Positions 1-64,000 of a stretch of 64,000 nt of DNA are shown in pieces. Numbering within the stretch: the first letter of the stretch is position 1; each line of letters begins with the position of its first letter. The notes under the pieces are model-generated. The model was not told the DNA's origin. It searched no databases and worked only from the letters and a program-made list of their open reading frames with translations. Source of the DNA: Bacteroidales bacterium (GTDB lineage Bacteria; Bacteroidota; Bacteroidia; Bacteroidales; UBA932); assembly GCA_017428245.1 (NCBI GenBank), contig JAFRRF010000041.1, forward strand, positions 1 through 64,000, in the 5' to 3' direction. The position numbers and the translations under genes were made by a program.

Positions 1-378
1 ACGGCCGATGCCATGGCCTGCCTTGAGGTCGAAGTGCAGGATTTCCTCGTAGGTGTAATCGCTGATGGGACCGCTTCCGGTCGTACAGCGGTTCAGCGTG
101 CGGTCGTGGCTCAGGACCAGTACGCTGTCTTTGGTGAGTTTAAGGTCGATCTCCACCACGTCCACGCCCATCCGGATGCAGGATTCGATGGCCGGAAGGG
201 AATTCTCGGGATAGTTCCGCCAGTCGCCCCGGTGGGCGACCACTACGACATAGTCGGAGGAAGGATCGTGAAGGATGTTCACGATCTGGGCGGCTCTGGA
301 AAGCGGCTCAGCCTTGGGTGTGCATGCCGACAGGCCCAAAACAGCCCAAAGGGAAAGAAGAAGGATTCTGCGTATCAT
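1..378 (-). CDS. Glycerophosphodiester phosphodiesterase lipoprotein (3' part beyond window)
   Basis: This is the first 126 codons of a glycerophosphodiester phosphodiesterase, which hydrolyses deacylated phospholipid diesters to glycerol 3-phosphate and an alcohol. The start is the ATG at 378 and the gene runs off the left edge. Residues 1-19 are a lipoprotein signal ending in LGLSAC, so the enzyme should be membrane-anchored outside the cytoplasm. The family motif is visible: HRG at 49-51 followed by PENS, VVEIDL (E76, D78) and SHD (H91), which correspond to the acid-base and metal residues of the GDPD TIM barrel. It starts 3 bp after the small lipoprotein at 382-642 and is probably the last visible gene of the hut transcription unit. 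The family call is secure; the substrate is not known. Confidence 0.88.
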   Translation of the reverse strand, partial: MIRRILLLSLWAVLGLSACTPKAEPLSRAAQIVNILHDPSSDYVVVVAHRGDWRNYPENSLPAIESCIRMGVDVVEIDLKLTKDSVLVLSHDRTLNRCTTGSGPISDYTYEEILHFDLKAGHGIGR

Positions 379-381
379 CGT

Positions 382-642
382 TCAGTGGACGTGCGGGGGC
401 ATGTAGCGGAGGGACAGTTTATACTTCGTCTGTCCCTTCCTGTCAGTGTAAACGTAGATTTCGTCGACCTCGATGCGCTCCTGTTCGTGGAGTGAGTAGA
501 GATCGGGGAAGTGCTCCTGGAGGATGGCTTCGATCTCTTCGTGGTCGGAGATGACGGTGGCGCCGCGCGGCGGAAGGATGCCGCAGGACGACGTCGCCAG
601 TGTCAGCGCGAGGGCCAGGCCGAATGTCAGGAGGCGTTTCAT
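382..642 (-). CDS. Small lipoprotein of unknown function
   Basis: This is an 86-residue protein. The ATG at 642 is chosen because it overlaps the hutI stop as ATGA and is followed at once by a lipoprotein signal, MKRLLTFGLALALTLATSSC. A longer open frame upstream lies inside hutI and is ignored. The mature part is short, acidic at first and ends PPHVH, with no motif I recognise. Its position between hutI and a periplasmic glycerophosphodiesterase suggests co-transcription with the hut genes, but nothing ties it to histidine catabolism. Confidence 0.7.
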   Translation of the reverse strand: MKRLLTFGLALALTLATSSCGILPPRGATVISDHEEIEAILQEHFPDLYSLHEQERIEVDEIYVYTDRKGQTKYKLSLRYMPPHVH

Positions 643-1859
643 ATCGCTTTCCCCTGCAGATAGACCTGCCGGATGTAAGGCGTGTGGTGCAGATAGGGAA
701 TCTTCGTCAGATTCCAGCCGGGGTGGGTGAGGATCAGGTTGGCGCGCTTGCCGACGGTGATCGAGCCGCACTGGTCGCTGACGCCCATCGCATAGGCGCT
801 GTTGAGCGTCACGGCATTGAATGCCTGGGCGGGTGTCAGCCGCATACGGATGCAGCCCAGCGCCCAGATGAAACGCATATCGCCCGAGGGCGACGATCCC
901 GGATTGTAATCGGAAGCCAGCGCAAGGCCCAGACCGGCGGCAATATAGTCTTTTGCCGGGCCGTCGGGGATCCGCAGGAAGAAAGATGAGCCGGGCAGCA
1001 TCGTCGGCATCGTGACGCTGTCGTGCAGCGCAGCGATCTCGGCTTCACCCGAATGTTCCAGATGGTCGACCGAGAGGGCACCGTATCTCACGCCCACCTG
1101 CACGCCGCCACTGACGGCCAGCTGGTTGGCGTGGATCTTCGGCCGCAGGCCGGCCCGCAGGCCGGCTTCCAGCACGCGGGCGGCATCTTCCACGCTGAAG
1201 AAACCCTTTTCGCAGAAAATGTCCACGAAATCGGCGTAACGCGCCGCTTCGGGCATCATCCGGCAGACGGCTTCCACATAGTCGTCGTGGGTGTATCCGC
1301 GACCGACGGCGTGTGCTCCCAGGAAAGTGGCCTTGATCAAGGCCGGGGAAGACGACTTGATGCGGTCGATCACGCGCAGCATCTTCAGTTCATCGACCGG
1401 ATTGAGTCCGTAGCCGCTCTTGATCTCGATGGCCCCGGTTCCCTGCGCGATCATCTCGCCGACACGTTCCATCGACTGGCGGAACAATTCGTCTTCGGAT
1501 GTCTTGTGAAGCAGGTCGGCGGAGTTGAGGATGCCGCCGCCGTTGGCAGCGATCTCCTCGTAGGAAAGGCCGCGGATCTTGTCGAGGAATTCACCGTCGC
1601 GGCAGCCGGCGTAAACGATATGGGTGTGGCTGTCGCAGAAGGCGGGCATCAGGAGGCCTCCTTCACAGTCGATGGTCTCGTCAGCGCCTGAGGGCAGCGG
1701 CGAAGCCGCGTCCCCGAAGGCGGCGATGCGGCCCTCGTCGACCAGCAGCCAGGCGTCGGACAAGGTCTCCACCCTGTCCATGGCAGCGCCTTCCTTGCGG
1801 CGGACGCCCGCGGGCACGATGCCCGCGAGCGTACCGATATGCGTGAACAGCCGTTTCAT
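639..1859 (-). CDS. hutI: Imidazolonepropionase
   Basis: The 406-residue cytoplasmic enzyme opens the ring of 4-imidazolone-5-propionate to give N-formimino-L-glutamate, the third step of histidine degradation. It is an amidohydrolase-fold metalloenzyme. The metal motif HTH is at residues 78-80 (SHTHIVYAG), with the later histidine in KIHANQ, DHLEH, and an aspartate in ASDYNPGSS. The start is the ATG at 1859; the open frame extends further upstream only through hutH sequence. Length matches the family's usual 400-415 residues. It lies directly after hutH with a 2-bp gap and overlaps the next gene by 4 bp, so it is part of one operon. Confidence 0.96.
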   Translation of the reverse strand: MKRLFTHIGTLAGIVPAGVRRKEGAAMDRVETLSDAWLLVDEGRIAAFGDAASPLPSGADETIDCEGGLLMPAFCDSHTHIVYAGCRDGEFLDKIRGLSYEEIAANGGGILNSADLLHKTSEDELFRQSMERVGEMIAQGTGAIEIKSGYGLNPVDELKMLRVIDRIKSSSPALIKATFLGAHAVGRGYTHDDYVEAVCRMMPEAARYADFVDIFCEKGFFSVEDAARVLEAGLRAGLRPKIHANQLAVSGGVQVGVRYGALSVDHLEHSGEAEIAALHDSVTMPTMLPGSSFFLRIPDGPAKDYIAAGLGLALASDYNPGSSPSGDMRFIWALGCIRMRLTPAQAFNAVTLNSAYAMGVSDQCGSITVGKRANLILTHPGWNLTKIPYLHHTPYIRQVYLQGKAI

Positions 1860-1861
1860 TT

Positions 1862-3346
1862 TCAGATATATTGGTTTTCCCTGATGAATTGTGCGGCGCG
1901 GATGATCAGGGGATGCATATACACATCGATATCCAGGAACGGGACGACGGCGCGGAACTCTGCGTGAATCCGTTCGAGCAGCGGTGAGCTGTGTGCGGGG
2001 CGGCGGAACTCCAGGGCCTGGGCGGCGTTGAACAGTTCGATGGCCAGCACGGTCTCCACGTTGTCGATGATGCGCACGAGCTTGGTGGCGGAGTTGGCAC
2101 CCATACTCACGTGGTCTTCCTGTCCGTTCGACGAAGGGACCGAATCGCACGAGGCGGGCCAGCACAGACCTTTGTTCTGACTCACGATCGAGGCGGCGGT
2201 GTACTGCGGAATCATGAAGCCGCTGTTGAGACCCGGGTTGGGAGCCAGGTAACGCGGCAGGCCGCGATAGCCGTGGATGAGCAGATAGACGCGGCGCTCG
2301 GAGATGCTGGCCAGTTCCGAGAGGGCGATGGCCATCGTATCCATCGGGATGGCGATGGGCTCTCCGTGGAAATTGCCGGCCGAAATGACCATATCCTCAT
2401 CGGGGAAGATGTTCGGGTTGTCGGTCACGCCGTTGATCTCGTTTTCAATGACCCACTGCACGTAGGTGAGGTTGTCTTTCACCGCACCGTGCACCTGCGG
2501 GATGCAGCGGAAGGAGTAGGGGTCCTGTACGTGCTCCTTGGGCCGGCGGATGAGTTCGCTGCCTTCCAGTACTTTCAGGAAGCGTTCGGCCGTGGCCAGC
2601 TGCCCTTTGTGCGGGCGGATGCGGTGGCTCAGCGGCAGGAACGGTTCGATGCGTCCGTCATAGGCTTCGAGCGACATGGCACCGATCAGGTCGGCCCATT
2701 TGGACAGGCGTTTGGCCTGGATGAGCGACCAGATGGCGTGCGCACTCATGAACTGCGTGCCGTTGAGCAGGGCGAGACCTTCTTTCGACTGCAGGCGGAT
2801 GGGCTCCCAGCCGAATTCTTTCCAGACTTCGGATGCGGGACGGACCTGTCCCTTGTAGAGGACTTCTCCCATCCCGATGAGCGGGAGGCAGAGATGGGCC
2901 AGGGGAGCCAGGTCACCGGAGGCGCCGAGCGAACCCTGCTGATAGACGACGGGCAGGATGTCGTTGTTGAACATGTCGATCAGCCGTTGCACGGTGATCA
3001 GCTGGGCGCCGGAATGGCCGTAGGAAAGTGACTGCGCCTTGAGCAGGAGCATCAGCTTGACGATGGCCGGCCGCACGGTTTCGCCGGTGCCGCAGGCGTG
3101 CGACATCACGAGGTTGTGCTGAAGCTGGGACAGGTCTTCGGCAGGAATGGTCACGTTGTAGAGGGAGCCGAATCCGGTGGTGATGCCATAGACCGGCCGG
3201 CCGATGTCTTCCATTTTTGCGTCGAGGTACCGGCGGCATTTTTCGATGGCCGCTATGGCCTCATCGGAGAGGGCGAGCTGCTCGCCCGTCTCGACAATCT
3301 GCTGGACCCGCTCCAGCGTGAGGTGGTCGTGTGATATATGATGCAT
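1862..3346 (-). CDS. hutH: Histidine ammonia-lyase
   Basis: The 494-residue enzyme deaminates L-histidine to urocanate and ammonia, the first step of the pathway. The Ala-Ser-Gly triplet that cyclises into the MIO electrophile is at residues 142-144 in the context GSLGASGDLAPLAH. The conserved tyrosine near residue 53 (PVYGITTGFG) is also present. Length agrees with bacterial HutH (about 500). It acts in the cytoplasm and sits 11 bp after hutU and 2 bp before hutI, which fixes its role within the operon. Confidence 0.97.
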   Translation of the reverse strand: MHHISHDHLTLERVQQIVETGEQLALSDEAIAAIEKCRRYLDAKMEDIGRPVYGITTGFGSLYNVTIPAEDLSQLQHNLVMSHACGTGETVRPAIVKLMLLLKAQSLSYGHSGAQLITVQRLIDMFNNDILPVVYQQGSLGASGDLAPLAHLCLPLIGMGEVLYKGQVRPASEVWKEFGWEPIRLQSKEGLALLNGTQFMSAHAIWSLIQAKRLSKWADLIGAMSLEAYDGRIEPFLPLSHRIRPHKGQLATAERFLKVLEGSELIRRPKEHVQDPYSFRCIPQVHGAVKDNLTYVQWVIENEINGVTDNPNIFPDEDMVISAGNFHGEPIAIPMDTMAIALSELASISERRVYLLIHGYRGLPRYLAPNPGLNSGFMIPQYTAASIVSQNKGLCWPASCDSVPSSNGQEDHVSMGANSATKLVRIIDNVETVLAIELFNAAQALEFRRPAHSSPLLERIHAEFRAVVPFLDIDVYMHPLIIRAAQFIRENQYI

Positions 3347-3357
3347 AGGGAATGGCT

Positions 3358-5370
<2,013 letters not shown>

Positions 5371-5402
5371 AAACGTCATACCCGGCCCGGCCGGGTACCT
5401 CA

Positions 5403-7112
5403 TTATTGATTGATGTTATTGTTGACGGCTTCCAATACCTGCTCTTCAAGCGCTTCGGCTTCCTTGAGGATTTCCGCCGCACGGGCGATCAGCGGCTTGG
5501 CGGGAGCCGGGTCTTTCAGGCCGGAAGCGTTGATGCGGACATTGAGTTCGGCGCCGCGGCAGGCGGCGCGGGCGGCGAGGGCCGCCACGCCGGCGTCGGA
5601 AGCGGAGGCCGGGTTGCCTTTGCGGGCCATTTCGAGGGCGAGCGGCAAAGCTTTCAAAGAGGCTTCCATCGTCTTGAGCGGAACGGATGCGGCGTAAAGC
5701 GTGGCTTCCTCGATGGCGGCGGCGCGGGCTGCTTTCTCTTCGTCGGTGCCCTTCGGCATTCCGAAGCAGGCCATGATCTTGTCGAAGGCGGCGGTGTCTT
5801 CGTCCACGAGGTCGAGCAGTTCCTGCATCACGGCCTGACCGGCTTCGGCCGCGTCGGAGAACTCTTTCCAGCGGTCGTCCCAGCCGCGTTTGTGGGCGGA
5901 GAGGTTGGCCACCATCGTGCCGAGGGCGGCCGCAAGGGCGCCCATATAGGCCGAGATGGATCCGCCGCCCGGGGCGGGCGATTCGGAGGCCGTTTCACGG
6001 GCGAAGCCCTCGGCGGTCATCCGCACGAGGCGGTGCTTGCGCGCTTCCTCTCCTTCATCCTGCATCAGGAATTCGATGACTTTCTCTTTAGGGTCGAACG
6101 GCTTGAGGTCGTCGAGCGACATCGACTTGACGGCGATCTTCAGGATCTCGCTCTCGTCGATGCCCAGCGAACGCTGCTGGCGGGCGAGGTAGAACTTGCC
6201 GGCCTCGAGCAGCACTTTCTTCGGCACCAGGCCGACGATCTCGGCGCCGGTGACGCGCAGGCCGCGGGCAGCGGCGGCGCGGGAGACTTCCTCATAGGCC
6301 ACGTGGAGCGGCGTGGCATCGATGTCGGTTATGTTCATCGACACCTGGGCAATGCCGTATTCGTCGATGTACCAGCCGATGGCCTTGCAGCCCTTCAGCG
6401 TGCCGGGGATCCATATCTGTTCGCCGTTTTCGTCCTTGAGCAGCTTGCCGGTGAGCGAGCCGCCTTCGCGGGCCTTGCGGCCTTTCTCGCGCACGTCGAA
6501 GGCGATGGCCATCGCCCGGCGGGTGGAGGTGGTGTTGAGGTTGTAGTTCACGGCCACCAGGAAATTGCGGGCGCCAATGTTCGTGGCGCCGCAGCGGGCC
6601 ACGGTGTCGTTGTAGGTCTCGGGGCCGAAATCGGGGCGGCGGGCCGGATCGGCGATCTTTTCGGGGAGCGCTTCGTATTCGCCGGCGCGGCAGACCGCGA
6701 GGTTCTTGCGCTCGGGCTTGTAGGCCGAAGCTTCGTAACAGTAGCACGGGATGCCCAGTTCTTCATAAAGACGCTTCGCCAGCTCTCTCGCCAACGAAGC
6801 GCACTCTTCCAGGGTGATGCCCGCCACGGGGATGAGCGGAAGCACGTCCGTCGCACCCGAGCGGGGATGGGCGCCGTGGTGATGTCGCATATCGATGAGT
6901 TCCTGCGCCTTGGCGGCGCCGCGGAAGGCGGCTTCGCAGACTGGGCCGGGCTCGCCGACAAAGGTGACGACGGTGCGGTTGGTGGCTACGCCGGGATCCA
7001 CGTCGAGCACCTTGACTCCCTCGACGGAGGCAATGGCGGCTACGATGTTGTCGATTACGGATTTATCGCGTCCTTCGCTGTAGTTGGGGACGCATTCGAC
7101 GATTTGTTTCAT
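5403..7112 (-). CDS. ftcD: Bifunctional glutamate formimidoyltransferase / formimidotetrahydrofolate cyclodeaminase
   Basis: The 569-residue protein fuses two enzymes, as in animal FTCD. Residues about 1-330 are the formimidoyltransferase (start MKQIVECVPNYSEGRD), which moves the formimino group of formiminoglutamate to tetrahydrofolate and releases glutamate. Residues about 360-560 are the cyclodeaminase (ETASESPAPGGGS motif), which forms 5,10-methenyl-THF and ammonia. The gene is the first of the hut operon, with a TAnnTTTG promoter element 47 bp upstream. With hutU, hutH and hutI it completes conversion of histidine to glutamate, with the one-carbon unit passed to folate and not released as formamide. 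Confidence 0.95.
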   Translation of the reverse strand: MKQIVECVPNYSEGRDKSVIDNIVAAIASVEGVKVLDVDPGVATNRTVVTFVGEPGPVCEAAFRGAAKAQELIDMRHHHGAHPRSGATDVLPLIPVAGITLEECASLARELAKRLYEELGIPCYCYEASAYKPERKNLAVCRAGEYEALPEKIADPARRPDFGPETYNDTVARCGATNIGARNFLVAVNYNLNTTSTRRAMAIAFDVREKGRKAREGGSLTGKLLKDENGEQIWIPGTLKGCKAIGWYIDEYGIAQVSMNITDIDATPLHVAYEEVSRAAAARGLRVTGAEIVGLVPKKVLLEAGKFYLARQQRSLGIDESEILKIAVKSMSLDDLKPFDPKEKVIEFLMQDEGEEARKHRLVRMTAEGFARETASESPAPGGGSISAYMGALAAALGTMVANLSAHKRGWDDRWKEFSDAAEAGQAVMQELLDLVDEDTAAFDKIMACFGMPKGTDEEKAARAAAIEEATLYAASVPLKTMEASLKALPLALEMARKGNPASASDAGVAALAARAACRGAELNVRINASGLKDPAPAKPLIARAAEILKEAEALEEQVLEAVNNNINQ

Positions 7113-7158
7113 ATTGACAGGTTTATGCGTTGTTTCATTAAGATTCGGTTCGAAATAT

Positions 7159-7166
7159 CAAAGGTA
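7159..7166 (-). promoter_or_regulatory. Bacteroidota promoter -7 element for the hut operon
   Basis: The minus strand reads TACCTTTG, an exact match to the TAnnTTTG -7 consensus, about 47 bp upstream of the ftcD ATG. I see no good TTTG element at the usual -33 spacing. Confidence 0.55.
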
Positions 7167-7194
7167 CGAAGAAAAGTGCAATTCCGGAAGCTTT

Positions 7195-8787
7195 TCATTC
7201 TTGCAGTTTGTCGGAAGGTCGGGGGAGCCAGAGGGCGGATTTCCCGTGGATGCGGCATTCCCGGCCTTCCAGGACCGGATCGTTGAATCCGGCCGGGGCG
7301 ATGAAGACGCCGTCGGATGGGATACGCTCGCCTTCGGCCAGCACCACGACATTCCGGCCGAGATAGACGTCCATACTTTCCGGCCGGCGAAGGCCTTGGA
7401 CATAAACGTGTTCTCCTTCCGGAACATCGCGGCAGACCGCACGGTATCCCAGGAATTCATTGGCCTGCGGCAGCAGGGGCGACAGGAAGAGGAGCGTGGC
7501 GAGGATTGCGACCGAGAGGGGACGGGTGCCGGCTGGTCCGTCTTTGAGGCGCAGGATACGGATCGTTGTCCACAGTCCGCCGCAAAACAGGAGAAGTCCC
7601 GCCAGGGAAACCAGCGGACTTTTTGCGAATCCATACGGCGAGAGGGCCGGGATACGGTTGAAGGTCAACGGTAACACGGCCAGAGCCAGTCCGGCCAGGG
7701 CAAAGAGGGCGGCCGGTACGGCAAGCGAGCGCCCCATCCAGGGTTTCCAGCCGGTACGACGGATATAAAGCGGTAACAGATATACGACGAACGGGAAAAC
7801 CGGCAGCAGATAAACGGGCAGTTTTCCGCTGGCACAACTCAGCAGGACGAGGGGGATGAAAAACGCGCAGCGGAACAGCTTTTCCATCATTCCGGCCTCC
7901 GTGTGCGGTGCCGCGGTATCGCCACGACGGAAAAGGGAGGCGATGGCGGCGGGTACGGTCAGCAGGCACCAGGGCAACATAACCGGCCAGAGGAAGACAA
8001 GATAATACCAGAACGGGCGTTTGTGCGCAAAGGCATTGACCGTCCGGTCCACGGTCTGGTGAAAGAGAAGATTGTGCAGATAATCCGCTCCGCCGTCGAG
8101 CCAGGCCCCCGCGAACCAGACGGCGCAGCAGCCGCCGACCAGCAGCAGGAAACGGCCGCCCAGAAAACGCCCGATATGCAGGCGGGGTTCATCCGGCAGA
8201 TGCCGCTTGCATGAGAGAATGCAGGCCAGGATGACGACAGGCGGCATCAGGATGCCTACCGGCCCTTTGGTGAAAAGGGCCAGGAACGTGAAGAGGGCAA
8301 AGAGCCAGGGCCTGTCGCGGTACCACGCGTTCAGTGCCAGCACGATGAACAGCACCATCAGCATGTCCATCCGCAGAAAGAAACTCAACGCCAGCCAGTA
8401 TCCGGTCGTGCACAGCATCAACGCCAGGGCGGAGCGTTCGCGGGGTGAAACATCCCGGATATTGCCGTATACCCAGCGGTCCATCACCAGCGTGATAAGG
8501 GCGGCCGGTATGAACGAGAACAGGGAAAGGACGAAAAGGCAATGTTTTCCGAAAACCAGGCGGCAGAGCATCAGCAGCCAGAAGTAGAGCGGCGGCTTGT
8601 CGGCATAGGGCTCGCCCTGGTTGGTGAATGCGAATATATGGCCTTCCCGCAGGGCCTCGTCGGCGATGCTCAGATATCGGAGTTCGTTGGAGGGCGTGAC
8701 GTCGCGCAGGACCATCCAGGGTGCCAGGCAAAGGAACATCAGGACCAGCACCACTCCTGCGGGATATTTGTCAAACAGTTTCCCCAT
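7195..8787 (-). CDS. ArnT/PMT-like glycosyltransferase (GT39 type), integral membrane
   Basis: This 530-residue protein has a short N-terminus, about ten or more hydrophobic segments and a soluble C-terminal tail. This is the GT-C layout of protein mannosyltransferases and of ArnT, which use polyprenyl-phosphate sugars to modify acceptors on the outer face of the inner membrane. The first periplasmic loop holds the expected acidic signature (DVTPSNELRYL, then YADKPPLYFWL, residues about 28-70). It lies 22 bp downstream of the DcuA/B-type transporter and may share its transcript. The acceptor, for instance lipid A or a glycan, cannot be predicted. Confidence 0.8.
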   Translation of the reverse strand: MGKLFDKYPAGVVLVLMFLCLAPWMVLRDVTPSNELRYLSIADEALREGHIFAFTNQGEPYADKPPLYFWLLMLCRLVFGKHCLFVLSLFSFIPAALITLVMDRWVYGNIRDVSPRERSALALMLCTTGYWLALSFFLRMDMLMVLFIVLALNAWYRDRPWLFALFTFLALFTKGPVGILMPPVVILACILSCKRHLPDEPRLHIGRFLGGRFLLLVGGCCAVWFAGAWLDGGADYLHNLLFHQTVDRTVNAFAHKRPFWYYLVFLWPVMLPWCLLTVPAAIASLFRRGDTAAPHTEAGMMEKLFRCAFFIPLVLLSCASGKLPVYLLPVFPFVVYLLPLYIRRTGWKPWMGRSLAVPAALFALAGLALAVLPLTFNRIPALSPYGFAKSPLVSLAGLLLFCGGLWTTIRILRLKDGPAGTRPLSVAILATLLFLSPLLPQANEFLGYRAVCRDVPEGEHVYVQGLRRPESMDVYLGRNVVVLAEGERIPSDGVFIAPAGFNDPVLEGRECRIHGKSALWLPRPSDKLQE

Positions 8788-8809
8788 CGGGAACTCCGGC
8801 CCTTCCTCG

Positions 8810-10186
8810 TTATTGGATGAAACTGGCGAAGTAGCCTGCGAACAGGACGTTGGTCACGAGGTATCCGATCACCGTCGAGACGGTGACGCAGATCAGGCCA
8901 GGCATCATGAAACTATGGTTGAGCAGGTATTTTCCGATGACCGTCGTGCCGGAACGGTCGAAGTTGACCGTGGCGATGTCGGACGGATAGTTCGGGATGA
9001 AGAAATAACCATAGACGCTGGGCAGCACGCCGAGCAGCACGGGACCTGCGATGCCCAGTTCGTAAGCGAGCGGCAGCATCGCGACCACCACGGCGCCCTG
9101 CGAGTTGATGAGCACCGAGACGATGAAGAACACCAGTGCGATTGCCCAGGGATAGTTCGTCACCAGGCCCGTCAGCATCGCTTTCATCTCGTCCATATAG
9201 TTGCCGAAATAAGTGTCGGCCAGCCACGCGATTCCGTAGATGGCCACGACGGCCACCATGCCCGACTGCCAGACGGCGCCGGCCACGGCTTTCTTGGGCG
9301 AGGCTTTGCAGAACATGATGTTGGCAGCCGCCGCCATCAGCATGATGATCTGGATGCAGATGTTCATCTTCGGCAGTTCGATGGCCTGGGCCACGGTACG
9401 GCCGTCGGATACGTGGACCATCTGGCAGAAGGCGAAGGCCACGATGATCAGCAGCGAAGCCAGGAAAACGAATACCGAAGCTTTGGCTTCCCGGGTGATG
9501 ACCTTGTCGAGCGTCGTCGCGGTGTTGCCGTACATATACTGGTACTGCTCCGGGTCGGCCTTGCGGCGCTGGAATTCGGGATCCTTGTCAAGATCTTTGC
9601 CGCGTTTGTAGGAAGCGAGCGCCGCGCACATCAAGCCGCAGATGCAGGCCGGAATGGTAACCATCAGCACCTGCGGGATGGTTACCATATAGCCGTTGGC
9701 GTTGGAGATCGTGACGAAGGCCACGACCGCTGCGGCGATCGGGGAGCAGGTGATGCCAACCTGCGAGGCGATGGACGCCACGGCGCAGGGACGCTCGGGG
9801 CGGATATTCTTTTTCAGTGCGATGTCACAGATGATCGGCATCACGGTATAGACCACGTGGCCGGTTCCCACCAGTACGGTAAGGAAAAAGGTCACCAGCG
9901 GGCCGAGGAAAGTGATGTGTTCCGGATGCTTCCGGAGCATCTTTTCGGCAATCTGGATCATCCAGTCCATACCGCCGGAGGCCTGCAGCGTGCCGGCGCA
10001 GGTGACGGCTGCGATGATGATGTAGATTACGTCGGTGGGCGGAGTGCCCGGCTTGAGGCCGAACCCGAAGACGAGGATGGCCAGGCCGATGCCCGAAATG
10101 GCGCCCAGCGCCAGCGAGCCGTAGCGCGAGCCTACGTAGAGCGCTGCCAGGACGATCAGCAGCTCGATGATCATAGTGAAAGTCAT
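8810..10186 (-). CDS. Anaerobic C4-dicarboxylate transporter, DcuA/DcuB family
   Basis: The 458-residue polytopic protein resembles DcuA/DcuB, which exchange fumarate, malate or aspartate for succinate during anaerobic growth. The N-terminal half follows the family pattern closely: MIIELLIVLAALYVGSRYG, then LQASGGMDW, FLTVLVGTGH and SQVGITCSPIAAAV. Length (433-446 in E. coli) is close. The start is ATG 10186; ATG 10174 is also possible. A TAnnTTTG element lies 30 bp upstream. The neighbouring hut operon yields glutamate, but a functional link is only a guess. DcuA and DcuB cannot be told apart here, so no symbol is given. Confidence 0.9.
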   Translation of the reverse strand: MTFTMIIELLIVLAALYVGSRYGSLALGAISGIGLAILVFGFGLKPGTPPTDVIYIIIAAVTCAGTLQASGGMDWMIQIAEKMLRKHPEHITFLGPLVTFFLTVLVGTGHVVYTVMPIICDIALKKNIRPERPCAVASIASQVGITCSPIAAAVVAFVTISNANGYMVTIPQVLMVTIPACICGLMCAALASYKRGKDLDKDPEFQRRKADPEQYQYMYGNTATTLDKVITREAKASVFVFLASLLIIVAFAFCQMVHVSDGRTVAQAIELPKMNICIQIIMLMAAAANIMFCKASPKKAVAGAVWQSGMVAVVAIYGIAWLADTYFGNYMDEMKAMLTGLVTNYPWAIALVFFIVSVLINSQGAVVVAMLPLAYELGIAGPVLLGVLPSVYGYFFIPNYPSDIATVNFDRSGTTVIGKYLLNHSFMMPGLICVTVSTVIGYLVTNVLFAGYFASFIQ

Positions 10187-10214
10187 AGGTCGGTGATGTC
10201 AAAGGTTGTAACTA

Positions 10215-11321
10215 TCAAAGATAGGATTTTTCCCCTTTTTTTGCAAGTTTTCCGCTTGCATTGAACCGGATGTATTTTGCGGCGAAGGCGCTCAAGGCTG
10301 TGACAAGGAGACCGGAGGGGACGATAGCCCATGCGGGAACTTCGTAAATGCCGGCCAGGTGCAGGACGATTCCGCCGTAGGAAATCAGTACCCACTGGAT
10401 GAGATAGATTGTATTCAGGTGCCGGGACAGATATTCGGCCGTGACCGCCAGGGGGGCGTGAAGATGCCGGTGGATGTGGTAGCAGATGGACAATTGCAGC
10501 GCGATGACACACAAGGTCCATAATGATACGGAAAAACGCTGGACATAATAGATATCCCCGGCCAGCGCGAAATTGTCGAGGAGATTCCACCCCGTCAGTT
10601 TCATCCCGGTGCTGATGGCCAGGAGCCCGGCGACTGAAAGCAGGGCCAGGCGGTTATACATCGCGCGCTTATCCCGCACGGTCTGCAGGAATTCGCCGAA
10701 AAGGACGCCGAAGGCAGGGTACACGAACCAGAGCGATAAGGGAAAATAGATGTTGGGGCTGGAATAAAAAACCAGGCCGACGGCATACCGGGCAACGGCA
10801 GGCAGCGCATCGAAGCTGTGCAGGAGTAAAGTCCCGACGCCCTGGAGCAGCAGCGCCGTCACTACAATACCGAAGCGGCCGGCCTTCAGCCGCGTAAGAA
10901 GCGCCATCAGCAGGAAGGCCATTCCGGCGAAATGGAGGATATCCACCATTCCGAGCGTATCCGGAATCGCCCAGCCCTGCCAGGGACTTCCACGCAGGGC
11001 TGAGAGGAGGTACGGGATGGTCCATATCACCAGATTCAGCAGATATGCCACCAGAAGCAAACGCAATCCGCGAAGGGCGAAAGCCCGGGGAGTGCGGTGA
11101 CGGGTATAGATCATTCCCACACCCATCGCGAACATGAAGACCGGCGCCGCCAGCGGCCCGCCCAGGAACTCAAGGATTCCGCGGAACAGATTGTCGGGCC
11201 GGACGTCGTAGTCCACGCCGCTCATCTCCTCATATATGTGGATGATCACCATATAAGGGATGGCGAGCGCTTTCGCAACGTCCAGCTCGCCCTGTCGTCC
11301 TGTATTGATCCGTTCTTTCAC
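10215..11321 (-). CDS. Polytopic acyltransferase-like membrane protein (DUF1624/acyltransferase-3 style)
   Basis: This is a 368-residue protein with about ten hydrophobic segments. The N-terminus ELDVAKALAIPYMVIIHIYE resembles the opening helix of heparan-glucosaminide acetyltransferase/DUF1624 and acyltransferase-3 proteins, in which a helix carrying a membrane histidine begins the domain. No upstream ATG exists after the preceding gene, so I choose the GTG at 11321. It overlaps the lipoprotein stop as GTGA, a strong sign of translational coupling. These proteins usually transfer acyl groups across the membrane onto surface sugars; the substrate here is unknown. Confidence 0.6.
   Translation of the reverse strand: MKERINTGRQGELDVAKALAIPYMVIIHIYEEMSGVDYDVRPDNLFRGILEFLGGPLAAPVFMFAMGVGMIYTRHRTPRAFALRGLRLLLVAYLLNLVIWTIPYLLSALRGSPWQGWAIPDTLGMVDILHFAGMAFLLMALLTRLKAGRFGIVVTALLLQGVGTLLLHSFDALPAVARYAVGLVFYSSPNIYFPLSLWFVYPAFGVLFGEFLQTVRDKRAMYNRLALLSVAGLLAISTGMKLTGWNLLDNFALAGDIYYVQRFSVSLWTLCVIALQLSICYHIHRHLHAPLAVTAEYLSRHLNTIYLIQWVLISYGGIVLHLAGIYEVPAWAIVPSGLLVTALSAFAAKYIRFNASGKLAKKGEKSYL
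10216..10223 (-). promoter_or_regulatory. -7 element upstream of the Dcu-type transporter
   Basis: The minus strand reads TATCTTTG, matching TAnnTTTG, 30 bp upstream of the transporter ATG. It overlaps the end of the preceding acyltransferase-like gene, so the transporter probably has its own start site. Confidence 0.55.
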
Positions 11322-11926
11322 TTCAAGATATCCCGGGCAACGATCCGGTAGTGGGGATGGTATGCTTCTCCGAAGGCTTCGCTGTGGTGCAGGATTAGAT
11401 TCCCTTCCGCCATCAGGGAATCGATGGCTGCGAGGTCCTGCGCGGCGTCCGGAATGTCCGGGAAGTGCTTTCGGATGACATCGGCCACACTGCTCCATTT
11501 CTCTTTCCACTCCGTTTCCGTGAGCACGGTCCCTTCGTTGGCGCTGCGGACGAACGCATCCAGCAGCGTGTCCGTATCGACAAGACCGTCCAGCACGACG
11601 GACAGGTCCACACGCACATAATTGCCCTTGTCACCGACCGGGACGTAGCGGAGTTCCGGCTTTCCGTACAGCCCGCTGTCAAGGTCGCGCCTGTATTCAT
11701 CCAGTTCCGACAACAGATAGGCCCTCGCCCGTTCCGAATTGGGAATCAGGTGGCCGGGGCCCAGATTGTCCTGGCAGAAACTCTTGTAGATGTCCTGCAC
11801 GCGCGATTCGGGATACTGCTCCAACTGGCGGGAAATAGCCTCCCGCGTCGGGTCGCCCTGGCATCCGGCGACGACCATCCCCACTACCACTGTCAGGAAA
11901 AAAGCGAGTGTCTTGCGTGTCTTCAT
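11318..11926 (-). CDS. Lipoprotein of unknown function, co-transcribed with the acyltransferase-like gene
   Basis: This is a 202-residue lipoprotein. The signal MKTRKTLAFFLTVVVGMVVAGC puts the lipidated cysteine at residue 22. The mature part has no enzymatic motif I can name; it holds QDIYKSFCQDNLGPGHL, a run of charged helices, and HSEAFGEAYHPHYRIV near the end. It overlaps the following membrane acyltransferase-like gene by 4 bp and has a TAnnTTTG element just upstream, so the two form a small operon. Confidence 0.75.
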   Translation of the reverse strand: MKTRKTLAFFLTVVVGMVVAGCQGDPTREAISRQLEQYPESRVQDIYKSFCQDNLGPGHLIPNSERARAYLLSELDEYRRDLDSGLYGKPELRYVPVGDKGNYVRVDLSVVLDGLVDTDTLLDAFVRSANEGTVLTETEWKEKWSSVADVIRKHFPDIPDAAQDLAAIDSLMAEGNLILHHSEAFGEAYHPHYRIVARDILK

Positions 11927-11931
11927 ATCTG

Positions 11932-11939
11932 CAAAGATA
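11932..11939 (-). promoter_or_regulatory. -7 element for the lipoprotein/acyltransferase-like pair
   Basis: The minus strand reads TATCTTTG, matching TAnnTTTG, only 5 bp upstream of the lipoprotein ATG. This would give a very short or leaderless transcript. Confidence 0.5.
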
Positions 11940-11942
11940 GGA

Positions 11943-12134
11943 TTAATTATGCTCCGTTGGTTCCATAGTAAAAATGTCCTGATAGGTCCTGATATCCCGT
12001 TTGGCCATCAGGAAGCGAAATGCTTCTCGTTGTAGGAAACCTCTGTGCACGTCATTATCCTTCCAGTCAATATTGTGCGTGGCATATTCGGTCACTCCGT
12101 TATATAGATCCCAAACATCAACACCTGATTTCAT
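11943..12134 (-). pseudogene. Possible C-terminal remnant of a DUF932-type mobile-element protein
   Basis: The 63-residue frame contains WDLYNGVTEYATHNIDW followed by a basic-aromatic stretch. This recalls the C-terminal NAVTEY...H region of DUF932 (phage/plasmid-related) proteins. No body of such a gene is present upstream: the same frame is closed by TAA at 12150-12152, and what precedes is unlike the family. I therefore call it a remnant, though a genuine small gene is possible. The resemblance is from memory and short, so confidence is low. Confidence 0.35.
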
Positions 12135-12149
12135 CTCCCTGAGCCAGTT

Positions 12150-12302
12150 TTACAGGAGAGACGGCATAGGCGTTGCCGCCCAAATGGAATGTGAGTTGAT
12201 TTCAACTTGGATCTCTGGATTTTGAGGTCGATTCGATTCGTCCGTCACATCCTTGGGGTCATTGCTCTTTTTCGTGTTGTCGTCAGTTTTCATGACTTCC
12301 AT
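12150..12302 (-). CDS. Candidate small ORF, 50 residues, unknown
   Basis: An ATG at 12302 (a second in-frame ATG is at 12293) opens a hydrophilic 50-residue frame, MEVMKTDDNTKKSNDPKDVT onward, ending in TAA at 12150. It is in the same frame as the possible DUF932 remnant, separated only by that stop. Its composition (Lys/Asp/Asn rich) resembles other small proteins of mobile regions. It could be a real gene, or the upstream part of a decayed one. Confidence 0.35.
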   Translation of the reverse strand: MEVMKTDDNTKKSNDPKDVTDESNRPQNPEIQVEINSHSIWAATPMPSLL

Positions 12303-12325
12303 TGTTTTTGGGTATTAATGTCTTC

Positions 12326-12553
12326 TCATATTGAAAGAACCACATCATTGATTGAGACTACCTCTTGTGGTGACACGGCTGCCTTGAAACGGCGAACTCG
12401 TGCATCGAGATCGTTTTGAAGTTCAAGATACTCTTCTTCGTTCACTTCAATCTCCACAGTAGCGGAATCTATGTGTCGCATGTGGCTCCCGGGCAGCTTC
12501 TTCCAGGAATAACTTGCCGATAACTTGCATTTCCTCAGTTCTGTGGTTTTCAT
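12326..12553 (-). CDS. Small hypothetical protein, 75 residues
   Basis: This is a 75-residue protein starting MKTTELRKCKLSASYSW. The central part is rich in Glu and Leu (VEIEVNEEEYLELQNDLDAR) and could form a helix. No motif is recognised. It lies in the AT-rich island with similar small genes on the same strand, 17 bp downstream of the next one, which suggests a polycistronic set. Confidence 0.5.
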   Translation of the reverse strand: MKTTELRKCKLSASYSWKKLPGSHMRHIDSATVEIEVNEEEYLELQNDLDARVRRFKAAVSPQEVVSINDVVLSI

Positions 12554-12570
12554 GCTTATGGGGAATATAG

Positions 12571-12939
12571 TTACAAATAATGAGCATATCCTATCGGAGT
12601 AGGTGCGACGAAATATGAGTCGCCATAGACATCATTCAAAATCTGAAGAACTTGCTCCATTTCTTCTCGAGTAATTGTATCATCACACTCATACCAGGTG
12701 TCACCGACACGGAAGTACTTAAAACTATTCTGTGATGAATCATCAGAGAGTTCGACTGGACGTCCAAATCGGGTGGTCTGATTACTTGTGGGGTCATACA
12801 AGGCAATGCCATCCGATAACGGCCGCCAAAGGTTGGAAAGCCGTATAAGATCTTTATCAATTGCCCTGACAAAACGAAGTGCAGCCCCCAAAACCGATGC
12901 GGGATGATTGCCATACGGCTGATTAACAAGCATTTTCAT
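12571..12939 (-). CDS. Hypothetical protein, 122 residues
   Basis: This is a 122-residue soluble protein, MKMLVNQPYGNHPASVLG onward, with an in-frame second ATG at 12933. The middle holds FGRPVELSDDSSQN and the end GDSYFVAPTPIGYAHYL. No domain is recognised. It sits 7 bp after the small membrane protein at 12947-13159 and seems to belong to the same island transcript. Confidence 0.5.
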   Translation of the reverse strand: MKMLVNQPYGNHPASVLGAALRFVRAIDKDLIRLSNLWRPLSDGIALYDPTSNQTTRFGRPVELSDDSSQNSFKYFRVGDTWYECDDTITREEMEQVLQILNDVYGDSYFVAPTPIGYAHYL

Positions 12940-12946
12940 ATTATAA

Positions 12947-13159
12947 TTATCTTTTAAAACCAGAAAAAAAGGAACTCAACAACCCGCCGGCGAGGCCTGC
13001 AATTAAAAAAGCGATCAGTAGCACAAAGCCTATTATTCCAGCCAGACCAACTATCAGATACTCACCGACGGTTATCAGAACAGAGAATACCGTATCTATG
13101 TGCAGAACAATAAGAATCGCTGCCAGCGAAATGAGAAAAGTCTTAATAAAGATCTTCAT
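12947..13159 (-). CDS. Small membrane protein, 70 residues
   Basis: This is a 70-residue protein made almost entirely of hydrophobic segments (about residues 5-25, then 30-60, including GLAGIIGFVLLIAFLIAG). The ATG at 13159 is preferred over an in-frame GTG at 13198, which would overlap the preceding gene by 23 bp. The Gly/Ala-rich second half and short basic C-terminus (SGFKR) suggest an inner-membrane protein. Function is unknown. Confidence 0.5.
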   Translation of the reverse strand: MKIFIKTFLISLAAILIVLHIDTVFSVLITVGEYLIVGLAGIIGFVLLIAFLIAGLAGGLLSSFFSGFKR

Positions 13160-13175
13160 AACGAGTCGTAGCTTA

Positions 13176-13844
13176 TTAAATGCTTTTAACGAGTTCACTC
13201 CATCCCGTAGCAGACATATTCCCCGGAGTCAGATAAGCGCACTGCTTGCTATTAAGCTCTAGTACTTTTTGATAATGTTCAAGTCGGGGAACCCTTTTGA
13301 ACCAATATGATTTGCATCGCATTAAAACGATGGTCTTACCGGAATCAATGGCATCTTCAATCATTTCATTTGTATATCGATCCGAAGGCAGTGCCCCGAT
13401 TGACATAAAATCATTTACGTGTAAAGTATGATAAGGGAATGCTTCTATACAGAAGACATTTGGCATGGCCTTAATCGCACGCAGGTGTCTTGTGCGATCT
13501 TTCCAGTATTTGTAGCCCGGATAGGGATTTCCATTCGCGTCCACGATGGTTTCCGGAGTTCTCAGCCAAAGGAAATCAGTATTGATGTGCAATAGCTCAT
13601 CTTTGATCTCCTTCTGATAGGCTGGAGTGGAAATGTAATTCAAGTCAATGGCGTTGGCAAGAGGATTGCCGCTCAGAATGTAAACCGGTGCGTCCGGATT
13701 TCCGTGAAAGGGTTCCGGAAGGGTCTTTTTTTCAATCTTGGATGACTTACGTGACGGAAGACTGGCGATCAGCGGTTTGTCACAGTCGGCGATAGTGTCA
13801 TTAATGGTAATGTTCAGCCATGGATTAGGAACAGAATGCTTCAT
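13176..13844 (-). CDS. Hypothetical protein with a uracil-DNA-glycosylase-like opening motif
   Basis: This is a 222-residue soluble protein. Residues about 42-62 read LPEPFHGNPDAPVYILSGNP, close to the opening of a group of hypothetical proteins I associate from memory with the uracil-DNA glycosylase superfamily (LPxPFxGxPDAPVxLLxLNPG). The glycine-rich end is altered here (SGNPLAN, not LNPGF), and no glycosylase active-site histidine motif is evident, so the function is open. It leads the island's minus-strand gene set and has a TAnnTTTG element 61 bp upstream. Confidence 0.45.
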   Translation of the reverse strand: MKHSVPNPWLNITINDTIADCDKPLIASLPSRKSSKIEKKTLPEPFHGNPDAPVYILSGNPLANAIDLNYISTPAYQKEIKDELLHINTDFLWLRTPETIVDANGNPYPGYKYWKDRTRHLRAIKAMPNVFCIEAFPYHTLHVNDFMSIGALPSDRYTNEMIEDAIDSGKTIVLMRCKSYWFKRVPRLEHYQKVLELNSKQCAYLTPGNMSATGWSELVKSI

Positions 13845-14121
13845 AATAGTGTTTTTGATGGTTATGCATTAATTGGTTGCCTATTCTTACCCTTTTTCAA
13901 GAGACAAAAATAGGCGGCATTTCCTGAACCAGAAAATAACTATGCCAGAACATGGCATATCAATCAAATAATGCATTCCGCTTCATAGATGATATCAACT
14001 ACCACCATGATCACCAAGGAATTGACCGACAGATACCAAGCAGCCTCGACTTACAGTCGGCTGCTTGATATTGCGTTATAATGTATCTACTCTTCGATTA
14101 GTGTTAAGAGTAAGCACGCGT
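13845..14121. other. Intergenic region with two inverted repeats
   Basis: This 277-bp gap in the island holds a 7-bp inverted repeat with a 5-nt spacer (13941-13959, TATGCCA/TGGCATA). It also holds a 9-bp stem at 14037-14045/14059-14067 (CAAGCAGCC/GGCTGCTTG). A 30-codon plus-strand frame (13989-14081) is present but too short to call. The first repeat lies just upstream of the -7 element of the minus-strand gene and could be an operator. Confidence 0.4.
13905..13912 (-). promoter_or_regulatory. -7 element for the island gene set 13844-11943
   Basis: The minus strand reads TATTTTTG, matching TAnnTTTG, about 61 bp upstream of the ATG at 13844. Confidence 0.45.
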
Positions 14122-15081
14122 TTAGATGGTCAAATCGACTTGTAAATTCTTAAGTGCATCGATATATTGGTTTTGCACCAATTCCGCACATTCATCGGCT
14201 TGTAAATGCCGAAATAGAGCATCAATAGTGTGCTTTAGAACGGATTTCTCATTCTCTTTAGGATAAAAAGGGCTCAGCATGGAAACCGCCCGCTGTACAT
14301 CAGGATCGTCAGAAGATATTTTTCCAGATAGAAATGGGTAAACGCCCAACAGCCCTTTTTGTGTGTCCGTTTTGAAAATATATTCACCAAAACCATATGC
14401 GGCATAAAGGCCCACACCCTTCTGCTTTTCTTCAACAGTTCGCAACTGCCACTTGAAAACATCCTGAAATTCAGACTTCTCATAGTCAGCATAAGGATCT
14501 TCAAACTGACTTATTCTTTCTAGAAAACAAAGAGTCGCATATTCCACAAAAGCCTCATCTATTTCAGGAATGCATCTTGGCCGGCAACCACTGCAGAAAT
14601 AATTCCAAGCATGGAAAAGTTCATGCACGAAAGTTGCCTCCAACGCTTGGTAGGGGTGCTTGTCTTTACGAATATTACCCCAATACAAAACCACCTTGGG
14701 TTTAGGTTCGTGCAGAAATTCGCCATATATTTTTGTCTCAACAATCCCTCTTTTTTCAATAATAGAATCCAGTTCCTCAATTTGATTACGCAAAGCCCTT
14801 TTCTCAGGAAACTGGTATTCCTCAGTCAATCCTTCAAGCAAATACTCAAGTTTTTGCTTCCTGTTTTTTAAAATTACAACACTGAATTCTTCTTTTCTGA
14901 TTGGCGCATCTTCAGAAAAATACACGTCATAATGCTCAGAAAGGAGCCTTTCGAAGTCGAGTATGAGAGAACAAGAAGGGAGTCCGAGACGGAAGCCTCC
15001 AGAGGACATGTTTGACTGGATTACTTCTAGATTCTTCTTTGGAAGGCCAAGTTTTTCTTCATAGTGGATTGTACCATACAT
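14122..15081 (-). CDS. Putative zinc metallopeptidase (HExxH, gluzincin-like), unknown role
   Basis: This 319-residue protein has no signal peptide or membrane segment. Residues 153-157 are HELFH in the context TFVHELFHAWNYF, and about 20 residues later comes EIDEAFVEYAT, which offers E176 or E180 as a third zinc ligand. That spacing is the gluzincin arrangement. A CSGCRPRC stretch lies between the two. The gene follows the WYL regulator by 20 bp and should be co-transcribed with it. A regulator coupled to an intracellular protease recalls stress or defence modules, but no partner toxin is seen. Confidence 0.6.
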   Translation of the reverse strand: MYGTIHYEEKLGLPKKNLEVIQSNMSSGGFRLGLPSCSLILDFERLLSEHYDVYFSEDAPIRKEEFSVVILKNRKQKLEYLLEGLTEEYQFPEKRALRNQIEELDSIIEKRGIVETKIYGEFLHEPKPKVVLYWGNIRKDKHPYQALEATFVHELFHAWNYFCSGCRPRCIPEIDEAFVEYATLCFLERISQFEDPYADYEKSEFQDVFKWQLRTVEEKQKGVGLYAAYGFGEYIFKTDTQKGLLGVYPFLSGKISSDDPDVQRAVSMLSPFYPKENEKSVLKHTIDALFRHLQADECAELVQNQYIDALKNLQVDLTI

Positions 15082-15101
15082 GGGATTATGTTGTTATTGG
15101 A

Positions 15102-16043
15102 TTAACGCTGGGTAGCATTGATTGAATAAATCGCCTGCATCATTTTAATATACGAAATCATTTTTTTCCTTAGGGCTTCCGGCTCAAGCACCTCAATTTG
15201 ATTAATCTTCGAGAAAAGTAATTGTTCGAGTTCCAGATCGTCAGGATTCAACATAAGCTCGAAAACTGAATGCCCATCCGCTTTCTCTATCTCTTTCTGA
15301 CTGTGGTGAAGGGGAGCAGAACGCCAATAATAGACTTGTTCTCCGAAAACTCTGACTCGGACAGGCTGGATCTTTCCCGAGTTTACAATTACTCCCACGG
15401 ACGAGTCGAAATAATCTTTGCCGCTAAAGCCCTTCGGATAATGAAAATGCTCAATGGCAGGATCAGAAGGATCCTCGACAGCCTTCAGTCTTTCATCCAT
15501 TGCCAGGACTATCAATTCCTTCTCTCCTTTTTTCCTGCCCAGCAAATACCATCTATGGTTGAACATCTTTAGGCAATAGGGCTCGAACAAATACTGTGTA
15601 CTCTCTGCGTTAAATTTCTGATAGGTTAGTTTGATCCGTAGGCCTTTATTCATAGCCCGCGTAATCTTGCGCAAAAATTCGTTATCCGGCTCTGCAACCT
15701 CCTCATAAATAATCCGGTCCTTTAGGGGATCATACTCCAAGATGGTATTGTTCAAGGATAACTTTGACAAAAGCGATTGTTTCAAAAGTGACATTTTGAC
15801 CCAACTCTGGGGGTTGATTTGCCAGGCAGCGTCTCTGTAGTAGATTTCGATGTCAAATATCTCTTTGATGGCCTTGATATGGTTATGGAACGTCCTTAAT
15901 GGAAGTCCCTTCTTTTCCTCCTCTTTCTTCAGACCACCACTCTCATCTTTCCATATATCTGAAATCTCCTTAAAGGTCATTCCCTCATGACTCTGAAGAA
16001 GATCAATCAGCCAAACATACCTCTTGAAGTCGTTATATGCCAT
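15102..16043 (-). CDS. WYL-domain transcriptional regulator
   Basis: This protein is about 313 residues. The N-terminal 90 residues look like a helix-turn-helix region (YVWLIDLLQSHEGMTFKEI...LPLRTFHNHIKAI). A WYL domain follows: ITRAMNKGLRIKLTYQKF, FEPYCLKMFNHRWYLLGRKKG with its RWYL core, and LAMDERLKAVE. WYL domains bind nucleic acid or nucleotides and control many defence and DNA-damage operons. The ATG at 16043 is chosen over an upstream TTG because a TAnnTTTG element ends 19 bp before it. It heads a two-gene unit with the metallopeptidase. Confidence 0.85.
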   Translation of the reverse strand: MAYNDFKRYVWLIDLLQSHEGMTFKEISDIWKDESGGLKKEEEKKGLPLRTFHNHIKAIKEIFDIEIYYRDAAWQINPQSWVKMSLLKQSLLSKLSLNNTILEYDPLKDRIIYEEVAEPDNEFLRKITRAMNKGLRIKLTYQKFNAESTQYLFEPYCLKMFNHRWYLLGRKKGEKELIVLAMDERLKAVEDPSDPAIEHFHYPKGFSGKDYFDSSVGVIVNSGKIQPVRVRVFGEQVYYWRSAPLHHSQKEIEKADGHSVFELMLNPDDLELEQLLFSKINQIEVLEPEALRKKMISYIKMMQAIYSINATQR

Positions 16044-16061
16044 AGTGCAATGATTATGTGA

Positions 16062-16069
16062 CAAATATA
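16062..16069 (-). promoter_or_regulatory. -7 element for the WYL regulator operon
   Basis: The minus strand reads TATATTTG, matching TAnnTTTG. One arm of a 9-bp inverted repeat (16069-16077/16095-16103, AGCTTTTAT/ATAAAAGCT) abuts it, which would suit autoregulation by the WYL protein. Confidence 0.55.
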
Positions 16070-16179
16070 GCTTTTATCCGACACTATTCCTAAAATAAAA
16101 GCTTTGGTCGGAGACCTCGGTTTGGAACTATGAAAGATTCATTGTAACTTTATAATCGTATTATTTTGGGTTTACAGTA

Positions 16180-16608
16180 ATGGACTACTCTTCTTTCAGT
16201 AAGACAAAACTTTGGATGAATATTGTGTGCGGTGTGATTTGTTATTCCTTGTTTGTTTCTGAACTTTACTCCGGCATTCATGGTCATTCAAAATACACCG
16301 GTTGTCTTGTGTTCTTGTATCTCGCGGCAAACTGTACCTTCCGGGTCTTTTCCTGGGGCAAATTGAATGGGAAAAAGAAAGGTGGAGTTGATGAAGAATC
16401 CTTTCTAAAAGAAGAACACCGCCAAGGAATGCGTATTTCCATTTTCAGCTCTGCGACAGCCGTACCTGTTATGCTGGTATTTGTTGTAGACAGCATTATC
16501 AGGAATACTTCTCCTTTATATACGGCTTTTCTCGTTCTCTGTACGGTTTGTTTCGCCGTGTTGTCAATTCTGAACATCCGCAGCCTCAGGCAATTCAACA
16601 GGCTATAA
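16180..16608 (+). CDS. Membrane protein of unknown function, 142 residues
   Basis: This is a 142-residue protein with four likely membrane segments at about residues 12-30, 40-58, 85-105 and 112-132, separated by a basic loop (GKLNGKKKGG). No family is recognised. It is transcribed divergently from the WYL regulator and is the last gene of the AT-rich island before a strongly structured intergenic region. Confidence 0.55.
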   Translation: MDYSSFSKTKLWMNIVCGVICYSLFVSELYSGIHGHSKYTGCLVFLYLAANCTFRVFSWGKLNGKKKGGVDEESFLKEEHRQGMRISIFSSATAVPVMLVFVVDSIIRNTSPLYTAFLVLCTVCFAVLSILNIRSLRQFNRL

Positions 16609-16617
16609 TAAGGTCGG

Positions 16618-16772
16618 GTGTAATCGTCAGCCGCGGTAATCGGCTTATAGGAATATGGAAACGACAGTTGGCGCGCTTGGTCTGCCCGTTTGGAGCAGAC
16701 TGAGCGCGTATGGATTTGTAAGATGCTGATAATCAGTTCCGGAAAGCGGCCCCGCGTGCTTGACGATTACAC
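16618..16772. ncRNA. Candidate structured RNA (6S-like rod) or small inverted-repeat element
   Basis: The ends form a 12-bp perfect inverted repeat (16618-16629 with 16761-16772). Inside, GCCGC (16630-16634) can pair with a later GCGGC. The middle is a 14-pair stem (16672-16685 with 16695-16708, two of the pairs G-U) with a 9-nt loop. The 3' side between these stems contains a small CTGAT/ATCAG hairpin. A closing stem, open middle and long apical stem is the layout of 6S RNA. The strand is not determined because the stems are symmetric, and a MITE-like element is an alternative. Confidence 0.35.
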
Positions 16773-16840
16773 TAGGGCAAATCGGTCGATATTTTGATGT
16801 AAACCGATCGGAGATCGGATTAATTATCGGACTTTTTTCA

Positions 16841-16848
16841 GTATTTTT
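16841..16848 (+). promoter_or_regulatory. -7 element for the CPBP protease gene
   Basis: TATTTTTG matches TAnnTTTG, 30 bp upstream of the ATG at 16879. Confidence 0.5.
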
Positions 16849-16878
16849 GTAAATGTCGAAAACGTAGAGGTTCCAGAT

Positions 16879-17577
16879 ATGGCAAAGTTTATATTGAACC
16901 GTCCGGATGACTTTCTGACCCAGTCGCGGGGGCGGATTATCGGCACGACACTGATCTGGTTCGTCATCCTGATGGGATGTGCGATTGTGCTGAGGGTCGC
17001 GTGCATGGCCGCATATATGTCGCAGGGTATCAATCCGACGGAATTGACCAAATTCGGCGGCGACCCGACCAATTATATGGGGCATGCGTCGTGGCGTATC
17101 CTGTTCCACCTGATGATTATCGCTCCGCTTGCGGAGGAGGTGATGTTCCGGCTGGGACTGGCTTTCAAAAGGAAAATGGTCGGCCTGTGGCTGGGTCTGC
17201 TGCCGGTGGTTTGCGCCTATTATATGCATCACTGCAGGGTATGGTACGTTCTGCTGGGGCTGGTGGCGTTGGGTGCTGTCCTGTTCTGGCTGGTCTGCCG
17301 CTTCACGACGGACGAACAGTGGAAAGACTGGCGGAAAAAGTTCATCATTCCGGCCATGTGGGTTGCCGCCATCGGCTTCGGCCTGCTGCATTTCAAGGCT
17401 TTCTCGGTATTGAACTGGCAGGTGTTTCCGTTCGCGCTCGCTACGGTGCTCGTCCCGTTCGCCGGCGGCTGCGCCATCACCTACGCCCGCGTCAACCTGG
17501 GCTTCTGGTGGGGTGTCCTGCTTCACTGTATCATCAACATCCCGCCTGTCCTGCTGATCGCCTCCTCGATGCTTTAG
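16879..17577 (+). CDS. CPBP-family intramembrane glutamic/metallo-protease
   Basis: This 232-residue protein has about six to seven membrane segments. The CPBP (Rce1/Abi-like) motifs are in order: EEVMFR, GLLHF and LHCIINIP, which supply the glutamates, the histidine and the HxxxN pair of the intramembrane active site. Such proteins cleave prenylated or membrane peptides; in bacteria some confer bacteriocin self-immunity or process pheromones. The gene has its own promoter and is followed after 60 bp by a lipocalin-like lipoprotein. The substrate is unknown. Confidence 0.85.
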   Translation: MAKFILNRPDDFLTQSRGRIIGTTLIWFVILMGCAIVLRVACMAAYMSQGINPTELTKFGGDPTNYMGHASWRILFHLMIIAPLAEEVMFRLGLAFKRKMVGLWLGLLPVVCAYYMHHCRVWYVLLGLVALGAVLFWLVCRFTTDEQWKDWRKKFIIPAMWVAAIGFGLLHFKAFSVLNWQVFPFALATVLVPFAGGCAITYARVNLGFWWGVLLHCIINIPPVLLIASSML

Positions 17578-17637
17578 CCCGCATATTTCAAACGCAAGGT
17601 TTTGCGGTTTCATGCATTTGATAGGAAAACGGAACCT

Positions 17638-18063
17638 ATGAAGAAGTACTTGAATCTGATAGTCTGCGCGGTGCTGCTGGTAGCTGGGCTGAGCAGTTGC
17701 ATGAAATTAGATATCAACAAACTGGAAGGGACCTGGACTGAGCAGTACGACCCTGCGGTCTTCGCGATGGATGGCTCGGTGACGTTTACTTTTGACGGGA
17801 ACGGCAACTATCATCTTCACACCTATGATGCGCTGTCCGGCGAATCAAACGACCGTCGCGGTTACTATATGTTGGACCTTGAAGAGAAGAATACCATCAC
17901 CTTCAACCCGATGATGTCGGACTTCACTAACGTCACATACAGGATTATCAAACTGACTTCCCGGGAGATGGAATGGCAGAAAGTAGGGACGGCCCCCAAT
18001 CCTGGCACTTGGGCGTCCGACTATCTGCATTTCGTTCGGGACAATTCGATAGGATGTTACTAG
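17638..18063 (+). CDS. Lipocalin-like lipoprotein
   Basis: This is a 141-residue lipoprotein. The signal MKKYLNLIVCAVLLVAGLSSC puts lipidation at residue 21, and the ATG at 17638 is chosen so that the signal begins the protein. The mature part starts KLEGTWTEQYDP and continues VTFTFDGNGNYHLH and ITFNPMMSDF, the GTW plus beta-strand pattern of small lipocalin-like domains common in Bacteroidota. These probably bind small hydrophobic ligands, but no ligand is known. It is preceded by the CPBP gene on the same strand. Confidence 0.65.
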   Translation: MKKYLNLIVCAVLLVAGLSSCMKLDINKLEGTWTEQYDPAVFAMDGSVTFTFDGNGNYHLHTYDALSGESNDRRGYYMLDLEEKNTITFNPMMSDFTNVTYRIIKLTSREMEWQKVGTAPNPGTWASDYLHFVRDNSIGCY

Positions 18064-18089
18064 GCTATAGTCGCTGATTCGGAACCAAA

Positions 18090-18166
18090 GCCCGCCTCAG
18101 CGGGCCGCGGCAAGGCCGCGAGGGGTCCGGGGATGTGCCCCGGAAGACACAAGTGCCGTCAGGCAC
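18090..18166. repeat. Four consecutive GC-rich stem-loops
   Basis: Four perfect stem-loops lie almost end to end: 18090-18105 (GCCCGC/GCGGGC), 18106-18120 (CGCGGC/GCCGCG), 18126-18144 (TCCGGGG/CCCCGGA) and 18153-18166 (GTGCC/GGCAC). A fifth, the tRNA terminator hairpin, follows. No coding frame is present. The set could be a transcriptional stop region for the plus-strand lipoprotein, a structured RNA, or a palindromic repeat cluster. Confidence 0.6.
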
Positions 18167-18177
18167 CTCCAAAATAA

Positions 18178-18203
18178 AAACGAGGCCGCTCGCGGTCTCG
18201 TTT
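18178..18203 (-). terminator. Rho-independent terminator of tRNA-Cys
   Basis: An 11-bp stem (18178-18188 with 18193-18203, one G-U pair) with a CTCG loop is followed on the minus strand by T-rich sequence. It begins 4 bp after the tRNA CCA end. A longer outer arm (18161-18178 with 18201-18218) includes an inverted copy of the tRNA 3' end. Confidence 0.7.
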
Positions 18204-18207
18204 ATTT

Positions 18208-18281
18208 TGGAGGTGCCTAGCAGAATTGAACTGCTCTAACTGGTTTTGCAGACCAGCGCCTAACCTCCCGGCCCAGGCACC
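18208..18281 (-). tRNA. tRNA-Cys (GCA)
   Basis: The 74 nt include an encoded CCA. The acceptor stem is GGTGCCT paired with AGGCACC, and the discriminator is U. The anticodon stem CTGGT/ACCAG encloses the loop CTGCAAA with anticodon GCA, and the T arm reads GCAGTTCAATTCTGC. A promoter with both -33 and -7 elements lies immediately upstream and a hairpin terminator downstream. Confidence 0.95.
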
Positions 18282-18291
18282 ATAGGGAATA

Positions 18292-18321
18292 CAAAGGTAG
18301 GGATTTTTTTTGATATGCCAA
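18292..18321 (-). promoter_or_regulatory. Promoter of tRNA-Cys (-33 TTG and -7 TACCTTTG)
   Basis: The minus strand has TACCTTTG (18292-18299) with TTG 19 bp further upstream (18319-18321), the standard Bacteroidota arrangement. The tRNA begins 10 bp after the -7 box. Confidence 0.7.
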
Positions 18322-18351
18322 CTTTTTTTTGCTGCCACCCTCGCCAGACGC

Positions 18352-19671
18352 TCAAATGCAGCCGGGAAGGCCGGGCGAAAAGGACGATTCGAAAGTCATG
18401 CGCCGGCCGTCGGCCGGATGGCGGAAACTGAGGTAGGAAGCGTGGAGCATCAGCCGGTCGGCTGGAGCGCCGCCGTAGAGGCGGTCGCCGACGATGGGGC
18501 GGCCAAGTCCGGCCGGATGGGCGCAGTGGACGCGGAGCTGGTGGGTGCGGCCGGTGTAGGGGATGAGTTTCAGGAAAGCGCTGCCGTCATCGCGGAGACG
18601 GAGCACTTCGTATTCCGTTACGGCAGGTTTTCCGCCTTCTGGATCGACCATCTGCCGGGGCCGGTCGTACCAGTCGGGGGCCAGCGGAAGTGAAATCTTT
18701 CCTCGTTCGCCGACCGCGAGGCTTCCGGCCCCTGGGATGTCGGCACCGGATATCCAGGCAAGGTAGGCCTTTGTTACCTCCCGTTTCTCGAATTGCTGCT
18801 GAATGGAGGCCTGTGCTTCCGCCGTTTTTGCGAAGACCATCAGTCCGGAGGTGTCCATATCTAGCCTGTGGCAGGCAAGCACCTGCAGTCCGCGGCAGTA
18901 TCCCGTCAGCCAGTCCTGCAACGAGCGCCTCGGTGGAACGCCGGGAACCGGACGCCCCGGAACGGCCAGCATTCCGGCCGGCTTCTCGGCCACAATCAGC
19001 GTGTCGTCCTCATAGCGGACGACCGGGTCGGCCAGTTGCCAGTGCGCATCGCTTTCAAGCGGATTCGGCTCTACGTCGAGGCCCTGCAGCATATAACCGA
19101 GCAGCGGGCCGCATTTGCCGGTGCAGGCCGGATAGAAGGCGCCGGCGCGCCGCACTTCGCGGGCGGGAGATGCGCCGTACCAGAATTCTCCGATGGAAAG
19201 TGGCTTAAATCCGTGCAGCAGGGCGTATTGAAGCAGTTTTGGAGCGGCGCAGTCGCCGGTTCCGCCGGGCGGAACGAGGCCCCGGTCAGCGAAAATCTGC
19301 CGGATGGAGCGGCTTTCGCCGCGTCCGTTTCGTACGATGTATTGCTCGAAGAGCCAGTCCTGCAGGCGGCGCGACTCTTCCGGCGATGCACTCCGGATGT
19401 CTTCGGGTTTCCAGGCGAAGATCGGCGGCACAAAACCTTCGACGAAGGCGCTTCCTTCGGCTAGTCCGGAGAACGCATATAAGAACCGGGATGCCCGGTC
19501 GCAGCCGGGAATGACGCTGGTGTCGGCAACCTCGACTTCGAGGATGCCGAGCATTTTGCCTTCGGCAAATAACTCCCGCAGGGAGGGGGTGGCATCGATG
19601 TGCGCGATCAGGGAGCGGGCGGCTTCCACGATCGACGGAGAAGGGGAGTAGCAGAAGGGGTTATTCAACAT
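18352..19671 (-). CDS. RluA-family pseudouridine synthase with N-terminal extension
   Basis: The 439-residue protein isomerises uridine to pseudouridine in rRNA or tRNA. The catalytic motif is HRLDMDTSG with the nucleophilic aspartate at D271, followed by TKAYLAWI, YTGRTHQLRVHCAHPAG and LMLHASYLSFRHP, all in family order. The catalytic domain fills about residues 205-439. The first 200 residues are an extra region, with a CSPS-like start and KCGPLLGYMLQG, present in some Bacteroidota RluA-like proteins. The gene overlaps the RlmI-like gene by 11 bp. The exact target base cannot be assigned. Confidence 0.9.
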   Translation of the reverse strand: MLNNPFCYSPSPSIVEAARSLIAHIDATPSLRELFAEGKMLGILEVEVADTSVIPGCDRASRFLYAFSGLAEGSAFVEGFVPPIFAWKPEDIRSASPEESRRLQDWLFEQYIVRNGRGESRSIRQIFADRGLVPPGGTGDCAAPKLLQYALLHGFKPLSIGEFWYGASPAREVRRAGAFYPACTGKCGPLLGYMLQGLDVEPNPLESDAHWQLADPVVRYEDDTLIVAEKPAGMLAVPGRPVPGVPPRRSLQDWLTGYCRGLQVLACHRLDMDTSGLMVFAKTAEAQASIQQQFEKREVTKAYLAWISGADIPGAGSLAVGERGKISLPLAPDWYDRPRQMVDPEGGKPAVTEYEVLRLRDDGSAFLKLIPYTGRTHQLRVHCAHPAGLGRPIVGDRLYGGAPADRLMLHASYLSFRHPADGRRMTFESSFSPGLPGCI

Positions 19672-20872
19672 AGAGGACCAGTCCCTTGAGGTAGGCCCCT
19701 TCCGGGTGGTAGATGTTCACGGCATGGTCGGCCGGCTGTCCCAGCCGGTCGATGATCCGCACCCGGCGGCCCGTCTGGGCGGCGGCGCTGAAGACGGCCA
19801 GGGCGAAGGCTTCCCGGTCCACGACCTGCGAGCAACTGAAAGTGAAGACCAGCCCGCCCGGCGCGACGGCGTCGATGGCGGCGGCATTGAGCCGCTGATA
19901 GGCCCGCAGGGCGTTGGCCAGTGCGCCGCGATGCTTTGCGAAGGCCGGCGGATCGACGATCATCAGGTCGTAGGCATCTTTGGGCGCAGCCTTTACGAAA
20001 TCGATGGCGTCGCAGCAGAGGGCGCGGTGCGGGGAGGATGGTCCGAAATTCAGTGTGACGTTCTGTTCCACAAGTTCGATGGCGCGCGCGGAACTGTCGA
20101 CGGAATCGACCGATACGGCGCCTCCGGCCAGCGCATAGACACTGAAACCGCCGGTGTAGCAGAAAAGATTCAGAACGCGCCTTCCGGCGGCGTAGCGTTC
20201 CACGAGCGACCGGTTCTCCCGCTGGTCGAGGAAGAAACCGGTCTTCTGCCCGGTCTCCCAGTCTACCAGGAAGCGGTGTCCGTTTTCAAGCACGGTGTTC
20301 GGGCAGAGGGAAGCGGCCCCCCCGGCCTGGTACAGGTAGCCGTCGCCCAGGTCAAGATTCGCCTTGAAGGGTGCCGTGCCGGAACTTTTGTCGTAAACGG
20401 CGCGCAGCGAGCGGCCGTAGACGGCTTGCAGAGCCTTGGAAATCTGCTCTTTTGCGCGGAACATCCCTGCGGAATGCGCCTGCATCACACAGACGCCGTC
20501 GTACCAGTCGACAATCAGTCCCGGGAGTCCGTCCCCTTCGCCGTGGACGAGCCGGTAACAGTTCGTCGCGGCCGCATCGGCCAACCCGAACGCCCGCCGG
20601 GCGTCGAGACAACCCTGCAGACGTTCCGTCCAGAAAGCGGTGTCCGGCCCGCCGGCCGGCATATCGTCGGTGAAACTGAGCATACGGACGGCGATCGACC
20701 CGATCTGGAAGTGCCCCCAACCCAGGATTTCTTTTGCCGAGGAATAAACGGCCACGGCATCGCCTTCGGCCGGATCCGGTCCTTCAATGTCACCGACCGC
20801 CCCCGAGAAAACCCAGGGGTGGAATCGCCGCAGCGATTCCTCACGGCCTTTTTTCAGATAAAGCTTTGTCAT
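19661..20872 (-). CDS. Class I rRNA large-subunit methyltransferase, RlmI/RlmK-like
   Basis: This protein is about 403 residues. The start at 20872 begins MTKLYLKKGREESLRRFHPWVFSG, an N-terminal PUA domain typical of RlmI. The middle has the EEHM-like YRLVHGEGDGLPGLIVDWYDG. The C-terminal half is a Rossmann methyltransferase with KTGFFLDQRENR, VLNLFCYTGGFSVYA (SAM-binding) and DPPAFAKHR, followed by FTFSCSQVVD. It probably makes 5-methylcytosine in 23S rRNA. It overlaps the exonuclease gene by 4 bp (ATGA) and the RluA gene by 11 bp, so the RNA-modification genes are coupled. Confidence 0.9.
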   Translation of the reverse strand: MTKLYLKKGREESLRRFHPWVFSGAVGDIEGPDPAEGDAVAVYSSAKEILGWGHFQIGSIAVRMLSFTDDMPAGGPDTAFWTERLQGCLDARRAFGLADAAATNCYRLVHGEGDGLPGLIVDWYDGVCVMQAHSAGMFRAKEQISKALQAVYGRSLRAVYDKSSGTAPFKANLDLGDGYLYQAGGAASLCPNTVLENGHRFLVDWETGQKTGFFLDQRENRSLVERYAAGRRVLNLFCYTGGFSVYALAGGAVSVDSVDSSARAIELVEQNVTLNFGPSSPHRALCCDAIDFVKAAPKDAYDLMIVDPPAFAKHRGALANALRAYQRLNAAAIDAVAPGGLVFTFSCSQVVDREAFALAVFSAAAQTGRRVRIIDRLGQPADHAVNIYHPEGAYLKGLVLYVE

Positions 20873-21480
20873 CGTCCTGCTTTTCTGGGAAGGGCTTCCT
20901 GCGGCGAGGCAAGCAGCGCCTTGTACATCCGGACACAGATCCAGGCGTCGGTCGCAGCGTAAAGCAACTGTGCCTCGGAGAGGGGATCGGCCTCCCAGTT
21001 GGAGCACTGCTGTGCTTTGGAGACCTTGCATCCCAGGATGATGGCGGCCATCTTGCGGACGCTCTTTTCCTGGATGCCGTATTTCCCGCCGAAGGACTGC
21101 AAATCCATGAAGCGGTGGGGTTCGAAATCGCAGTAGTGCTGAAGTCCGTGGATATCTTCTCCGACGGCGGCACCGATCTTCGTAATGAAGGGTGAAGCCA
21201 GGATGTCGGCGATTTCCTGAGGAAGGCCGAGACTGTGGAGGCGGAAGAGGAAGGCCTCCGTCTCGCTGGAGAGCTGCAGCAGGGCGGTATGGTGACGGGG
21301 CTGGTGGGCCTGGAACACGGGTTTGGTCTCCGTATCGAAGCCGACCAGGCGCTGGGTGCGCAGATGTTCGATGGCGAAATCGAGTTCCGGTCCGGGACCG
21401 GAGACGACGGTGATCCGACCGGGGAATGCGGCCAGCTCAAGCGGTTCTATTTCTTCGGGCGTGATGGTTTCTTTGTACAT
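20869..21480 (-). CDS. 3'-5' exonuclease domain protein (RNase D/WRN-like)
   Basis: This is a 203-residue DEDDy exonuclease. The motifs are VGFDTETKP (ExoI, D and E), a central GEDIHGLQHYC with the ExoII aspartate, and YAATDAWICVRMYKAL (ExoIII, Tyr and Asp). There is no HRDC domain, so it is shorter than RNase D and closer to small stand-alone 3'-5' exonucleases of Bacteroidota. The ATG at 21480 is used; a TTG one codon earlier is less likely. It sits 6 bp after the racemase-like gene and overlaps the methyltransferase gene. It acts on DNA or RNA ends in the cytoplasm. Confidence 0.88.
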   Translation of the reverse strand: MYKETITPEEIEPLELAAFPGRITVVSGPGPELDFAIEHLRTQRLVGFDTETKPVFQAHQPRHHTALLQLSSETEAFLFRLHSLGLPQEIADILASPFITKIGAAVGEDIHGLQHYCDFEPHRFMDLQSFGGKYGIQEKSVRKMAAIILGCKVSKAQQCSNWEADPLSEAQLLYAATDAWICVRMYKALLASPQEALPRKAGR

Positions 21481-21486
21481 CAAGGC

Positions 21487-22989
21487 TTATTTGAGCGAGG
21501 GCGCGATCAGTTCGTACGAATAGGGGAGCCGCTCCTCGATACGCTGCAGATTGTTCTTGTCCAGATTCTTGAGCGAGAAAGGGACCTGTTTGGTGCTCTG
21601 GTCTTCGGTTCCGGGCTTGCGGCCGTATTTGAAATCGTGGGTGAGCATGCCTTCCTGCGTCAGGCAGGTGTCCTCAAGCAGGTTGCTCGGGACGGAAATA
21701 TAGGCATCGACCCTGGTGGGCGTGATGCGGTAGGCCAGATTGCCGTCCTGCCGGAGGGTGTTGTAACATTCGATGGCGACATAGACGGCCGGATCGATGA
21801 AGGTGATTTCGTCGGCGATCAGGTCGCGGTAAGGGTAGCGTCCGTCTTCCCGGTAATCCCTGAGTTCGGCGAGCGTCTCGTTGAGGGTCTCAAGGTAGAA
21901 GGGGTAGTGGGTGCAGCCCAGGATGATGGCCCGCAGCGGCGTGCCTTTTCCGCTTTGGCGGTGGCGCTCCAGGAGGGAGACCATATTGTAGCGGGCGTAA
22001 TTGTCGGCGCTGTTGAGCTGAAGCGACGCATAACCGCCGCCCGGATTGCGCCGGGCCAGCATCTTGTTGTCGGAGAAGTCGAAGTTGTAGGCCTTAATCA
22101 GTTCCTGCCGGATGCTTCCGTCGGCTTCGCCGAGCGCGGGGCCGCGGTAGTTGCTGCTGGGTACGAACAGGAGCGGGTTGACGTAGTCGGGATCGGAGTC
22201 CACGGCTTCGGCGAAACCGTAGCCGCTCTGGTTGACGATGTCGATGGGCGTGGTGATGCCCCGCTCTGCGATTTGAGCACGGAGCGTGCGCTCATAGGCT
22301 CCGGTGGCGATGGTGCCCGGCGTGGCCAGCACGCCGATGGCGAAGGGAGCGTCGCCTTCTTTGATGTCCAGCTCGTCGAGCGTTGCGCTCACGCCGGCGT
22401 CGATCACACCGATGACCTTGACGCCGGTGCCGGACTGTTCCAGCATGGAGCGGATCAGGTCGAGCCCGAACGCGGTGGCAGTGTTACAGGCCACTACGAT
22501 GATCTTGGCCCGCGGCTTCCGGCCGGCAGGCCGCTCCTCGATGGCGTTGGTGAAATAGTCGTCGTCCATCAGGAAGAGGGCGTCCTTGAGCACAAGTTCC
22601 TTCAGATAGTCGCTGTTGCCTTCCGCCTCGTAATTGCCGTAGGGCATGTTGGCCTGGTCGGCCAGGTAGATGAAATGCTCTCCGGCGAAGTCAAGGATGC
22701 TGTCACGTCCCGCAGATCCGGTGATATTGTCGAAAGAATCGAGACTGAGCAGTTTCTCCAGCACGGTCAGACCGCCGGTACCGGAATCGAAAATGCCGAT
22801 GGGGAGGTTCCGCATTTCGGCGGGATATTCATTGAATTCGACGTAGAAATTGGATGCGGTGTCGTACAGTGCCTTGTTGACAACAACGGGGTTGTCGGCG
22901 GGCAGTTCTTTCTTGTGGCAGCCAGCAGCCGCAATCCCCAGTATCAGGAGAATGAGCGGCAGCGTGACGGAAAGGGTCGGGCGGTGCAT
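21487..22989 (-). CDS. Glutamate-racemase-like lipoprotein
   Basis: This is a 500-residue protein with the Asp/Glu racemase fold signature: IGIFDSGTGGLTV (catalytic Asp region), VVACNTATA (first Cys) and IILGCTHYPF (second Cys). It differs from cytoplasmic MurI (about 265 residues) in two ways. It begins with a lipoprotein signal (MHRPTLSVTLPLILLILGIAAAGC, C24), and it is nearly twice as long, with insertions at about residues 85-150 and 290-340 and a C-terminal extension. The start at 22989 is chosen to begin the signal. It is divergent from the PBP4-type peptidase, which supports a cell-wall connection. Racemase activity outside the cytoplasm would be unusual and is not proven. Confidence 0.75.
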   Translation of the reverse strand: MHRPTLSVTLPLILLILGIAAAGCHKKELPADNPVVVNKALYDTASNFYVEFNEYPAEMRNLPIGIFDSGTGGLTVLEKLLSLDSFDNITGSAGRDSILDFAGEHFIYLADQANMPYGNYEAEGNSDYLKELVLKDALFLMDDDYFTNAIEERPAGRKPRAKIIVVACNTATAFGLDLIRSMLEQSGTGVKVIGVIDAGVSATLDELDIKEGDAPFAIGVLATPGTIATGAYERTLRAQIAERGITTPIDIVNQSGYGFAEAVDSDPDYVNPLLFVPSSNYRGPALGEADGSIRQELIKAYNFDFSDNKMLARRNPGGGYASLQLNSADNYARYNMVSLLERHRQSGKGTPLRAIILGCTHYPFYLETLNETLAELRDYREDGRYPYRDLIADEITFIDPAVYVAIECYNTLRQDGNLAYRITPTRVDAYISVPSNLLEDTCLTQEGMLTHDFKYGRKPGTEDQSTKQVPFSLKNLDKNNLQRIEERLPYSYELIAPSLK

Positions 22990-23010
22990 TTTTTTGTTTC
23001 TTTTAGACGG

Positions 23011-23027
23011 CAAAAATACTAAATTTG
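23011..23027. promoter_or_regulatory. Back-to-back -7 elements between the racemase-like and PBP4 genes
   Basis: On the minus strand 23011-23018 reads TATTTTTG. On the plus strand 23020-23027 reads TAAATTTG. Both match TAnnTTTG and they are only 1 bp apart, so the two divergent promoters would compete for polymerase. A TTTG at 22993-22996 could be the plus-strand -33 element (23-bp spacing). Confidence 0.5.
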
Positions 23028-23048
23028 TAAGACATATTGAAATCGGAT

Positions 23049-24542
23049 ATGAAAAAGCATTTCTTGATTGCGTTGATGCTCATCCCGTTGATGAGTTTCG
23101 GCCAAAACCGGGTCCAGACCTACATCGACGAACAGATGAAGACGGACTCCCTTCTTATCAATGCCGTAGTGGGAATCGTGGCCGTGGACGGCCAGGACCG
23201 CGTGATCGCCTCCTGGAATCCCGATATGCCGTTGCTGACGGCCTCCACGATGAAGACCATCACCACCGGCCTCGGATACGAGGTGCTCGGCCCCGGCTAC
23301 CGTTTTGCCACGCGTGTCGCTTATGACGGACGCATCGAAAACGGTGTGTTGAACGGAAATCTCTATATCGTGGGCGGCGCCGACCCGACGCTGGGTTCGC
23401 GCGATACGATCGCTTTCCCGATCGATTCCATCTTCGGCGTCTGGGCCGATGCCGTGCGCAAGGCGGGCATCCGGCGCATCAACGGGCGTATCGTGGGCGA
23501 CGACCGCATCTATGAAGAGGAATCCATCCCTTCCGGCTGGTCGTACGGGAACATCGGCTACGATTACGGCAGCGGTACGTCCGGCCTGTCGTTCTGCGAG
23601 AACCTGACCTATTTCGAGATTGAGGCGGGCAAGGAAGTGGGCGATCCCGTCCGCATCACGCCGGTCGGCCCGTATTCCCCCGATATGGTCTATATCAATG
23701 AGGTAACTACGGGCGAGAAAGGCGATGGCGACAATACGGAGTATTACGCCTCGAGCCTCACGCCGGTCGGCAAGTTCGTGGGGACCTACGGTGTCGACGC
23801 CCAACCGCGCGAACTGGTGCAGTCCAACAAGTACGGTCCGGCGACCTGTGCGGCTGAATTCGCCGCTTTCCTGCGGGAGCGCGGGATCGGGTGCAAGGGC
23901 ATCTCCGACGTGCGGCAGATGGCATACGACTATTCCGTCCCTCCGCAGGAATCCCTTACCTGCATCGCGGAAACCTATTCGCCGGAGCTGCGCAAGATCG
24001 TCAAGGTTACCAATACCATCAGCAACAACTTCTTCGCCGAGACCATCTACAAGATGGTGGGCAAGGCCCTTGTCGAGCGGGAGACCGGTAAGCCCTGCAC
24101 GGGCATCTCCTACAGCCGGGCGAACCGGGCTATCAAGGCCTATTTCAAAGAGCGCGGCGTTTCGACCTACGGCTATACGCAGGACGACGGCAGCGGCCTC
24201 TCCCGCCAGAACTACGTGTCTCCCCGTTTCTTTACCCGCTTCTATGCGATGATGGCCGCCAGCCCCAACTTCCGGGAGTATATGGAAACCTTCCCGGGCC
24301 CCGGCCGGCCGGGCACGCTGCAGGGTGTCCTGCGAAAGGCCGATCCGGCTCTCAAGCAGACCATCTACGCCAAGAGCGGTTCACTGTCCAGCGTGCGCTG
24401 CTACGCGGGTTACGTGGATTCGAAGCGCGGCCTGATCCGGTTCGCGATCCTGGTCAACAACTATGACTGCCCGACCAGCAAGGTGCAGCCCAAGATTGAA
24501 GGATTTTTGGAACAACTCGCCAAATATGGCGCTAAACAATAA
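23049..24542 (+). CDS. dacB: D-alanyl-D-alanine carboxypeptidase/endopeptidase (PBP4 type)
   Basis: This is a 497-residue periplasmic enzyme of the S13 family, which trims or cleaves D-Ala-containing peptidoglycan stems and crosslinks. A signal peptide (MKKHFLIALMLIPLMSFGQ) is followed by STMK at residues 66-69 (SxxK), ISNNFF (SxN) and AKSGSL (KTG-type). The large insert between SxxK and SxN is typical of PBP4. The ATG at 23049 is preferred over a TTG 12 bp upstream. It is divergent from the racemase-like lipoprotein and followed by an aminotransferase 21 bp later. Confidence 0.93.
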   Translation: MKKHFLIALMLIPLMSFGQNRVQTYIDEQMKTDSLLINAVVGIVAVDGQDRVIASWNPDMPLLTASTMKTITTGLGYEVLGPGYRFATRVAYDGRIENGVLNGNLYIVGGADPTLGSRDTIAFPIDSIFGVWADAVRKAGIRRINGRIVGDDRIYEEESIPSGWSYGNIGYDYGSGTSGLSFCENLTYFEIEAGKEVGDPVRITPVGPYSPDMVYINEVTTGEKGDGDNTEYYASSLTPVGKFVGTYGVDAQPRELVQSNKYGPATCAAEFAAFLRERGIGCKGISDVRQMAYDYSVPPQESLTCIAETYSPELRKIVKVTNTISNNFFAETIYKMVGKALVERETGKPCTGISYSRANRAIKAYFKERGVSTYGYTQDDGSGLSRQNYVSPRFFTRFYAMMAASPNFREYMETFPGPGRPGTLQGVLRKADPALKQTIYAKSGSLSSVRCYAGYVDSKRGLIRFAILVNNYDCPTSKVQPKIEGFLEQLAKYGAKQ

Positions 24543-24563
24543 CAAACCTAATCATTTACCATA

Positions 24564-25760
24564 ATGCTTACACTATCCAAAAAGGCGCAGGCCATGCCCG
24601 CCTCTCCCATCCGCAAACTCGTTCCCTTTGCGGATGCCGCCAAGAAACGCGGAATAAAAGTCTATCACCTCAATATCGGTCAACCGGACATCGAATCGCC
24701 GAAAGAGGCACTCGACGCAGTGAAGAACAACCAGCTGAAAGTGGTCGCCTATGCCAAGAGCGGCGGCAACGATTCGCTCCGTGAAGGCCTTGCCCGTTAT
24801 TACAAGGGAATCGGCATCGACGTGGAGGCTGCGGACATCAATATCACCAACGGCGGCAGCGAGGCCCTGCAGATCGCCCTTTCGGTGACCTGCGATCCCG
24901 ACGACGAGGTGATCGTCTTCGAGCCTTTCTATACCAATTACAACTCCTTCGCGCTCCAGAACGACGTGAAGCTCGTGCCCATCACCACGCATATCGAGGA
25001 CGGTTTCGCCCTTCCTCCGATGAGCGAGGTGGAGAAACGCATCACTCCGAAGACCAAGGGTGTGGTGATCTGCAACCCCGGCAACCCGACGGGCTGTCTC
25101 TATTCAAAGGAATCGCTCCTGGAACTCGGTGAGATCGCGAAAAAATACGGTCTCTTCATTTTCGCCGACGAGGTGTACCGCGAATTCTGCTATACCGACG
25201 CGCCGCACTTCTCGTGTATGCACATTCCCGGACTGGAGCAGAACGTCATCCTGCTGGACTCCGTGTCGAAGCGCTACAGTCTCTGCGGCGCCCGCATCGG
25301 CTATCTCGTGTCCCGCAACAAGGAAGTGATGGCCGCCGTAATGCGTTACGCCCAGGCCCGTCTCTGCTCGCCTTCCTACGGCCAGATTGCCGCGGAAGGA
25401 GCACTGGATGCGCCGGCCGCCTATTTCAAGGCTGTGCGTGACGAGTACATCCATCGCCGCGACGTGCTGATTGACGGCCTGCAGAAAATGAAGGGCGTGG
25501 TGGCTCCCCGCCCGATGGGCGCTTTTTACGCCGCCGCCCAGCTGCCGGTCGACGATTCCGAGAAGTTCGCCAAGTGGCTGCTCGAGGAGTTCAGCTATAA
25601 CGGCGAGACCGTGATGGTGGCCCCGATGGCCGGCTTCTATGCCACGCCGGGACTGGGCCGCAACCAGATCCGCCTGGCCTATGTGCTCAAGGAAGAAGAC
25701 CTGCGTCACGCGCTGGTCTGCCTGGAGAAGGCCCTCGAAACCTATCCCGGCCGGGTGTGA
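24564..25760 (+). CDS. Pyridoxal-phosphate aminotransferase, class I/II (aspartate aminotransferase-like)
   Basis: This 398-residue fold-type I aminotransferase probably transfers amino groups between aspartate or another amino acid and 2-oxoglutarate. Visible family marks are LNIGQPDIESP, NGGSEALQIAL, CNPGNPTGCLYS, FADEVYREFCY and the PLP lysine in SVSKRYSLCGARIGY, with RLAYV near the C-terminus (substrate arginine). It has no signal and is cytoplasmic. It follows dacB closely and precedes the SusC gene by 26 bp, but is probably not functionally part of that locus. Substrate preference cannot be fixed. Confidence 0.9.
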   Translation: MLTLSKKAQAMPASPIRKLVPFADAAKKRGIKVYHLNIGQPDIESPKEALDAVKNNQLKVVAYAKSGGNDSLREGLARYYKGIGIDVEAADINITNGGSEALQIALSVTCDPDDEVIVFEPFYTNYNSFALQNDVKLVPITTHIEDGFALPPMSEVEKRITPKTKGVVICNPGNPTGCLYSKESLLELGEIAKKYGLFIFADEVYREFCYTDAPHFSCMHIPGLEQNVILLDSVSKRYSLCGARIGYLVSRNKEVMAAVMRYAQARLCSPSYGQIAAEGALDAPAAYFKAVRDEYIHRRDVLIDGLQKMKGVVAPRPMGAFYAAAQLPVDDSEKFAKWLLEEFSYNGETVMVAPMAGFYATPGLGRNQIRLAYVLKEEDLRHALVCLEKALETYPGRV

Positions 25761-25786
25761 ATCGAATCAAACCAATCTTACGATAT

Positions 25787-28744
25787 ATGAAGAAATTATT
25801 AATCATTGCGCTGATGGCGTTGTCCTGCTTCTCGTTGTCGGCGCAGAACCGGGTGACCGGCAAGGTCACTTCTTCGGAGGATGGAGGCCCCATCCCCTTT
25901 GCCAGCATCGCGGTGAAGGGAACGATGACGGGCACTTCGTCGGACGCCGATGGTAACTACGTCCTGCAGGGAGTGCCATCCGGAGCCACCCTGGTGTTCT
26001 CCTCCATCGGTTTCAAGGATCTGGAGGTCCTGGTCAGCGGCCGGAACGTCATCGACGCCGTGCTTGTTCCGGACGTGGATGTGTTGGAAGAGACCATCGT
26101 CGTCGCATATGGCTCCGCCAAGAAGATCAGCTCGGTGGTCGGCGCTTCGACACTCGTCAAGTCCGACGCTTTCACCAAGATTCCGGCGGCCAGTGCCGGT
26201 GACGCCCTTCAGGGAAAAGTAGCCGGTCTGCAGGTCTATACCAGTTCCGGTGAGCCTAGTGCAACGGTCTCGATGCGTCTGCGCGGTGTCAATTCGATCA
26301 ATGCTTCGAATACGCCGCTGTTCATCCTCGACGGCTCGCCGGTAGATGTCTCTATCTTTACGGCGTTGAATCCCAACGATATCGAAAATGTGACGGTGAT
26401 GAAGGACGCTTCCTCCACCGCCATTTACGGTTCCCGTGCCGCCAACGGCGTCGTGTACATCACGACCAAGAGGGGGACCGGTGAAAAGCCGACCGTGACG
26501 GTCAGCGGATCCTACGGTATTTCGAATCTGGCGCAGTTCCCGATGCAGCTGATGAACGCCGAGGAGTGGTTCGCCTTCCGCGAATTGGCTGACCCGAGCC
26601 TCAAGGAAAATGCCCAGTTCCAGGAACTCAAGGACTTCCGTCTCAAGAACCATATCGAGACCGACTGGCGCGAATGGATCCTCAACGAGAATGCCCCGAC
26701 CTGGAAGGCTGACCTGAGCGTTTCCGGCCGGAGCCAGCGCAGCGACTACTACTTCTCGCTGGGCGCCTTCAACCGCCAGGGTATCGAACCGTATTCCGAT
26801 ATGGAACGCTACTCGATCCGCTCGAACGTCAGCAGCAAGATCGCTTCCTGGCTGAGGATCGGCGTCAACCTGAACCTGACCTGGCAGTCGCATCATACGG
26901 CAGGCTATTCGACGACGAGCACGGGCTATTACAACCCGATGAACATTGTCGCCTGGGGACTCCCGTACGCCACGCCGTATGAGATCATCACCGACGAAAA
27001 CGGCAATTTCAAGGGATATGGCGAAGAGCCGGACTACATCACCGACCTGGGTATGTGGAACTATTTCCGCCGGATGGAAGCACAGCCGACGAAGCGGACG
27101 AACGCCCGCCTGCACGGCAACCTCTTCCAGGAGATCACTCCGTTCAAGGGCTTTACCCTTCGTGCCGTGCAGGCCATCGAGGGATCGGACTACCGCTATA
27201 CCGGCAAGGTCCTGCCCAACAAGATCAATCTGGCGACCGTCACGGAAGAATCGTTCGAGCGCTTCTACCGCCTGACTTCCACCAACACGGCGGAGTACAA
27301 GTTCGCGATTGCGGAAGACCATCACTTCGTGCTGCTGGCCGGCCATGAATCGATCTACTCGAACGACGAGTACTTCTCCACCTGGACGAACGGCCAGACC
27401 GACGAACGCCTGACCAACGTCAACCACGGTACGCAGGCCAATCTCCCGTCGTACACGTTCTCCGAAGTGGCCTACAACTCCTTCTTCTCCCGGCTTTCCT
27501 ACGATTATGCCGACAAGTATTTCCTCGACGCGACCTACCGTATCGACGGCTCCTCGCTCTTCGGCGCGAACCGCCGCTACGCCAGCTTCTGGTCGGTGGG
27601 CCTGATGTGGAATATCGGCAAGGAGAAATTCATGCAGAATGTCGACTGGATCGACAACCTCCAGATCAAGGCCTCCTATGGTACGATGGGTAACTCGGGC
27701 ATCAGCAATTACCTCGCATACGGTCTGACCTCCACGGGCCGTCTCTATGACGGGCAGACTTCCTGGTATATGGCTTCGCTGAGCAATCCGAACCTGACCT
27801 GGGAAACCCTCGAGGCACTCAATGCCGGCATCAACGGCCGTCTGTGGAACCGCTTGAATTTCAATGTGGAGTTCTACAACAAGAACACGAAGGACATGTT
27901 GATGTACATCCCGTACTCCTACATTTCCGGCTTCTCCGGCGGTTGGGGCAACGTGGGTTCGATGCGCAACCGCGGCGTCGACGTCGAACTCAAGCTCGAC
28001 GTGGTCAATACCCGCGACTGGTATTTCGGCCTGGGCTTCAACATGAACTACAACAAGAACGTCATCACCGAACTGTATGACGGCCGCGACGAGTTCGTGG
28101 ACGGCAGTTCCGGCCTGAAGTTCCAGGTGGGCCACGCCTATGGCGAATTCTTCCTGGTGGACTTCGCCGGTGTCGACCCGGCCAACGGCAAGTCGCTCTG
28201 GCGCAACGCCGACGGTTCGCTGACCAGCACCTACACGGAGAGCAACGCCGTGTTCCTCGGCAAGAACCGTTTCGCTCCCTGGTCGGGCGGCGCCTCGGTC
28301 GATGCCAGCTGGAAGGGCCTCTCTTTCAACGCCACGTTCTCGGGCGTGTTCGGCAAGTATATGGAGAACTACGACCGCTACTTCGTGGAGAACCCCGCTT
28401 TTGCCGACGAGTCGAACATGACCAAGCGTATGATGAATATCTGGACGACGCCCGGCCAGATCACCGACATCCCGAAGGCCGGTGAGGCTGTCCGGCACGA
28501 CAGCCGCTTCATCGACAATGCCTCGTTCGTGCGACTGAAGAACGTCCAGATCGCCTATGAATTCCCGAAGGCGCTGATGAAGCGCACGGGCTTCATCGGC
28601 GGTGCGAAGATCTATGTGTCCGGCCGTAACCTGCTTACCTTTACCAAGTATACAGGTTGGGACCCGGAAATCGACGCTATCACGGCTATGGGTAACTATC
28701 CGAACACGAAGCAGTTTGTCTTCGGCGCCGAGTTGACTTTCTAA
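25787..28744 (+). CDS. SusC/RagA-type TonB-dependent outer-membrane transporter
   Basis: This is a 985-residue transporter that moves large oligomers across the outer membrane with a SusD lid. After the signal peptide (MKKLLIIALMALSCFSLSAQ) come a carboxypeptidase-regulatory-like domain (about residues 20-100), the link DVLEETIVVAYGSAKK, a plug domain with SINASNTPLFILDGSPVD, and a barrel of about 750 residues ending KQFVFGAELTF. There is no STN domain, so it is not built for trans-envelope anti-sigma signalling. The start at 25787 is chosen to begin the signal. It heads the amino-sugar locus that continues to 44985. Confidence 0.95.
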   Translation: MKKLLIIALMALSCFSLSAQNRVTGKVTSSEDGGPIPFASIAVKGTMTGTSSDADGNYVLQGVPSGATLVFSSIGFKDLEVLVSGRNVIDAVLVPDVDVLEETIVVAYGSAKKISSVVGASTLVKSDAFTKIPAASAGDALQGKVAGLQVYTSSGEPSATVSMRLRGVNSINASNTPLFILDGSPVDVSIFTALNPNDIENVTVMKDASSTAIYGSRAANGVVYITTKRGTGEKPTVTVSGSYGISNLAQFPMQLMNAEEWFAFRELADPSLKENAQFQELKDFRLKNHIETDWREWILNENAPTWKADLSVSGRSQRSDYYFSLGAFNRQGIEPYSDMERYSIRSNVSSKIASWLRIGVNLNLTWQSHHTAGYSTTSTGYYNPMNIVAWGLPYATPYEIITDENGNFKGYGEEPDYITDLGMWNYFRRMEAQPTKRTNARLHGNLFQEITPFKGFTLRAVQAIEGSDYRYTGKVLPNKINLATVTEESFERFYRLTSTNTAEYKFAIAEDHHFVLLAGHESIYSNDEYFSTWTNGQTDERLTNVNHGTQANLPSYTFSEVAYNSFFSRLSYDYADKYFLDATYRIDGSSLFGANRRYASFWSVGLMWNIGKEKFMQNVDWIDNLQIKASYGTMGNSGISNYLAYGLTSTGRLYDGQTSWYMASLSNPNLTWETLEALNAGINGRLWNRLNFNVEFYNKNTKDMLMYIPYSYISGFSGGWGNVGSMRNRGVDVELKLDVVNTRDWYFGLGFNMNYNKNVITELYDGRDEFVDGSSGLKFQVGHAYGEFFLVDFAGVDPANGKSLWRNADGSLTSTYTESNAVFLGKNRFAPWSGGASVDASWKGLSFNATFSGVFGKYMENYDRYFVENPAFADESNMTKRMMNIWTTPGQITDIPKAGEAVRHDSRFIDNASFVRLKNVQIAYEFPKALMKRTGFIGGAKIYVSGRNLLTFTKYTGWDPEIDAITAMGNYPNTKQFVFGAELTF

Positions 28745-28760
28745 TCTGGGAGGATTCAAT

Positions 28761-30266
28761 ATGAAAAAGATATTATTCAGTCTTTGCACCCTTGCAATGA
28801 TGCTCGTGTCGGCCTGCAACCTTGATCTGAAGCCGACCAGTTCCATCTCGACGGACGAAGCGCTCCGTTCGATGGACGATGCCCAGAAACTTCGCCGCGA
28901 CCTTTATATCACGATGCGCAACAGCCTGACTTCGGGCGCTCCGGTCTACCTGATGGAGCTGATGTCCGATTCGTTCCACGGCTCCATCACCTATGGTAAC
29001 CGCAACGGCGAGTACTACAAATGGGAGATGCGCTCCACGTTCGGCAATGTCGAGTCCCTTTGGGAGAGCGCCTATTATCTCGTGATGCTGGCCAATTTCC
29101 TGGAAGAGGGGATTCCCGCCCTTCAGGCGGAAGCCACCGCGGCTGAGAAAGCGCAGTACGACGTGATTCTGGGAGAATGTGCCTTCTCCAAGTCCTATGC
29201 GATGTTCATCCTTACGGAACTCTTCTGCAAGAACTATTCGTCCAACGCCTCGAGCGACTACGGCGTGATGCTGTCGGACAAGACGTTTGCCACACCGAGC
29301 GAACAGGCTACCTATGTGGGGCGCAGTTCGCTGTCCGAGACCTACGAATACATTGAGCGTAATCTCGCCAAGGCGGAACAGTTGCTTGCCTCCGTCACGG
29401 GTTCGGAAGGATCGATCTATCTGACGGTCGATGCGGTCAAGGCAATGGAAGCCCGCGTGGCCCTGACCAAGGGCGACTACGCCAAGGCGGCCGGCCTGGC
29501 AGCGGCCCTTTGCGACGGCGGACGCTATCCGCTGCTCAACACGCAGGACGATTTCACCGCCCTGTGGACCAACGACAGCGGCAAGGAATGCATCACCCAG
29601 TTCTGGTCGAGCATTCTTTCCAATGCCAATACCAATGACTATGGCTACATCCAGTTCACCGGCGGTCTCTATGCGCCGAACTACATTCCGGAGAAATGGA
29701 TCGTGGACTCCTACGACAAGAACGACCTCCGTTTCACGACCTGGTTCCGCCGCACGCAGGTGAACCTGGGCAATTTCTCGGGTACGGTCTATCTCTGCTT
29801 CAAGTTCCCCGGCAACCCGGAACTGATGTCTTCGACAGGCGCATCGACCTATACGCACAAGATCAAACCGTTCCGCATCGCGGAGCAGTACCTGATCGCA
29901 GCCGAGGGTTTTGCGCAGGCAGGCCAGGCCGAGCAGGCCTGTACATACCTGAACCGCCTCCGTGCCAGCCGTATTCCGGGTTATGCAGACCGTCACTACA
30001 CGGGTGAAGAACTGATGACCCAGATCAAACTGGAGCGGGCACGGGAACTCTATGGTGAAGGTTTCCGCTTCAAGGACCTCAAGCGCTGGAACCAGGGCTT
30101 CGCCCGCAGCGAGGCGCAGGACAAGAACCTGGTCATCGATGCGAACAGCACCTATACGGAGCTGATGAGCCGCGATGCTTCCGATCCGTTCTTCGTGTGG
30201 CCCATCCCGCAGGCCGAGATCGATTCCAATCCGCAGATCCGCGGTCAGCAGAATGCCGGTTATTAA
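28761..30266 (+). CDS. SusD/RagB-type surface glycan/oligomer-binding lipoprotein
   Basis: This is a 501-residue SusD-like lipoprotein that forms the lid on the preceding SusC. The signal ends LVSAC with lipidation at residue 19, followed by LDLKPTSSISTDEALRS. Helical TPR-like regions follow (AYYLVMLANFLEEG, ARVALTKGDYAKAAGLAAAL), then the conserved C-terminal pattern QIKLERARELYGEGFRFKDLKRW and FFVWPIPQAEIDSNPQI. Spacing of 16 bp from susC and 18 bp to the next gene indicates one transcript. The bound ligand is unknown; the downstream enzymes suggest an amino-sugar oligomer. Confidence 0.94.
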   Translation: MKKILFSLCTLAMMLVSACNLDLKPTSSISTDEALRSMDDAQKLRRDLYITMRNSLTSGAPVYLMELMSDSFHGSITYGNRNGEYYKWEMRSTFGNVESLWESAYYLVMLANFLEEGIPALQAEATAAEKAQYDVILGECAFSKSYAMFILTELFCKNYSSNASSDYGVMLSDKTFATPSEQATYVGRSSLSETYEYIERNLAKAEQLLASVTGSEGSIYLTVDAVKAMEARVALTKGDYAKAAGLAAALCDGGRYPLLNTQDDFTALWTNDSGKECITQFWSSILSNANTNDYGYIQFTGGLYAPNYIPEKWIVDSYDKNDLRFTTWFRRTQVNLGNFSGTVYLCFKFPGNPELMSSTGASTYTHKIKPFRIAEQYLIAAEGFAQAGQAEQACTYLNRLRASRIPGYADRHYTGEELMTQIKLERARELYGEGFRFKDLKRWNQGFARSEAQDKNLVIDANSTYTELMSRDASDPFFVWPIPQAEIDSNPQIRGQQNAGY

Positions 30267-30284
30267 CAGTGAAAACAGACCGAT

Positions 30285-31691
30285 ATGAAAAAGTTACTTA
30301 TATCCATATCCGTATTGATGGCGGCGCTCTTCGCCCTCGTTTCCTGCGAGCAGACCAGCTACATCTATGAGCCGACCAACGAGTGTCTGACGTTCAGTTC
30401 CAACGGCGGAGCCTGGCTCTTTACCGACGAGCCCGTGATCGAGTTCCAACTCGTCCGTGGTGTGATCAATACCGACCTGACGGTTCAGCTGAATCTCAGC
30501 GGCGACGGCCTGTTCTCGCTCGAGACGCCGGCCCAGGTCCATTTCAGTCCCAACGAATCGACGGCGACAATCCGTGTCGGCTATGATGCCGAACAGGCCG
30601 AGGAGGGCGAGTCCTACAGTTTCACGGTTTCGTTCGACGAGGCGAAAGTCTCGCCGGCCGGCTGGAACGTTTTCGCAGGCACCTTGACGATGCCGGGCGG
30701 TGACGATTCGGAATTCGTGGACTATGCTACGGTCGAATTCTATCAGGGCAAGATGAATTCCAGCGTCGAACTCTACGACGAGCAGTACTCTACCCTGCAG
30801 GTCTCCAAGTTCGACAAGACCAAGTACCGCATCGTCAACGCGATGAACTCGGGCATCGACCTCGACTTCACGCTGGGTTCCGACGGCGTGGTCTATCTGC
30901 TCAACGAGACGACGTTGTGCCCGTACGACGAGGAACAGTACATCAAGGTCCCGAGCACCATCGAGTACGAGGGCGAACTGGTCACCTTCTGGATCGACCC
31001 GAACCCGAAGTACAACAAGGTGGACGCCAACATCGGTACCGGCGAGTACACGATGGACCTGACGGATGACGGCGGTACGTCGATCACCTGGTATGTCTGG
31101 ATGGAGACCGCTTCGCGGGGCATCCTGACCTTCGGCGACGGCGACGACGGCTGGTGGCGTATGTACTACGACGTAGTCAACCTCAACCCGCGTCCGAACC
31201 CCGACCTCGATTATATGAAGCTGGGCAAGGTGGAGTTCTACCAGAGCAAGATGAATGCGAGCGTCACCTCCGAGAAGGTGCTGCATTCCCTGTTGCTGGT
31301 CAACAAATACGACCCTGCCAAGTTCCGTATCAAGAATGCGATGAACTCGGGTATCGACCTCGACCTGACGATTTCCGCCGACGGTGTGGTCTATCTGCTC
31401 AACGAGACGACGTTCTGCCCGTACGACGAAGAGATGTACATCAAGATCCCGAGTACGATCGAGTATGAAGGTGAAAGGGTGACCTTCTGGATCGACCCGA
31501 ATCCGAAGTACAACAAGGTGGCCGAAAACATCGGTACCGGCCCGTATCTGATGGATATGACGCCCGACGGCGGTACGTCGATCACCTGGTATGTCTGGAT
31601 GGAGACCGCTTCGCGGGGCATCCTGACCTTCGGCGACGGCGACGACGGCTGGTGGCGTATGTACTACGACGTAACCGAAGTCTATTACTAG
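30285..31691 (+). CDS. Surface lipoprotein with two near-identical tandem domains
   Basis: This is a 468-residue lipoprotein in the SusE/SusF position. The signal ends LVSC (C20 or C21 region), and residues about 25-145 form an all-beta N-terminal domain. Two copies of a domain of about 148 residues follow, starting at residues 150 and 316 (VEFYQ...KMN), with a 166-residue (498-bp) period. Both contain NAMNSGIDLD, VVYLLNETT, CPYDEE and FWIDPNPKYNKV, and both end GDDGWWRMYYDV. DNA identity reaches 108 bp unbroken (31068-31175 and 31566-31673). It probably binds the target polymer on the surface. No named family is recognised with certainty. Confidence 0.8.
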   Translation: MKKLLISISVLMAALFALVSCEQTSYIYEPTNECLTFSSNGGAWLFTDEPVIEFQLVRGVINTDLTVQLNLSGDGLFSLETPAQVHFSPNESTATIRVGYDAEQAEEGESYSFTVSFDEAKVSPAGWNVFAGTLTMPGGDDSEFVDYATVEFYQGKMNSSVELYDEQYSTLQVSKFDKTKYRIVNAMNSGIDLDFTLGSDGVVYLLNETTLCPYDEEQYIKVPSTIEYEGELVTFWIDPNPKYNKVDANIGTGEYTMDLTDDGGTSITWYVWMETASRGILTFGDGDDGWWRMYYDVVNLNPRPNPDLDYMKLGKVEFYQSKMNASVTSEKVLHSLLLVNKYDPAKFRIKNAMNSGIDLDLTISADGVVYLLNETTFCPYDEEMYIKIPSTIEYEGERVTFWIDPNPKYNKVAENIGTGPYLMDMTPDGGTSITWYVWMETASRGILTFGDGDDGWWRMYYDVTEVYY

Positions 31692-31693
31692 CG

Positions 31694-34600
31694 ATGGGAA
31701 GGATTGGCGCAAAGTTCTGGGCAGCCTGCCTGCTGCTGGCGGCGCTCCTTTCCTGCACGCCGGAAGGTGAACGGTATCTCTGCAACTACCGGGTTGCAGA
31801 GATATCGACCACCGACAGTACCGTCCTGGCCGGTTTCGCGGCCAGGAACGGGCTGTCGGACGGCGTCCACCGCGACCTGATGAGCCATTGCCTGGTGCTT
31901 CAGAAGAACGGCGAAAAGATCTGCATCATCTCCAACGACCTGATGGAGGTCGGCATCGAGACGGCCGACGAGATTCGGAAAGCGATTTCCGAACAGTCGG
32001 GCCTGCCGATGGACCACATCCTGATGCACTGCATCCACACGCATTCCGCACCGCGGACCGGCGGGTGGTGCGCCGAGGAAGGCAAGCCCAACTACGCGTA
32101 CGCGCAGAAGGTACGCCGCGTGGTGGTGGAGAACGCCGTGGCGGCGATCACCGACGATGCGGCGTTCCGTCCCTTCGAGATGGAGTACGGCCAGGGCACG
32201 AGCGATATCAACTACAACCGTTGCGACAAGGACGGCTTCTGCAACAAGGACGCCTACGTGCTGAGGCTGGTTGACCCGAAGAGCCGCAAGCCCATCGTGT
32301 CGATGGTCAATTATTCGTGCCATCCGGTGAGCCTCGGCCCCGGCAGTTACAAGGTCTCGACCGATTTCCCCGGATTCTCCTGCGATTCGCTCGCGAAGGC
32401 CTGGGGCGGGGAAGTGGTGCACTTTACGTCCGCCAGCGGCAACGCCGACCCGGCCTACGGCATCAAGAAGGATGTCGAAGCCGCCGAGCGGAACGGCTGG
32501 CAACTGGCCACCGACCTGAAAGACATCTCCTTCCGGAAGATTCCCTTCGACGGGAGCTTTACCTTGAAAACCAGCCGGATCGACTTGCCGTACCGGGCCG
32601 ACACCATTACGGTCGACCTGATCCGTCAGCACGTGGCCGAGGTTACGCAGTGGAAGAACACGGTCTCCGCCTCGTGGGTGGATGATGTGAACTACTGGGC
32701 CAAATACACCATCGAAGACATCGAGGCCGGCCTGGTGGAGAACACGCTCCCGTTCTATGTGGAGGCGGTCAACCTGGGCGGCGTCGTGCTTTTCTTTACA
32801 CAGGGCGAACCGTTCATGGAGTATAAAGTGGCCCTGCGCGAACGTTTTCCGGATACCCCGCTGCTGTTCATCGCCTACACCAACGGCCAGAATTCCTATC
32901 TGCCGAGCAAGACGGCTTTCGAAGACACGAGCGGAAAGTACGATTATGAGGTCAAACAGATGCACGTCTATATCGGCGCCCCGTATCCGCTGTCCGAGCG
33001 GATGCCCGACGTCTATCTCGACGGCATCACCGACATCGTACGGGAAGTCCTTCAGCCCGAAGAAAGCGGACTGACATCTTCTATCATCCCCAAGCCCCTT
33101 CACTTCGAAGGGGCTTCGGGTTGTTTTTCTTTCGAAAAAGGCGGCGCCGTGGCCGTGGAAGCCACGGACCCGCTTTTCCGCGAGGTCGCGGACGATTTCG
33201 CCGCGACCCTCCGGCTGCCCGTCGCTGAGGCGGGCAGCGTCATTATCCGGCAGGTGGACGGCCTCGCGACCGAGGCCTACCGGCTGACCGTTTCCCCGGA
33301 AACCGTCATCATCGAGGCTTCCGCCCCCAACGGGGCTTTTTACGGCACGCGGAGCCTGCTCCAGCTGCTTCCGCCGCAGGCTATGCAGCGCGGCGCCCTC
33401 GGCTGCACCGTGCCCTGCTGCCGCATCGACGATGCGCCCGCGATGGAATACCGGGCCATCATGGCCGACGTGGCGCGCCATTTCCAGCCCAAGGAAGAGA
33501 TCGAGAAAGTAATCGACATCCTGGCGCTGCACAAGATCAATACCTTCCACTGGCACCTGACCGACGATCAGGGCTGGCGGATTGAAAGCAAGAAATATCC
33601 TCTCCTGGTGAAAGCCGGGCCCTATTATACACAGGAAGACCTTCGTGAGGTGGTGGAATACGCCCGCCGCCGCTATGTGACGGTCGTGCCGGAAGTCGAA
33701 CTTCCCGGCCACGCCCTGGCCGCCCTGTCGGCCTATCCCGTCTTTTCCTATCATCCCGATTCGACGATCGCCATCGCGACCGATCTGGGCATCTACGACG
33801 AAATCTTCTGTCCGAGCGACACCACCTATACATTCTTTACCGATATCTTCGGCGAACTCTTCGACATCTTCCCGTCGAAGTACTACCACATCGGCGGCGA
33901 CGAATGTCCGCCCGACGACGGCAGCCAGGCCGCTTTCATCGTCCGCATCACGGAATTCCTCCAGGCCCACGGCAAGGAGGTGATCGCCTGGGACGAAGTG
34001 GTGGACCGCGGCGCCACGCCCGGCACCATCGCGCTCTCGTACCGCGGTCACGCGCCCGGCAAGAAGGCGCTGGACAAAGGCATGCGGACGGTCTTCACCC
34101 CGAACCGCTGGTGCTACCTCGACTATTACCAGGAGGAGGGCGACGGGTATCCGTCGCAGCCGTATTTCCTTCCCCTTTCCAAAGTATATAACTATTATCC
34201 GGTCAGCGATACGGTCGCCGCGTCGGTGCGGCCGCGCATTCTGGGTGTCGAGGGCTGTCTCTGGACCGAATTCGTGGAGACGCCGGAGCATTTCGAACAT
34301 ATGCTTTTCCCCCGTGCCCTGGCGCTGGCCGAGACGGGCTGGACGCCCAAATACGACCGGGATTATGCCGATTTCTGCCGCCGGCTCGTGGCCGGCCTGC
34401 CGCGGCTTGACGATGCCGGCATCCATTACAGCCGGGCTTTCGAAAACGTGCTCTTCATGCACGATGATTTCGAAGAAGACCGCTACGACAACGACCGGCT
34501 GAATCTCCGGCTCGATTATCCCGATGCGGAAATCCGCTATACCACCGACGGTTCCGTCCCGACTCGTCAGTCCCTCCTTTATACGGGGCCGGCCGGCCGG

Positions 34601-36247
34601 ATTGCGCCCGGGACGACCGTCCGGGCGCAGGGCTTCGACCGGCGTACGGGGAAGAAAGTCGGCCAACCCGTCGAAAAGACCTTCGGCATCGCCGGCCTGC
34701 TGCCGCAGCCGGAGAAAGTCGAGGTCCGCAAGGGAACCTTCCGCCTGCGTCCTTCGACCACCGTGACGGTCGAAGACGGCGACAGCAGCTTTGTGTCGCT
34801 GGTCAACTACCTGACCGGTCGCGTCGACCTGCGCGTGGCGGAGACCGCTCCCGAGAAGAACTATCTGAAGATCCGCAAAGGCCGCAACAACATCCCCCGC
34901 GAAGGCTATGTGATGGAGGTCGCGCCCGAGGGCATCACCATCTGGTGCACCGCCCCCAACGGGGCGTTCTATGCCCTCCAGACGCTGTTCCAGCTGATGC
35001 CCAACGCTGTCTATGCCGGCCGCTTCTCCGGCAAGGCCGACATCCCCTGCTGCCGCATTGAAGATTCGCCCCGCTTCGAATACCGGGGCATGCACCTCGA
35101 CGTCTGCAGCCATTTCTTCGGGGTGGATTTCATCAAGAAATACCTCGATGAACTGGCCATGCACAAATTCAACGTGTTCCACTGGCACCTGACCGAAGAC
35201 CAGGGCTGGCGCATCGAGATCAAAAAATATCCGAAACTGACCGAAAAAGGCTCCGTCCGGCCATATACGGTGGTGGGCGACCTGCATTCCCCGATCAACG
35301 ACGGGACGCCCCACGGCGGCTTCTACACGCAGGAAGAGATCCGCGAAATCGTAAGGTATGCCGCGGATCGGTATATCACCGTGCTGCCCGAAATCGAGAT
35401 GCCGGGCCACGCACGCGCCGCCATCACCTGTTTCCCGGAGTTGAGCTGTTTCCCCGAACAGGAACATTCGCTGGCTACCAAATGGGGCATTTTCCGCGAC
35501 GTGTACTGTCCCCGCGAAGAGACCTTCGCCTTCCTGGAAGACGTGCTTACGGAAGTGATGGAACTCTTCCCTTCGCCGCTGATCCACATCGGCGGCGACG
35601 AGTGTCCGAAATACAATTGGGAGCACAGCGAATTCTGCCAGCAACTGATGCGACGGGAAGGGCTGAAGAACGAGGAGGAACTGCAGAGCTGGTTCATCCG
35701 CCGCATCGAGCGTTTCCTCAACAGTAAGGGCCGCAACATCATCGGCTGGGACGAGATCCTGCAGGGCGGTCTGGCACCGAACGCGGCCGTCATGTCGTGG
35801 CTTGGCGAGCAGGGCGGTATCGCGGCGGCGCGGCAGCACCACAACGTGGTGATGTGTCCGTACCAACGCTATTATCTCGACTATTATCAGGTCGATCCCA
35901 CGGAAGACGCCATCTCGATGGGCCATCTGGTTCCGTTGAAGGTGGTCTACGACTATGAGCCGGTGCCGGCCGTCCTCACGGAAGAGGAGCAGGAATACAT
36001 CATCGGCGTGGAGGGGACGGTCTGGACGGAATACATCAAAAATCCGGCGCGGGCCGAGTACATGGCCTTCCCGCGTGCCCTGGCCATCGCCGAGGCGGGC
36101 TGGACCCGCGGCCACGCGAAGGATTTCGAAGGGTTTACACAGCGGATGGAACGCCATTTCGCGCGCCTGGACGCCGCCGGTGTCAACTATTGCAGGAATT
36201 GGAATGTAACAGCATATCAAGATGAGACTTACGGAACAGCCTTCTAA
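31694..36247 (+). CDS. Multidomain lipoprotein: ceramidase-like domain, GH20, chitobiase C-terminal-like domain, second GH20
   Basis: This 1517-residue protein has a signal ending LLSC. Residues about 25-455 resemble neutral ceramidases: HTHSAP (H115, H117), NYSCHP, GEPFMEY and YTNGQNSYLP offer the zinc ligands, but the nucleophile position reads SGNADP (D252, where a serine is expected). From about 465 comes a complete GH20 hexosaminidase with HWHLTDDQGW and HIGGDE (D736, E737). A chitobiase C-terminal-like segment (IRYTTDGSVPT, about 947) follows. A second complete GH20 starts at about 1000, with HWHLTEDQGW and D1302/E1303. Both GH20 units should release terminal GlcNAc/GalNAc. The 3' end overlaps murQ by 26 bp. 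The continuous frame shows a true fusion. Confidence 0.88.
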   Translation: MGRIGAKFWAACLLLAALLSCTPEGERYLCNYRVAEISTTDSTVLAGFAARNGLSDGVHRDLMSHCLVLQKNGEKICIISNDLMEVGIETADEIRKAISEQSGLPMDHILMHCIHTHSAPRTGGWCAEEGKPNYAYAQKVRRVVVENAVAAITDDAAFRPFEMEYGQGTSDINYNRCDKDGFCNKDAYVLRLVDPKSRKPIVSMVNYSCHPVSLGPGSYKVSTDFPGFSCDSLAKAWGGEVVHFTSASGNADPAYGIKKDVEAAERNGWQLATDLKDISFRKIPFDGSFTLKTSRIDLPYRADTITVDLIRQHVAEVTQWKNTVSASWVDDVNYWAKYTIEDIEAGLVENTLPFYVEAVNLGGVVLFFTQGEPFMEYKVALRERFPDTPLLFIAYTNGQNSYLPSKTAFEDTSGKYDYEVKQMHVYIGAPYPLSERMPDVYLDGITDIVREVLQPEESGLTSSIIPKPLHFEGASGCFSFEKGGAVAVEATDPLFREVADDFAATLRLPVAEAGSVIIRQVDGLATEAYRLTVSPETVIIEASAPNGAFYGTRSLLQLLPPQAMQRGALGCTVPCCRIDDAPAMEYRAIMADVARHFQPKEEIEKVIDILALHKINTFHWHLTDDQGWRIESKKYPLLVKAGPYYTQEDLREVVEYARRRYVTVVPEVELPGHALAALSAYPVFSYHPDSTIAIATDLGIYDEIFCPSDTTYTFFTDIFGELFDIFPSKYYHIGGDECPPDDGSQAAFIVRITEFLQAHGKEVIAWDEVVDRGATPGTIALSYRGHAPGKKALDKGMRTVFTPNRWCYLDYYQEEGDGYPSQPYFLPLSKVYNYYPVSDTVAASVRPRILGVEGCLWTEFVETPEHFEHMLFPRALALAETGWTPKYDRDYADFCRRLVAGLPRLDDAGIHYSRAFENVLFMHDDFEEDRYDNDRLNLRLDYPDAEIRYTTDGSVPTRQSLLYTGPAGRIAPGTTVRAQGFDRRTGKKVGQPVEKTFGIAGLLPQPEKVEVRKGTFRLRPSTTVTVEDGDSSFVSLVNYLTGRVDLRVAETAPEKNYLKIRKGRNNIPREGYVMEVAPEGITIWCTAPNGAFYALQTLFQLMPNAVYAGRFSGKADIPCCRIEDSPRFEYRGMHLDVCSHFFGVDFIKKYLDELAMHKFNVFHWHLTEDQGWRIEIKKYPKLTEKGSVRPYTVVGDLHSPINDGTPHGGFYTQEEIREIVRYAADRYITVLPEIEMPGHARAAITCFPELSCFPEQEHSLATKWGIFRDVYCPREETFAFLEDVLTEVMELFPSPLIHIGGDECPKYNWEHSEFCQQLMRREGLKNEEELQSWFIRRIERFLNSKGRNIIGWDEILQGGLAPNAAVMSWLGEQGGIAAARQHHNVVMCPYQRYYLDYYQVDPTEDAISMGHLVPLKVVYDYEPVPAVLTEEEQEYIIGVEGTVWTEYIKNPARAEYMAFPRALAIAEAGWTRGHAKDFEGFTQRMERHFARLDAAGVNYCRNWNVTAYQDETYGTAF

Positions 36248-37046
36248 GTACGACAACTTGGAAAAGAAATCCGTGATGGAGATCATTACGGACATCAACA
36301 ACGAAGACAAGACGGTGGCCTATGCCATCGAAAAAGTGCTGCCCGACCTGGAGCGGCTCATAACGGCGATTGAAAAGCAACTGAAGGCAGGCGGCCGGAT
36401 GTTTTACGTCGGCTGCGGCACCGGCGGCCGCCTCTCGGTCCTCGACGTCGTGGAACTCCCCAATACCTACGGTATCGATCCGGAAATGATCCAGACGGTC
36501 CTGGCCGGCGGTGTGGAGAACCTGGTCCTGGCCCTGGAAGAGGCCGAGGACGACATCGAGGAAGGCTGGCGCACGCTGGTGGAGAAACACCACGTCACCC
36601 CGAAAGACATCGTGGTCGGCATCTCGGCCAGCGGCACGACGCCCTATGTGCTCCATACCCTGCGGCATTGCCGGGAAAACGGCATCCCGACCGGCAGTTT
36701 CGTCAACAATCCGCAGTCGCCTATTTCGGAATACTCCGACTATCCCGTCGAGGTGATCACGGGCACGGAATACATCACGGGCAGCACCCGGATGAAATGC
36801 GGCACGGCCCAGAAGATGATCTGCGACATGATCAGTTCGACTGTCCTGATCCGGCTGGGCCGGATCGAGGGTAACCGCATGGTCAACGTCCGCCTGATCA
36901 ACGACAAGGTGGTGGACCGTTCCGTGCGGATGTTCATGGAACGCAATCCATCGATTACGGACTACGATTACGTGAAGGAGATCATTGTCAAGACGGGCAC
37001 TGTCAAGAAAGCGGAAGCCTATCTCAAGGAAAAAGGAGAACTATGA
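36222..37046 (+). CDS. murQ: N-acetylmuramic acid 6-phosphate etherase
   Basis: This 274-residue cytoplasmic SIS-domain enzyme cleaves the D-lactyl ether of MurNAc 6-phosphate to give GlcNAc 6-phosphate. Visible marks are the start RLTEQPSKYDNLEKKSV, FYVGCGTGGRLSVLD (sugar-phosphate loop), GISASGTTPYV, and GSTRMKCGTAQKM, equivalent to the GSSRLKAGTAQK signature of E. coli MurQ. Length is slightly below the usual 298. The start overlaps the GH20 fusion gene and the stop overlaps the kinase gene as ATGA, so translation is coupled. It commits the locus to lactyl-ether sugars, which occur in peptidoglycan. Confidence 0.95.
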   Translation: MRLTEQPSKYDNLEKKSVMEIITDINNEDKTVAYAIEKVLPDLERLITAIEKQLKAGGRMFYVGCGTGGRLSVLDVVELPNTYGIDPEMIQTVLAGGVENLVLALEEAEDDIEEGWRTLVEKHHVTPKDIVVGISASGTTPYVLHTLRHCRENGIPTGSFVNNPQSPISEYSDYPVEVITGTEYITGSTRMKCGTAQKMICDMISSTVLIRLGRIEGNRMVNVRLINDKVVDRSVRMFMERNPSITDYDYVKEIIVKTGTVKKAEAYLKEKGEL

Positions 37047-37882
37047 TTCTGATTGCAGACAGCGGCGCCACCACCACCACGTGGTGTGCCCTGGACCGCG
37101 GCGCGGTCGTGACACAGTTTGAGAGCGAAGGATACAATCCCAACTACATCACGCTCGACTATATGGTGGCCGATATCCGCAAGGCCCTTCCGGCGGACTT
37201 CGACCCGCGGACCGTGGATCACGTTTATTTCTACGGTGCGGGCGTGACGGAACTGCAGTACGGCTTCGTCCGCGAGGCGATCGCGCAGGTGATGCCGGAT
37301 GCGGAGATCTTCGTGGCAATGGACCTGCTGGCCTCCGCACGGGCCCTGCTCGGCCGTAAGCCCGGCTTCGCAGCCATCCTGGGCACAGGGACCAACAGTT
37401 GCCTGTACGACGGAGAGCGGATCACGCTCAACATCGATTCACTGGGCTTCATCCTCGGTGACGAGGGAAGCGGTGCCTATATGGGCAAGCGTATGCTCGT
37501 CGATTACGTACGGGGCCGGGTCTCCGACGAGGCGCGCCGTGTGATCGAAGCGTCCGTTCCCTACAACGGCGACGAAATCATCGACATCATCTACACCAAG
37601 CCGTTCCCGAACCGTTTCTGCGGGCAGTACGGCAAACTGATTCACGACAATCTGGCCATTCCGTATTTCCACGACCTGGCCGAAGATTCGTTCTGCCAGC
37701 TGTTCGAGCAGATCATCTCCCTGTACCCGGACTACCGGTCCTACGCGTTCAACTGCGTGGGCTCGGTCGGATGGTATTTCCAGGATGTGCTCCGTCCGGT
37801 CGTCGAACGCTACGGGATGCGCATAGGTAATCTGCTGCGCACTCCGATGGAAGGGCTGATCCGTTATCATCGGGAGGACTAG
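37043..37882 (+). CDS. murK: BadF/BadG-type sugar kinase, probably MurNAc kinase
   Basis: This 279-residue actin-fold (ASKHA) kinase resembles N-acetylglucosamine kinases. Motifs are ADSGATTTTW (phosphate 1), AAILGTGTNSCLYDG (phosphate 2 region), GFILGDEGSGAYMGKR and CVGSVGWYF (adenosine region). Its position between murQ and a sugar transporter matches the murTKQ operon described in Tannerella forsythia, where MurK phosphorylates MurNAc. By that analogy it supplies MurNAc 6-phosphate to MurQ. Activity on GlcNAc is also possible. It overlaps murQ by 4 bp. Confidence 0.85.
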   Translation: MILIADSGATTTTWCALDRGAVVTQFESEGYNPNYITLDYMVADIRKALPADFDPRTVDHVYFYGAGVTELQYGFVREAIAQVMPDAEIFVAMDLLASARALLGRKPGFAAILGTGTNSCLYDGERITLNIDSLGFILGDEGSGAYMGKRMLVDYVRGRVSDEARRVIEASVPYNGDEIIDIIYTKPFPNRFCGQYGKLIHDNLAIPYFHDLAEDSFCQLFEQIISLYPDYRSYAFNCVGSVGWYFQDVLRPVVERYGMRIGNLLRTPMEGLIRYHRED

Positions 37883-37885
37883 GCG

Positions 37886-39079
37886 ATGGCAGGCAGAAAA
37901 TACGTCCTTCCGCTCTGCTTCATCGGCATGATGTTTTTCACGGTCGGGTTCGCGACCGGCATCAACGGCTATTTTGTGCCGTTCCTGGAGAACAATCTTC
38001 ACTTGACTTCTTCGCAGAGCTACCTGGTCATCGCCGCGACGTTCATCGCCTTCCTGGTATTCAGTTTTCCGGCTGCGTCCATCATCGGGAAGATCGGTTA
38101 CAGGAAGACCATGGCGCTGGCCTTTTTCCTTTTCGCCTGCGCGTTCGCCCTGTTCATCCCTGCGGCGCGGCTGGCGAGTTTCGCGCTCTATCTGCTGGCC
38201 TGCTTCCTCAGCGGCGTGGCCAATACCATCCTGCAGGCCGCCATCAATCCGTATGTCACGATCCTGGGCCCGATCGACAGCGCCGCCCGGCGGATCAGCA
38301 TCATGGGCATCTGCAACTCGCTGGCCCTGGGCCTGCCTTCCGTGTTCATCGCCGCGGTGACCCGCAAGAGCATCGACAGTGTCGTGCTGGCCGACCTGGA
38401 CCGGCCGTTCTGCATCATCATTGCCGCCGTCGTGCTGCTGGGCGTGCTGACGCTCTTCGCTCCGCTTGAGGAAATCAAGGCGGAAGGGGAGGAACACGAG
38501 GAGGATTGTCCGTATGCGGCCGGAAAGAAGTCGGTGTGGCAGTTCCCGCATCTGGTGCTGGGCGCACTGGCCCTGTTCGTCTATGTGGGCGTGGAGAACC
38601 TGGCCCTGCTGACCGTTTTGGATTATGCCCAGGACCTGGGCCTCTCCGATCCGGAAAAGTACACCGTTTTTCCGGGTATCGGGATGGCGGTCGGCTATAT
38701 CATCGGCATCATTCTGATACCCAGGTATATCTCGCAGGTGACGGCCCTTCGGGCCTGCACCTGGCTGGCAGTCGTCGACTCACTGGCGATCGTACTTGCA
38801 CCGCCTTCCGTTTCGATCTGGTGCGTGGCTTTCCTGAGCCTGGCCTGTTCGCTGATGTATCCGGCCATCTGGCCCCTTGCCATCACGGAACTCGGCAAGT
38901 TCACCAAGAAGGGCTCTTCCCTGCTGGTGGCCTCCATCGGCGGCGGCGCCCTGATTCCGCTGCTTTTCGGCGCTTTGAAGGATGCCGTCGGCAGCCAGTC
39001 CGCCTACTGGATTTGTCTGCCGTTCTATCTGTTGATTATGTACTATGCCTACCGGGGCTATAAGATCCGCACAAAATGA
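37886..39079 (+). CDS. MFS sugar transporter, FucP/NagP type (probable MurNAc importer)
   Basis: This 397-residue inner-membrane protein has about 12 membrane segments. It has the FucP/NagP style: MMFFTVGFATGINGYFVPFLENNLHLTSSQSY at the start, and GVANTILQAAINPYVTILGP in the middle. Such permeases import fucose, GlcNAc or glucose with protons. Its place after murQ and the MurK-like kinase matches murT of Tannerella forsythia, so MurNAc or its disaccharide is the likely cargo. It begins 3 bp after the kinase stop and overlaps the next gene by 4 bp. Confidence 0.85.
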   Translation: MAGRKYVLPLCFIGMMFFTVGFATGINGYFVPFLENNLHLTSSQSYLVIAATFIAFLVFSFPAASIIGKIGYRKTMALAFFLFACAFALFIPAARLASFALYLLACFLSGVANTILQAAINPYVTILGPIDSAARRISIMGICNSLALGLPSVFIAAVTRKSIDSVVLADLDRPFCIIIAAVVLLGVLTLFAPLEEIKAEGEEHEEDCPYAAGKKSVWQFPHLVLGALALFVYVGVENLALLTVLDYAQDLGLSDPEKYTVFPGIGMAVGYIIGIILIPRYISQVTALRACTWLAVVDSLAIVLAPPSVSIWCVAFLSLACSLMYPAIWPLAITELGKFTKKGSSLLVASIGGGALIPLLFGALKDAVGSQSAYWICLPFYLLIMYYAYRGYKIRTK

Positions 39080-41580
39080 AAAGACTGTTTTACGTTTTCC
39101 TTGTCCTGCTTTTATCGGCGGTTCCCGTCATTGAAACGGAGGCCTGCACGACGGCCATTGTCTCGGCAGGCGCCAGTGCTTCGGGCCGGCCGTTGATCTG
39201 GAAACAGCGTGACACCGACAATCCGCACAATGTCGTGCAGTACGTCACGGGTGGAAAGTACGCCTACACGGCCATATTCAACGCATCCGACAAGAAGCGC
39301 AGGAGCGCCTATGCCGGCGCCAATGATGCGGGCTTCGTCATCATGAACAATCTTTCCTACAACCTGGCCGAAGAAACCTATTCTTCCGTGGTGAACGGGC
39401 GTGTCATCTCCGAAGCGCTCGCCACGTGCAGTACGCTGGAGGAATTTGAACGGATGCTGGAGGAATGGCCGAAGCCCCGCAACATCGAGGCGAATTTCGG
39501 CGTGGCCGATGCTTTCGGCGGCGCCGCCTATTTCGAGGTGGGCGATACGAAGGTGGTCCGTTTCGACGTGGAACCGGGCGGTTGGCTGGTGCGCACCAAC
39601 TTCTCGCTTGCGGGCCGGGACGGGGAGGGCTCCGGCATGGCACGCTATGAAACGGCGGAGTACCTGATGTCGCAGCACACCGGCAAGTTCACCCCGGAAT
39701 TCCTGATCGACGGGCTGGGACGCAGTTTCTATAACGCGGAGCTGGGTGCCGATATGCTGGCGGCGTCGCCGGCCGGCGTGGCGGTGGACCTGGATTTCAT
39801 TCCGCGCTATACGTCGGTGTCGAGTGTCTGCATCGAGGGTGTGGGATCCGGTGACGATCCAGCTTCCGCCGTACTCTGGACAGCTGTCGGTTATACGCCC
39901 TGTTGTTATGCGGTTCCGGTATGGGTGGCGGCCGGCTCAGACATTCCGTCGTTCCTTCTGCCGGAGGAAGGGTCGGAGAAAGGTTATGCCGCCGCCAATG
40001 TGCTCGCCGAAGAGTTGCTGCACTACGTCCATCCGGCCGACCGCGATGCCAAAGAGAAATATATCGATTTCCGCCGTCTGCAGCCCATCCTGCAGACAGT
40101 CCGCAAAGCAGAGGCCGTGGAGATGACGGCGGGCCGTGAACTCGACCGCCGGATGCATCGCACGGGCTTCGATGCCGATGCTGTCAGCCGCTATAACCGG
40201 GAAGCGGAAAGCCGCTTCGCCGCTTTCCGGGCCGCCATGGATCCGAAAGCGCTGGAACAGGCCTTCCAAGGTCCCGTGCGGCACCAGTCTGTGACGCCGG
40301 ATATGCTGGACCGTCTTGCCGCAAAGGCGAAGGACGTCCCGGACCGGGTCGGCGACCGTTTTCTGACGCAGGATCTGTACAAGGCTTCGCTCAAGGAGGC
40401 CGTCGCCGCGGCGATGGATACGACGTGCACGTATTTTGTTCCCTCGCGCGGCATTACCGACCAGGACGAGTCGGGCCGCTGCTGGCTTTTCTCGACGCTC
40501 AACATCCTGCGCGCTGAGATGATCGCCCGCTACGATCTGGGCCCGTTCCAGTTTTCGCAGACCTTCGGCCAGTTCTACGATATCCTGGAGAAGGCCAACC
40601 GTTGCCTGGAAAATGTCATCACCCATCGCAATGAGCCGATGGAAAGCCGCTACAACACCTGGCTCTTCAACAAGCCGATCGGCGACGGCGGCCATTTCGC
40701 CAATGCGGCCCACATCATCGCCAAATACGGCATGGTGCCGCAGGAGGTGATGCCCGAACGTTTCAGCAGCACCGACAATGTGTCGCTGATGAAGACCGTC
40801 ACGCGGCTGCTCCGCCGCTACGGCCTCGAGCTGCGCGATGCTTCTGCCGAAGAGATTCAGACCGTGAAGGAGCAGGCCCTGGCCGACATCTACCGCCTGC
40901 TGGTCGCCACGCTGGGCGAACCGCCGCAGGAATTCGACTATACGCTGCGCGACAAGAACGGCCGCGTGCTCTCGGTGGCGCATTATACGCCGCAGTCGTT
41001 CCGCGATATCTATATTCCGCACGACCTGGAGGCCGACTACGCCATCTTTATGGACGATCCCACGCTGCCGTATTACCGGATGTACGAAGTGGCGGAGAGC
41101 CGCAACTGCTACGAGTTTGCCAACTGGCGCTTCCTGAACGTGCCGATGTCCGACATCCGGAAGATGGGTGTCGCCTCGCTCGCGGGCGGCCGCCGTTTCT
41201 ACATCTCGGCCGATACGATGCACGATTACCTGATGACTGAGGGCATCTATGACACGGAACTCTTCGCGCTGGATTCGCTGCTGGGCATCCGCACCGATAT
41301 GCCGAAGGAAATGCAGGTCCGCAGCGCGGAGACCCGCTCGGTCCACGCCATCGCAGTGGCCGGCGTGAAACTCGACACGGCCGGCGAACCCGTGAAATGG
41401 GTGATCGAGAACAGCTACGGCCTGGTCCGCGGCTGGGGCGGCTACGTGGCCGCCTCCGATCCCTGGCTCCAGAAGTATCTCTACCGTCTGGTCGTGGAGA
41501 AACGCTTCGTGGACGAAGAATTGCTGAAACTCTTTGAAGGGCCGGTCGAAACGCTTCCGGCCTGGTATCCCAATTATTGA
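39076..41580 (+). CDS. Fusion of an Ntn-type acylase (C45/C69-like) and a bleomycin-hydrolase-type cysteine peptidase (C1B)
   Basis: This is an 834-residue exported protein. After the signal peptide, Cys24 starts CTTAIVSAGASASGRPLIW, the N-terminal nucleophile pattern of C45/C69 Ntn-hydrolases, which cleave linear amides after exposure of the cysteine. This domain spans about residues 24-385. Residues about 395-834 are a papain-fold bleomycin hydrolase/PepC: Q463 and C469 (DQDESGRCWLF), H757 (SVHAIAVAG) and N779 (VIENSYG) form a full active site. PepC homologues are usually cytoplasmic aminopeptidases, so an exported, fused form is unusual. The gene overlaps the transporter gene by 4 bp and probably processes peptide or acyl parts of the substrate. 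Confidence 0.85.
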   Translation: MKRLFYVFLVLLLSAVPVIETEACTTAIVSAGASASGRPLIWKQRDTDNPHNVVQYVTGGKYAYTAIFNASDKKRRSAYAGANDAGFVIMNNLSYNLAEETYSSVVNGRVISEALATCSTLEEFERMLEEWPKPRNIEANFGVADAFGGAAYFEVGDTKVVRFDVEPGGWLVRTNFSLAGRDGEGSGMARYETAEYLMSQHTGKFTPEFLIDGLGRSFYNAELGADMLAASPAGVAVDLDFIPRYTSVSSVCIEGVGSGDDPASAVLWTAVGYTPCCYAVPVWVAAGSDIPSFLLPEEGSEKGYAAANVLAEELLHYVHPADRDAKEKYIDFRRLQPILQTVRKAEAVEMTAGRELDRRMHRTGFDADAVSRYNREAESRFAAFRAAMDPKALEQAFQGPVRHQSVTPDMLDRLAAKAKDVPDRVGDRFLTQDLYKASLKEAVAAAMDTTCTYFVPSRGITDQDESGRCWLFSTLNILRAEMIARYDLGPFQFSQTFGQFYDILEKANRCLENVITHRNEPMESRYNTWLFNKPIGDGGHFANAAHIIAKYGMVPQEVMPERFSSTDNVSLMKTVTRLLRRYGLELRDASAEEIQTVKEQALADIYRLLVATLGEPPQEFDYTLRDKNGRVLSVAHYTPQSFRDIYIPHDLEADYAIFMDDPTLPYYRMYEVAESRNCYEFANWRFLNVPMSDIRKMGVASLAGGRRFYISADTMHDYLMTEGIYDTELFALDSLLGIRTDMPKEMQVRSAETRSVHAIAVAGVKLDTAGEPVKWVIENSYGLVRGWGGYVAASDPWLQKYLYRLVVEKRFVDEELLKLFEGPVETLPAWYPNY

Positions 41581-41593
41581 TCCTTTCCGCCCT

Positions 41594-44041
41594 ATGAAAA
41601 CCCGGTTCTTTTTCCTGGCCCCCCTGTTCCTGTTGCTGGCCGCCTGCGGACAGCCCGGGACGGAGGCTCCCGCACCCCTGATCCACGCCACTTATTCGGT
41701 CTATTCCCGGCTTGTGCCCGAGGAACTGACGGTCGATCAGCTCAAGAACTACCAGTACTATTATTTCCAGGCCATGCCGTCCTGGCGGCCGGAGGAATTC
41801 GATGCGCCGCTGGAGGATATCCTCCGGGACAAGGTCGACAGTCACGTGTACGGCGATGAGGCGGAGCCTCGGATCAACCAGTATATCGGACTGATCCATG
41901 AAGCCGGCAATAAGATCTACCTGTCGTTCTCCGGCACGCGGTACAACCAGATTACCGACGATCCGGCTCGCCGCACGAAGTTCGCCGTCTATATGGCCGC
42001 CTTTGCGCGGCACCACGGTTTCGACGGGCTGGAGCTCGACTGGGAACATACCGTCACGAAAGAGACGCATCTGGCTCTGATGCAGGACATCCGCGCCGCA
42101 CTTGACAGTTTCGGCTCCCTCGACGGCCGTCGCTACGGCCTGACGACGGCGCTCAACAGCGAGCACAATTATTCTCAGGAAGAAGCCGACGCCCTGTCCG
42201 CCTGCTGCGACTGGGTGAACATCATGTACTACGACATGGGCGGCGGCTGGTGGGGCAAATGCGGCACGCACAATACGCCACTGCCCGACATCAAGGCGAA
42301 CTATGAGGCCAACTGGAGCCGTTTCGCTCCGGAAAAGATCCATATCGGCCTGGCCAGTTACGGATATCGCTACGATGGTCTCGCGCCGGGTGAAACGCCC
42401 CCGGAGGGGACGCGGCTTTCGGACTGTGCCGGCGACTTCTTCTATCCCGACCTGCCCGGCCTTCTGAAAGCCGGCTGGACGGAAGAATGGGACGATGAGG
42501 CGCAGTGCCCGTACTATTTCTCGCCCGACCGCTCGTCTTTTGTCTCGGCCGACAATGCGCGGTCCATCGCCGCCAAGATGGCTTGGGTGAGGGAGAAAGG
42601 TTTCGGCGGCGTTTTCTGGTGGGAGTACCACTGCGACTATATCCCTTCCGAAGGCCGTCATCTGCTGATGGACTGCATCGAGGAACCTGAACTGCCGATG
42701 TTCTGGACCTGGATGGAAGAAGAGGAAGGCCGCGACATGGAGAAAGCCTTCGCCCATATGGAGGAAGCCGGCCTGGATGCGGTGATGCTGCACGCGCCTG
42801 ATGCCGAAGCCTACGAACGGTATATCGAAATGGCGCATCGTCACGGCATTGCCGTCTATGCCTGGGTGTGGACGCTCAAGCCGCCGTATGAAGACCGGGC
42901 TGCGCTGCTGGAGGCCCATCCCGACTGGTTCGACGTGAACCGGAAAGGGGAGAGCCTGGTCGATCACAAGGCCTATGTCAATTCCTACAAGTTCCTGAAT
43001 CCGGCCATTCCCGAAGTGCAGGATTATCTGGTGGAGAAAGTCCGCTCAATCTGCGCCATCCCGGGTATCGAAGGCATCTGCATCGACTACTGCCGCCTGG
43101 TGGACTGCGTGTTGCCGATGTCGTTGTCCTATATCTACGGCATCGTCCAGGATGGGGAAGTCAAGCCGGAATTTGATTACGGCTACCATCCTGCGATGCT
43201 CGCACGCTTCCAGGCCGAATACGGCTACGATCCGCGCACACAGCCCGATCCCTCGCGGGATCCGGACTGGTGCCGGTTCCGCTGCGACGTGGTGACGGAG
43301 GTGGCCAACCGAATGGCCCACGAAGCCCACGCGGCCGGCAAGAAGGTGACGGCCTCGCCGTTCGCCACGGAACGGGTTTCGGAATTCATGGTCTTCCAGC
43401 GTTTCCACGATTGGGATCTCGATTTCGTGTTCCCGATGGTTTATACGGACTTCTATACGCAGGACACGCAGTTCGCCTATGATGCGACGGTGATGAACAA
43501 CCGCGACAAGAATCCGCGCACCACGCTGTTCTGCGGTCTCGATACGGAACTCGGCGGACCGGCGGAAGCCATCTTCGAGAAGATGGACAACGCGTTCCGC
43601 GCCGGGGCGCAGGGCATTTCGCTCTACACGAGCGAAGGCCTGAAATCTCCGCGGCTGCGTCGGCAATTCAAGGCCTATGCCGACCGGATGCGTGCCGAAC
43701 GGGCAGCCGGCAACGGCCGTGTTCCGTTCGAAGCGGCGTCTGCCGCCGATCTCGACCCCTTTGCCCATCCCGGCCTGGTAACGAATGTTGAATACGCCAT
43801 CAAGCGACTGGTGGCCGGCGAGCCGGTGCATGCGGAAACCGTCAACGGCATGGCACCTGCCGTGCCGGGCAAGGCCTATCCGGTGCTCGACCTGGGGCCG
43901 TATGAGAAGCTGCCCGGATCGGAGCGGATGATGTGCTATTCCGTGACGGACCGCGCAAGCGGCAAGCAATTTGAAGTATTGTTCGTCCACGTCGGAGATG
44001 TCATCTGGGGATGGGATGTCCGACCCGTAAATCCCGCGTAA
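41594..44041 (+). CDS. GH18-GHL10 two-domain glycoside hydrolase lipoprotein
   Basis: This 815-residue lipoprotein has a signal ending LLAAC (C18). Residues about 30-340 are a GH18 barrel: the catalytic stretch is DGLELDWE, with the acid E151 and D149 retained but E147 where the second Asp is usual. Tyr-rich strands (VNIMYYDMGGGWW) and GGVFWWEYHCD follow. Residues about 355-815 resemble GHL10 proteins: GLDAVMLHAPD, HGIAVYAWVWTL, NPAIPEVQDYLVEKV, IEGICIDYCR, VFPMVYTDFY. E. coli DigH, which cuts denuded peptidoglycan strands, belongs to GHL10. Together they suggest cleavage of beta-1,4 amino-sugar chains. The start at 41594 begins the signal. Confidence 0.82.
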   Translation: MKTRFFFLAPLFLLLAACGQPGTEAPAPLIHATYSVYSRLVPEELTVDQLKNYQYYYFQAMPSWRPEEFDAPLEDILRDKVDSHVYGDEAEPRINQYIGLIHEAGNKIYLSFSGTRYNQITDDPARRTKFAVYMAAFARHHGFDGLELDWEHTVTKETHLALMQDIRAALDSFGSLDGRRYGLTTALNSEHNYSQEEADALSACCDWVNIMYYDMGGGWWGKCGTHNTPLPDIKANYEANWSRFAPEKIHIGLASYGYRYDGLAPGETPPEGTRLSDCAGDFFYPDLPGLLKAGWTEEWDDEAQCPYYFSPDRSSFVSADNARSIAAKMAWVREKGFGGVFWWEYHCDYIPSEGRHLLMDCIEEPELPMFWTWMEEEEGRDMEKAFAHMEEAGLDAVMLHAPDAEAYERYIEMAHRHGIAVYAWVWTLKPPYEDRAALLEAHPDWFDVNRKGESLVDHKAYVNSYKFLNPAIPEVQDYLVEKVRSICAIPGIEGICIDYCRLVDCVLPMSLSYIYGIVQDGEVKPEFDYGYHPAMLARFQAEYGYDPRTQPDPSRDPDWCRFRCDVVTEVANRMAHEAHAAGKKVTASPFATERVSEFMVFQRFHDWDLDFVFPMVYTDFYTQDTQFAYDATVMNNRDKNPRTTLFCGLDTELGGPAEAIFEKMDNAFRAGAQGISLYTSEGLKSPRLRRQFKAYADRMRAERAAGNGRVPFEAASAADLDPFAHPGLVTNVEYAIKRLVAGEPVHAETVNGMAPAVPGKAYPVLDLGPYEKLPGSERMMCYSVTDRASGKQFEVLFVHVGDVIWGWDVRPVNPA

Positions 44042-44985
44042 TGAGAATCCGGACCTTGTTTCTCTGCCTTGCGTTTGTCGCTGTCGGGCTCTCGTCCTGC
44101 GAACGGCCGGATGACGGCCCGCGTTTCCTGACGCCGGAGGAAATCGAACGGTACAAGCACCAGCATACCATCAAGATCGAGAAATACGTCGAGTACCGGC
44201 AGGGCGACTGCCCGGTCATCCTGACCGTACCGCACGGAGGAACGGTCGTGGAGTCGTTCCTTACGCTCCGCAATACATCCAACTGTCCGGATCCGGATTT
44301 CGCTACGGACCTGGATTACAATACCCGTGAACTGGTTGACGAAATCGACAAGGCTTTCTTCGCGCGGACGGGACACCATCCTTATATGGTCATTTCCCTG
44401 ATCAAACGCAACCACGTGGATTTCAACCGCCAGAAATCGTATGCGGTGCCGGCCGGCGATACGAATATCGTGATAATCTACGACGCCTACCACGCCTATA
44501 TCGCGAAGGCCCGGGAGGAGGTTTCACAGACCTACGGGCACGGTCTGCTCCTCGACATCCACGGGCAGAGCCACTCCGAGCAGATCGACCTGGGCTACCT
44601 GCTGCCGGTATCCCGGCTGAATCTGTCGGACGAAACGCTTGACGGAGGAACGTATGCGGCATCTTCCAGCATCGCGCACCTGACCCGCACCAACAAGGAA
44701 GGCCTCTCTTTCTCAAAGATGCTCCGGGGCGAGAAGTCCTTCGGGGCTTTCCTTTACAGGAACGGGCTGGAATGCGTTCCGCGCCCGGGTAATTTATCAC
44801 CAGGCTCCACGCCGTATTTCTATGGTGGATATACCACGCGCCAGTACGGTTCCTATGGCGGCGGGGTGGTCGATGCCATCCAGTGCGAATTCCGTTATTC
44901 CTACCGCGATACGCAGAGCGAACGCCTCCGCTGCGCCGCCGCCGTCGCCAAGTCCATCGACGAGTTTACGCAGGTTGTGTGGTAG
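44041..44985 (+). CDS. N-formylglutamate amidohydrolase-like lipoprotein
   Basis: This is a 314-residue lipoprotein (signal ends GLSSC, C20). It contains VILTVPHGG, DLDYNTRELVDEI, RNHVDFNRQK and LLDIHGQSHSE, the motifs of the N-formylglutamate amidohydrolase (FGase/HutG-like) family, which are zinc-dependent and related to carboxypeptidase-fold enzymes. Because it is exported, it is unlikely to serve histidine degradation; hydrolysis of an N-acyl amino acid or peptide of the imported polymer is more plausible. The ATG overlaps the previous stop as TAATG. It is the last gene of the locus, and its stop codon directly abuts the stop of the converging sigma-factor gene. Confidence 0.75.
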   Translation: MRIRTLFLCLAFVAVGLSSCERPDDGPRFLTPEEIERYKHQHTIKIEKYVEYRQGDCPVILTVPHGGTVVESFLTLRNTSNCPDPDFATDLDYNTRELVDEIDKAFFARTGHHPYMVISLIKRNHVDFNRQKSYAVPAGDTNIVIIYDAYHAYIAKAREEVSQTYGHGLLLDIHGQSHSEQIDLGYLLPVSRLNLSDETLDGGTYAASSSIAHLTRTNKEGLSFSKMLRGEKSFGAFLYRNGLECVPRPGNLSPGSTPYFYGGYTTRQYGSYGGGVVDAIQCEFRYSYRDTQSERLRCAAAVAKSIDEFTQVVW

Positions 44986-45555
44986 TCAGGCCGTTCCGGA
45001 AAGGAGACAGACGAAAAAGATAATGACGGCTGTCTCTTCGTCCGGCCCGATGGCGTCGCGGAGAAGACTCAGCATTCTGGCTTTCCTTTTTTTGACGGCA
45101 CTTTCCGAAATGCCCAGCATTGCGGCGATTTCCCTATTCTTGAGACCCTCTTCGAAACTCAGGTCAAAGATGCGGCGGAGTTGTTCCGGAAGGGAGTCGA
45201 TGGCCAAAAAGAGCCGTCGCATCGTTTCCCGTTCGATCAGGCCGGCCAGAATGTCTTTCTCCGAAAGGTCGAATTGCCTGAGATAATTCTTCTGTGAGCT
45301 GTCCTTGCGGAGGATGCCGATCGCACGGTTGCGGACGGATGTGTAGATATAGGCTTTCAGGGAGGATTCGTCGGAGATTCTGTCTTTTACCAGATAGGTC
45401 TTGAAGATGGACTCCTGTACGCAGTCCTCTGCCAGATAGGCGTATTTCGGACCGAGGAAACGGACGGCATAGGCCATCAGCGCGGGATAGAAATCACTGT
45501 ACATCTTGTCCAGTTTCCCGCTTTTGAAATCCGAATATAGACTCCTGCCGGTCAT
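44986..45555 (-). CDS. ECF RNA polymerase sigma factor
   Basis: This is a 189-residue group IV sigma factor of the Bacteroidota type that works with FecR anti-sigma proteins. Region 2 includes AEDCVQESIFKTYL and LKAYIYTSVRNRAIGILR. Region 4 includes SLPEQLRRIFDLSFEEGLKNREIAAMLGISESAVKKRKARML. The last 15 residues (AVIIFFVCLLSGTA) are strongly hydrophobic, which is unexpected for a soluble sigma factor. The ATG at 45555 is used because sequence upstream lies beyond the promoter. It is divergent from the FecR gene and should direct the STN-SusC locus. Confidence 0.92.
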   Translation of the reverse strand: MTGRSLYSDFKSGKLDKMYSDFYPALMAYAVRFLGPKYAYLAEDCVQESIFKTYLVKDRISDESSLKAYIYTSVRNRAIGILRKDSSQKNYLRQFDLSEKDILAGLIERETMRRLFLAIDSLPEQLRRIFDLSFEEGLKNREIAAMLGISESAVKKRKARMLSLLRDAIGPDEETAVIIFFVCLLSGTA

Positions 45556-45561
45556 ATATAG

Positions 45562-45569
45562 CAAAGTTA
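45562..45569 (-). promoter_or_regulatory. -7 element for the sigma-factor gene
   Basis: The minus strand reads TAACTTTG, matching TAnnTTTG, 6 bp before the sigma ATG. A second match, TAGGTTTG, occurs at 45634-45641 on the same strand. No such match faces the FecR gene, whose promoter may be sigma-specific; a GGTCC direct repeat and GGGTGTCC (45599-45606) lie in that gap. Confidence 0.5.
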
Positions 45570-45655
45570 CGAAAAAAACGGAAAAATAGGTCCGGTCCGG
45601 GTGTCCTTTTCGGGGGACATTGCGTTTATATAACAAACCTATCCTTTTTTATCCT

Positions 45656-46831
45656 ATGGATATTGATCGTATTTCGGATTTGTTGCTCAAATCCCTGTCG
45701 GGGTCGATTAATGCGGAAGAGCAGCAGGCATTGGATACCTGGCGGAAGGAGGATCCTTCCAATGAGGAGACGTGGAAGACTCTTTCCGATCCTGCCCGTT
45801 TGCAAGAGGAATATCGTTTATGGCGGTCTGTGGGAACGGATTCCCCGCGCGATGCGATGCGTCACCGTATCCGAATGCTGAACCGCAAACGCCGTATTGT
45901 GCTGATCGCCGCTTCTGCCGCATTATTCCTCCTGCTGCTGGCGACTTCGCTGGTCGCGCTTCACCGGAGCGAACGCAGGTTTAAGGATCTATATGCGACC
46001 TATCAGACTCAGCAGTATATGAATTCCATCCATCCCGGCCAGACTAAGGCCAAATTGATGACAGATGATGGACGGGTTGTCGTACTGGGGAGCGATGCGA
46101 CCGACAATGACGCTGCGTTCCGCACGGTTATGGCGGAAGAGAATGAGAGAAGCCGGAAAGAGAAAGCGGACAGGATTGCAATCAACAAACTCGAGATTCC
46201 CCGGGGAGGTGAATTCCATATCACGCTGGAAGACGGGACGGAGGTGTGGCTCAATGCAGAGTCTTCGCTCCGTTACCCTGAGCATTTCGACGGGAACAGA
46301 AGGGAGGTGGACCTGACGGGGGAGGCCTATTTCAAGGTCGCCCGCGAGGATGCCCGACCGTTCCAGGTCCGGATAGCCGGCCAGCTGATCCGCGTTTATG
46401 GTACGGAGTTCAATGTCATGTCGTATGAGGAAGACAAATATGTCTATACCACGCTGGTCGAAGGCAGTATTTCCATTTGTCCGGATAACGTCCGTTCGTC
46501 CGAACTGATCCTTACTCCCGGCCATCAGGCCGTCTCTGCAAAATCCGATTTCTCCACTTCCGTGCAGCAGGTCAAACCGGAAGTGGTGACCAGCTGGCGC
46601 AACGGGATGTTCGTATTCGAAAACCAGACGCTCGATCAGATCATGCGGCAGCTCAGCCGCTGGTATGATTTCTCATATGGCTTCGTGAGCGACGATGTCG
46701 CCAATACCGTGTTCATGGGCCGCATGCCGCGTTATGGCACTTTCGGCGAAGTGCTCGATATCCTCGAGAAGAGCGGAAACCTCAGTTTCCGCGCAGAGGG
46801 GAATAAAATCCTGATTTCCAGAAACAATTAA
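45656..46831 (+). CDS. FecR-family anti-sigma factor
   Basis: This is a 391-residue inner-membrane anti-sigma protein. Residues 1-80 are the cytoplasmic sigma-binding part, residues 81-102 a single membrane helix, and the rest periplasmic. The FecR domain is visible (NKLEIPRGGEFHITLEDGTEVWLNAES, EVDLTGEAYFKVAR, YGTEFNVMSYEE), followed by a C-terminal DUF4974-like part (FENQTLDQIMRQLSRWYDFSY). Binding of substrate to the STN-bearing SusC downstream should be sensed here and free the sigma factor. The ATG at 45656 is chosen because the family N-terminus (IDRISDLLLKSLSG) starts there. Confidence 0.93.
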   Translation: MDIDRISDLLLKSLSGSINAEEQQALDTWRKEDPSNEETWKTLSDPARLQEEYRLWRSVGTDSPRDAMRHRIRMLNRKRRIVLIAASAALFLLLLATSLVALHRSERRFKDLYATYQTQQYMNSIHPGQTKAKLMTDDGRVVVLGSDATDNDAAFRTVMAEENERSRKEKADRIAINKLEIPRGGEFHITLEDGTEVWLNAESSLRYPEHFDGNRREVDLTGEAYFKVAREDARPFQVRIAGQLIRVYGTEFNVMSYEEDKYVYTTLVEGSISICPDNVRSSELILTPGHQAVSAKSDFSTSVQQVKPEVVTSWRNGMFVFENQTLDQIMRQLSRWYDFSYGFVSDDVANTVFMGRMPRYGTFGEVLDILEKSGNLSFRAEGNKILISRNN

Positions 46832-46850
46832 TACAACCAAATACCGATCG

Positions 46851-49800
46851 ATGAAAAACAGACTATTCATGACGGGACTTGCTGGCGTTCTGCTCCTGTT
46901 CCTCACACCTTTGTGGGGGCAGACGCAGACGTTCAATCTCCAGTATAAGGAGACACCCGTCGTCCAGGTCCTCGAAGACCTGGAGAGCAAGACGAACTAC
47001 TCTTTCGTTTATCAGAAGCAGGTGCTTGCCGGTGTGCCGGACCTTACCTGCACGATGAACGGCGTAACCTTGACGCAGGCCCTCGATGAGATCTGCGGAT
47101 TGCTTGGCCTGTCCTACGAGATCGTGCACCAGAATATCGTGATCCGGAAATCGGATGAAGCCGCTTCCTTCGCAAATCTGGTGTCAGGCACGGTAACCGA
47201 TACGCAGGGTGAGCCGCTGGTAGGCGTTACGGTCCACAATACGTCGTCAGGCGTATATGCGACTACGGATGCGAACGGTGTCTATTCCATCAAGGCTTCT
47301 CCACGCGACCAGATAACTTATACGTGTATCGGTATGGCCACCCAGTCAGTACCTGTGAATTCCCGCAGCCGGATCAACATCCGGATGGAGGTCGACAGCG
47401 AAGTGCTCGATGAGATCGTCGTGGTGGGATACGGTGTCCAGAAGAAAAGCGATGTGACGGGTGCCGTGGCTTCATTCAACAAAGACCTGATTGAGGAGCG
47501 CCCCGCACCGAACCTGGTGTCCGTGCTGCAGGGATCCGTCCCCGGCCTGAATGTCGAACTGTACGGTTCCAACGCGGAAGGCTCGAACAATTCCACGACG
47601 ATCCGAGGCAGCAACTCCATCAATGCATCCAATGCGCCGCTGATCATCCTGGACGGCTCGCCCTATTATTATAGCTGGTCGGAACTCAACCCCGACGACA
47701 TCGAATCGATCGAGGTACTCAAGGATGCATCTTCAGCGGCCATTTACGGAGCCCGCGGCGCCAACGGCGTAATCCTCATTACGACCAAGAAAGGCGAGGG
47801 CTCGAAGCCGCGTGTGAACTATCACGGATACGTGACGCTGGCCGAGGCGGTCAATCTGCCGGAGATGATGGACGGCGACACGTTCTACTATTACAAGAAC
47901 ATCGCCGTCGGAGATTTTACCCTGACTGAGCGGAATTCCTTCCTCAGTCACGATTACGTGGACTGGGTCGGCCTTGCCCTGCGCACCGGATTCAATCAGA
48001 ACCATAATCTCTCCGTCAGCGGCAAAAATGAAAACAATCAGTATTATCTGTCTTTCAACCTGACAGACAATCAGGGCATTGCCAAAGGCGATGATTTCAA
48101 GAAATTGTCCGGCCGTTTCAATTTTGAGCAGAAACTCGGGAAATGGTTGAAATTCTCGACCAATACGCAATACAACTATGTGGACCGCAGCGGAAATAAT
48201 GCGGATTTTGCCGCTGCCTATTATATGAACCCGCTGGCGCAGGCCTACAATTCCGACGGCAGTCTCCGTCTGGTAACCTGGGAGAGCACGACCGATATGG
48301 CCAATCCGCTGAGTCCGATCAATGAGATCAACAGCAATATCCGCCGCTCGATCATCACGAACAACGCCCTGGATGTCTCTTTCCCGGTCAAGGGCCTGAC
48401 CTATAAGCTCAATACCAATTACAGTTACGATTCCCGCCTGCAGCAGAATTACGCGGGCGCCGATACGTTCACGGGTTCGCGCAACGGCGGGGAACTCTCC
48501 ATCACCAATACGTACGCGCAGAACTGGCTGATCGAGAATCTTCTCAATTATAACCGCGAGTTCGGAAAGCACACGATTTTCCTGACCGCCCTGTACTCCG
48601 CGCAGCACGAGCAGACCATCAGCTATTCGATGACCGGCGTGGGCTTCCCGAACGACTTCCTTTCTTACTGGCAGCCCAACAAGGCCGCTTCGCTGACCGG
48701 CAGTTCGAGCGAGAACTCCGAAAACCACGTCTCCCAGATGTTCCGTGCCAACTACAGTTACGATTCCCGCTATCTGTTTACGGCGACGGTCCGTCGCGAC
48801 GGTTTCTCGGGCTTTGGCCAAGGAAAGAAATACGGTGTTTTCCCGTCCGTGGCTTTGGGCTGGAACGTGACCAATGAGCCCTGGGTCAAGAATTCGGCTT
48901 TCGACCGGATTTTCAATCAGTTCAAGTTGCGTCTGTCCTGGGGCAGGAACGGCAACGAGGCCATATCCGCCTATGCCACGCTTCCGACCCTGAGTACGCG
49001 CAACTATTTCGAAGACGATATGACGACTTCGTACGGGTATTATCCCACGAAACTGGAATCGCCCGAACTGGGGTGGGAGACTACTGAATCGGTGAATATC
49101 GGTCTGGATTTCGGGCTGTTCAAAAACCGGATCCACGGTACGCTCGACGTTTACGACGCCAGGACGACCGACCTGTTGCTTCGCAAGACGATTCCGTCCA
49201 TCAACGGTGCGACAAGCATCTGGGAAAATTCGGGACGAACGCATTCCTACGGCATCGAACTGGGTCTCACGTCGGTAAATGTCAGTACGCGGAATTTCTC
49301 ATGGGAAACCGCGCTTACGTTCTTTGCGAACCGGACGAAACTGGTAGACGTGGGTCTGTACGATGAAAACGGGAATCCCATCGACGACCTGGCATCCGGC
49401 TATTTCCTCGGATGGCCGACGAACTGTTATTACGACTATGTGTTCGACGGAATCTACCAGATCGGGCAGACGGATGAAAATACGCCACTGCATTCTCAGC
49501 CGGGCTATATCCGCTACAAGGACCTCAACGGTGACGGGAATATCACCGCGGAGGCCGACCAGATGGTGGTCGGGTCGCGGGAGCCGAAATTCAATGCCAG
49601 CCTGATGAATACTTTCCGTTACAAAGGGCTGTCGCTCTCTATCTATATGACCGGGCGTTACGGTTCTCTTTCGCCCAATTATATGTACTCGCCTTCGCGC
49701 GAAACCTATAATACGAATACGTACAATCGTCCGTTCTGGTCAGAAACCAACCCGATCAACGAGTATCCTTCCTGTACGCGTAACGGTGTCAGCAACCCGA

Positions 49801-50048
49801 CGGGTATGCAGTACTACCGGAGTGCCGATTTCTTCAAGATCAAAGACGTCACCCTGGCGTACCGCTTCCCCGAAAAGCTGGTCGGACGTCTGCATCTGAA
49901 CCGGGTCGAGATTTATGCGAATGCCAAGAATCTCCTGACACTCACCAGGTGGGTGGGTCTCGATCCCGAATTCGTGGGTTCTTCCGGCCGTCAGCGGTCG
50001 ATTCCGCAGATCCGCTCCTGTACATTCGGTGTCAAACTCAGTTTCTAG
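46851..50048 (+). CDS. SusC-type TonB-dependent transducer with STN domain
   Basis: This is a 1065-residue outer-membrane transporter. After the signal (to about 23) comes an STN domain (FNLQYKETPVVQVLEDLESKT to GLSYEIVHQNIVIRK, about residues 25-100), which contacts FecR. Then come a carboxypeptidase-regulatory-like domain (VSGTVTDTQGEPLVGVTVHN), the link DEIVVVGYGVQKKSDVTG, a plug with SINASNAPLIILDGSP, and the barrel. It combines import with signalling to the divergent sigma/FecR pair. It is 19 bp after fecR and 12 bp before susD. Confidence 0.95.
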   Translation: MKNRLFMTGLAGVLLLFLTPLWGQTQTFNLQYKETPVVQVLEDLESKTNYSFVYQKQVLAGVPDLTCTMNGVTLTQALDEICGLLGLSYEIVHQNIVIRKSDEAASFANLVSGTVTDTQGEPLVGVTVHNTSSGVYATTDANGVYSIKASPRDQITYTCIGMATQSVPVNSRSRINIRMEVDSEVLDEIVVVGYGVQKKSDVTGAVASFNKDLIEERPAPNLVSVLQGSVPGLNVELYGSNAEGSNNSTTIRGSNSINASNAPLIILDGSPYYYSWSELNPDDIESIEVLKDASSAAIYGARGANGVILITTKKGEGSKPRVNYHGYVTLAEAVNLPEMMDGDTFYYYKNIAVGDFTLTERNSFLSHDYVDWVGLALRTGFNQNHNLSVSGKNENNQYYLSFNLTDNQGIAKGDDFKKLSGRFNFEQKLGKWLKFSTNTQYNYVDRSGNNADFAAAYYMNPLAQAYNSDGSLRLVTWESTTDMANPLSPINEINSNIRRSIITNNALDVSFPVKGLTYKLNTNYSYDSRLQQNYAGADTFTGSRNGGELSITNTYAQNWLIENLLNYNREFGKHTIFLTALYSAQHEQTISYSMTGVGFPNDFLSYWQPNKAASLTGSSSENSENHVSQMFRANYSYDSRYLFTATVRRDGFSGFGQGKKYGVFPSVALGWNVTNEPWVKNSAFDRIFNQFKLRLSWGRNGNEAISAYATLPTLSTRNYFEDDMTTSYGYYPTKLESPELGWETTESVNIGLDFGLFKNRIHGTLDVYDARTTDLLLRKTIPSINGATSIWENSGRTHSYGIELGLTSVNVSTRNFSWETALTFFANRTKLVDVGLYDENGNPIDDLASGYFLGWPTNCYYDYVFDGIYQIGQTDENTPLHSQPGYIRYKDLNGDGNITAEADQMVVGSREPKFNASLMNTFRYKGLSLSIYMTGRYGSLSPNYMYSPSRETYNTNTYNRPFWSETNPINEYPSCTRNGVSNPTGMQYYRSADFFKIKDVTLAYRFPEKLVGRLHLNRVEIYANAKNLLTLTRWVGLDPEFVGSSGRQRSIPQIRSCTFGVKLSF

Positions 50049-50060
50049 CACGACTGCCTT

Positions 50061-51875
50061 ATGAAAAAGATATTATTCCAATTAGCCATTGTGTTTCTGG
50101 CGTTGTCCGTCGTTTCCTGCAATATGGAGTTCCTGACGGAACATCCCGTGGACGAGATGTACGCCGACAATCTGCTGGTCAACTATTCCGGTTTCTACAG
50201 CATGATTTCCGCCCAGCGCGGATTGATGCGCAATGAACATTGCAAATACAGCAATACGTCCATCACGCCGAATTCCGTCTTCAACGGGGGATCCGACCTC
50301 TATTTCGGCAATCAGCGCATCAGCACGGCGCGTTGGTTCAACTGGCCCAATATGATTGTCCAGGACACGGACGGCGAGGTGTTCAGCGAGACCTTCAGCA
50401 ATATGTACACCATCATCAATGTCAGCAATATGATCATAAACAGGGCTGAGAACGATGAAGACGTGGACTGGGAGGCCGGTACGGCCGAAGCTCGTGAAGC
50501 CCGCCGCCTGTCGATCATCGCGCAGGCCCGGTTTTTCCGCGCCTGGGCGTACCGTCATCTGACGTATGCCTATGGCGATGTGCCGCTCAGTCTTGAGGAA
50601 ATCACCGGTTCGAACTATCGCACCAACTGGGACCGCGATCCCGTGGAAAAGGTGCGTGAGGCGATGATTGACGATTTCAAATTCTGTGTCGAGCATCTGG
50701 ACTGGCGGACCGACGGCAACAATACCAAGCCGAACAGGGCCATCGCCAGCCACTATCTTGCGGAAACCTATATGGCAATGGGCCGCTATGCCGACGCGGT
50801 CGCCGTTCTCAAGGAACTCTGCGAGAACTCTCCCTACCATCTGATGACCTCCCGTTTCGGCTCGAATGCGGACAATCCGGGCAACTGCTTCATCGATATT
50901 TTCCGCAGTCCGCTCTATACCGAAGGGAATTACGAAGTGCTCTATTCTTTCCTCAACGGGGAAGTCGAGACATATCCCTACGGTTCTACATCGCAAAGCC
51001 GTATACGGAATATGTTCAAGAATTATTATTCGCTGCTTTCCGGTGTTTCCGGCCTGACGCATCCCGACTATGAAGGCAAGACGACCGAACTGTTCTGGTC
51101 GCTCAACGGCGGCAAGGGCAATGCGCGTCTGGCCGTTCCCATCGGAGCGTGGCGTCTGTATGAATGGGACGGTCAGCAGGACAAAGACATCCGTTATGAC
51201 CAGTATTCCGTGTACAAGACCGTCTATTTCCTCGACAGGAACAACAAGGTCTACGAGGTCCTCGACAAAAACGGGAATCCCTTGATCAACCTGGAGCCGA
51301 CCAAGGCGATGTTCGCCACGTCGGAAGGTACGATCAAGAATTATTCGCTGCCGTCTGTCAAGAAGTGGGATTTCGTCCATTCCAATTTCGAACTTGCTGC
51401 AGATGACCCGGACTACCTGAACATCGCCTATCTCCGCCTGGCCGATTCCTATCTCCTGTATGCGGAAGCCTTGATGAAGAATGGCGACAAAGGTGCTGCG
51501 GTGCAGTGGATCAACCGGATCCGTGCGCGTGCGGGTGTCTCGCTCATAACGGCCGACCAGGTGGATATGGATTTCATTCTCGATGAACGGGCCCGCGAAC
51601 TTCTCTGCGAAGGGCAGCGGCGTCATACGCTGATCCGTGTCAGTCAGGAGAACGGAGGTGATGAGCGCGACGTGGACAATTATTTCAAGAAGCGTGTGCG
51701 GCGGCTCAACGAAGTGTGCGGCCAGGTCGACGGTGTCAACGAATGGGGATACAACACGGTTTCCCACGGAATGGAGGTGTACGAGACGCCCGTCCTGTTT
51801 GCCATCCCGAAAGTGTTCATCGATTCCAATACAGACATACAGATTAAACAGAATCCGGGCTATCCGAGCTATTGA
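50061..51875 (+). CDS. SusD/RagB-type surface-binding lipoprotein
   Basis: This is a 604-residue SusD-like lipoprotein partnering the preceding SusC. The signal ends LSVVSC (C20), followed by MEFLTEHPVDEMY. Helical repeat parts (RLSIIAQARFFRAWAYRHLTYAYGDVPLSLEE and HYLAETYMAMGRYADAVAVLKELCE) and the C-terminal DERARELLCEGQRRHTLIRV and LFAIPKVFIDSNTDIQIKQNPGY fit the family. It is about 100 residues longer than the first SusD. The genes after it encode peptide-directed enzymes, so its ligand may be a peptide. Confidence 0.94.
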   Translation: MKKILFQLAIVFLALSVVSCNMEFLTEHPVDEMYADNLLVNYSGFYSMISAQRGLMRNEHCKYSNTSITPNSVFNGGSDLYFGNQRISTARWFNWPNMIVQDTDGEVFSETFSNMYTIINVSNMIINRAENDEDVDWEAGTAEAREARRLSIIAQARFFRAWAYRHLTYAYGDVPLSLEEITGSNYRTNWDRDPVEKVREAMIDDFKFCVEHLDWRTDGNNTKPNRAIASHYLAETYMAMGRYADAVAVLKELCENSPYHLMTSRFGSNADNPGNCFIDIFRSPLYTEGNYEVLYSFLNGEVETYPYGSTSQSRIRNMFKNYYSLLSGVSGLTHPDYEGKTTELFWSLNGGKGNARLAVPIGAWRLYEWDGQQDKDIRYDQYSVYKTVYFLDRNNKVYEVLDKNGNPLINLEPTKAMFATSEGTIKNYSLPSVKKWDFVHSNFELAADDPDYLNIAYLRLADSYLLYAEALMKNGDKGAAVQWINRIRARAGVSLITADQVDMDFILDERARELLCEGQRRHTLIRVSQENGGDERDVDNYFKKRVRRLNEVCGQVDGVNEWGYNTVSHGMEVYETPVLFAIPKVFIDSNTDIQIKQNPGYPSY

Positions 51876-51877
51876 TC

Positions 51878-53257
51878 ATGACCGTCCTGGAAATCATCCT
51901 TTGCTGCGTGTTCATCGGCTTGACTGCCTGGCTGCTGCTCAAGAAAGTCAATCCGCCGACCCTTCTTTTGTCGATGGGCCTGGTGATGATTGCCGTGGCG
52001 GCCGCTCTGGGCATCACGCCGGTCGGCGTGGAAAAGGGCACCGGATCCGCTTTCTTCGACCTCTTCAGGGGCGTTGAGGAGAAGTTCCAGCAATCGATTG
52101 TAAGGCTGGGCTTTATGATTATGACAATCGGCGGATACGTTGCCTTGATGAACCGTATCAAAGCGACGGATGCAATGGTGTATCTGGCGACGCGGCCGCT
52201 GGCTTTCCTGAAGGGGAAACCCTATCTGGCGGCGGTGGCGGTGATTCCGATCGGGATGCTGCTGTATCTTCCGATTCCTTCCGCATCCGGTCTCGGACTG
52301 CTGCTGGCATCCACGCTCTATCCGATCCTGGTCGGACTCGGTGTGAGCCGGCTGACGGCCCTTTCCGTGATTTCAGCGGCTACGATGTTCGATATGGGTC
52401 CGGGTTCGGCCAATGGCTTGCGTGCCTCGGAACTCATCGGGATGGATCTTGTGGAGTATTTCGTGGGGCACCAGCTTTTCCTCGTCGGACTGACGACCGT
52501 TGTCGTGATGGTGGCATACTATTTCACGAGCCGTTATTACGACAAAAAGGATCTTGCGGCGGGAAAACAGGTTTACGAAGTGCAGGCACAGTCGGCGAAG
52601 CGGCCGGACGTTCCGCTCTGGTTCGCCGTTTTCCCCGTCCTGCCCCTCGTGCTCCTGGTGGTCTTTTCCAAGTATCTGGGACTGTTCGATACGCAGATCA
52701 ACGCGGCCGTGGCCATGCTGGTATGTGTGGCGGTGGTTTTCGTGTTCCTGCTGTTGTACCAGCGGAACGTTCGGAAGAGTTGCGATACGCTCAAAAGTTT
52801 CTGGGACGGTATGGGCTCCGTTTTTTCATCGGTGGTGACACTGATCGTGGCAGCGGAAGTCTTTGCCGTCGGCCTGAATGCCCTCGATTTCATCAGGCTT
52901 CTGGTGGACGGAACGACCGGGCTTGGGCTCGGCGCCGCTGCCGTAACGGTTCTGATGGCGGCAACGCTGTTCCTGTCGGCCGTGCTGATGGGAAGCGGCA
53001 ATGCAGCTTTCTTCTCGTTCGGCCCGCTCGTTCCCGGCATCGCGGAAATGTTCGGCGCATCCCCGTTGGCGATGATCCTTCCGATCCAGCTCTGCGCGGG
53101 AATGGGCCGGTCCGCTTCGCCGATTGCCGCGGTCAATGTGGCCATCGCAGGAATGACGGGTGTCTCGCCGGTCGAACTGGCCCGGCGGAACCTGATTCCG
53201 ATGCTCGCAGGAGCCCTGGCCCTGCTTTCTTTCCATTTTATCTTTAATTGGCAATAA
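51878..53257 (+). CDS. dcuC: DcuC-family C4-dicarboxylate transporter
   Basis: This 459-residue polytopic inner-membrane protein has about 12 segments. It follows the DcuC pattern: a region from GFMIMTIGGYVALMNRI to ATRPLAF, IPIGMLLYLPIPSASGLGLLL, ISAATMFDMGPGSAN and MGSGNAAFFSFGPLVPGIAE, then GRSASPIAAVNVAIAG. DcuC exports succinate in E. coli and related carriers can move aspartate. Within this locus it could import or exchange aspartate or a dicarboxylate released by the isoaspartyl dipeptidase. The ATG at 51878 follows the susD stop by 2 bp. Confidence 0.88.
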   Translation: MTVLEIILCCVFIGLTAWLLLKKVNPPTLLLSMGLVMIAVAAALGITPVGVEKGTGSAFFDLFRGVEEKFQQSIVRLGFMIMTIGGYVALMNRIKATDAMVYLATRPLAFLKGKPYLAAVAVIPIGMLLYLPIPSASGLGLLLASTLYPILVGLGVSRLTALSVISAATMFDMGPGSANGLRASELIGMDLVEYFVGHQLFLVGLTTVVVMVAYYFTSRYYDKKDLAAGKQVYEVQAQSAKRPDVPLWFAVFPVLPLVLLVVFSKYLGLFDTQINAAVAMLVCVAVVFVFLLLYQRNVRKSCDTLKSFWDGMGSVFSSVVTLIVAAEVFAVGLNALDFIRLLVDGTTGLGLGAAAVTVLMAATLFLSAVLMGSGNAAFFSFGPLVPGIAEMFGASPLAMILPIQLCAGMGRSASPIAAVNVAIAGMTGVSPVELARRNLIPMLAGALALLSFHFIFNWQ

Positions 53258-53267
53258 TCTTATCAAT

Positions 53268-56048
53268 ATGAAAATAGTACACAGAGTTTCCATTCTCCTG
53301 CTGGGCATTGTCCTGTGCCTGGCCGGCGGATGCAACAATGAGGACGCCTTGCGCGAGAAGATCTCGGTCGACGGCCTTCGTGTGCTCTCTATCGGGCAAA
53401 TGAAGGATCTCAGTTCCGGGACTATCCATTTCAAGGTTACGATCCCTTCGGTCGTTATGAGTACGACGGACAACTATGACTCCGACGTACTGGTCGTCCA
53501 GGACGATACCGATCCCCGTTCCGGCATCCGGATTAAAGGTGCCGGTTCCCACGGCTTCGGCGAAAAGGTCCTTCTCAATCTTGACGGAGTCGAGATTTCG
53601 GTCAGCGACAATATGCATACGATTGTCCTGCCCGATGCATCTTTCCTCGCCCAGAACGGCGGGACGGAGGCCTTTGCGTCTGCAACGGCGACTACGGCCC
53701 AGTTCCGCAGCGGAAATCTTCAGTCGATGTATGTGGCCCTCGGCGGGTTCCAGTGTATCGACGAGGAACTGGGAAAGAAAATGACGGGTGTCGTCAAATT
53801 CCAGAACATCGGAAAGGATACGATTTCTGTCTTTGTCAATCCGTCTTCTTCGCTGGCTTCCTCTGACGTCCCCGAAGGCAGCGGTACGCTGAAAGGCGTA
53901 GTCAAATTCCAGGACGGCGAGTGGATGCTGCTTCCGCAGCAGGCCGGCGATTTCAACCTGACGGAGCCCCGGTTCCGGGTCAAATCACCCAGCAATGCTG
54001 CGGTCGTCTGGTCGGAGGGCTCCGACATCGAACGTTTTGTCTCCGAGGCTTCCACCAATGAGATGAGCGGTGCGGTCAGCCTGGATGCCGGCGGCACACA
54101 ATCCGCGAACTGTTATGTCGTCAGCGCGACGGGAACATATAGCTTCTTCGCCAAGAATGCGCTGGGCGTGTATCCCGCCGGAATTCCGGAAGGGACCGTG
54201 ATCTATGTCAACATCGCCTCGCTGGGCGGCAATGCGGTCGTCGCGTATGTCGATCCTGCCACGGAGGCGATTCTGTGGACCTGGCATATCTGGGCGAGCG
54301 AGACGTCGCTTGACGGTATGGCGTTCGTCAAGACGAGTACGGCCGAAGACGGCATCGAACGCGAGATCACGATGCTCGACCGCCTGCTCGGCGCGACCAG
54401 TACCGCGGCGGGCAATCCGAAGGCAAACGGACTCTATTACCAGTGGGGCCGTAAAGACGCGTTCCCCGGTCCGAATATGATCGGCGACTGGGCGGCAGAC
54501 AAGGAGGCCCAGAGCGAAGAGGTGCTGGGAGGTGAAGCGACGGCCGTCACCACGGTCAATGCGGATATCGCCGTCGACTGGACGGTAGAGGAAGCCGTTA
54601 TGCCGACAACGCAGGCTGCGGCAGCGCTTCCCACGACGTTCAATTCCACGCAGACCTGGACAAACACGCCGGGCGGCCAGGCTGAAACCTGGACGGCGGA
54701 GGCCGATCCCTGCCCGTACGGCTGGCACGTGCCTTCGCTCGAAGAGGCCAAGGCCATCCTGGGCGTGGCAGCCAGTACGCCGTTCGCCGGAATGGATACG
54801 GAAACTACGCTCGGTTCCGTCATCGACGGTTTCTGGTGGCCCAACAATGGTGACCGTGCCCGCAAGAACGGCCGTCTCCTGAGTCTGGGCCGCCGCCACT
54901 TCTCGTGGATCAATTCCCTTAACGGGAACAGCGGTTATACGGTAACCGTCACGGCTTCATCCCTCAACCCGGCCGGCTCTTTCAACCGGGGCAACGCTTC
55001 GGGCGTCCGCTGCGTGCGGGACTACAAAGAAGGCAGCCCCAAGGAAAACGGAGCCATCGTCTGGTCGGAGGGTGGATCACTGACCGGCATCGTTTCCCGC
55101 GCATCCACGATGAAGATTGCGGACGCCACGAATCTGGATTCCGGCGGTACGCAGAGCGCCAACTGTTATGTGGTTGCTGCGCCGGGCGTCTATTCTTTCG
55201 CCGCCAAGGCAGCCGACGGAAGTGTCCCTGAGGGAATTCCGGAAGGCACTACGATGTATGTGGAGGTCGCTGCCGTACCGGGCAACGCGGTCGTCGCCTA
55301 TGTCGATGATGCGGGATCGATTCTATGGAGCTGGCATATCTGGGCGGCGGGCACTTCGCTCGCGGGTATGGAAAAGACCCGTGGCAGCGTGACGATGCTG
55401 GACCGCCTGCTCGGTGCGACCGGCACCACGCCCGGCATCCCGGGTGCGAACGGTCTCTATTATCAGTGGGGCCGGAAAGATGCATTCCCGGGCCCGAACA
55501 TGATCGGCGCGTATGCGGAAGACAAGGAAGTCCAGAGTGAAGCCGAGTTGAATGGGGATGCCACGGCGGTCACGACGGTCAATGCCGACCTTGCGGTCGC
55601 GTGGAACGTGTCTGATGCGGCGGTTGCCGCAACGGCACAGGCTGCCTGTGCGATCCCGACGACTTTCCTGAGCACCCAGACCTGGAGCGATACGCCGGGC
55701 GGCGCCGCCACGACCTGGACGGCCGCAGCCGATCCCTGTCCGTATGGCTGGCACGTTCCGACGGAAGCCGAAGGCGCAGCCATCGTAGATGGCCTGGAGG
55801 CGAATATGGATACCGAAACCACGCTGGGTTCCACGCTCGACGGTGTATGGTGGCCCTCCAACGGCGATCGGGCACGCAAGAACGGCCGTCTGGTCAGTCT
55901 GGGCCGCCGCCATTTCAGTTGGATCAATTCCATCAATGCCACGAAGGAGGCCAATGCGAATTATGTGATGGCGTCCAGTTCGTCCGTTGCCACCGGTTCG
56001 TTCAACCGGGGCAATGCGACGGGTGTGCGCTGCGTCAAAAACCAATAA
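53268..56048 (+). CDS. Surface lipoprotein: DUF5689-like domain plus two FISUMP-type domains
   Basis: This is a 926-residue lipoprotein (signal ends LAGGC). The first 240 residues resemble DUF5689-type beta domains (DVLVVQDDTDPRSGIRIKG, GEKVLLNLDGVEIS). Two related units follow, at about residues 245-590 and 595-926. Each begins VVWSEG or IVWSEG and carries TQSANCYVV, then YYQWGRKDAFPGPNMIG, DPCPYGWHVP, NNGDRARKNG or SNGDRARKNG, RRHFSWINS and FNRGNA.GVRCV. This is the pattern of the Fibrobacter succinogenes major paralogous (FISUMP) domain, usually a surface-binding or adhesin module. It lies between the transporter and the serine hydrolase and probably captures substrate. Confidence 0.8.
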   Translation: MKIVHRVSILLLGIVLCLAGGCNNEDALREKISVDGLRVLSIGQMKDLSSGTIHFKVTIPSVVMSTTDNYDSDVLVVQDDTDPRSGIRIKGAGSHGFGEKVLLNLDGVEISVSDNMHTIVLPDASFLAQNGGTEAFASATATTAQFRSGNLQSMYVALGGFQCIDEELGKKMTGVVKFQNIGKDTISVFVNPSSSLASSDVPEGSGTLKGVVKFQDGEWMLLPQQAGDFNLTEPRFRVKSPSNAAVVWSEGSDIERFVSEASTNEMSGAVSLDAGGTQSANCYVVSATGTYSFFAKNALGVYPAGIPEGTVIYVNIASLGGNAVVAYVDPATEAILWTWHIWASETSLDGMAFVKTSTAEDGIEREITMLDRLLGATSTAAGNPKANGLYYQWGRKDAFPGPNMIGDWAADKEAQSEEVLGGEATAVTTVNADIAVDWTVEEAVMPTTQAAAALPTTFNSTQTWTNTPGGQAETWTAEADPCPYGWHVPSLEEAKAILGVAASTPFAGMDTETTLGSVIDGFWWPNNGDRARKNGRLLSLGRRHFSWINSLNGNSGYTVTVTASSLNPAGSFNRGNASGVRCVRDYKEGSPKENGAIVWSEGGSLTGIVSRASTMKIADATNLDSGGTQSANCYVVAAPGVYSFAAKAADGSVPEGIPEGTTMYVEVAAVPGNAVVAYVDDAGSILWSWHIWAAGTSLAGMEKTRGSVTMLDRLLGATGTTPGIPGANGLYYQWGRKDAFPGPNMIGAYAEDKEVQSEAELNGDATAVTTVNADLAVAWNVSDAAVAATAQAACAIPTTFLSTQTWSDTPGGAATTWTAAADPCPYGWHVPTEAEGAAIVDGLEANMDTETTLGSTLDGVWWPSNGDRARKNGRLVSLGRRHFSWINSINATKEANANYVMASSSSVATGSFNRGNATGVRCVKNQ

Positions 56049-56057
56049 AGGGCTTGT

Positions 56058-57920
56058 ATGAAGCGAAGTGTTTATATGAATGCTTTTCTGTTTACCCTTA
56101 CTTTGCTGTTGGGACCGCTCTCCCTTTCCTCCTGCGGGGAGGAGGGGAGGTCGTTCCAGCGGGTTCCGGTTACGGTGACCGGGATGGATAATGTCGCGGA
56201 GGCGGGAGCCTTCCTTTTCGAAAGCGGGGCTGCCGTTCCTTCGAACATCAACCTGAAAACGACCTGCTCGAACGGAAACGGTGCGGTCACCTTCTACAAT
56301 CTGGTGAGCGGACATACCTACGACCTGGCTGTGTATTCTCCCTACAGGTCCGGATACGACTTGCAGAAAGACGCGAAGATCAGTATCTCGGTTCCCTCTC
56401 GCCAGAATAGCGGTACCGGTCCCGTCCTTTTCGGCAAGACGGTATTTACGCCCAAAAACGACAAGGAACAGACTGTCGGCTGCCCGATGGAAAGGATCTC
56501 TGCGGAACTGGTCGTGGAATTGTCCACGTCCAATCCAGCCTATGAAGGGTATTCCGTCAAGAGTATCACGGCTTATGCCAACGATGGCGCGGTGCTTTCC
56601 GGTGACGGGCTGCTCGACCTGAAGGATGGTTCGCTGACGGCAGCCGTTCCGGGGGTGGTCTCTAACTCCGTCTCCTATTCGACCGACGGCTCCTTTATCC
56701 TTTCCTCTGCCGGGCAGACGGTCCGCTTGGCCACGCTCCCGGCAGCAATCAAGGGGAAACCGGTCCGGATGGAGTATGTCCTGGAGAAGGACGGAAAGAC
56801 TGTCACGCTTTGCCACAATTATCCCTCTTTCCCGAATTCGCTGTCGGGCGGCCACTCGGTCGTCCTCAACGAACGGATCCTCGAGATTACCGGAAACTGG
56901 TATTACAGCAATTATCCGGGGCTTGAGTGGGAAAAGGCGACACCGGAGAGCAAGGGGTACAGTTCCGCCAAACTCGCCGACCTGACGGCTTACATCGAGA
57001 AGAATCTCTCGACCACCAGCATGATGGTGGTGGTCGACGGGAAGGTCATTTATGAATATGTCCGCGGCAACCGTACGCTGGCTGATACGGTCAAGATCGC
57101 TTCCTGCCGTAAGAGCCTGCTTTCGATGATGTATGGCAAATATGTGGAGAACGGGACCATCGACCTGGAAGCCACGCTGGAAGACCTGGGCATCGATGAG
57201 GATCCCGCCACGACCGACGGCGTCCTGCTCCCGATCGAGAAGAAAGCAAAGGTCCGTCATCTGATCACGGCGCGTTCGGGTGTCTATCATATGCCTTCGA
57301 ACGATGGCGACGACCACGCATACGCTCCGCCGCGCGGCAGTCAGGAGCCTGGCACGTATTATCTCTACAACAACTGGGATTTCAATGCGGCAGGCGCCAT
57401 CCTGGAAATGAAAGTGGGGAAGAACATCTATGAGATATTCCGCGACGATATCGCCATTCCCATCGGCTTGCAAGATTATTATCTGTCCGGACAACGCAAA
57501 TCGGGCAACGCTTCCTATTCGAAATTCCCGGCTTACCATTTCTGGCTTTCGACCCGGGATATGGCCCGGATCGCATACCTGATGTTGAACAAAGGTATGT
57601 GGAACGGCCGTCAGGTCGTCAGCGAAGCGTGGGTGAAAACCACGACGTCCGTTGTGACGCCCCGGGCCGAGATGCACCCGGATTCCAGGCTTACCAAGGA
57701 ATTCGATTACGGTTACCTCTGGTGGATTTTCTGCAAGGAATTTACCGGATACGATCCGAATGTCTATGGTGACGGCTACACGGCTACGGGTCTGGGCGGT
57801 CAGTATTTCACCGTTCTGCCGCGCCTGAACATGGTCATCGCCCACAAGGATGAGACCGGCAATATGTCCAAGTCTACATATTATAAACTTATCGGCAGGG
57901 TTGCCGCCTGCAGGCAGTAA
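56058..57920 (+). CDS. Serine hydrolase of the beta-lactamase/D-peptidase fold, lipoprotein with N-terminal beta domains
   Basis: This is a 620-residue lipoprotein (signal ends LSLSSC). Residues about 30-290 are beta-rich and fimbrillin-like, with no catalytic motif. Residues about 300-620 form a class C beta-lactamase/esterase fold: SCRK at 349-352 (SxxK), YNN at 437-439 (YxN), and GLGGQYFTVLP near the end in the place of the KTG box. The family includes D-aminopeptidases, esterases and amidases. Given the neighbouring isoaspartyl dipeptidase, a peptidase role is plausible, but an esterase cannot be excluded. The gene is 9 bp after the FISUMP lipoprotein. Confidence 0.82.
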   Translation: MKRSVYMNAFLFTLTLLLGPLSLSSCGEEGRSFQRVPVTVTGMDNVAEAGAFLFESGAAVPSNINLKTTCSNGNGAVTFYNLVSGHTYDLAVYSPYRSGYDLQKDAKISISVPSRQNSGTGPVLFGKTVFTPKNDKEQTVGCPMERISAELVVELSTSNPAYEGYSVKSITAYANDGAVLSGDGLLDLKDGSLTAAVPGVVSNSVSYSTDGSFILSSAGQTVRLATLPAAIKGKPVRMEYVLEKDGKTVTLCHNYPSFPNSLSGGHSVVLNERILEITGNWYYSNYPGLEWEKATPESKGYSSAKLADLTAYIEKNLSTTSMMVVVDGKVIYEYVRGNRTLADTVKIASCRKSLLSMMYGKYVENGTIDLEATLEDLGIDEDPATTDGVLLPIEKKAKVRHLITARSGVYHMPSNDGDDHAYAPPRGSQEPGTYYLYNNWDFNAAGAILEMKVGKNIYEIFRDDIAIPIGLQDYYLSGQRKSGNASYSKFPAYHFWLSTRDMARIAYLMLNKGMWNGRQVVSEAWVKTTTSVVTPRAEMHPDSRLTKEFDYGYLWWIFCKEFTGYDPNVYGDGYTATGLGGQYFTVLPRLNMVIAHKDETGNMSKSTYYKLIGRVAACRQ

Positions 57921-57925
57921 GGAAG

Positions 57926-59050
57926 ATGCTGACCATAATCCGAAATGCGAATGTGTTCGCGCCTGAACCGCTGGGACTGCAGGACATCCTGATCGCGGGC
58001 GGCCGGATCGAGCAGATTGCCCCCGCTGTAACATTAAGCGGCGTAGCATATGAAGAGTTCGATGCGGCCGGGCAGATCGTGACGCCGGGATTCATCGACA
58101 AGCACGTCCACGTGACGGGCGGGGGCGGCGAGTTCGGCTTCGCTTCGTACGCGGAACCTGTCCGGGCGGAAGAATTGCTTGGATTCGGAACCACGACCGT
58201 TGTCGGACTGTTGGGAACCGACGGGGTGTTGAAGGACCTGCACGGGCTGTATGCCCGTGTCAAGGCGCTGGATGTTCCGATGACCGCCTATATGTTGACC
58301 GGTTCGTATGCTTATCCCCCGAAGACTCTGACGGGAAGCGTGGACCGGGATATCGTCTTGATCGACAAGGTAATCGGTTGTAAACTGGCAATGAGCGACG
58401 ACCGGGGCTCGTTCCCTACGGAGGCCGAGACAGCCCGTCTGCTCACCCAGATCCGGCGGGGCGCGATGGTGACCGGGAAATGCGGGATCCTGCACATCCA
58501 TCTAGGTGTGTTGGATACATATATCGATATCATCGAGTCGATAGTCCGCAGAATGCCTAAGCTTCTGCCGCACATTTCCCTGACGCATTGTGCGCGTGAC
58601 CGCGAGTTGTTCATCCGCTGCATGGACTATGCCCGCACGGGCGGGAATCTGGATATCACTACGGGCGGTTCCCGTTTCACGGAACCTTATTTGGCTGTGG
58701 CCATCGCCCTGGAGAACGAGGTCCCGCTCGACCGTATCACTTTTTCGACCGACGGGCACGGCGGAATCCGGCATATCGACCCCATAACGGGCGAAGAGAC
58801 TTACGGGACCGGTCCGGTCGGCGGCAATCTGGCGGAAATCCGGAATCTGGTCGATAATGGCGTCCTTCCGCTCGGCCAGGCGCTTCGTCTGGTGACTTCC
58901 ACGCCCGCCCGGGAGCTGAAACTGATGCGGAAAGGACGCTTGGTTCCGGGGTGTGACGCCGATCTTGTGGTTTTCGATTCGGCATTGCGTCCGCTGGCAG
59001 TCTTTGCGAAGGGAGCCAAAGTCGTAAATAATTTTGTTGATATGGATTAA
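57926..59050 (+). CDS. iadA: Isoaspartyl (beta-aspartyl) dipeptidase
   Basis: This is a 374-residue amidohydrolase-superfamily metalloenzyme that cleaves beta-aspartyl dipeptides to aspartate and an amino acid. It follows E. coli IadA closely: FIDKHVHVTGGGGEFG (H60, H62), TTTVVGLLGTDGV, MLTGSYAYPPKTLTGSV, VIGCKLAMSDDRGS with the metal-bridging lysine, then HIHLG, LTHCARDRELF and FSTDGHGG with the catalytic aspartate. No signal peptide is present, so it acts in the cytoplasm. It starts 5 bp after the serine hydrolase, as the last gene of the ECF-controlled locus. This gene is the best clue to the locus substrate. Confidence 0.93.
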   Translation: MLTIIRNANVFAPEPLGLQDILIAGGRIEQIAPAVTLSGVAYEEFDAAGQIVTPGFIDKHVHVTGGGGEFGFASYAEPVRAEELLGFGTTTVVGLLGTDGVLKDLHGLYARVKALDVPMTAYMLTGSYAYPPKTLTGSVDRDIVLIDKVIGCKLAMSDDRGSFPTEAETARLLTQIRRGAMVTGKCGILHIHLGVLDTYIDIIESIVRRMPKLLPHISLTHCARDRELFIRCMDYARTGGNLDITTGGSRFTEPYLAVAIALENEVPLDRITFSTDGHGGIRHIDPITGEETYGTGPVGGNLAEIRNLVDNGVLPLGQALRLVTSTPARELKLMRKGRLVPGCDADLVVFDSALRPLAVFAKGAKVVNNFVDMD

Positions 59051-59063
59051 TTGTGTATCTTTG
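59032..59063 (+). promoter_or_regulatory. Promoter of rplU-rpmA
   Basis: The -7 element TATCTTTG (59056-59063) matches TAnnTTTG, and TTTTG at 59032-59036 gives a -33 element with 19-bp spacing. Both overlap the end of iadA. A leader of about 90 nt follows. Confidence 0.7.
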
Positions 59064-59085
59064 CATCCCTAAAAGAATGTTTGAA

Positions 59086-59137
59086 AACCGCTAAGCTAGT
59101 GATTAAGAGATAGTTAAAGGTCTATCCGCTTACGGTT
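59086..59137 (+). promoter_or_regulatory. Structured leader of rplU
   Basis: In the untranslated leader, AACCGCTAAG (59086-59095) can pair with CTTACGGTT (59129-59137) with one bulged C. Inside it GATAG (59109-59113) pairs with CTATC (59122-59126). This two-stem element lies 22 bp before the ATG and could bind L21 for autogenous control. I do not recognise it as a named family. Confidence 0.4.
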
Positions 59138-59159
59138 ATAAATTTTTAAAATTTATTTT

Positions 59160-59471
59160 ATGTACGCAATCGTAGATATTGCAGGACAGCAGTTCAAAGT
59201 GGAAGCGGGCAAGCAGATCTTCGTCAACCGTCAGGCTGCCGAGGTCGGATCGTCCGTCTCTTACGACAAGGTGTTGCTTCTCGCCGGTGACGAGGGTGGC
59301 GTCAAGGTCGGTAATCCGTACATCGAAGGTGCAGCCGTCAATGCGACGGTCGTCGAGCACTGCAAAGCCGACAAAGTGATCATCTTCAAGAAGAAGCGCC
59401 GCAAGGGCTATCAGAAGAAGAACGGACACCGCCAGTACCTGACCAAAATCCAGATCGAAGGCATCGCGTAA
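59160..59471 (+). CDS. rplU: 50S ribosomal protein L21
   Basis: This is a 103-residue large-subunit protein that binds 23S rRNA. MYAIVDIAGQQFKVEAGKQI at the start and KKKRRKGYQKKNGHRQYLT near the end are the L21 signatures, and the length is standard. It forms the usual rplU-rpmA pair, with L27 following after 26 bp. A promoter and a foldable leader lie upstream. Confidence 0.97.
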   Translation: MYAIVDIAGQQFKVEAGKQIFVNRQAAEVGSSVSYDKVLLLAGDEGGVKVGNPYIEGAAVNATVVEHCKADKVIIFKKKRRKGYQKKNGHRQYLTKIQIEGIA

Positions 59472-59497
59472 CTAACCATTAAAAACAAGAACGAGTT

Positions 59498-59767
59498 ATG
59501 GCACACAAAAAAGGTGTAGGTAGTTCGAAGAACGGCCGTGAATCACAAAGCAAACGTTTGGGCGTCAAATTGTTCGGTGGTCAGTATTGCAAAGCCGGCA
59601 ACATCCTCGTACGTCAGCGGGGAACCGTCCACAATCCGGGTGAAAACGTCGGTATGGGCAAAGATCATACGCTCTTTGCACTCGTAGACGGCGTGGTCAC
59701 GTTCAAGAAGAAAATGGGTGACAAGTCCTACGTATCGGTCGTCCCGATGCCGAAGGCTGAAGCTTAA
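59498..59767 (+). CDS. rpmA: 50S ribosomal protein L27
   Basis: This is an 89-residue protein near the peptidyl-transferase centre. [43 protein letters not shown] and [16 protein letters not shown] are standard L27 motifs. The N-terminus begins directly with AHKKG, so there is no cleaved extension of the Firmicutes type. A bidirectional terminator follows 23 bp after the stop. Confidence 0.97.
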
Positions 59768-59785
59768 ATCCAATTGAGCATGTAT

Positions 59786-59818
59786 AAAAAACGGAGACCG
59801 ACCGGTCTCCGTTTTTTA
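59786..59818. terminator. Bidirectional rho-independent terminator
   Basis: A 9-bp perfect stem (59791-59799 with 59804-59812, ACGGAGACC/GGTCTCCGT) with a GACC loop is flanked by an A-run and a T-run. It can terminate rpmA on the plus strand and the C69 dipeptidase gene on the minus strand. Confidence 0.85.
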
Positions 59819-61465
59819 TTATTTCTTCAGGTCGTTCGCGACGCCGCGCAGCCAGCGTTCACGGAACTTCGGGTGCAAGGGTGAAGCCGGAATGTGCTTG
59901 CCGTTGCCGTTGTCCTTGAAGCTGCCGTCGTCGTTGGTCTGCTTGATGTTGCCGTCCATATATTTGACCAGCATGCGGTTTCCGAGTTCCTTCCACTGGT
60001 CGAACAGTGTCTGCGCACGTTTGACGGAGAAGGCGGTCAGGGCATCGATGGCCTGCGGTTTGTTGCCGGCCTGGATCATCTTGAGGGCCTTGGAGTCCAT
60101 CTCGTCGACCAGCGTCTTGCTTTCGTTCTCGAAGCAGTCGATGGCTGCCCGCAGTTCGGGCGCCACGCGGTCGTAGAACAGGTAGGCCAGGTGGGTGGTG
60201 CGGTTGAAGAGCCAGAAAGCGGAGGTTTCGCTGAAGGTCATCATATCGCCGTTGCCGACGGCATAGCTCTGCGGAACCTTCTTCGTGCAGACATAGATGG
60301 GCGTCAAGGCGCTGGTGGCGGAGTCGTCGACGCCGAACCAGTTGAGGGCGCCGATTTCGTCGGGCAGCCAGCCGCGGGCCTGGGCGACGAACCAGAAGCC
60401 CGTCTGCTGCGTACCGGCGGAACGCTCGAATTCATATTCCTTGCCGTCCACTTCGAAGCCCATCGGGCGCCAGCGGTAGGGGCGGCGGAATTCACCGGCA
60501 CCGACATCTTCCGAGAAGTCGAAGGGCGTGCCCTCGAAGTGGTCGCGCTGGGCGTCGGCGATATCTTTCACCGTCAGTTTTTTCTTGGGACGGATGGTCA
60601 GCGGCATCTTGTTGGCCGGGTTGTCGCCGGCGGCGAAGTCGAGGTAGCGGTCGGCGTCGAAGTTCTCGCCACCGAGGATGCGGAAGGCCGACCAGGTGCG
60701 GGTTTCGCAGCCGCGGAGGGTGTCGTGGCTGGCCGGGGCGTAGGCGTCGCAGAAGCTGAAGTCTTCATCCTTGCCGGTGAAGAAGCCCATCTTCCGGGCG
60801 AAGCTGATCACGTCGGGCGCATAGATGCAGTTGTCGGGATCGTGGAGCGGGAAGTGGTGGATGCGGCTGCAGTTGGCGTGGGCCGAGATTTCCCCGTCGG
60901 GGATGCGGATGGCCACCCAGACCGCGCCTTTCTCTTTGCCCTTGCCGATGATTTCCATGATCCAGGCCTCTTCCGTGTCGGCGATCGAGAACGTCTCGCC
61001 TTCGGAGGCATAGCCGTATTTGGCCAGCAGGTCGCCGATCGTGGCGATGGCTTCCCGGGCGGTCCGGGCGCGCTGGAGCGTGAGGTAGATCAGCGAGCCG
61101 TAGTCGATCAGGCCGTCGGGATTGGTCAGCCCTTCGCGGCCGCCGAAGGTGGTCTCGCCGATGATGAGCTGGTGTTCATTGATGTTGCCGGCCACCTGGA
61201 ACGTATGGGGAACCTGCGGGATGCGGCCCAGGTAACGGCCGCTGTCCCAGTCGTAAACATCGGTCATCGCGCCGGCCGGCCAGTTGGCGGCGGGCCAGTA
61301 ATAGAGCTCTCCGTAGAGCTGGTGGGAGTCGGCCAGGTAACTGACCATGCAGGAGCCGTCGGCGGAGGCGCCTTTGGTTACGATGATGTTGGTGCAGGCC
61401 GACGCCTGGATGGCCGGAGCCAGCAGGCAGACGGCGATCAGGGAGAGGAAGAGCGTTCGTTTCAT
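59819..61465 (-). CDS. C69-family dipeptidase (PepD type)
   Basis: This is a 548-residue exported Ntn-hydrolase that cleaves dipeptides. The signal peptide ends at Ala23, so Cys24 (ACTNIIVTKGASADGS) becomes the N-terminal nucleophile, which is the C69 arrangement. Family marks include QLIIGETTFGG, SIADTEEAWIMEIIGKG and VAIRIPDGEISAHANCSRI. The start at 61465 is chosen to begin the signal; upstream frame lies inside serS. It has a TAnnTTTG element 20 bp upstream and shares a terminator with rpmA. Confidence 0.92.
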   Translation of the reverse strand: MKRTLFLSLIAVCLLAPAIQASACTNIIVTKGASADGSCMVSYLADSHQLYGELYYWPAANWPAGAMTDVYDWDSGRYLGRIPQVPHTFQVAGNINEHQLIIGETTFGGREGLTNPDGLIDYGSLIYLTLQRARTAREAIATIGDLLAKYGYASEGETFSIADTEEAWIMEIIGKGKEKGAVWVAIRIPDGEISAHANCSRIHHFPLHDPDNCIYAPDVISFARKMGFFTGKDEDFSFCDAYAPASHDTLRGCETRTWSAFRILGGENFDADRYLDFAAGDNPANKMPLTIRPKKKLTVKDIADAQRDHFEGTPFDFSEDVGAGEFRRPYRWRPMGFEVDGKEYEFERSAGTQQTGFWFVAQARGWLPDEIGALNWFGVDDSATSALTPIYVCTKKVPQSYAVGNGDMMTFSETSAFWLFNRTTHLAYLFYDRVAPELRAAIDCFENESKTLVDEMDSKALKMIQAGNKPQAIDALTAFSVKRAQTLFDQWKELGNRMLVKYMDGNIKQTNDDGSFKDNGNGKHIPASPLHPKFRERWLRGVANDLKK

Positions 61466-61485
61466 ATCGGTTTGGATTTGTCCTA

Positions 61486-61525
61486 CAAATTTAAGAAAAA
61501 CAAAGATTGATTTTTTATATATTTG
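61486..61525. promoter_or_regulatory. Divergent -7 elements between the dipeptidase gene and serS
   Basis: The minus strand reads TAAATTTG at 61486-61493, facing the dipeptidase gene. The plus strand reads TATATTTG at 61518-61525, facing serS 25 bp before its ATG. Both match TAnnTTTG. Clear -33 boxes are not visible for either. Confidence 0.55.
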
Positions 61526-61550
61526 CAGGATTAACGAAAGGAATTGCCAG

Positions 61551-62822
61551 ATGTTGACGCTCAAACTTTTGCGGGAGAACCCCGAATTCGTCATCGAACG
61601 CTTGCAGGTCAAGCATTTCGATGCCAAACAGATCGTATACGAAATCCTCGATATGGACCACCGCCGCCGGGCGGCGCAGACCGAACTCGACGCCTGCCTC
61701 GCGCAGCAGAAACAGAAAGCCGCCGAAATCGGCGCCCTGATGAAACAGGGTCGCCGCGACGAGGCTGAAACGGCCAAGCAGGCCGTCGCCGCGCTGAAGG
61801 AAAAGTCCAAGGCCCTTGAGACGGAAATGGCCGAGGCCGAGAAGAAACAGCAGGAACTGGTGGTGCTGCTGCCGAACCTGCCCTGCGCACTCGTGCCGGA
61901 AGGCCGCACCGCGGAGGATAACCTGGTGGTCAAAATGGGCGGCCCAGAGCCGCATCTGCCGGAGCACGCCCTCCCGCACTGGGAACTGGTCAAGAATCTC
62001 GACATCATCGATTTCGACCTGGGCGTGAAACTCACGGGCGCCGGATTCCCGGTCTATAAGGGCAAGGGTGCCAAGATCCAGCGGGCGCTCATTTCCTGGT
62101 TCCTCGAGAAGAACACCGACGCCGGCTATCTGGAGTACCAGCCGCCGTATATGGTGAACGCTGACTCCGGTTTCGGCACCGGCCAGCTGCCCGACAAAGA
62201 AGGACAGATGTACTTCGCCCCGCTCGACGGTTTCTATATGATTCCGACGGCCGAAGTCCCCGTGACCAACATCTATCGCGACGTGATCCTCAAGCCTGAG
62301 GACTTCCCGGTGAAGATGACGGCTTACACCCCGTGCTGGCGCCGCGAGGCCGGCTCCTACGGAAAGGATGTCCGCGGCCTGAACCGTCTGCACCAGTTCG
62401 ACAAGGTGGAGATCGTCCGCCTCGAGCTTCCCGAGAACTCCTACGCCGCCCTCGACGAGATGGTGGCGCACGTGGAGACTCTTGTCCAGGGCCTCGGCCT
62501 GCCATACCGCATCTTGCGGCTCTGCGGCGGCGATATGAGCTTCACCTCCGCCATCACCTACGACTTCGAGGTCTTCTCCGCCGCGCAGCAGCGCTGGCTG
62601 GAAGTCAGCTCGGTGTCGAACTTCGAATCGTACCAGGCCAACCGTCTGAAGCTCCGCTATAAGGATGCCAATGGTAAGACGCAGCTCGCCCATACGCTCA
62701 ACGGCAGCTCGCTCGCGCTCCCGCGCATCCTGGCCACGATTATCGAAAATTACCAGACTGCCGACGGCCACATCGTGGTCCCGGAAGTCCTGCGCAAATA
62801 CACCGGCTTCGACCTCATCTGA
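61551..62822 (+). CDS. serS: Seryl-tRNA synthetase
   Basis: This is a 423-residue class II synthetase that charges tRNA-Ser. Residues about 1-105 are the N-terminal coiled-coil arm (MLTLKLLRENPEFVIERL; many Lys/Glu/Ala heptads) that grips the long variable arm. Motif 2 is CWRREAGSYGKDVRGLNRLHQFDKVE. Motif 3 is NGSSLALPRILATIIENYQ. IPTAEVPVTN and the SSVSNFESYQANRLKLRY stretch are also standard. The ATG at 61551 is preferred; upstream frame is antisense to the dipeptidase gene. The stop overlaps the ruvC start (TGATG). Confidence 0.97.
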   Translation: MLTLKLLRENPEFVIERLQVKHFDAKQIVYEILDMDHRRRAAQTELDACLAQQKQKAAEIGALMKQGRRDEAETAKQAVAALKEKSKALETEMAEAEKKQQELVVLLPNLPCALVPEGRTAEDNLVVKMGGPEPHLPEHALPHWELVKNLDIIDFDLGVKLTGAGFPVYKGKGAKIQRALISWFLEKNTDAGYLEYQPPYMVNADSGFGTGQLPDKEGQMYFAPLDGFYMIPTAEVPVTNIYRDVILKPEDFPVKMTAYTPCWRREAGSYGKDVRGLNRLHQFDKVEIVRLELPENSYAALDEMVAHVETLVQGLGLPYRILRLCGGDMSFTSAITYDFEVFSAAQQRWLEVSSVSNFESYQANRLKLRYKDANGKTQLAHTLNGSSLALPRILATIIENYQTADGHIVVPEVLRKYTGFDLI

Positions 62823-63403
62823 TGGCGGCGGCGCAACGGATCATCCTTGGAATCGACCCCGGAACCAATATCCTTGGTTACGGGGTCATTCTCGTAGATA
62901 AGAAAAGCGTCCATTACGTGGATATGGGAGTGATCGACCTGCGCAAGGAGAAAGACCACTTCCTGAAACTCAGCCGCATTTTCGAAGGGGTGGGGGCCCT
63001 GATGGACCGCTACGCCCCCGACGACCTGGCCATCGAGGCGCCTTTTTACGGGAAGAACGTCCAGTCGATGCTTAAACTGGGCCGGGCGCAGGGCGCTGCC
63101 ATCGCCGCCGGCCTGCACCGCCAGATCCCGGTGTTCGAGTACGCGCCGCGAAAAGTCAAGATGGCCATCACGGGCCGGGGCGATGCCTCGAAAGAGCAGG
63201 TCAAACTGCTGATGGAGAAGACGCTCAAGACGACGCTCGACGCCAAGTTCCTCGATGCCTCCGATGCGCTGGCTATCGCAATGTGTCATTTTTACCAGCT
63301 GACCAGTCCCCTGGTCGACACAGCGTCTTCCCGCAACTGGAAATCTTTCATTGAAGCCCATCCGGGGCGGGTCAGCGGCGGCGTCAGCCCGGAAAAAAAA
63401 TAA
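62822..63403 (+). CDS. ruvC: Crossover junction endodeoxyribonuclease RuvC
   Basis: This 193-residue Holliday-junction resolvase works with RuvAB. The acidic active-site residues are visible in ILGIDPGTNILGYGV (first Asp), LAIEAPFYGKNVQSM (Glu) and DASDALAIAMCHF (C-terminal Asp pair). RKVKMAITGRGDASKEQV is the usual middle motif. The C-terminus carries about 30 extra residues past the catalytic fold. The ATG shares its A with the serS stop, so translation is coupled. Confidence 0.96.
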   Translation: MAAAQRIILGIDPGTNILGYGVILVDKKSVHYVDMGVIDLRKEKDHFLKLSRIFEGVGALMDRYAPDDLAIEAPFYGKNVQSMLKLGRAQGAAIAAGLHRQIPVFEYAPRKVKMAITGRGDASKEQVKLLMEKTLKTTLDAKFLDASDALAIAMCHFYQLTSPLVDTASSRNWKSFIEAHPGRVSGGVSPEKK

Positions 63404-63489
63404 GTGAAAAAAAGGGTGTCCGGTTTTAACCTTTCGCGTACGCGCGAGTCTAAAGACCGTTGATAATAATTTGTGACAATCTTATTTAC

Positions 63490-64000
63490 ATGAAATATCG
63501 TTTTTGCAAGGCAGCCTTACTCGTGTTGCTTCTCGTGGGGGCGGCCTTCGGTGCACAAGCCCAGAATTACAATCTGAAAATCAAATTGGTCGACAAGGGA
63601 ACGAAGGAACCGGTCGGTTATGCTACCGTTGCGTTGACCCCTGACGGAAAGACCGAGGTGTTCAAGTACACGCAGAGCGACGACCAGGGTGCCGCTGAGA
63701 TCAAGGGCATTCCTGCCGGCAAGTACAAGGTGGCCGCAATCCTGATGGGCTATGACAACTATGAGGAGGTGATCGACATCAATAAGGATACGGACTTGGG
63801 CACGAAACAGATGAACGTGCAGGCCAATTTCCTGAAAGGTGCTACCGTGTCGGATGTCGGCAACCCCATCACGGTCAAGAAAGATACTATCACGCATAAC
63901 GTGACGCTGATCAAATCGGCCGACAACGACGTGCTCGAAGACCTGCTCAAGAAACTTCCCGGCGTGGAAGTTTCCTCTGACGGTTCCATCACGGCCAACG
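63490..64000 (+). CDS. TonB-dependent/outer-membrane beta-barrel protein, N-terminal part
   Basis: The first 170 codons are visible. The signal peptide (MKYRFCKAALLVLLLVGAAFGAQAQ) is followed by a carboxypeptidase-regulatory-like beta domain (LVDKGTKEPVGYATVALTPDGKTEVFKYTQSDDQG, about residues 28-105). The start of a plug-like region follows (KKDTITHNVTLIKSADNDVLEDLLKKLPGVEVSSDGSI). This layout fits Bacteroidota outer-membrane barrel proteins of the OMP_b-brl_3 type, not SusC, since the SusC link is absent. The rest lies beyond the right edge. Its function is uncertain. Confidence 0.82.
   Translation, partial: MKYRFCKAALLVLLLVGAAFGAQAQNYNLKIKLVDKGTKEPVGYATVALTPDGKTEVFKYTQSDDQGAAEIKGIPAGKYKVAAILMGYDNYEEVIDINKDTDLGTKQMNVQANFLKGATVSDVGNPITVKKDTITHNVTLIKSADNDVLEDLLKKLPGVEVSSDGSITAN

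Follow-up and report, generated by a model that had tools for sequence, protein, structure and literature searches.

What would be the substrate of a single bacterial lipoprotein in which a domain of the neutral ceramidase fold is joined to two GH20 hexosaminidases? This question is raised by a gene that we analysed in a 64,000-nucleotide stretch of DNA (hereafter the window) from a Bacteroidales bacterium, a relative of ruminant-gut Bacteroidales. Because the gene runs into genes for the use of cell-wall sugars, its product probably dismantles cell-wall fragments for food. The reading that we prefer, with a rough probability of 0.45, is that three genes have fused naturally within a SusCD-type operon for the salvage of a glycan containing muramic acid, most likely fragments of peptidoglycan (muropeptides).

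The fusion protein and its relatives

The fusion gene (P0001; 31694..36247, forward strand) is a single uninterrupted frame of 1517 codons encoding 1517 aa, and its integrity, domain content and domain order are as a preliminary description of this DNA had claimed. A lipoprotein signal peptide (31694..31756, +), whose lipobox LLSC ends at Cys21 as judged by eye, agrees with the lipid anchor proposed there. It precedes a neutral-ceramidase-fold domain (CER; aa 26-460, 31769..33073, +), a first GH20 unit with its GH20b domain (GH20-1; aa 461-920, 33074..34453, +), a CHB_HEX_C_1 domain between both GH20 units (aa 931-984, 34484..34645, +) and a second GH20 unit, also with a GH20b domain (GH20-2; aa 986-1517, 34649..36244, +).

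Relatives of CER were sampled by a scan of contigs (the best 80 of 107 matches) together with searches of 393 genomes from the order and 199 from the family. A close, GH20-linked CER was found in at least 14 distinct genomes among these best 80 of 107 matches and the order and family searches, with G454, G439, G422 and G527, which are identical to L009, L010, L011 and L013 over a 2-kb core, counted once. All three units stand in one frame in five of the 14 (the window and L008-L011), so that the same domain order does exist elsewhere. In three genomes (G494, G505, G569) CER is fused to GH20-1 and GH20-2 is the next gene. The units are separate genes in five others, namely L013, G483 and G501, with a CER gene and two GH20 genes, and G395 and G583, where one GH20 was seen; in G501 the start of GH20-1 lies directly after the CER stop codon and in frame. 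In the remaining genome, L012, GH20-1 is missing and CER is fused to GH20-2; this gene (L012:5362-8307) could reflect a true deletion between the paralogues or an assembly collapse.

In the CER tree the unfused L013 is the sister of the triple fusions (the window and L008 being those included), and the fusions of CER with GH20-1 group elsewhere, in a clade that also contains the unfused G501 and G483. This placement of fused and unfused forms indicates that fusions (or splits) arose more than once, and the triple fusion arose in steps.

Comparison of the window with its four fused relatives yielded dN/dS values of 0.03-0.05 for CER, 0.055-0.087 for GH20-2, 0.09-0.16 for GH20-1 and 0.06-0.20 for the linker. 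The whole fusion is thus under purifying selection, which is less strict for GH20-1 than for CER or GH20-2. These higher values of GH20-1, its two shortened loops and its absence from L012 are what could be held in favour of an assembly or gene-calling artefact, or of a decaying GH20-1. The domain nevertheless still has the GH20 fold, and we give this explanation a negligible chance. Frame length alone is no evidence at this gene, because an antisense frame of 1540 codons (window 31688-36310, reverse strand), probably a shadow of codon usage, is open across all of it.

The operon and the linkage to MurQ

The fusion gene lies within an operon on the forward strand (24564-44985) whose genes are spaced by -47 to +18 bases when the first possible start codons are taken. 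An aminotransferase gene comes first, upstream of genes for a SusC-like TonB-dependent transporter (25757..28744, +), a SusD-like protein (28761..30266, +) and, between SusD and the fusion, a 468-aa protein (30285..31691, +) with no Pfam match over the cut-off, possibly a surface glycan-binding protein. The fusion gene overlaps by 26 bases a gene for a specialised N-acetylmuramic acid 6-phosphate etherase (MurQ'; 36222..37046, +). A specialised BadF-type sugar kinase (MurK'; 37043..37882, +), whose solved relatives include T. forsythia MurK, and a NagP/GluP-like MFS sugar transporter (37886..39079, +) follow. The operon continues with a protein uniting C45-type acyltransferase/hydrolase and C1B peptidase domains (39076..41580, +), another with a GH18 domain (motif DGLELDWEH) and a GHL10 domain (41534..44041, +; the true start may be 41594), and an N-formylglutamate amidohydrolase-like protein (44011..44985, +).

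No signal at the locus is stronger than the linkage to the MurQ' etherase. Different genera retain the order CER, GH20-1, GH20-2, MurQ, whether the units are fused or separate, and it is complete in ten of the 14 genomes (the window, L008-L011, L013, G494, G501, G505 and G569). Three more have MurQ within the fetched stretch in a variant order: L012 without GH20-1, G395 with one GH20, and G483 with MurQ-MurK upstream on the opposite strand. In the last, G583, the contig ends behind the GH20 gene. Among the 199 family genomes, CER was detected at E below 1e-100 in 12, with distant CERs in 11 more, and a MurQ 68-100% identical to that of the window occurs in 11, all of them among those 12; the sole CER genome without it is G583, cut by the contig end. 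Some MurQ is present in 107 of the 199, the other 104 MurQ copies being 41-51% identical to that of the window, and eight of the 11 genomes with a CER-linked MurQ carry one of these as well. No CER was found in 22 housekeeping MurQ loci chosen from the 104, nor in the stretches fetched around three MurQ genes, 51-58% identical, from other groups of the class.

In the pathway that we infer, in each of its chemical steps, SusC and SusD would take up peptidoglycan fragments and the lipid-anchored fusion would act outside the cytoplasm. Its CER domain would hydrolyse the amide between the lactyl group of muramic acid and the stem peptide, and the two GH20 domains would divide between them the removal of exposed 2-acetamido sugars at the non-reducing end. 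The MFS porter would then import the freed sugars, MurK' would phosphorylate the muramic sugar and MurQ' would remove its lactate. The lactyl-amide substrate that had been suggested from the gene alone is favoured by this operon of MurQ, MurK and transporter, and the peptidase and GH18 genes among the neighbours also count in favour of muropeptides. Four Amidase_3 matches in the same genome count against this reading; Amidase_2 is absent from that genome and, being present in only 8 of the 199 family genomes, is uninformative. Elsewhere in the genome there are three matches to NamZ, the exo-muramidase formerly called YbbC in B. subtilis, and twelve to GH3, so that exo-muramidase or NagZ-type activity need not come from the GH20 domains of the fusion.

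Known systems offer a frame for this proposal. According to passages of PMC5061867, B. subtilis carries murQ, murR, murP, amiE (a MurNAc-L-Ala amidase), nagZ and ybbC in one cluster, and its AmiE and then NagZ degrade muropeptides outside the cell. There, an etherase and MurNAc import are encoded beside an extracellular amidase and NagZ, as would be the case here for the candidate amidase and exo-glycosidases, and the gene neighbourhood fits an extracytoplasmic processing of muropeptides of the AmiE-NagZ-NamZ kind, with activities that are predicted by analogy. CER would take the part of AmiE, and the two GH20s that of the exo-glycosidases, all tethered within a single lipoprotein. Compared with the cluster as those passages give it, however, the fold of the candidate amidase is that of a ceramidase, GH20s would serve as the glycosidases, all are in one lipoprotein, and SusCD plus MFS plus kinase take the place of PTS uptake. 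In the murTKQ/AmpG cluster of T. forsythia, a kinase of the MurK type shares with MurQ an operon that serves exogenous MurNAc, and a strong amidase in the periplasm of this species has been suggested to act on such fragments (PMC7670621); the passages on this cluster in PMC10465942 and PMC7670621 mention neither a CER nor a GH20 pair, and the kinase and etherase of the window differ from those of T. forsythia in their pocket signatures.

The ceramidase-fold domain

The domain was assigned to the ceramidase family in the preliminary description, and this held in part: we found the ceramidase fold and sequence-profile homology, but the PF04734 profile gave the window protein 25.1 bits against a curated cut-off of 32.1. 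Several CER relatives pass this cut-off (L121 with 44.5, L086 with 71.4, L087 with 42.4, L107 with 42.0, L089 with 41.1 and L126 with 33.4 bits) and another, L106, misses it (24.0 bits). Residues H115, H117, R176, H210, E372, Y402, Y418 and E419 are kept, and CER residues align with His97, His99, His204 and Glu411 of 2zws (numbering counted on the alignment). Four of them, H115, H210, E372 and Y402, are invariant in 28 chosen sequences and correspond to the metal site of neutral ceramidase, which we take to be formed by His97, His204, Glu411 and Tyr448. Ten columns in all are invariant over these 28, at identities down to 20%, with a few exceptions in a wider set. CER is probably zinc-dependent.

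In the fold and the four aligned residues CER resembles the neutral ceramidases of PF04734 (P. aeruginosa 2zws/2zxc, human 4wgk), from which it differs in its gene context of muramic acid use and in Asp252. This residue (GNADP) replaces the Ser of the ceramidase GNLSP motif (2zws chain position 250), and the part of 2zws past residue 491 has no counterpart in CER. The Ser of the GNxSP/GDxSP motif being presumably catalytic, CER is not classed as a ceramidase enzyme, and the ceramidase-like amidase activity proposed earlier is not supported. GNxDP occurs in 14 of 14 GH20-linked CERs (21 of 21 rows) and in none of 42 other CER rows, of which 14 have Ser at this position and two (L097, L099) have Asp within a GDxDP motif.

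These observations bear on whether the protein could be a genuine ceramidase whose GH20s remove terminal GalNAc or GlcNAc from glycosphingolipids before CER frees sphingosine. Such a function would be in keeping with the fold and the metal-site residues, and with the match of GH20-1 to the Paenibacillus TS12 hexosaminidase 3gh4, an enzyme that we believe to act on glycosphingolipids. Against it stand the Asp in all 14 GH20-linked CERs and an operon that holds MurQ, MurK and a peptidase and in which no sphingosine-use enzyme was recognised; Pfam likewise recognised no sphingolipid gene among the scanned neighbours. The glycosphingolipid option raised in the preliminary description is hence very improbable.

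The CER fold does not by itself imply a muropeptide substrate and serves other pathways, since some distant relatives have no MurQ beside them but FGGY kinase, SIS and TIM-like genes or a Gfo/Idh oxidoreductase. A different genus of this family (L147-L151) has a CER with a GDQSP motif whose neighbours encode an amidohydrolase, an FGGY kinase and SIS and TIM-like proteins (Pfam annotation of the neighbours run on L149). Other distant CERs, about 642 aa long and with an N-terminal part resembling a propeller, were seen at L152:8691-10619, L153:9839-11767 and L154:8800-10725; for two of the three (L152, L153) the operon also contains MurQ', an aminotransferase of the DegT type and a related MFS porter.

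The two GH20 domains

The catalytic Asp-Glu pairs named in the preliminary description, D736/E737 in GH20-1 and D1302/E1303 in GH20-2, are present, and in both domains the checked -1 subsite positions (R, D, H, W, Y, D, W, E) are kept with the exception of one motif. Most relatives have SWRG at this motif; GH20-1 has SYRG (Y783) and GH20-2 has SWLG (L1370). SYRG occurs in 11 of 11 GH20-1 units and SWLG in 14 of 14 GH20-2 units. Among 71 other GH20s the Trp is present in 68 and replaced by Tyr in none, and the Arg is present in 52 and replaced by Leu in one. This Trp is a residue that we take to line the -1 pocket in the Streptomyces hexosaminidase. Whether from fused or unfused genomes, the GH20-1 units fall into one clade (11 rows, SH-aLRT 100) and the GH20-2 units into another (14 rows, SH-aLRT 99), the latter including the single GH20s of G395 and G583. 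Because the two lineages have changed neighbouring residues of one motif, we read them as serving two different substrates; judging from these residues, the pockets probably differ.

Solved GH20 beta-N-acetylhexosaminidases share with both domains the GH20b plus barrel arrangement, the Asp-Glu pair and the checked -1 residues; they differ in having the conserved Trp where GH20-1 has Y783 and the usual Arg where GH20-2 has L1370, and here there are two domains per polypeptide, joined to CER. The nearest include BT0459 (6q63), Akkermansia Am0868 (7cbn) and BT4394 (7dup), which are not known muropeptide enzymes. This, along with the departure of MurQ' and MurK' from the housekeeping enzymes, would suit a locus that targets another HexNAc glycan, in which CER would cut an amide substituent and the substrate of MurQ'/MurK' would be a hexosamine with a 3-O-substituent, but not MurNAc. 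To our knowledge, however, MurQ-type etherases have one known reaction, on MurNAc-6P, and the etherase linkage is the very signal that dominates the locus, so that we consider another glycan quite unlikely.

Divergence of the kinase and the etherase

MurQ' is homologous to the solved MurNAc-6P etherases 4s12 and 4lzj (E = 3.7e-55 and 7.5e-52) and passes the family profile PRK05441 (296.4 bits, cut-off 168), while it misses the equivalog TIGR00274 (249, cut-off 302) and PRK12570 (254.4, cut-off 255). It lacks the segment TSGRLG..DASExPPT of ordinary MurQs and has GTGGRLSVLDVVELPNTYG, with the Glu kept, and GTGGR where ordinary MurQ has GTSGR. The segment [TS]GG[RK]L.V(L/M)D..E(L/V)PNTYG is found in 10 of 10 aligned CER-linked MurQs, and TSGRLG..DASEIPPT(F/Y)G in 22 of 22 housekeeping ones. 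One etherase of the MurQ' type (L198) has a nearly identical segment (PTTYG), with no CER in the fetched 19 kb.

MurK' shows overall homology to the BadF-type MurK of T. forsythia (8ow9, with MurNAc, E = 5.7e-57; 8oqw, E = 1.7e-57). In that enzyme, passages of PMC10465942 assign F34 and F35 to the N-acetyl pocket and T94 and S133-P134-L135 to the lactyl pocket, and note that K1058, a second T. forsythia kinase, also departs at S133-P134. In the alignment MurK' lacks these residues and has N, Y, M and D-S-L, only the Leu being common. The signature of NPNY (NPCY in L153), AMD and DS occurs in 6 of 6 aligned kinases of MurQ'-CER operons and in none of 24 further kinases encoded next to MurQ (22 from the family, two from elsewhere in the class). 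Beside the distant propeller-type CERs of L152 and L153 the MurQ' signature recurs and that of MurK' is found in one of the two; the BadF protein of L152 lacks it although near a CER, as does a 36% identical kinase of L150, whose CER is of another type. The genome of the window keeps a second, ordinary MurQ-MurK pair, which, together with the divergence of MurK' and MurQ', makes the CER-linked pathway look dedicated. The pocket changes of MurK' and the GTGGR of MurQ' suggest that the sugar may not be plain MurNAc, and may instead be a modified muramic acid.

CER could then be an amino-sugar de-N-acetylase (or an opener of the muramic lactam) rather than an amidase of MurNAc-peptides, with MurK' and MurQ' specialised for imported de-N-acetylated muramic acid. 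Sphingosine is a 2-amino-1,3-diol, which C1-C2-C3 of GlcNAc and MurNAc resemble, and the second, ordinary MurQ-MurK pair would suit such a division. GH20 catalysis, however, uses the 2-acetamido group of the substrate, so deacetylation could come only after glycoside cleavage. The kinase argues for this alternative, because MurK' has Asn34/Tyr35 (Cys34 in L153) at the places of the N-acetyl-pocket residues Phe34/Phe35 given for T. forsythia in passages of PMC10465942, a change seen in all six aligned kinases of MurQ'-CER operons and in none of the 24 others; the pocket assignment, though, comes from sequence alignment. On balance we hold de-N-acetylation to be rather unlikely.

A bolder form of the muropeptide reading, which we offer as a speculation with the odds well against it, is that GNxDP CERs are an undescribed class of muramoyl-amide hydrolases, with Asp for the ceramidase Ser, and that one GH20 is exo-acting on muramic residues. 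The fusion would then be an all-in-one exolytic dismantler of muropeptides, wired to a kinase-etherase pair diverged for a modified muramic acid (for example one that is de-N-acetylated or derived from a lactam). We know of no GH20 with exo-action on muramic residues.

Implications and a neighbouring gene group

Salvage of muramic acid is already known; its CER-GH20 version, with a candidate hydrolase specificity, would be new, and our search of the open-access literature found no paper tying a PF04734 protein to cell-wall sugars. Genetically, a CER-GH20 fusion that runs into a MurQ gene is direct evidence that they share a pathway; it also makes MurNAc-peptides a cheap assay for an unassigned hydrolase clade. 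The locus further exposes a specialised second MurQ/MurK pair in genomes most of which carry the ordinary pair too, which raises the question of which muramic-acid derivative these bacteria eat.

A second SusCD-type group follows in the window (45620-59050, +), with FecR, SusC, SusD, a DcuC-like carrier, a DUF5689 protein, a beta-lactamase-family protein and an amidohydrolase. Since B. subtilis AmiE belongs to the beta-lactamase fold, the beta-lactamase-family protein is another amidase candidate.
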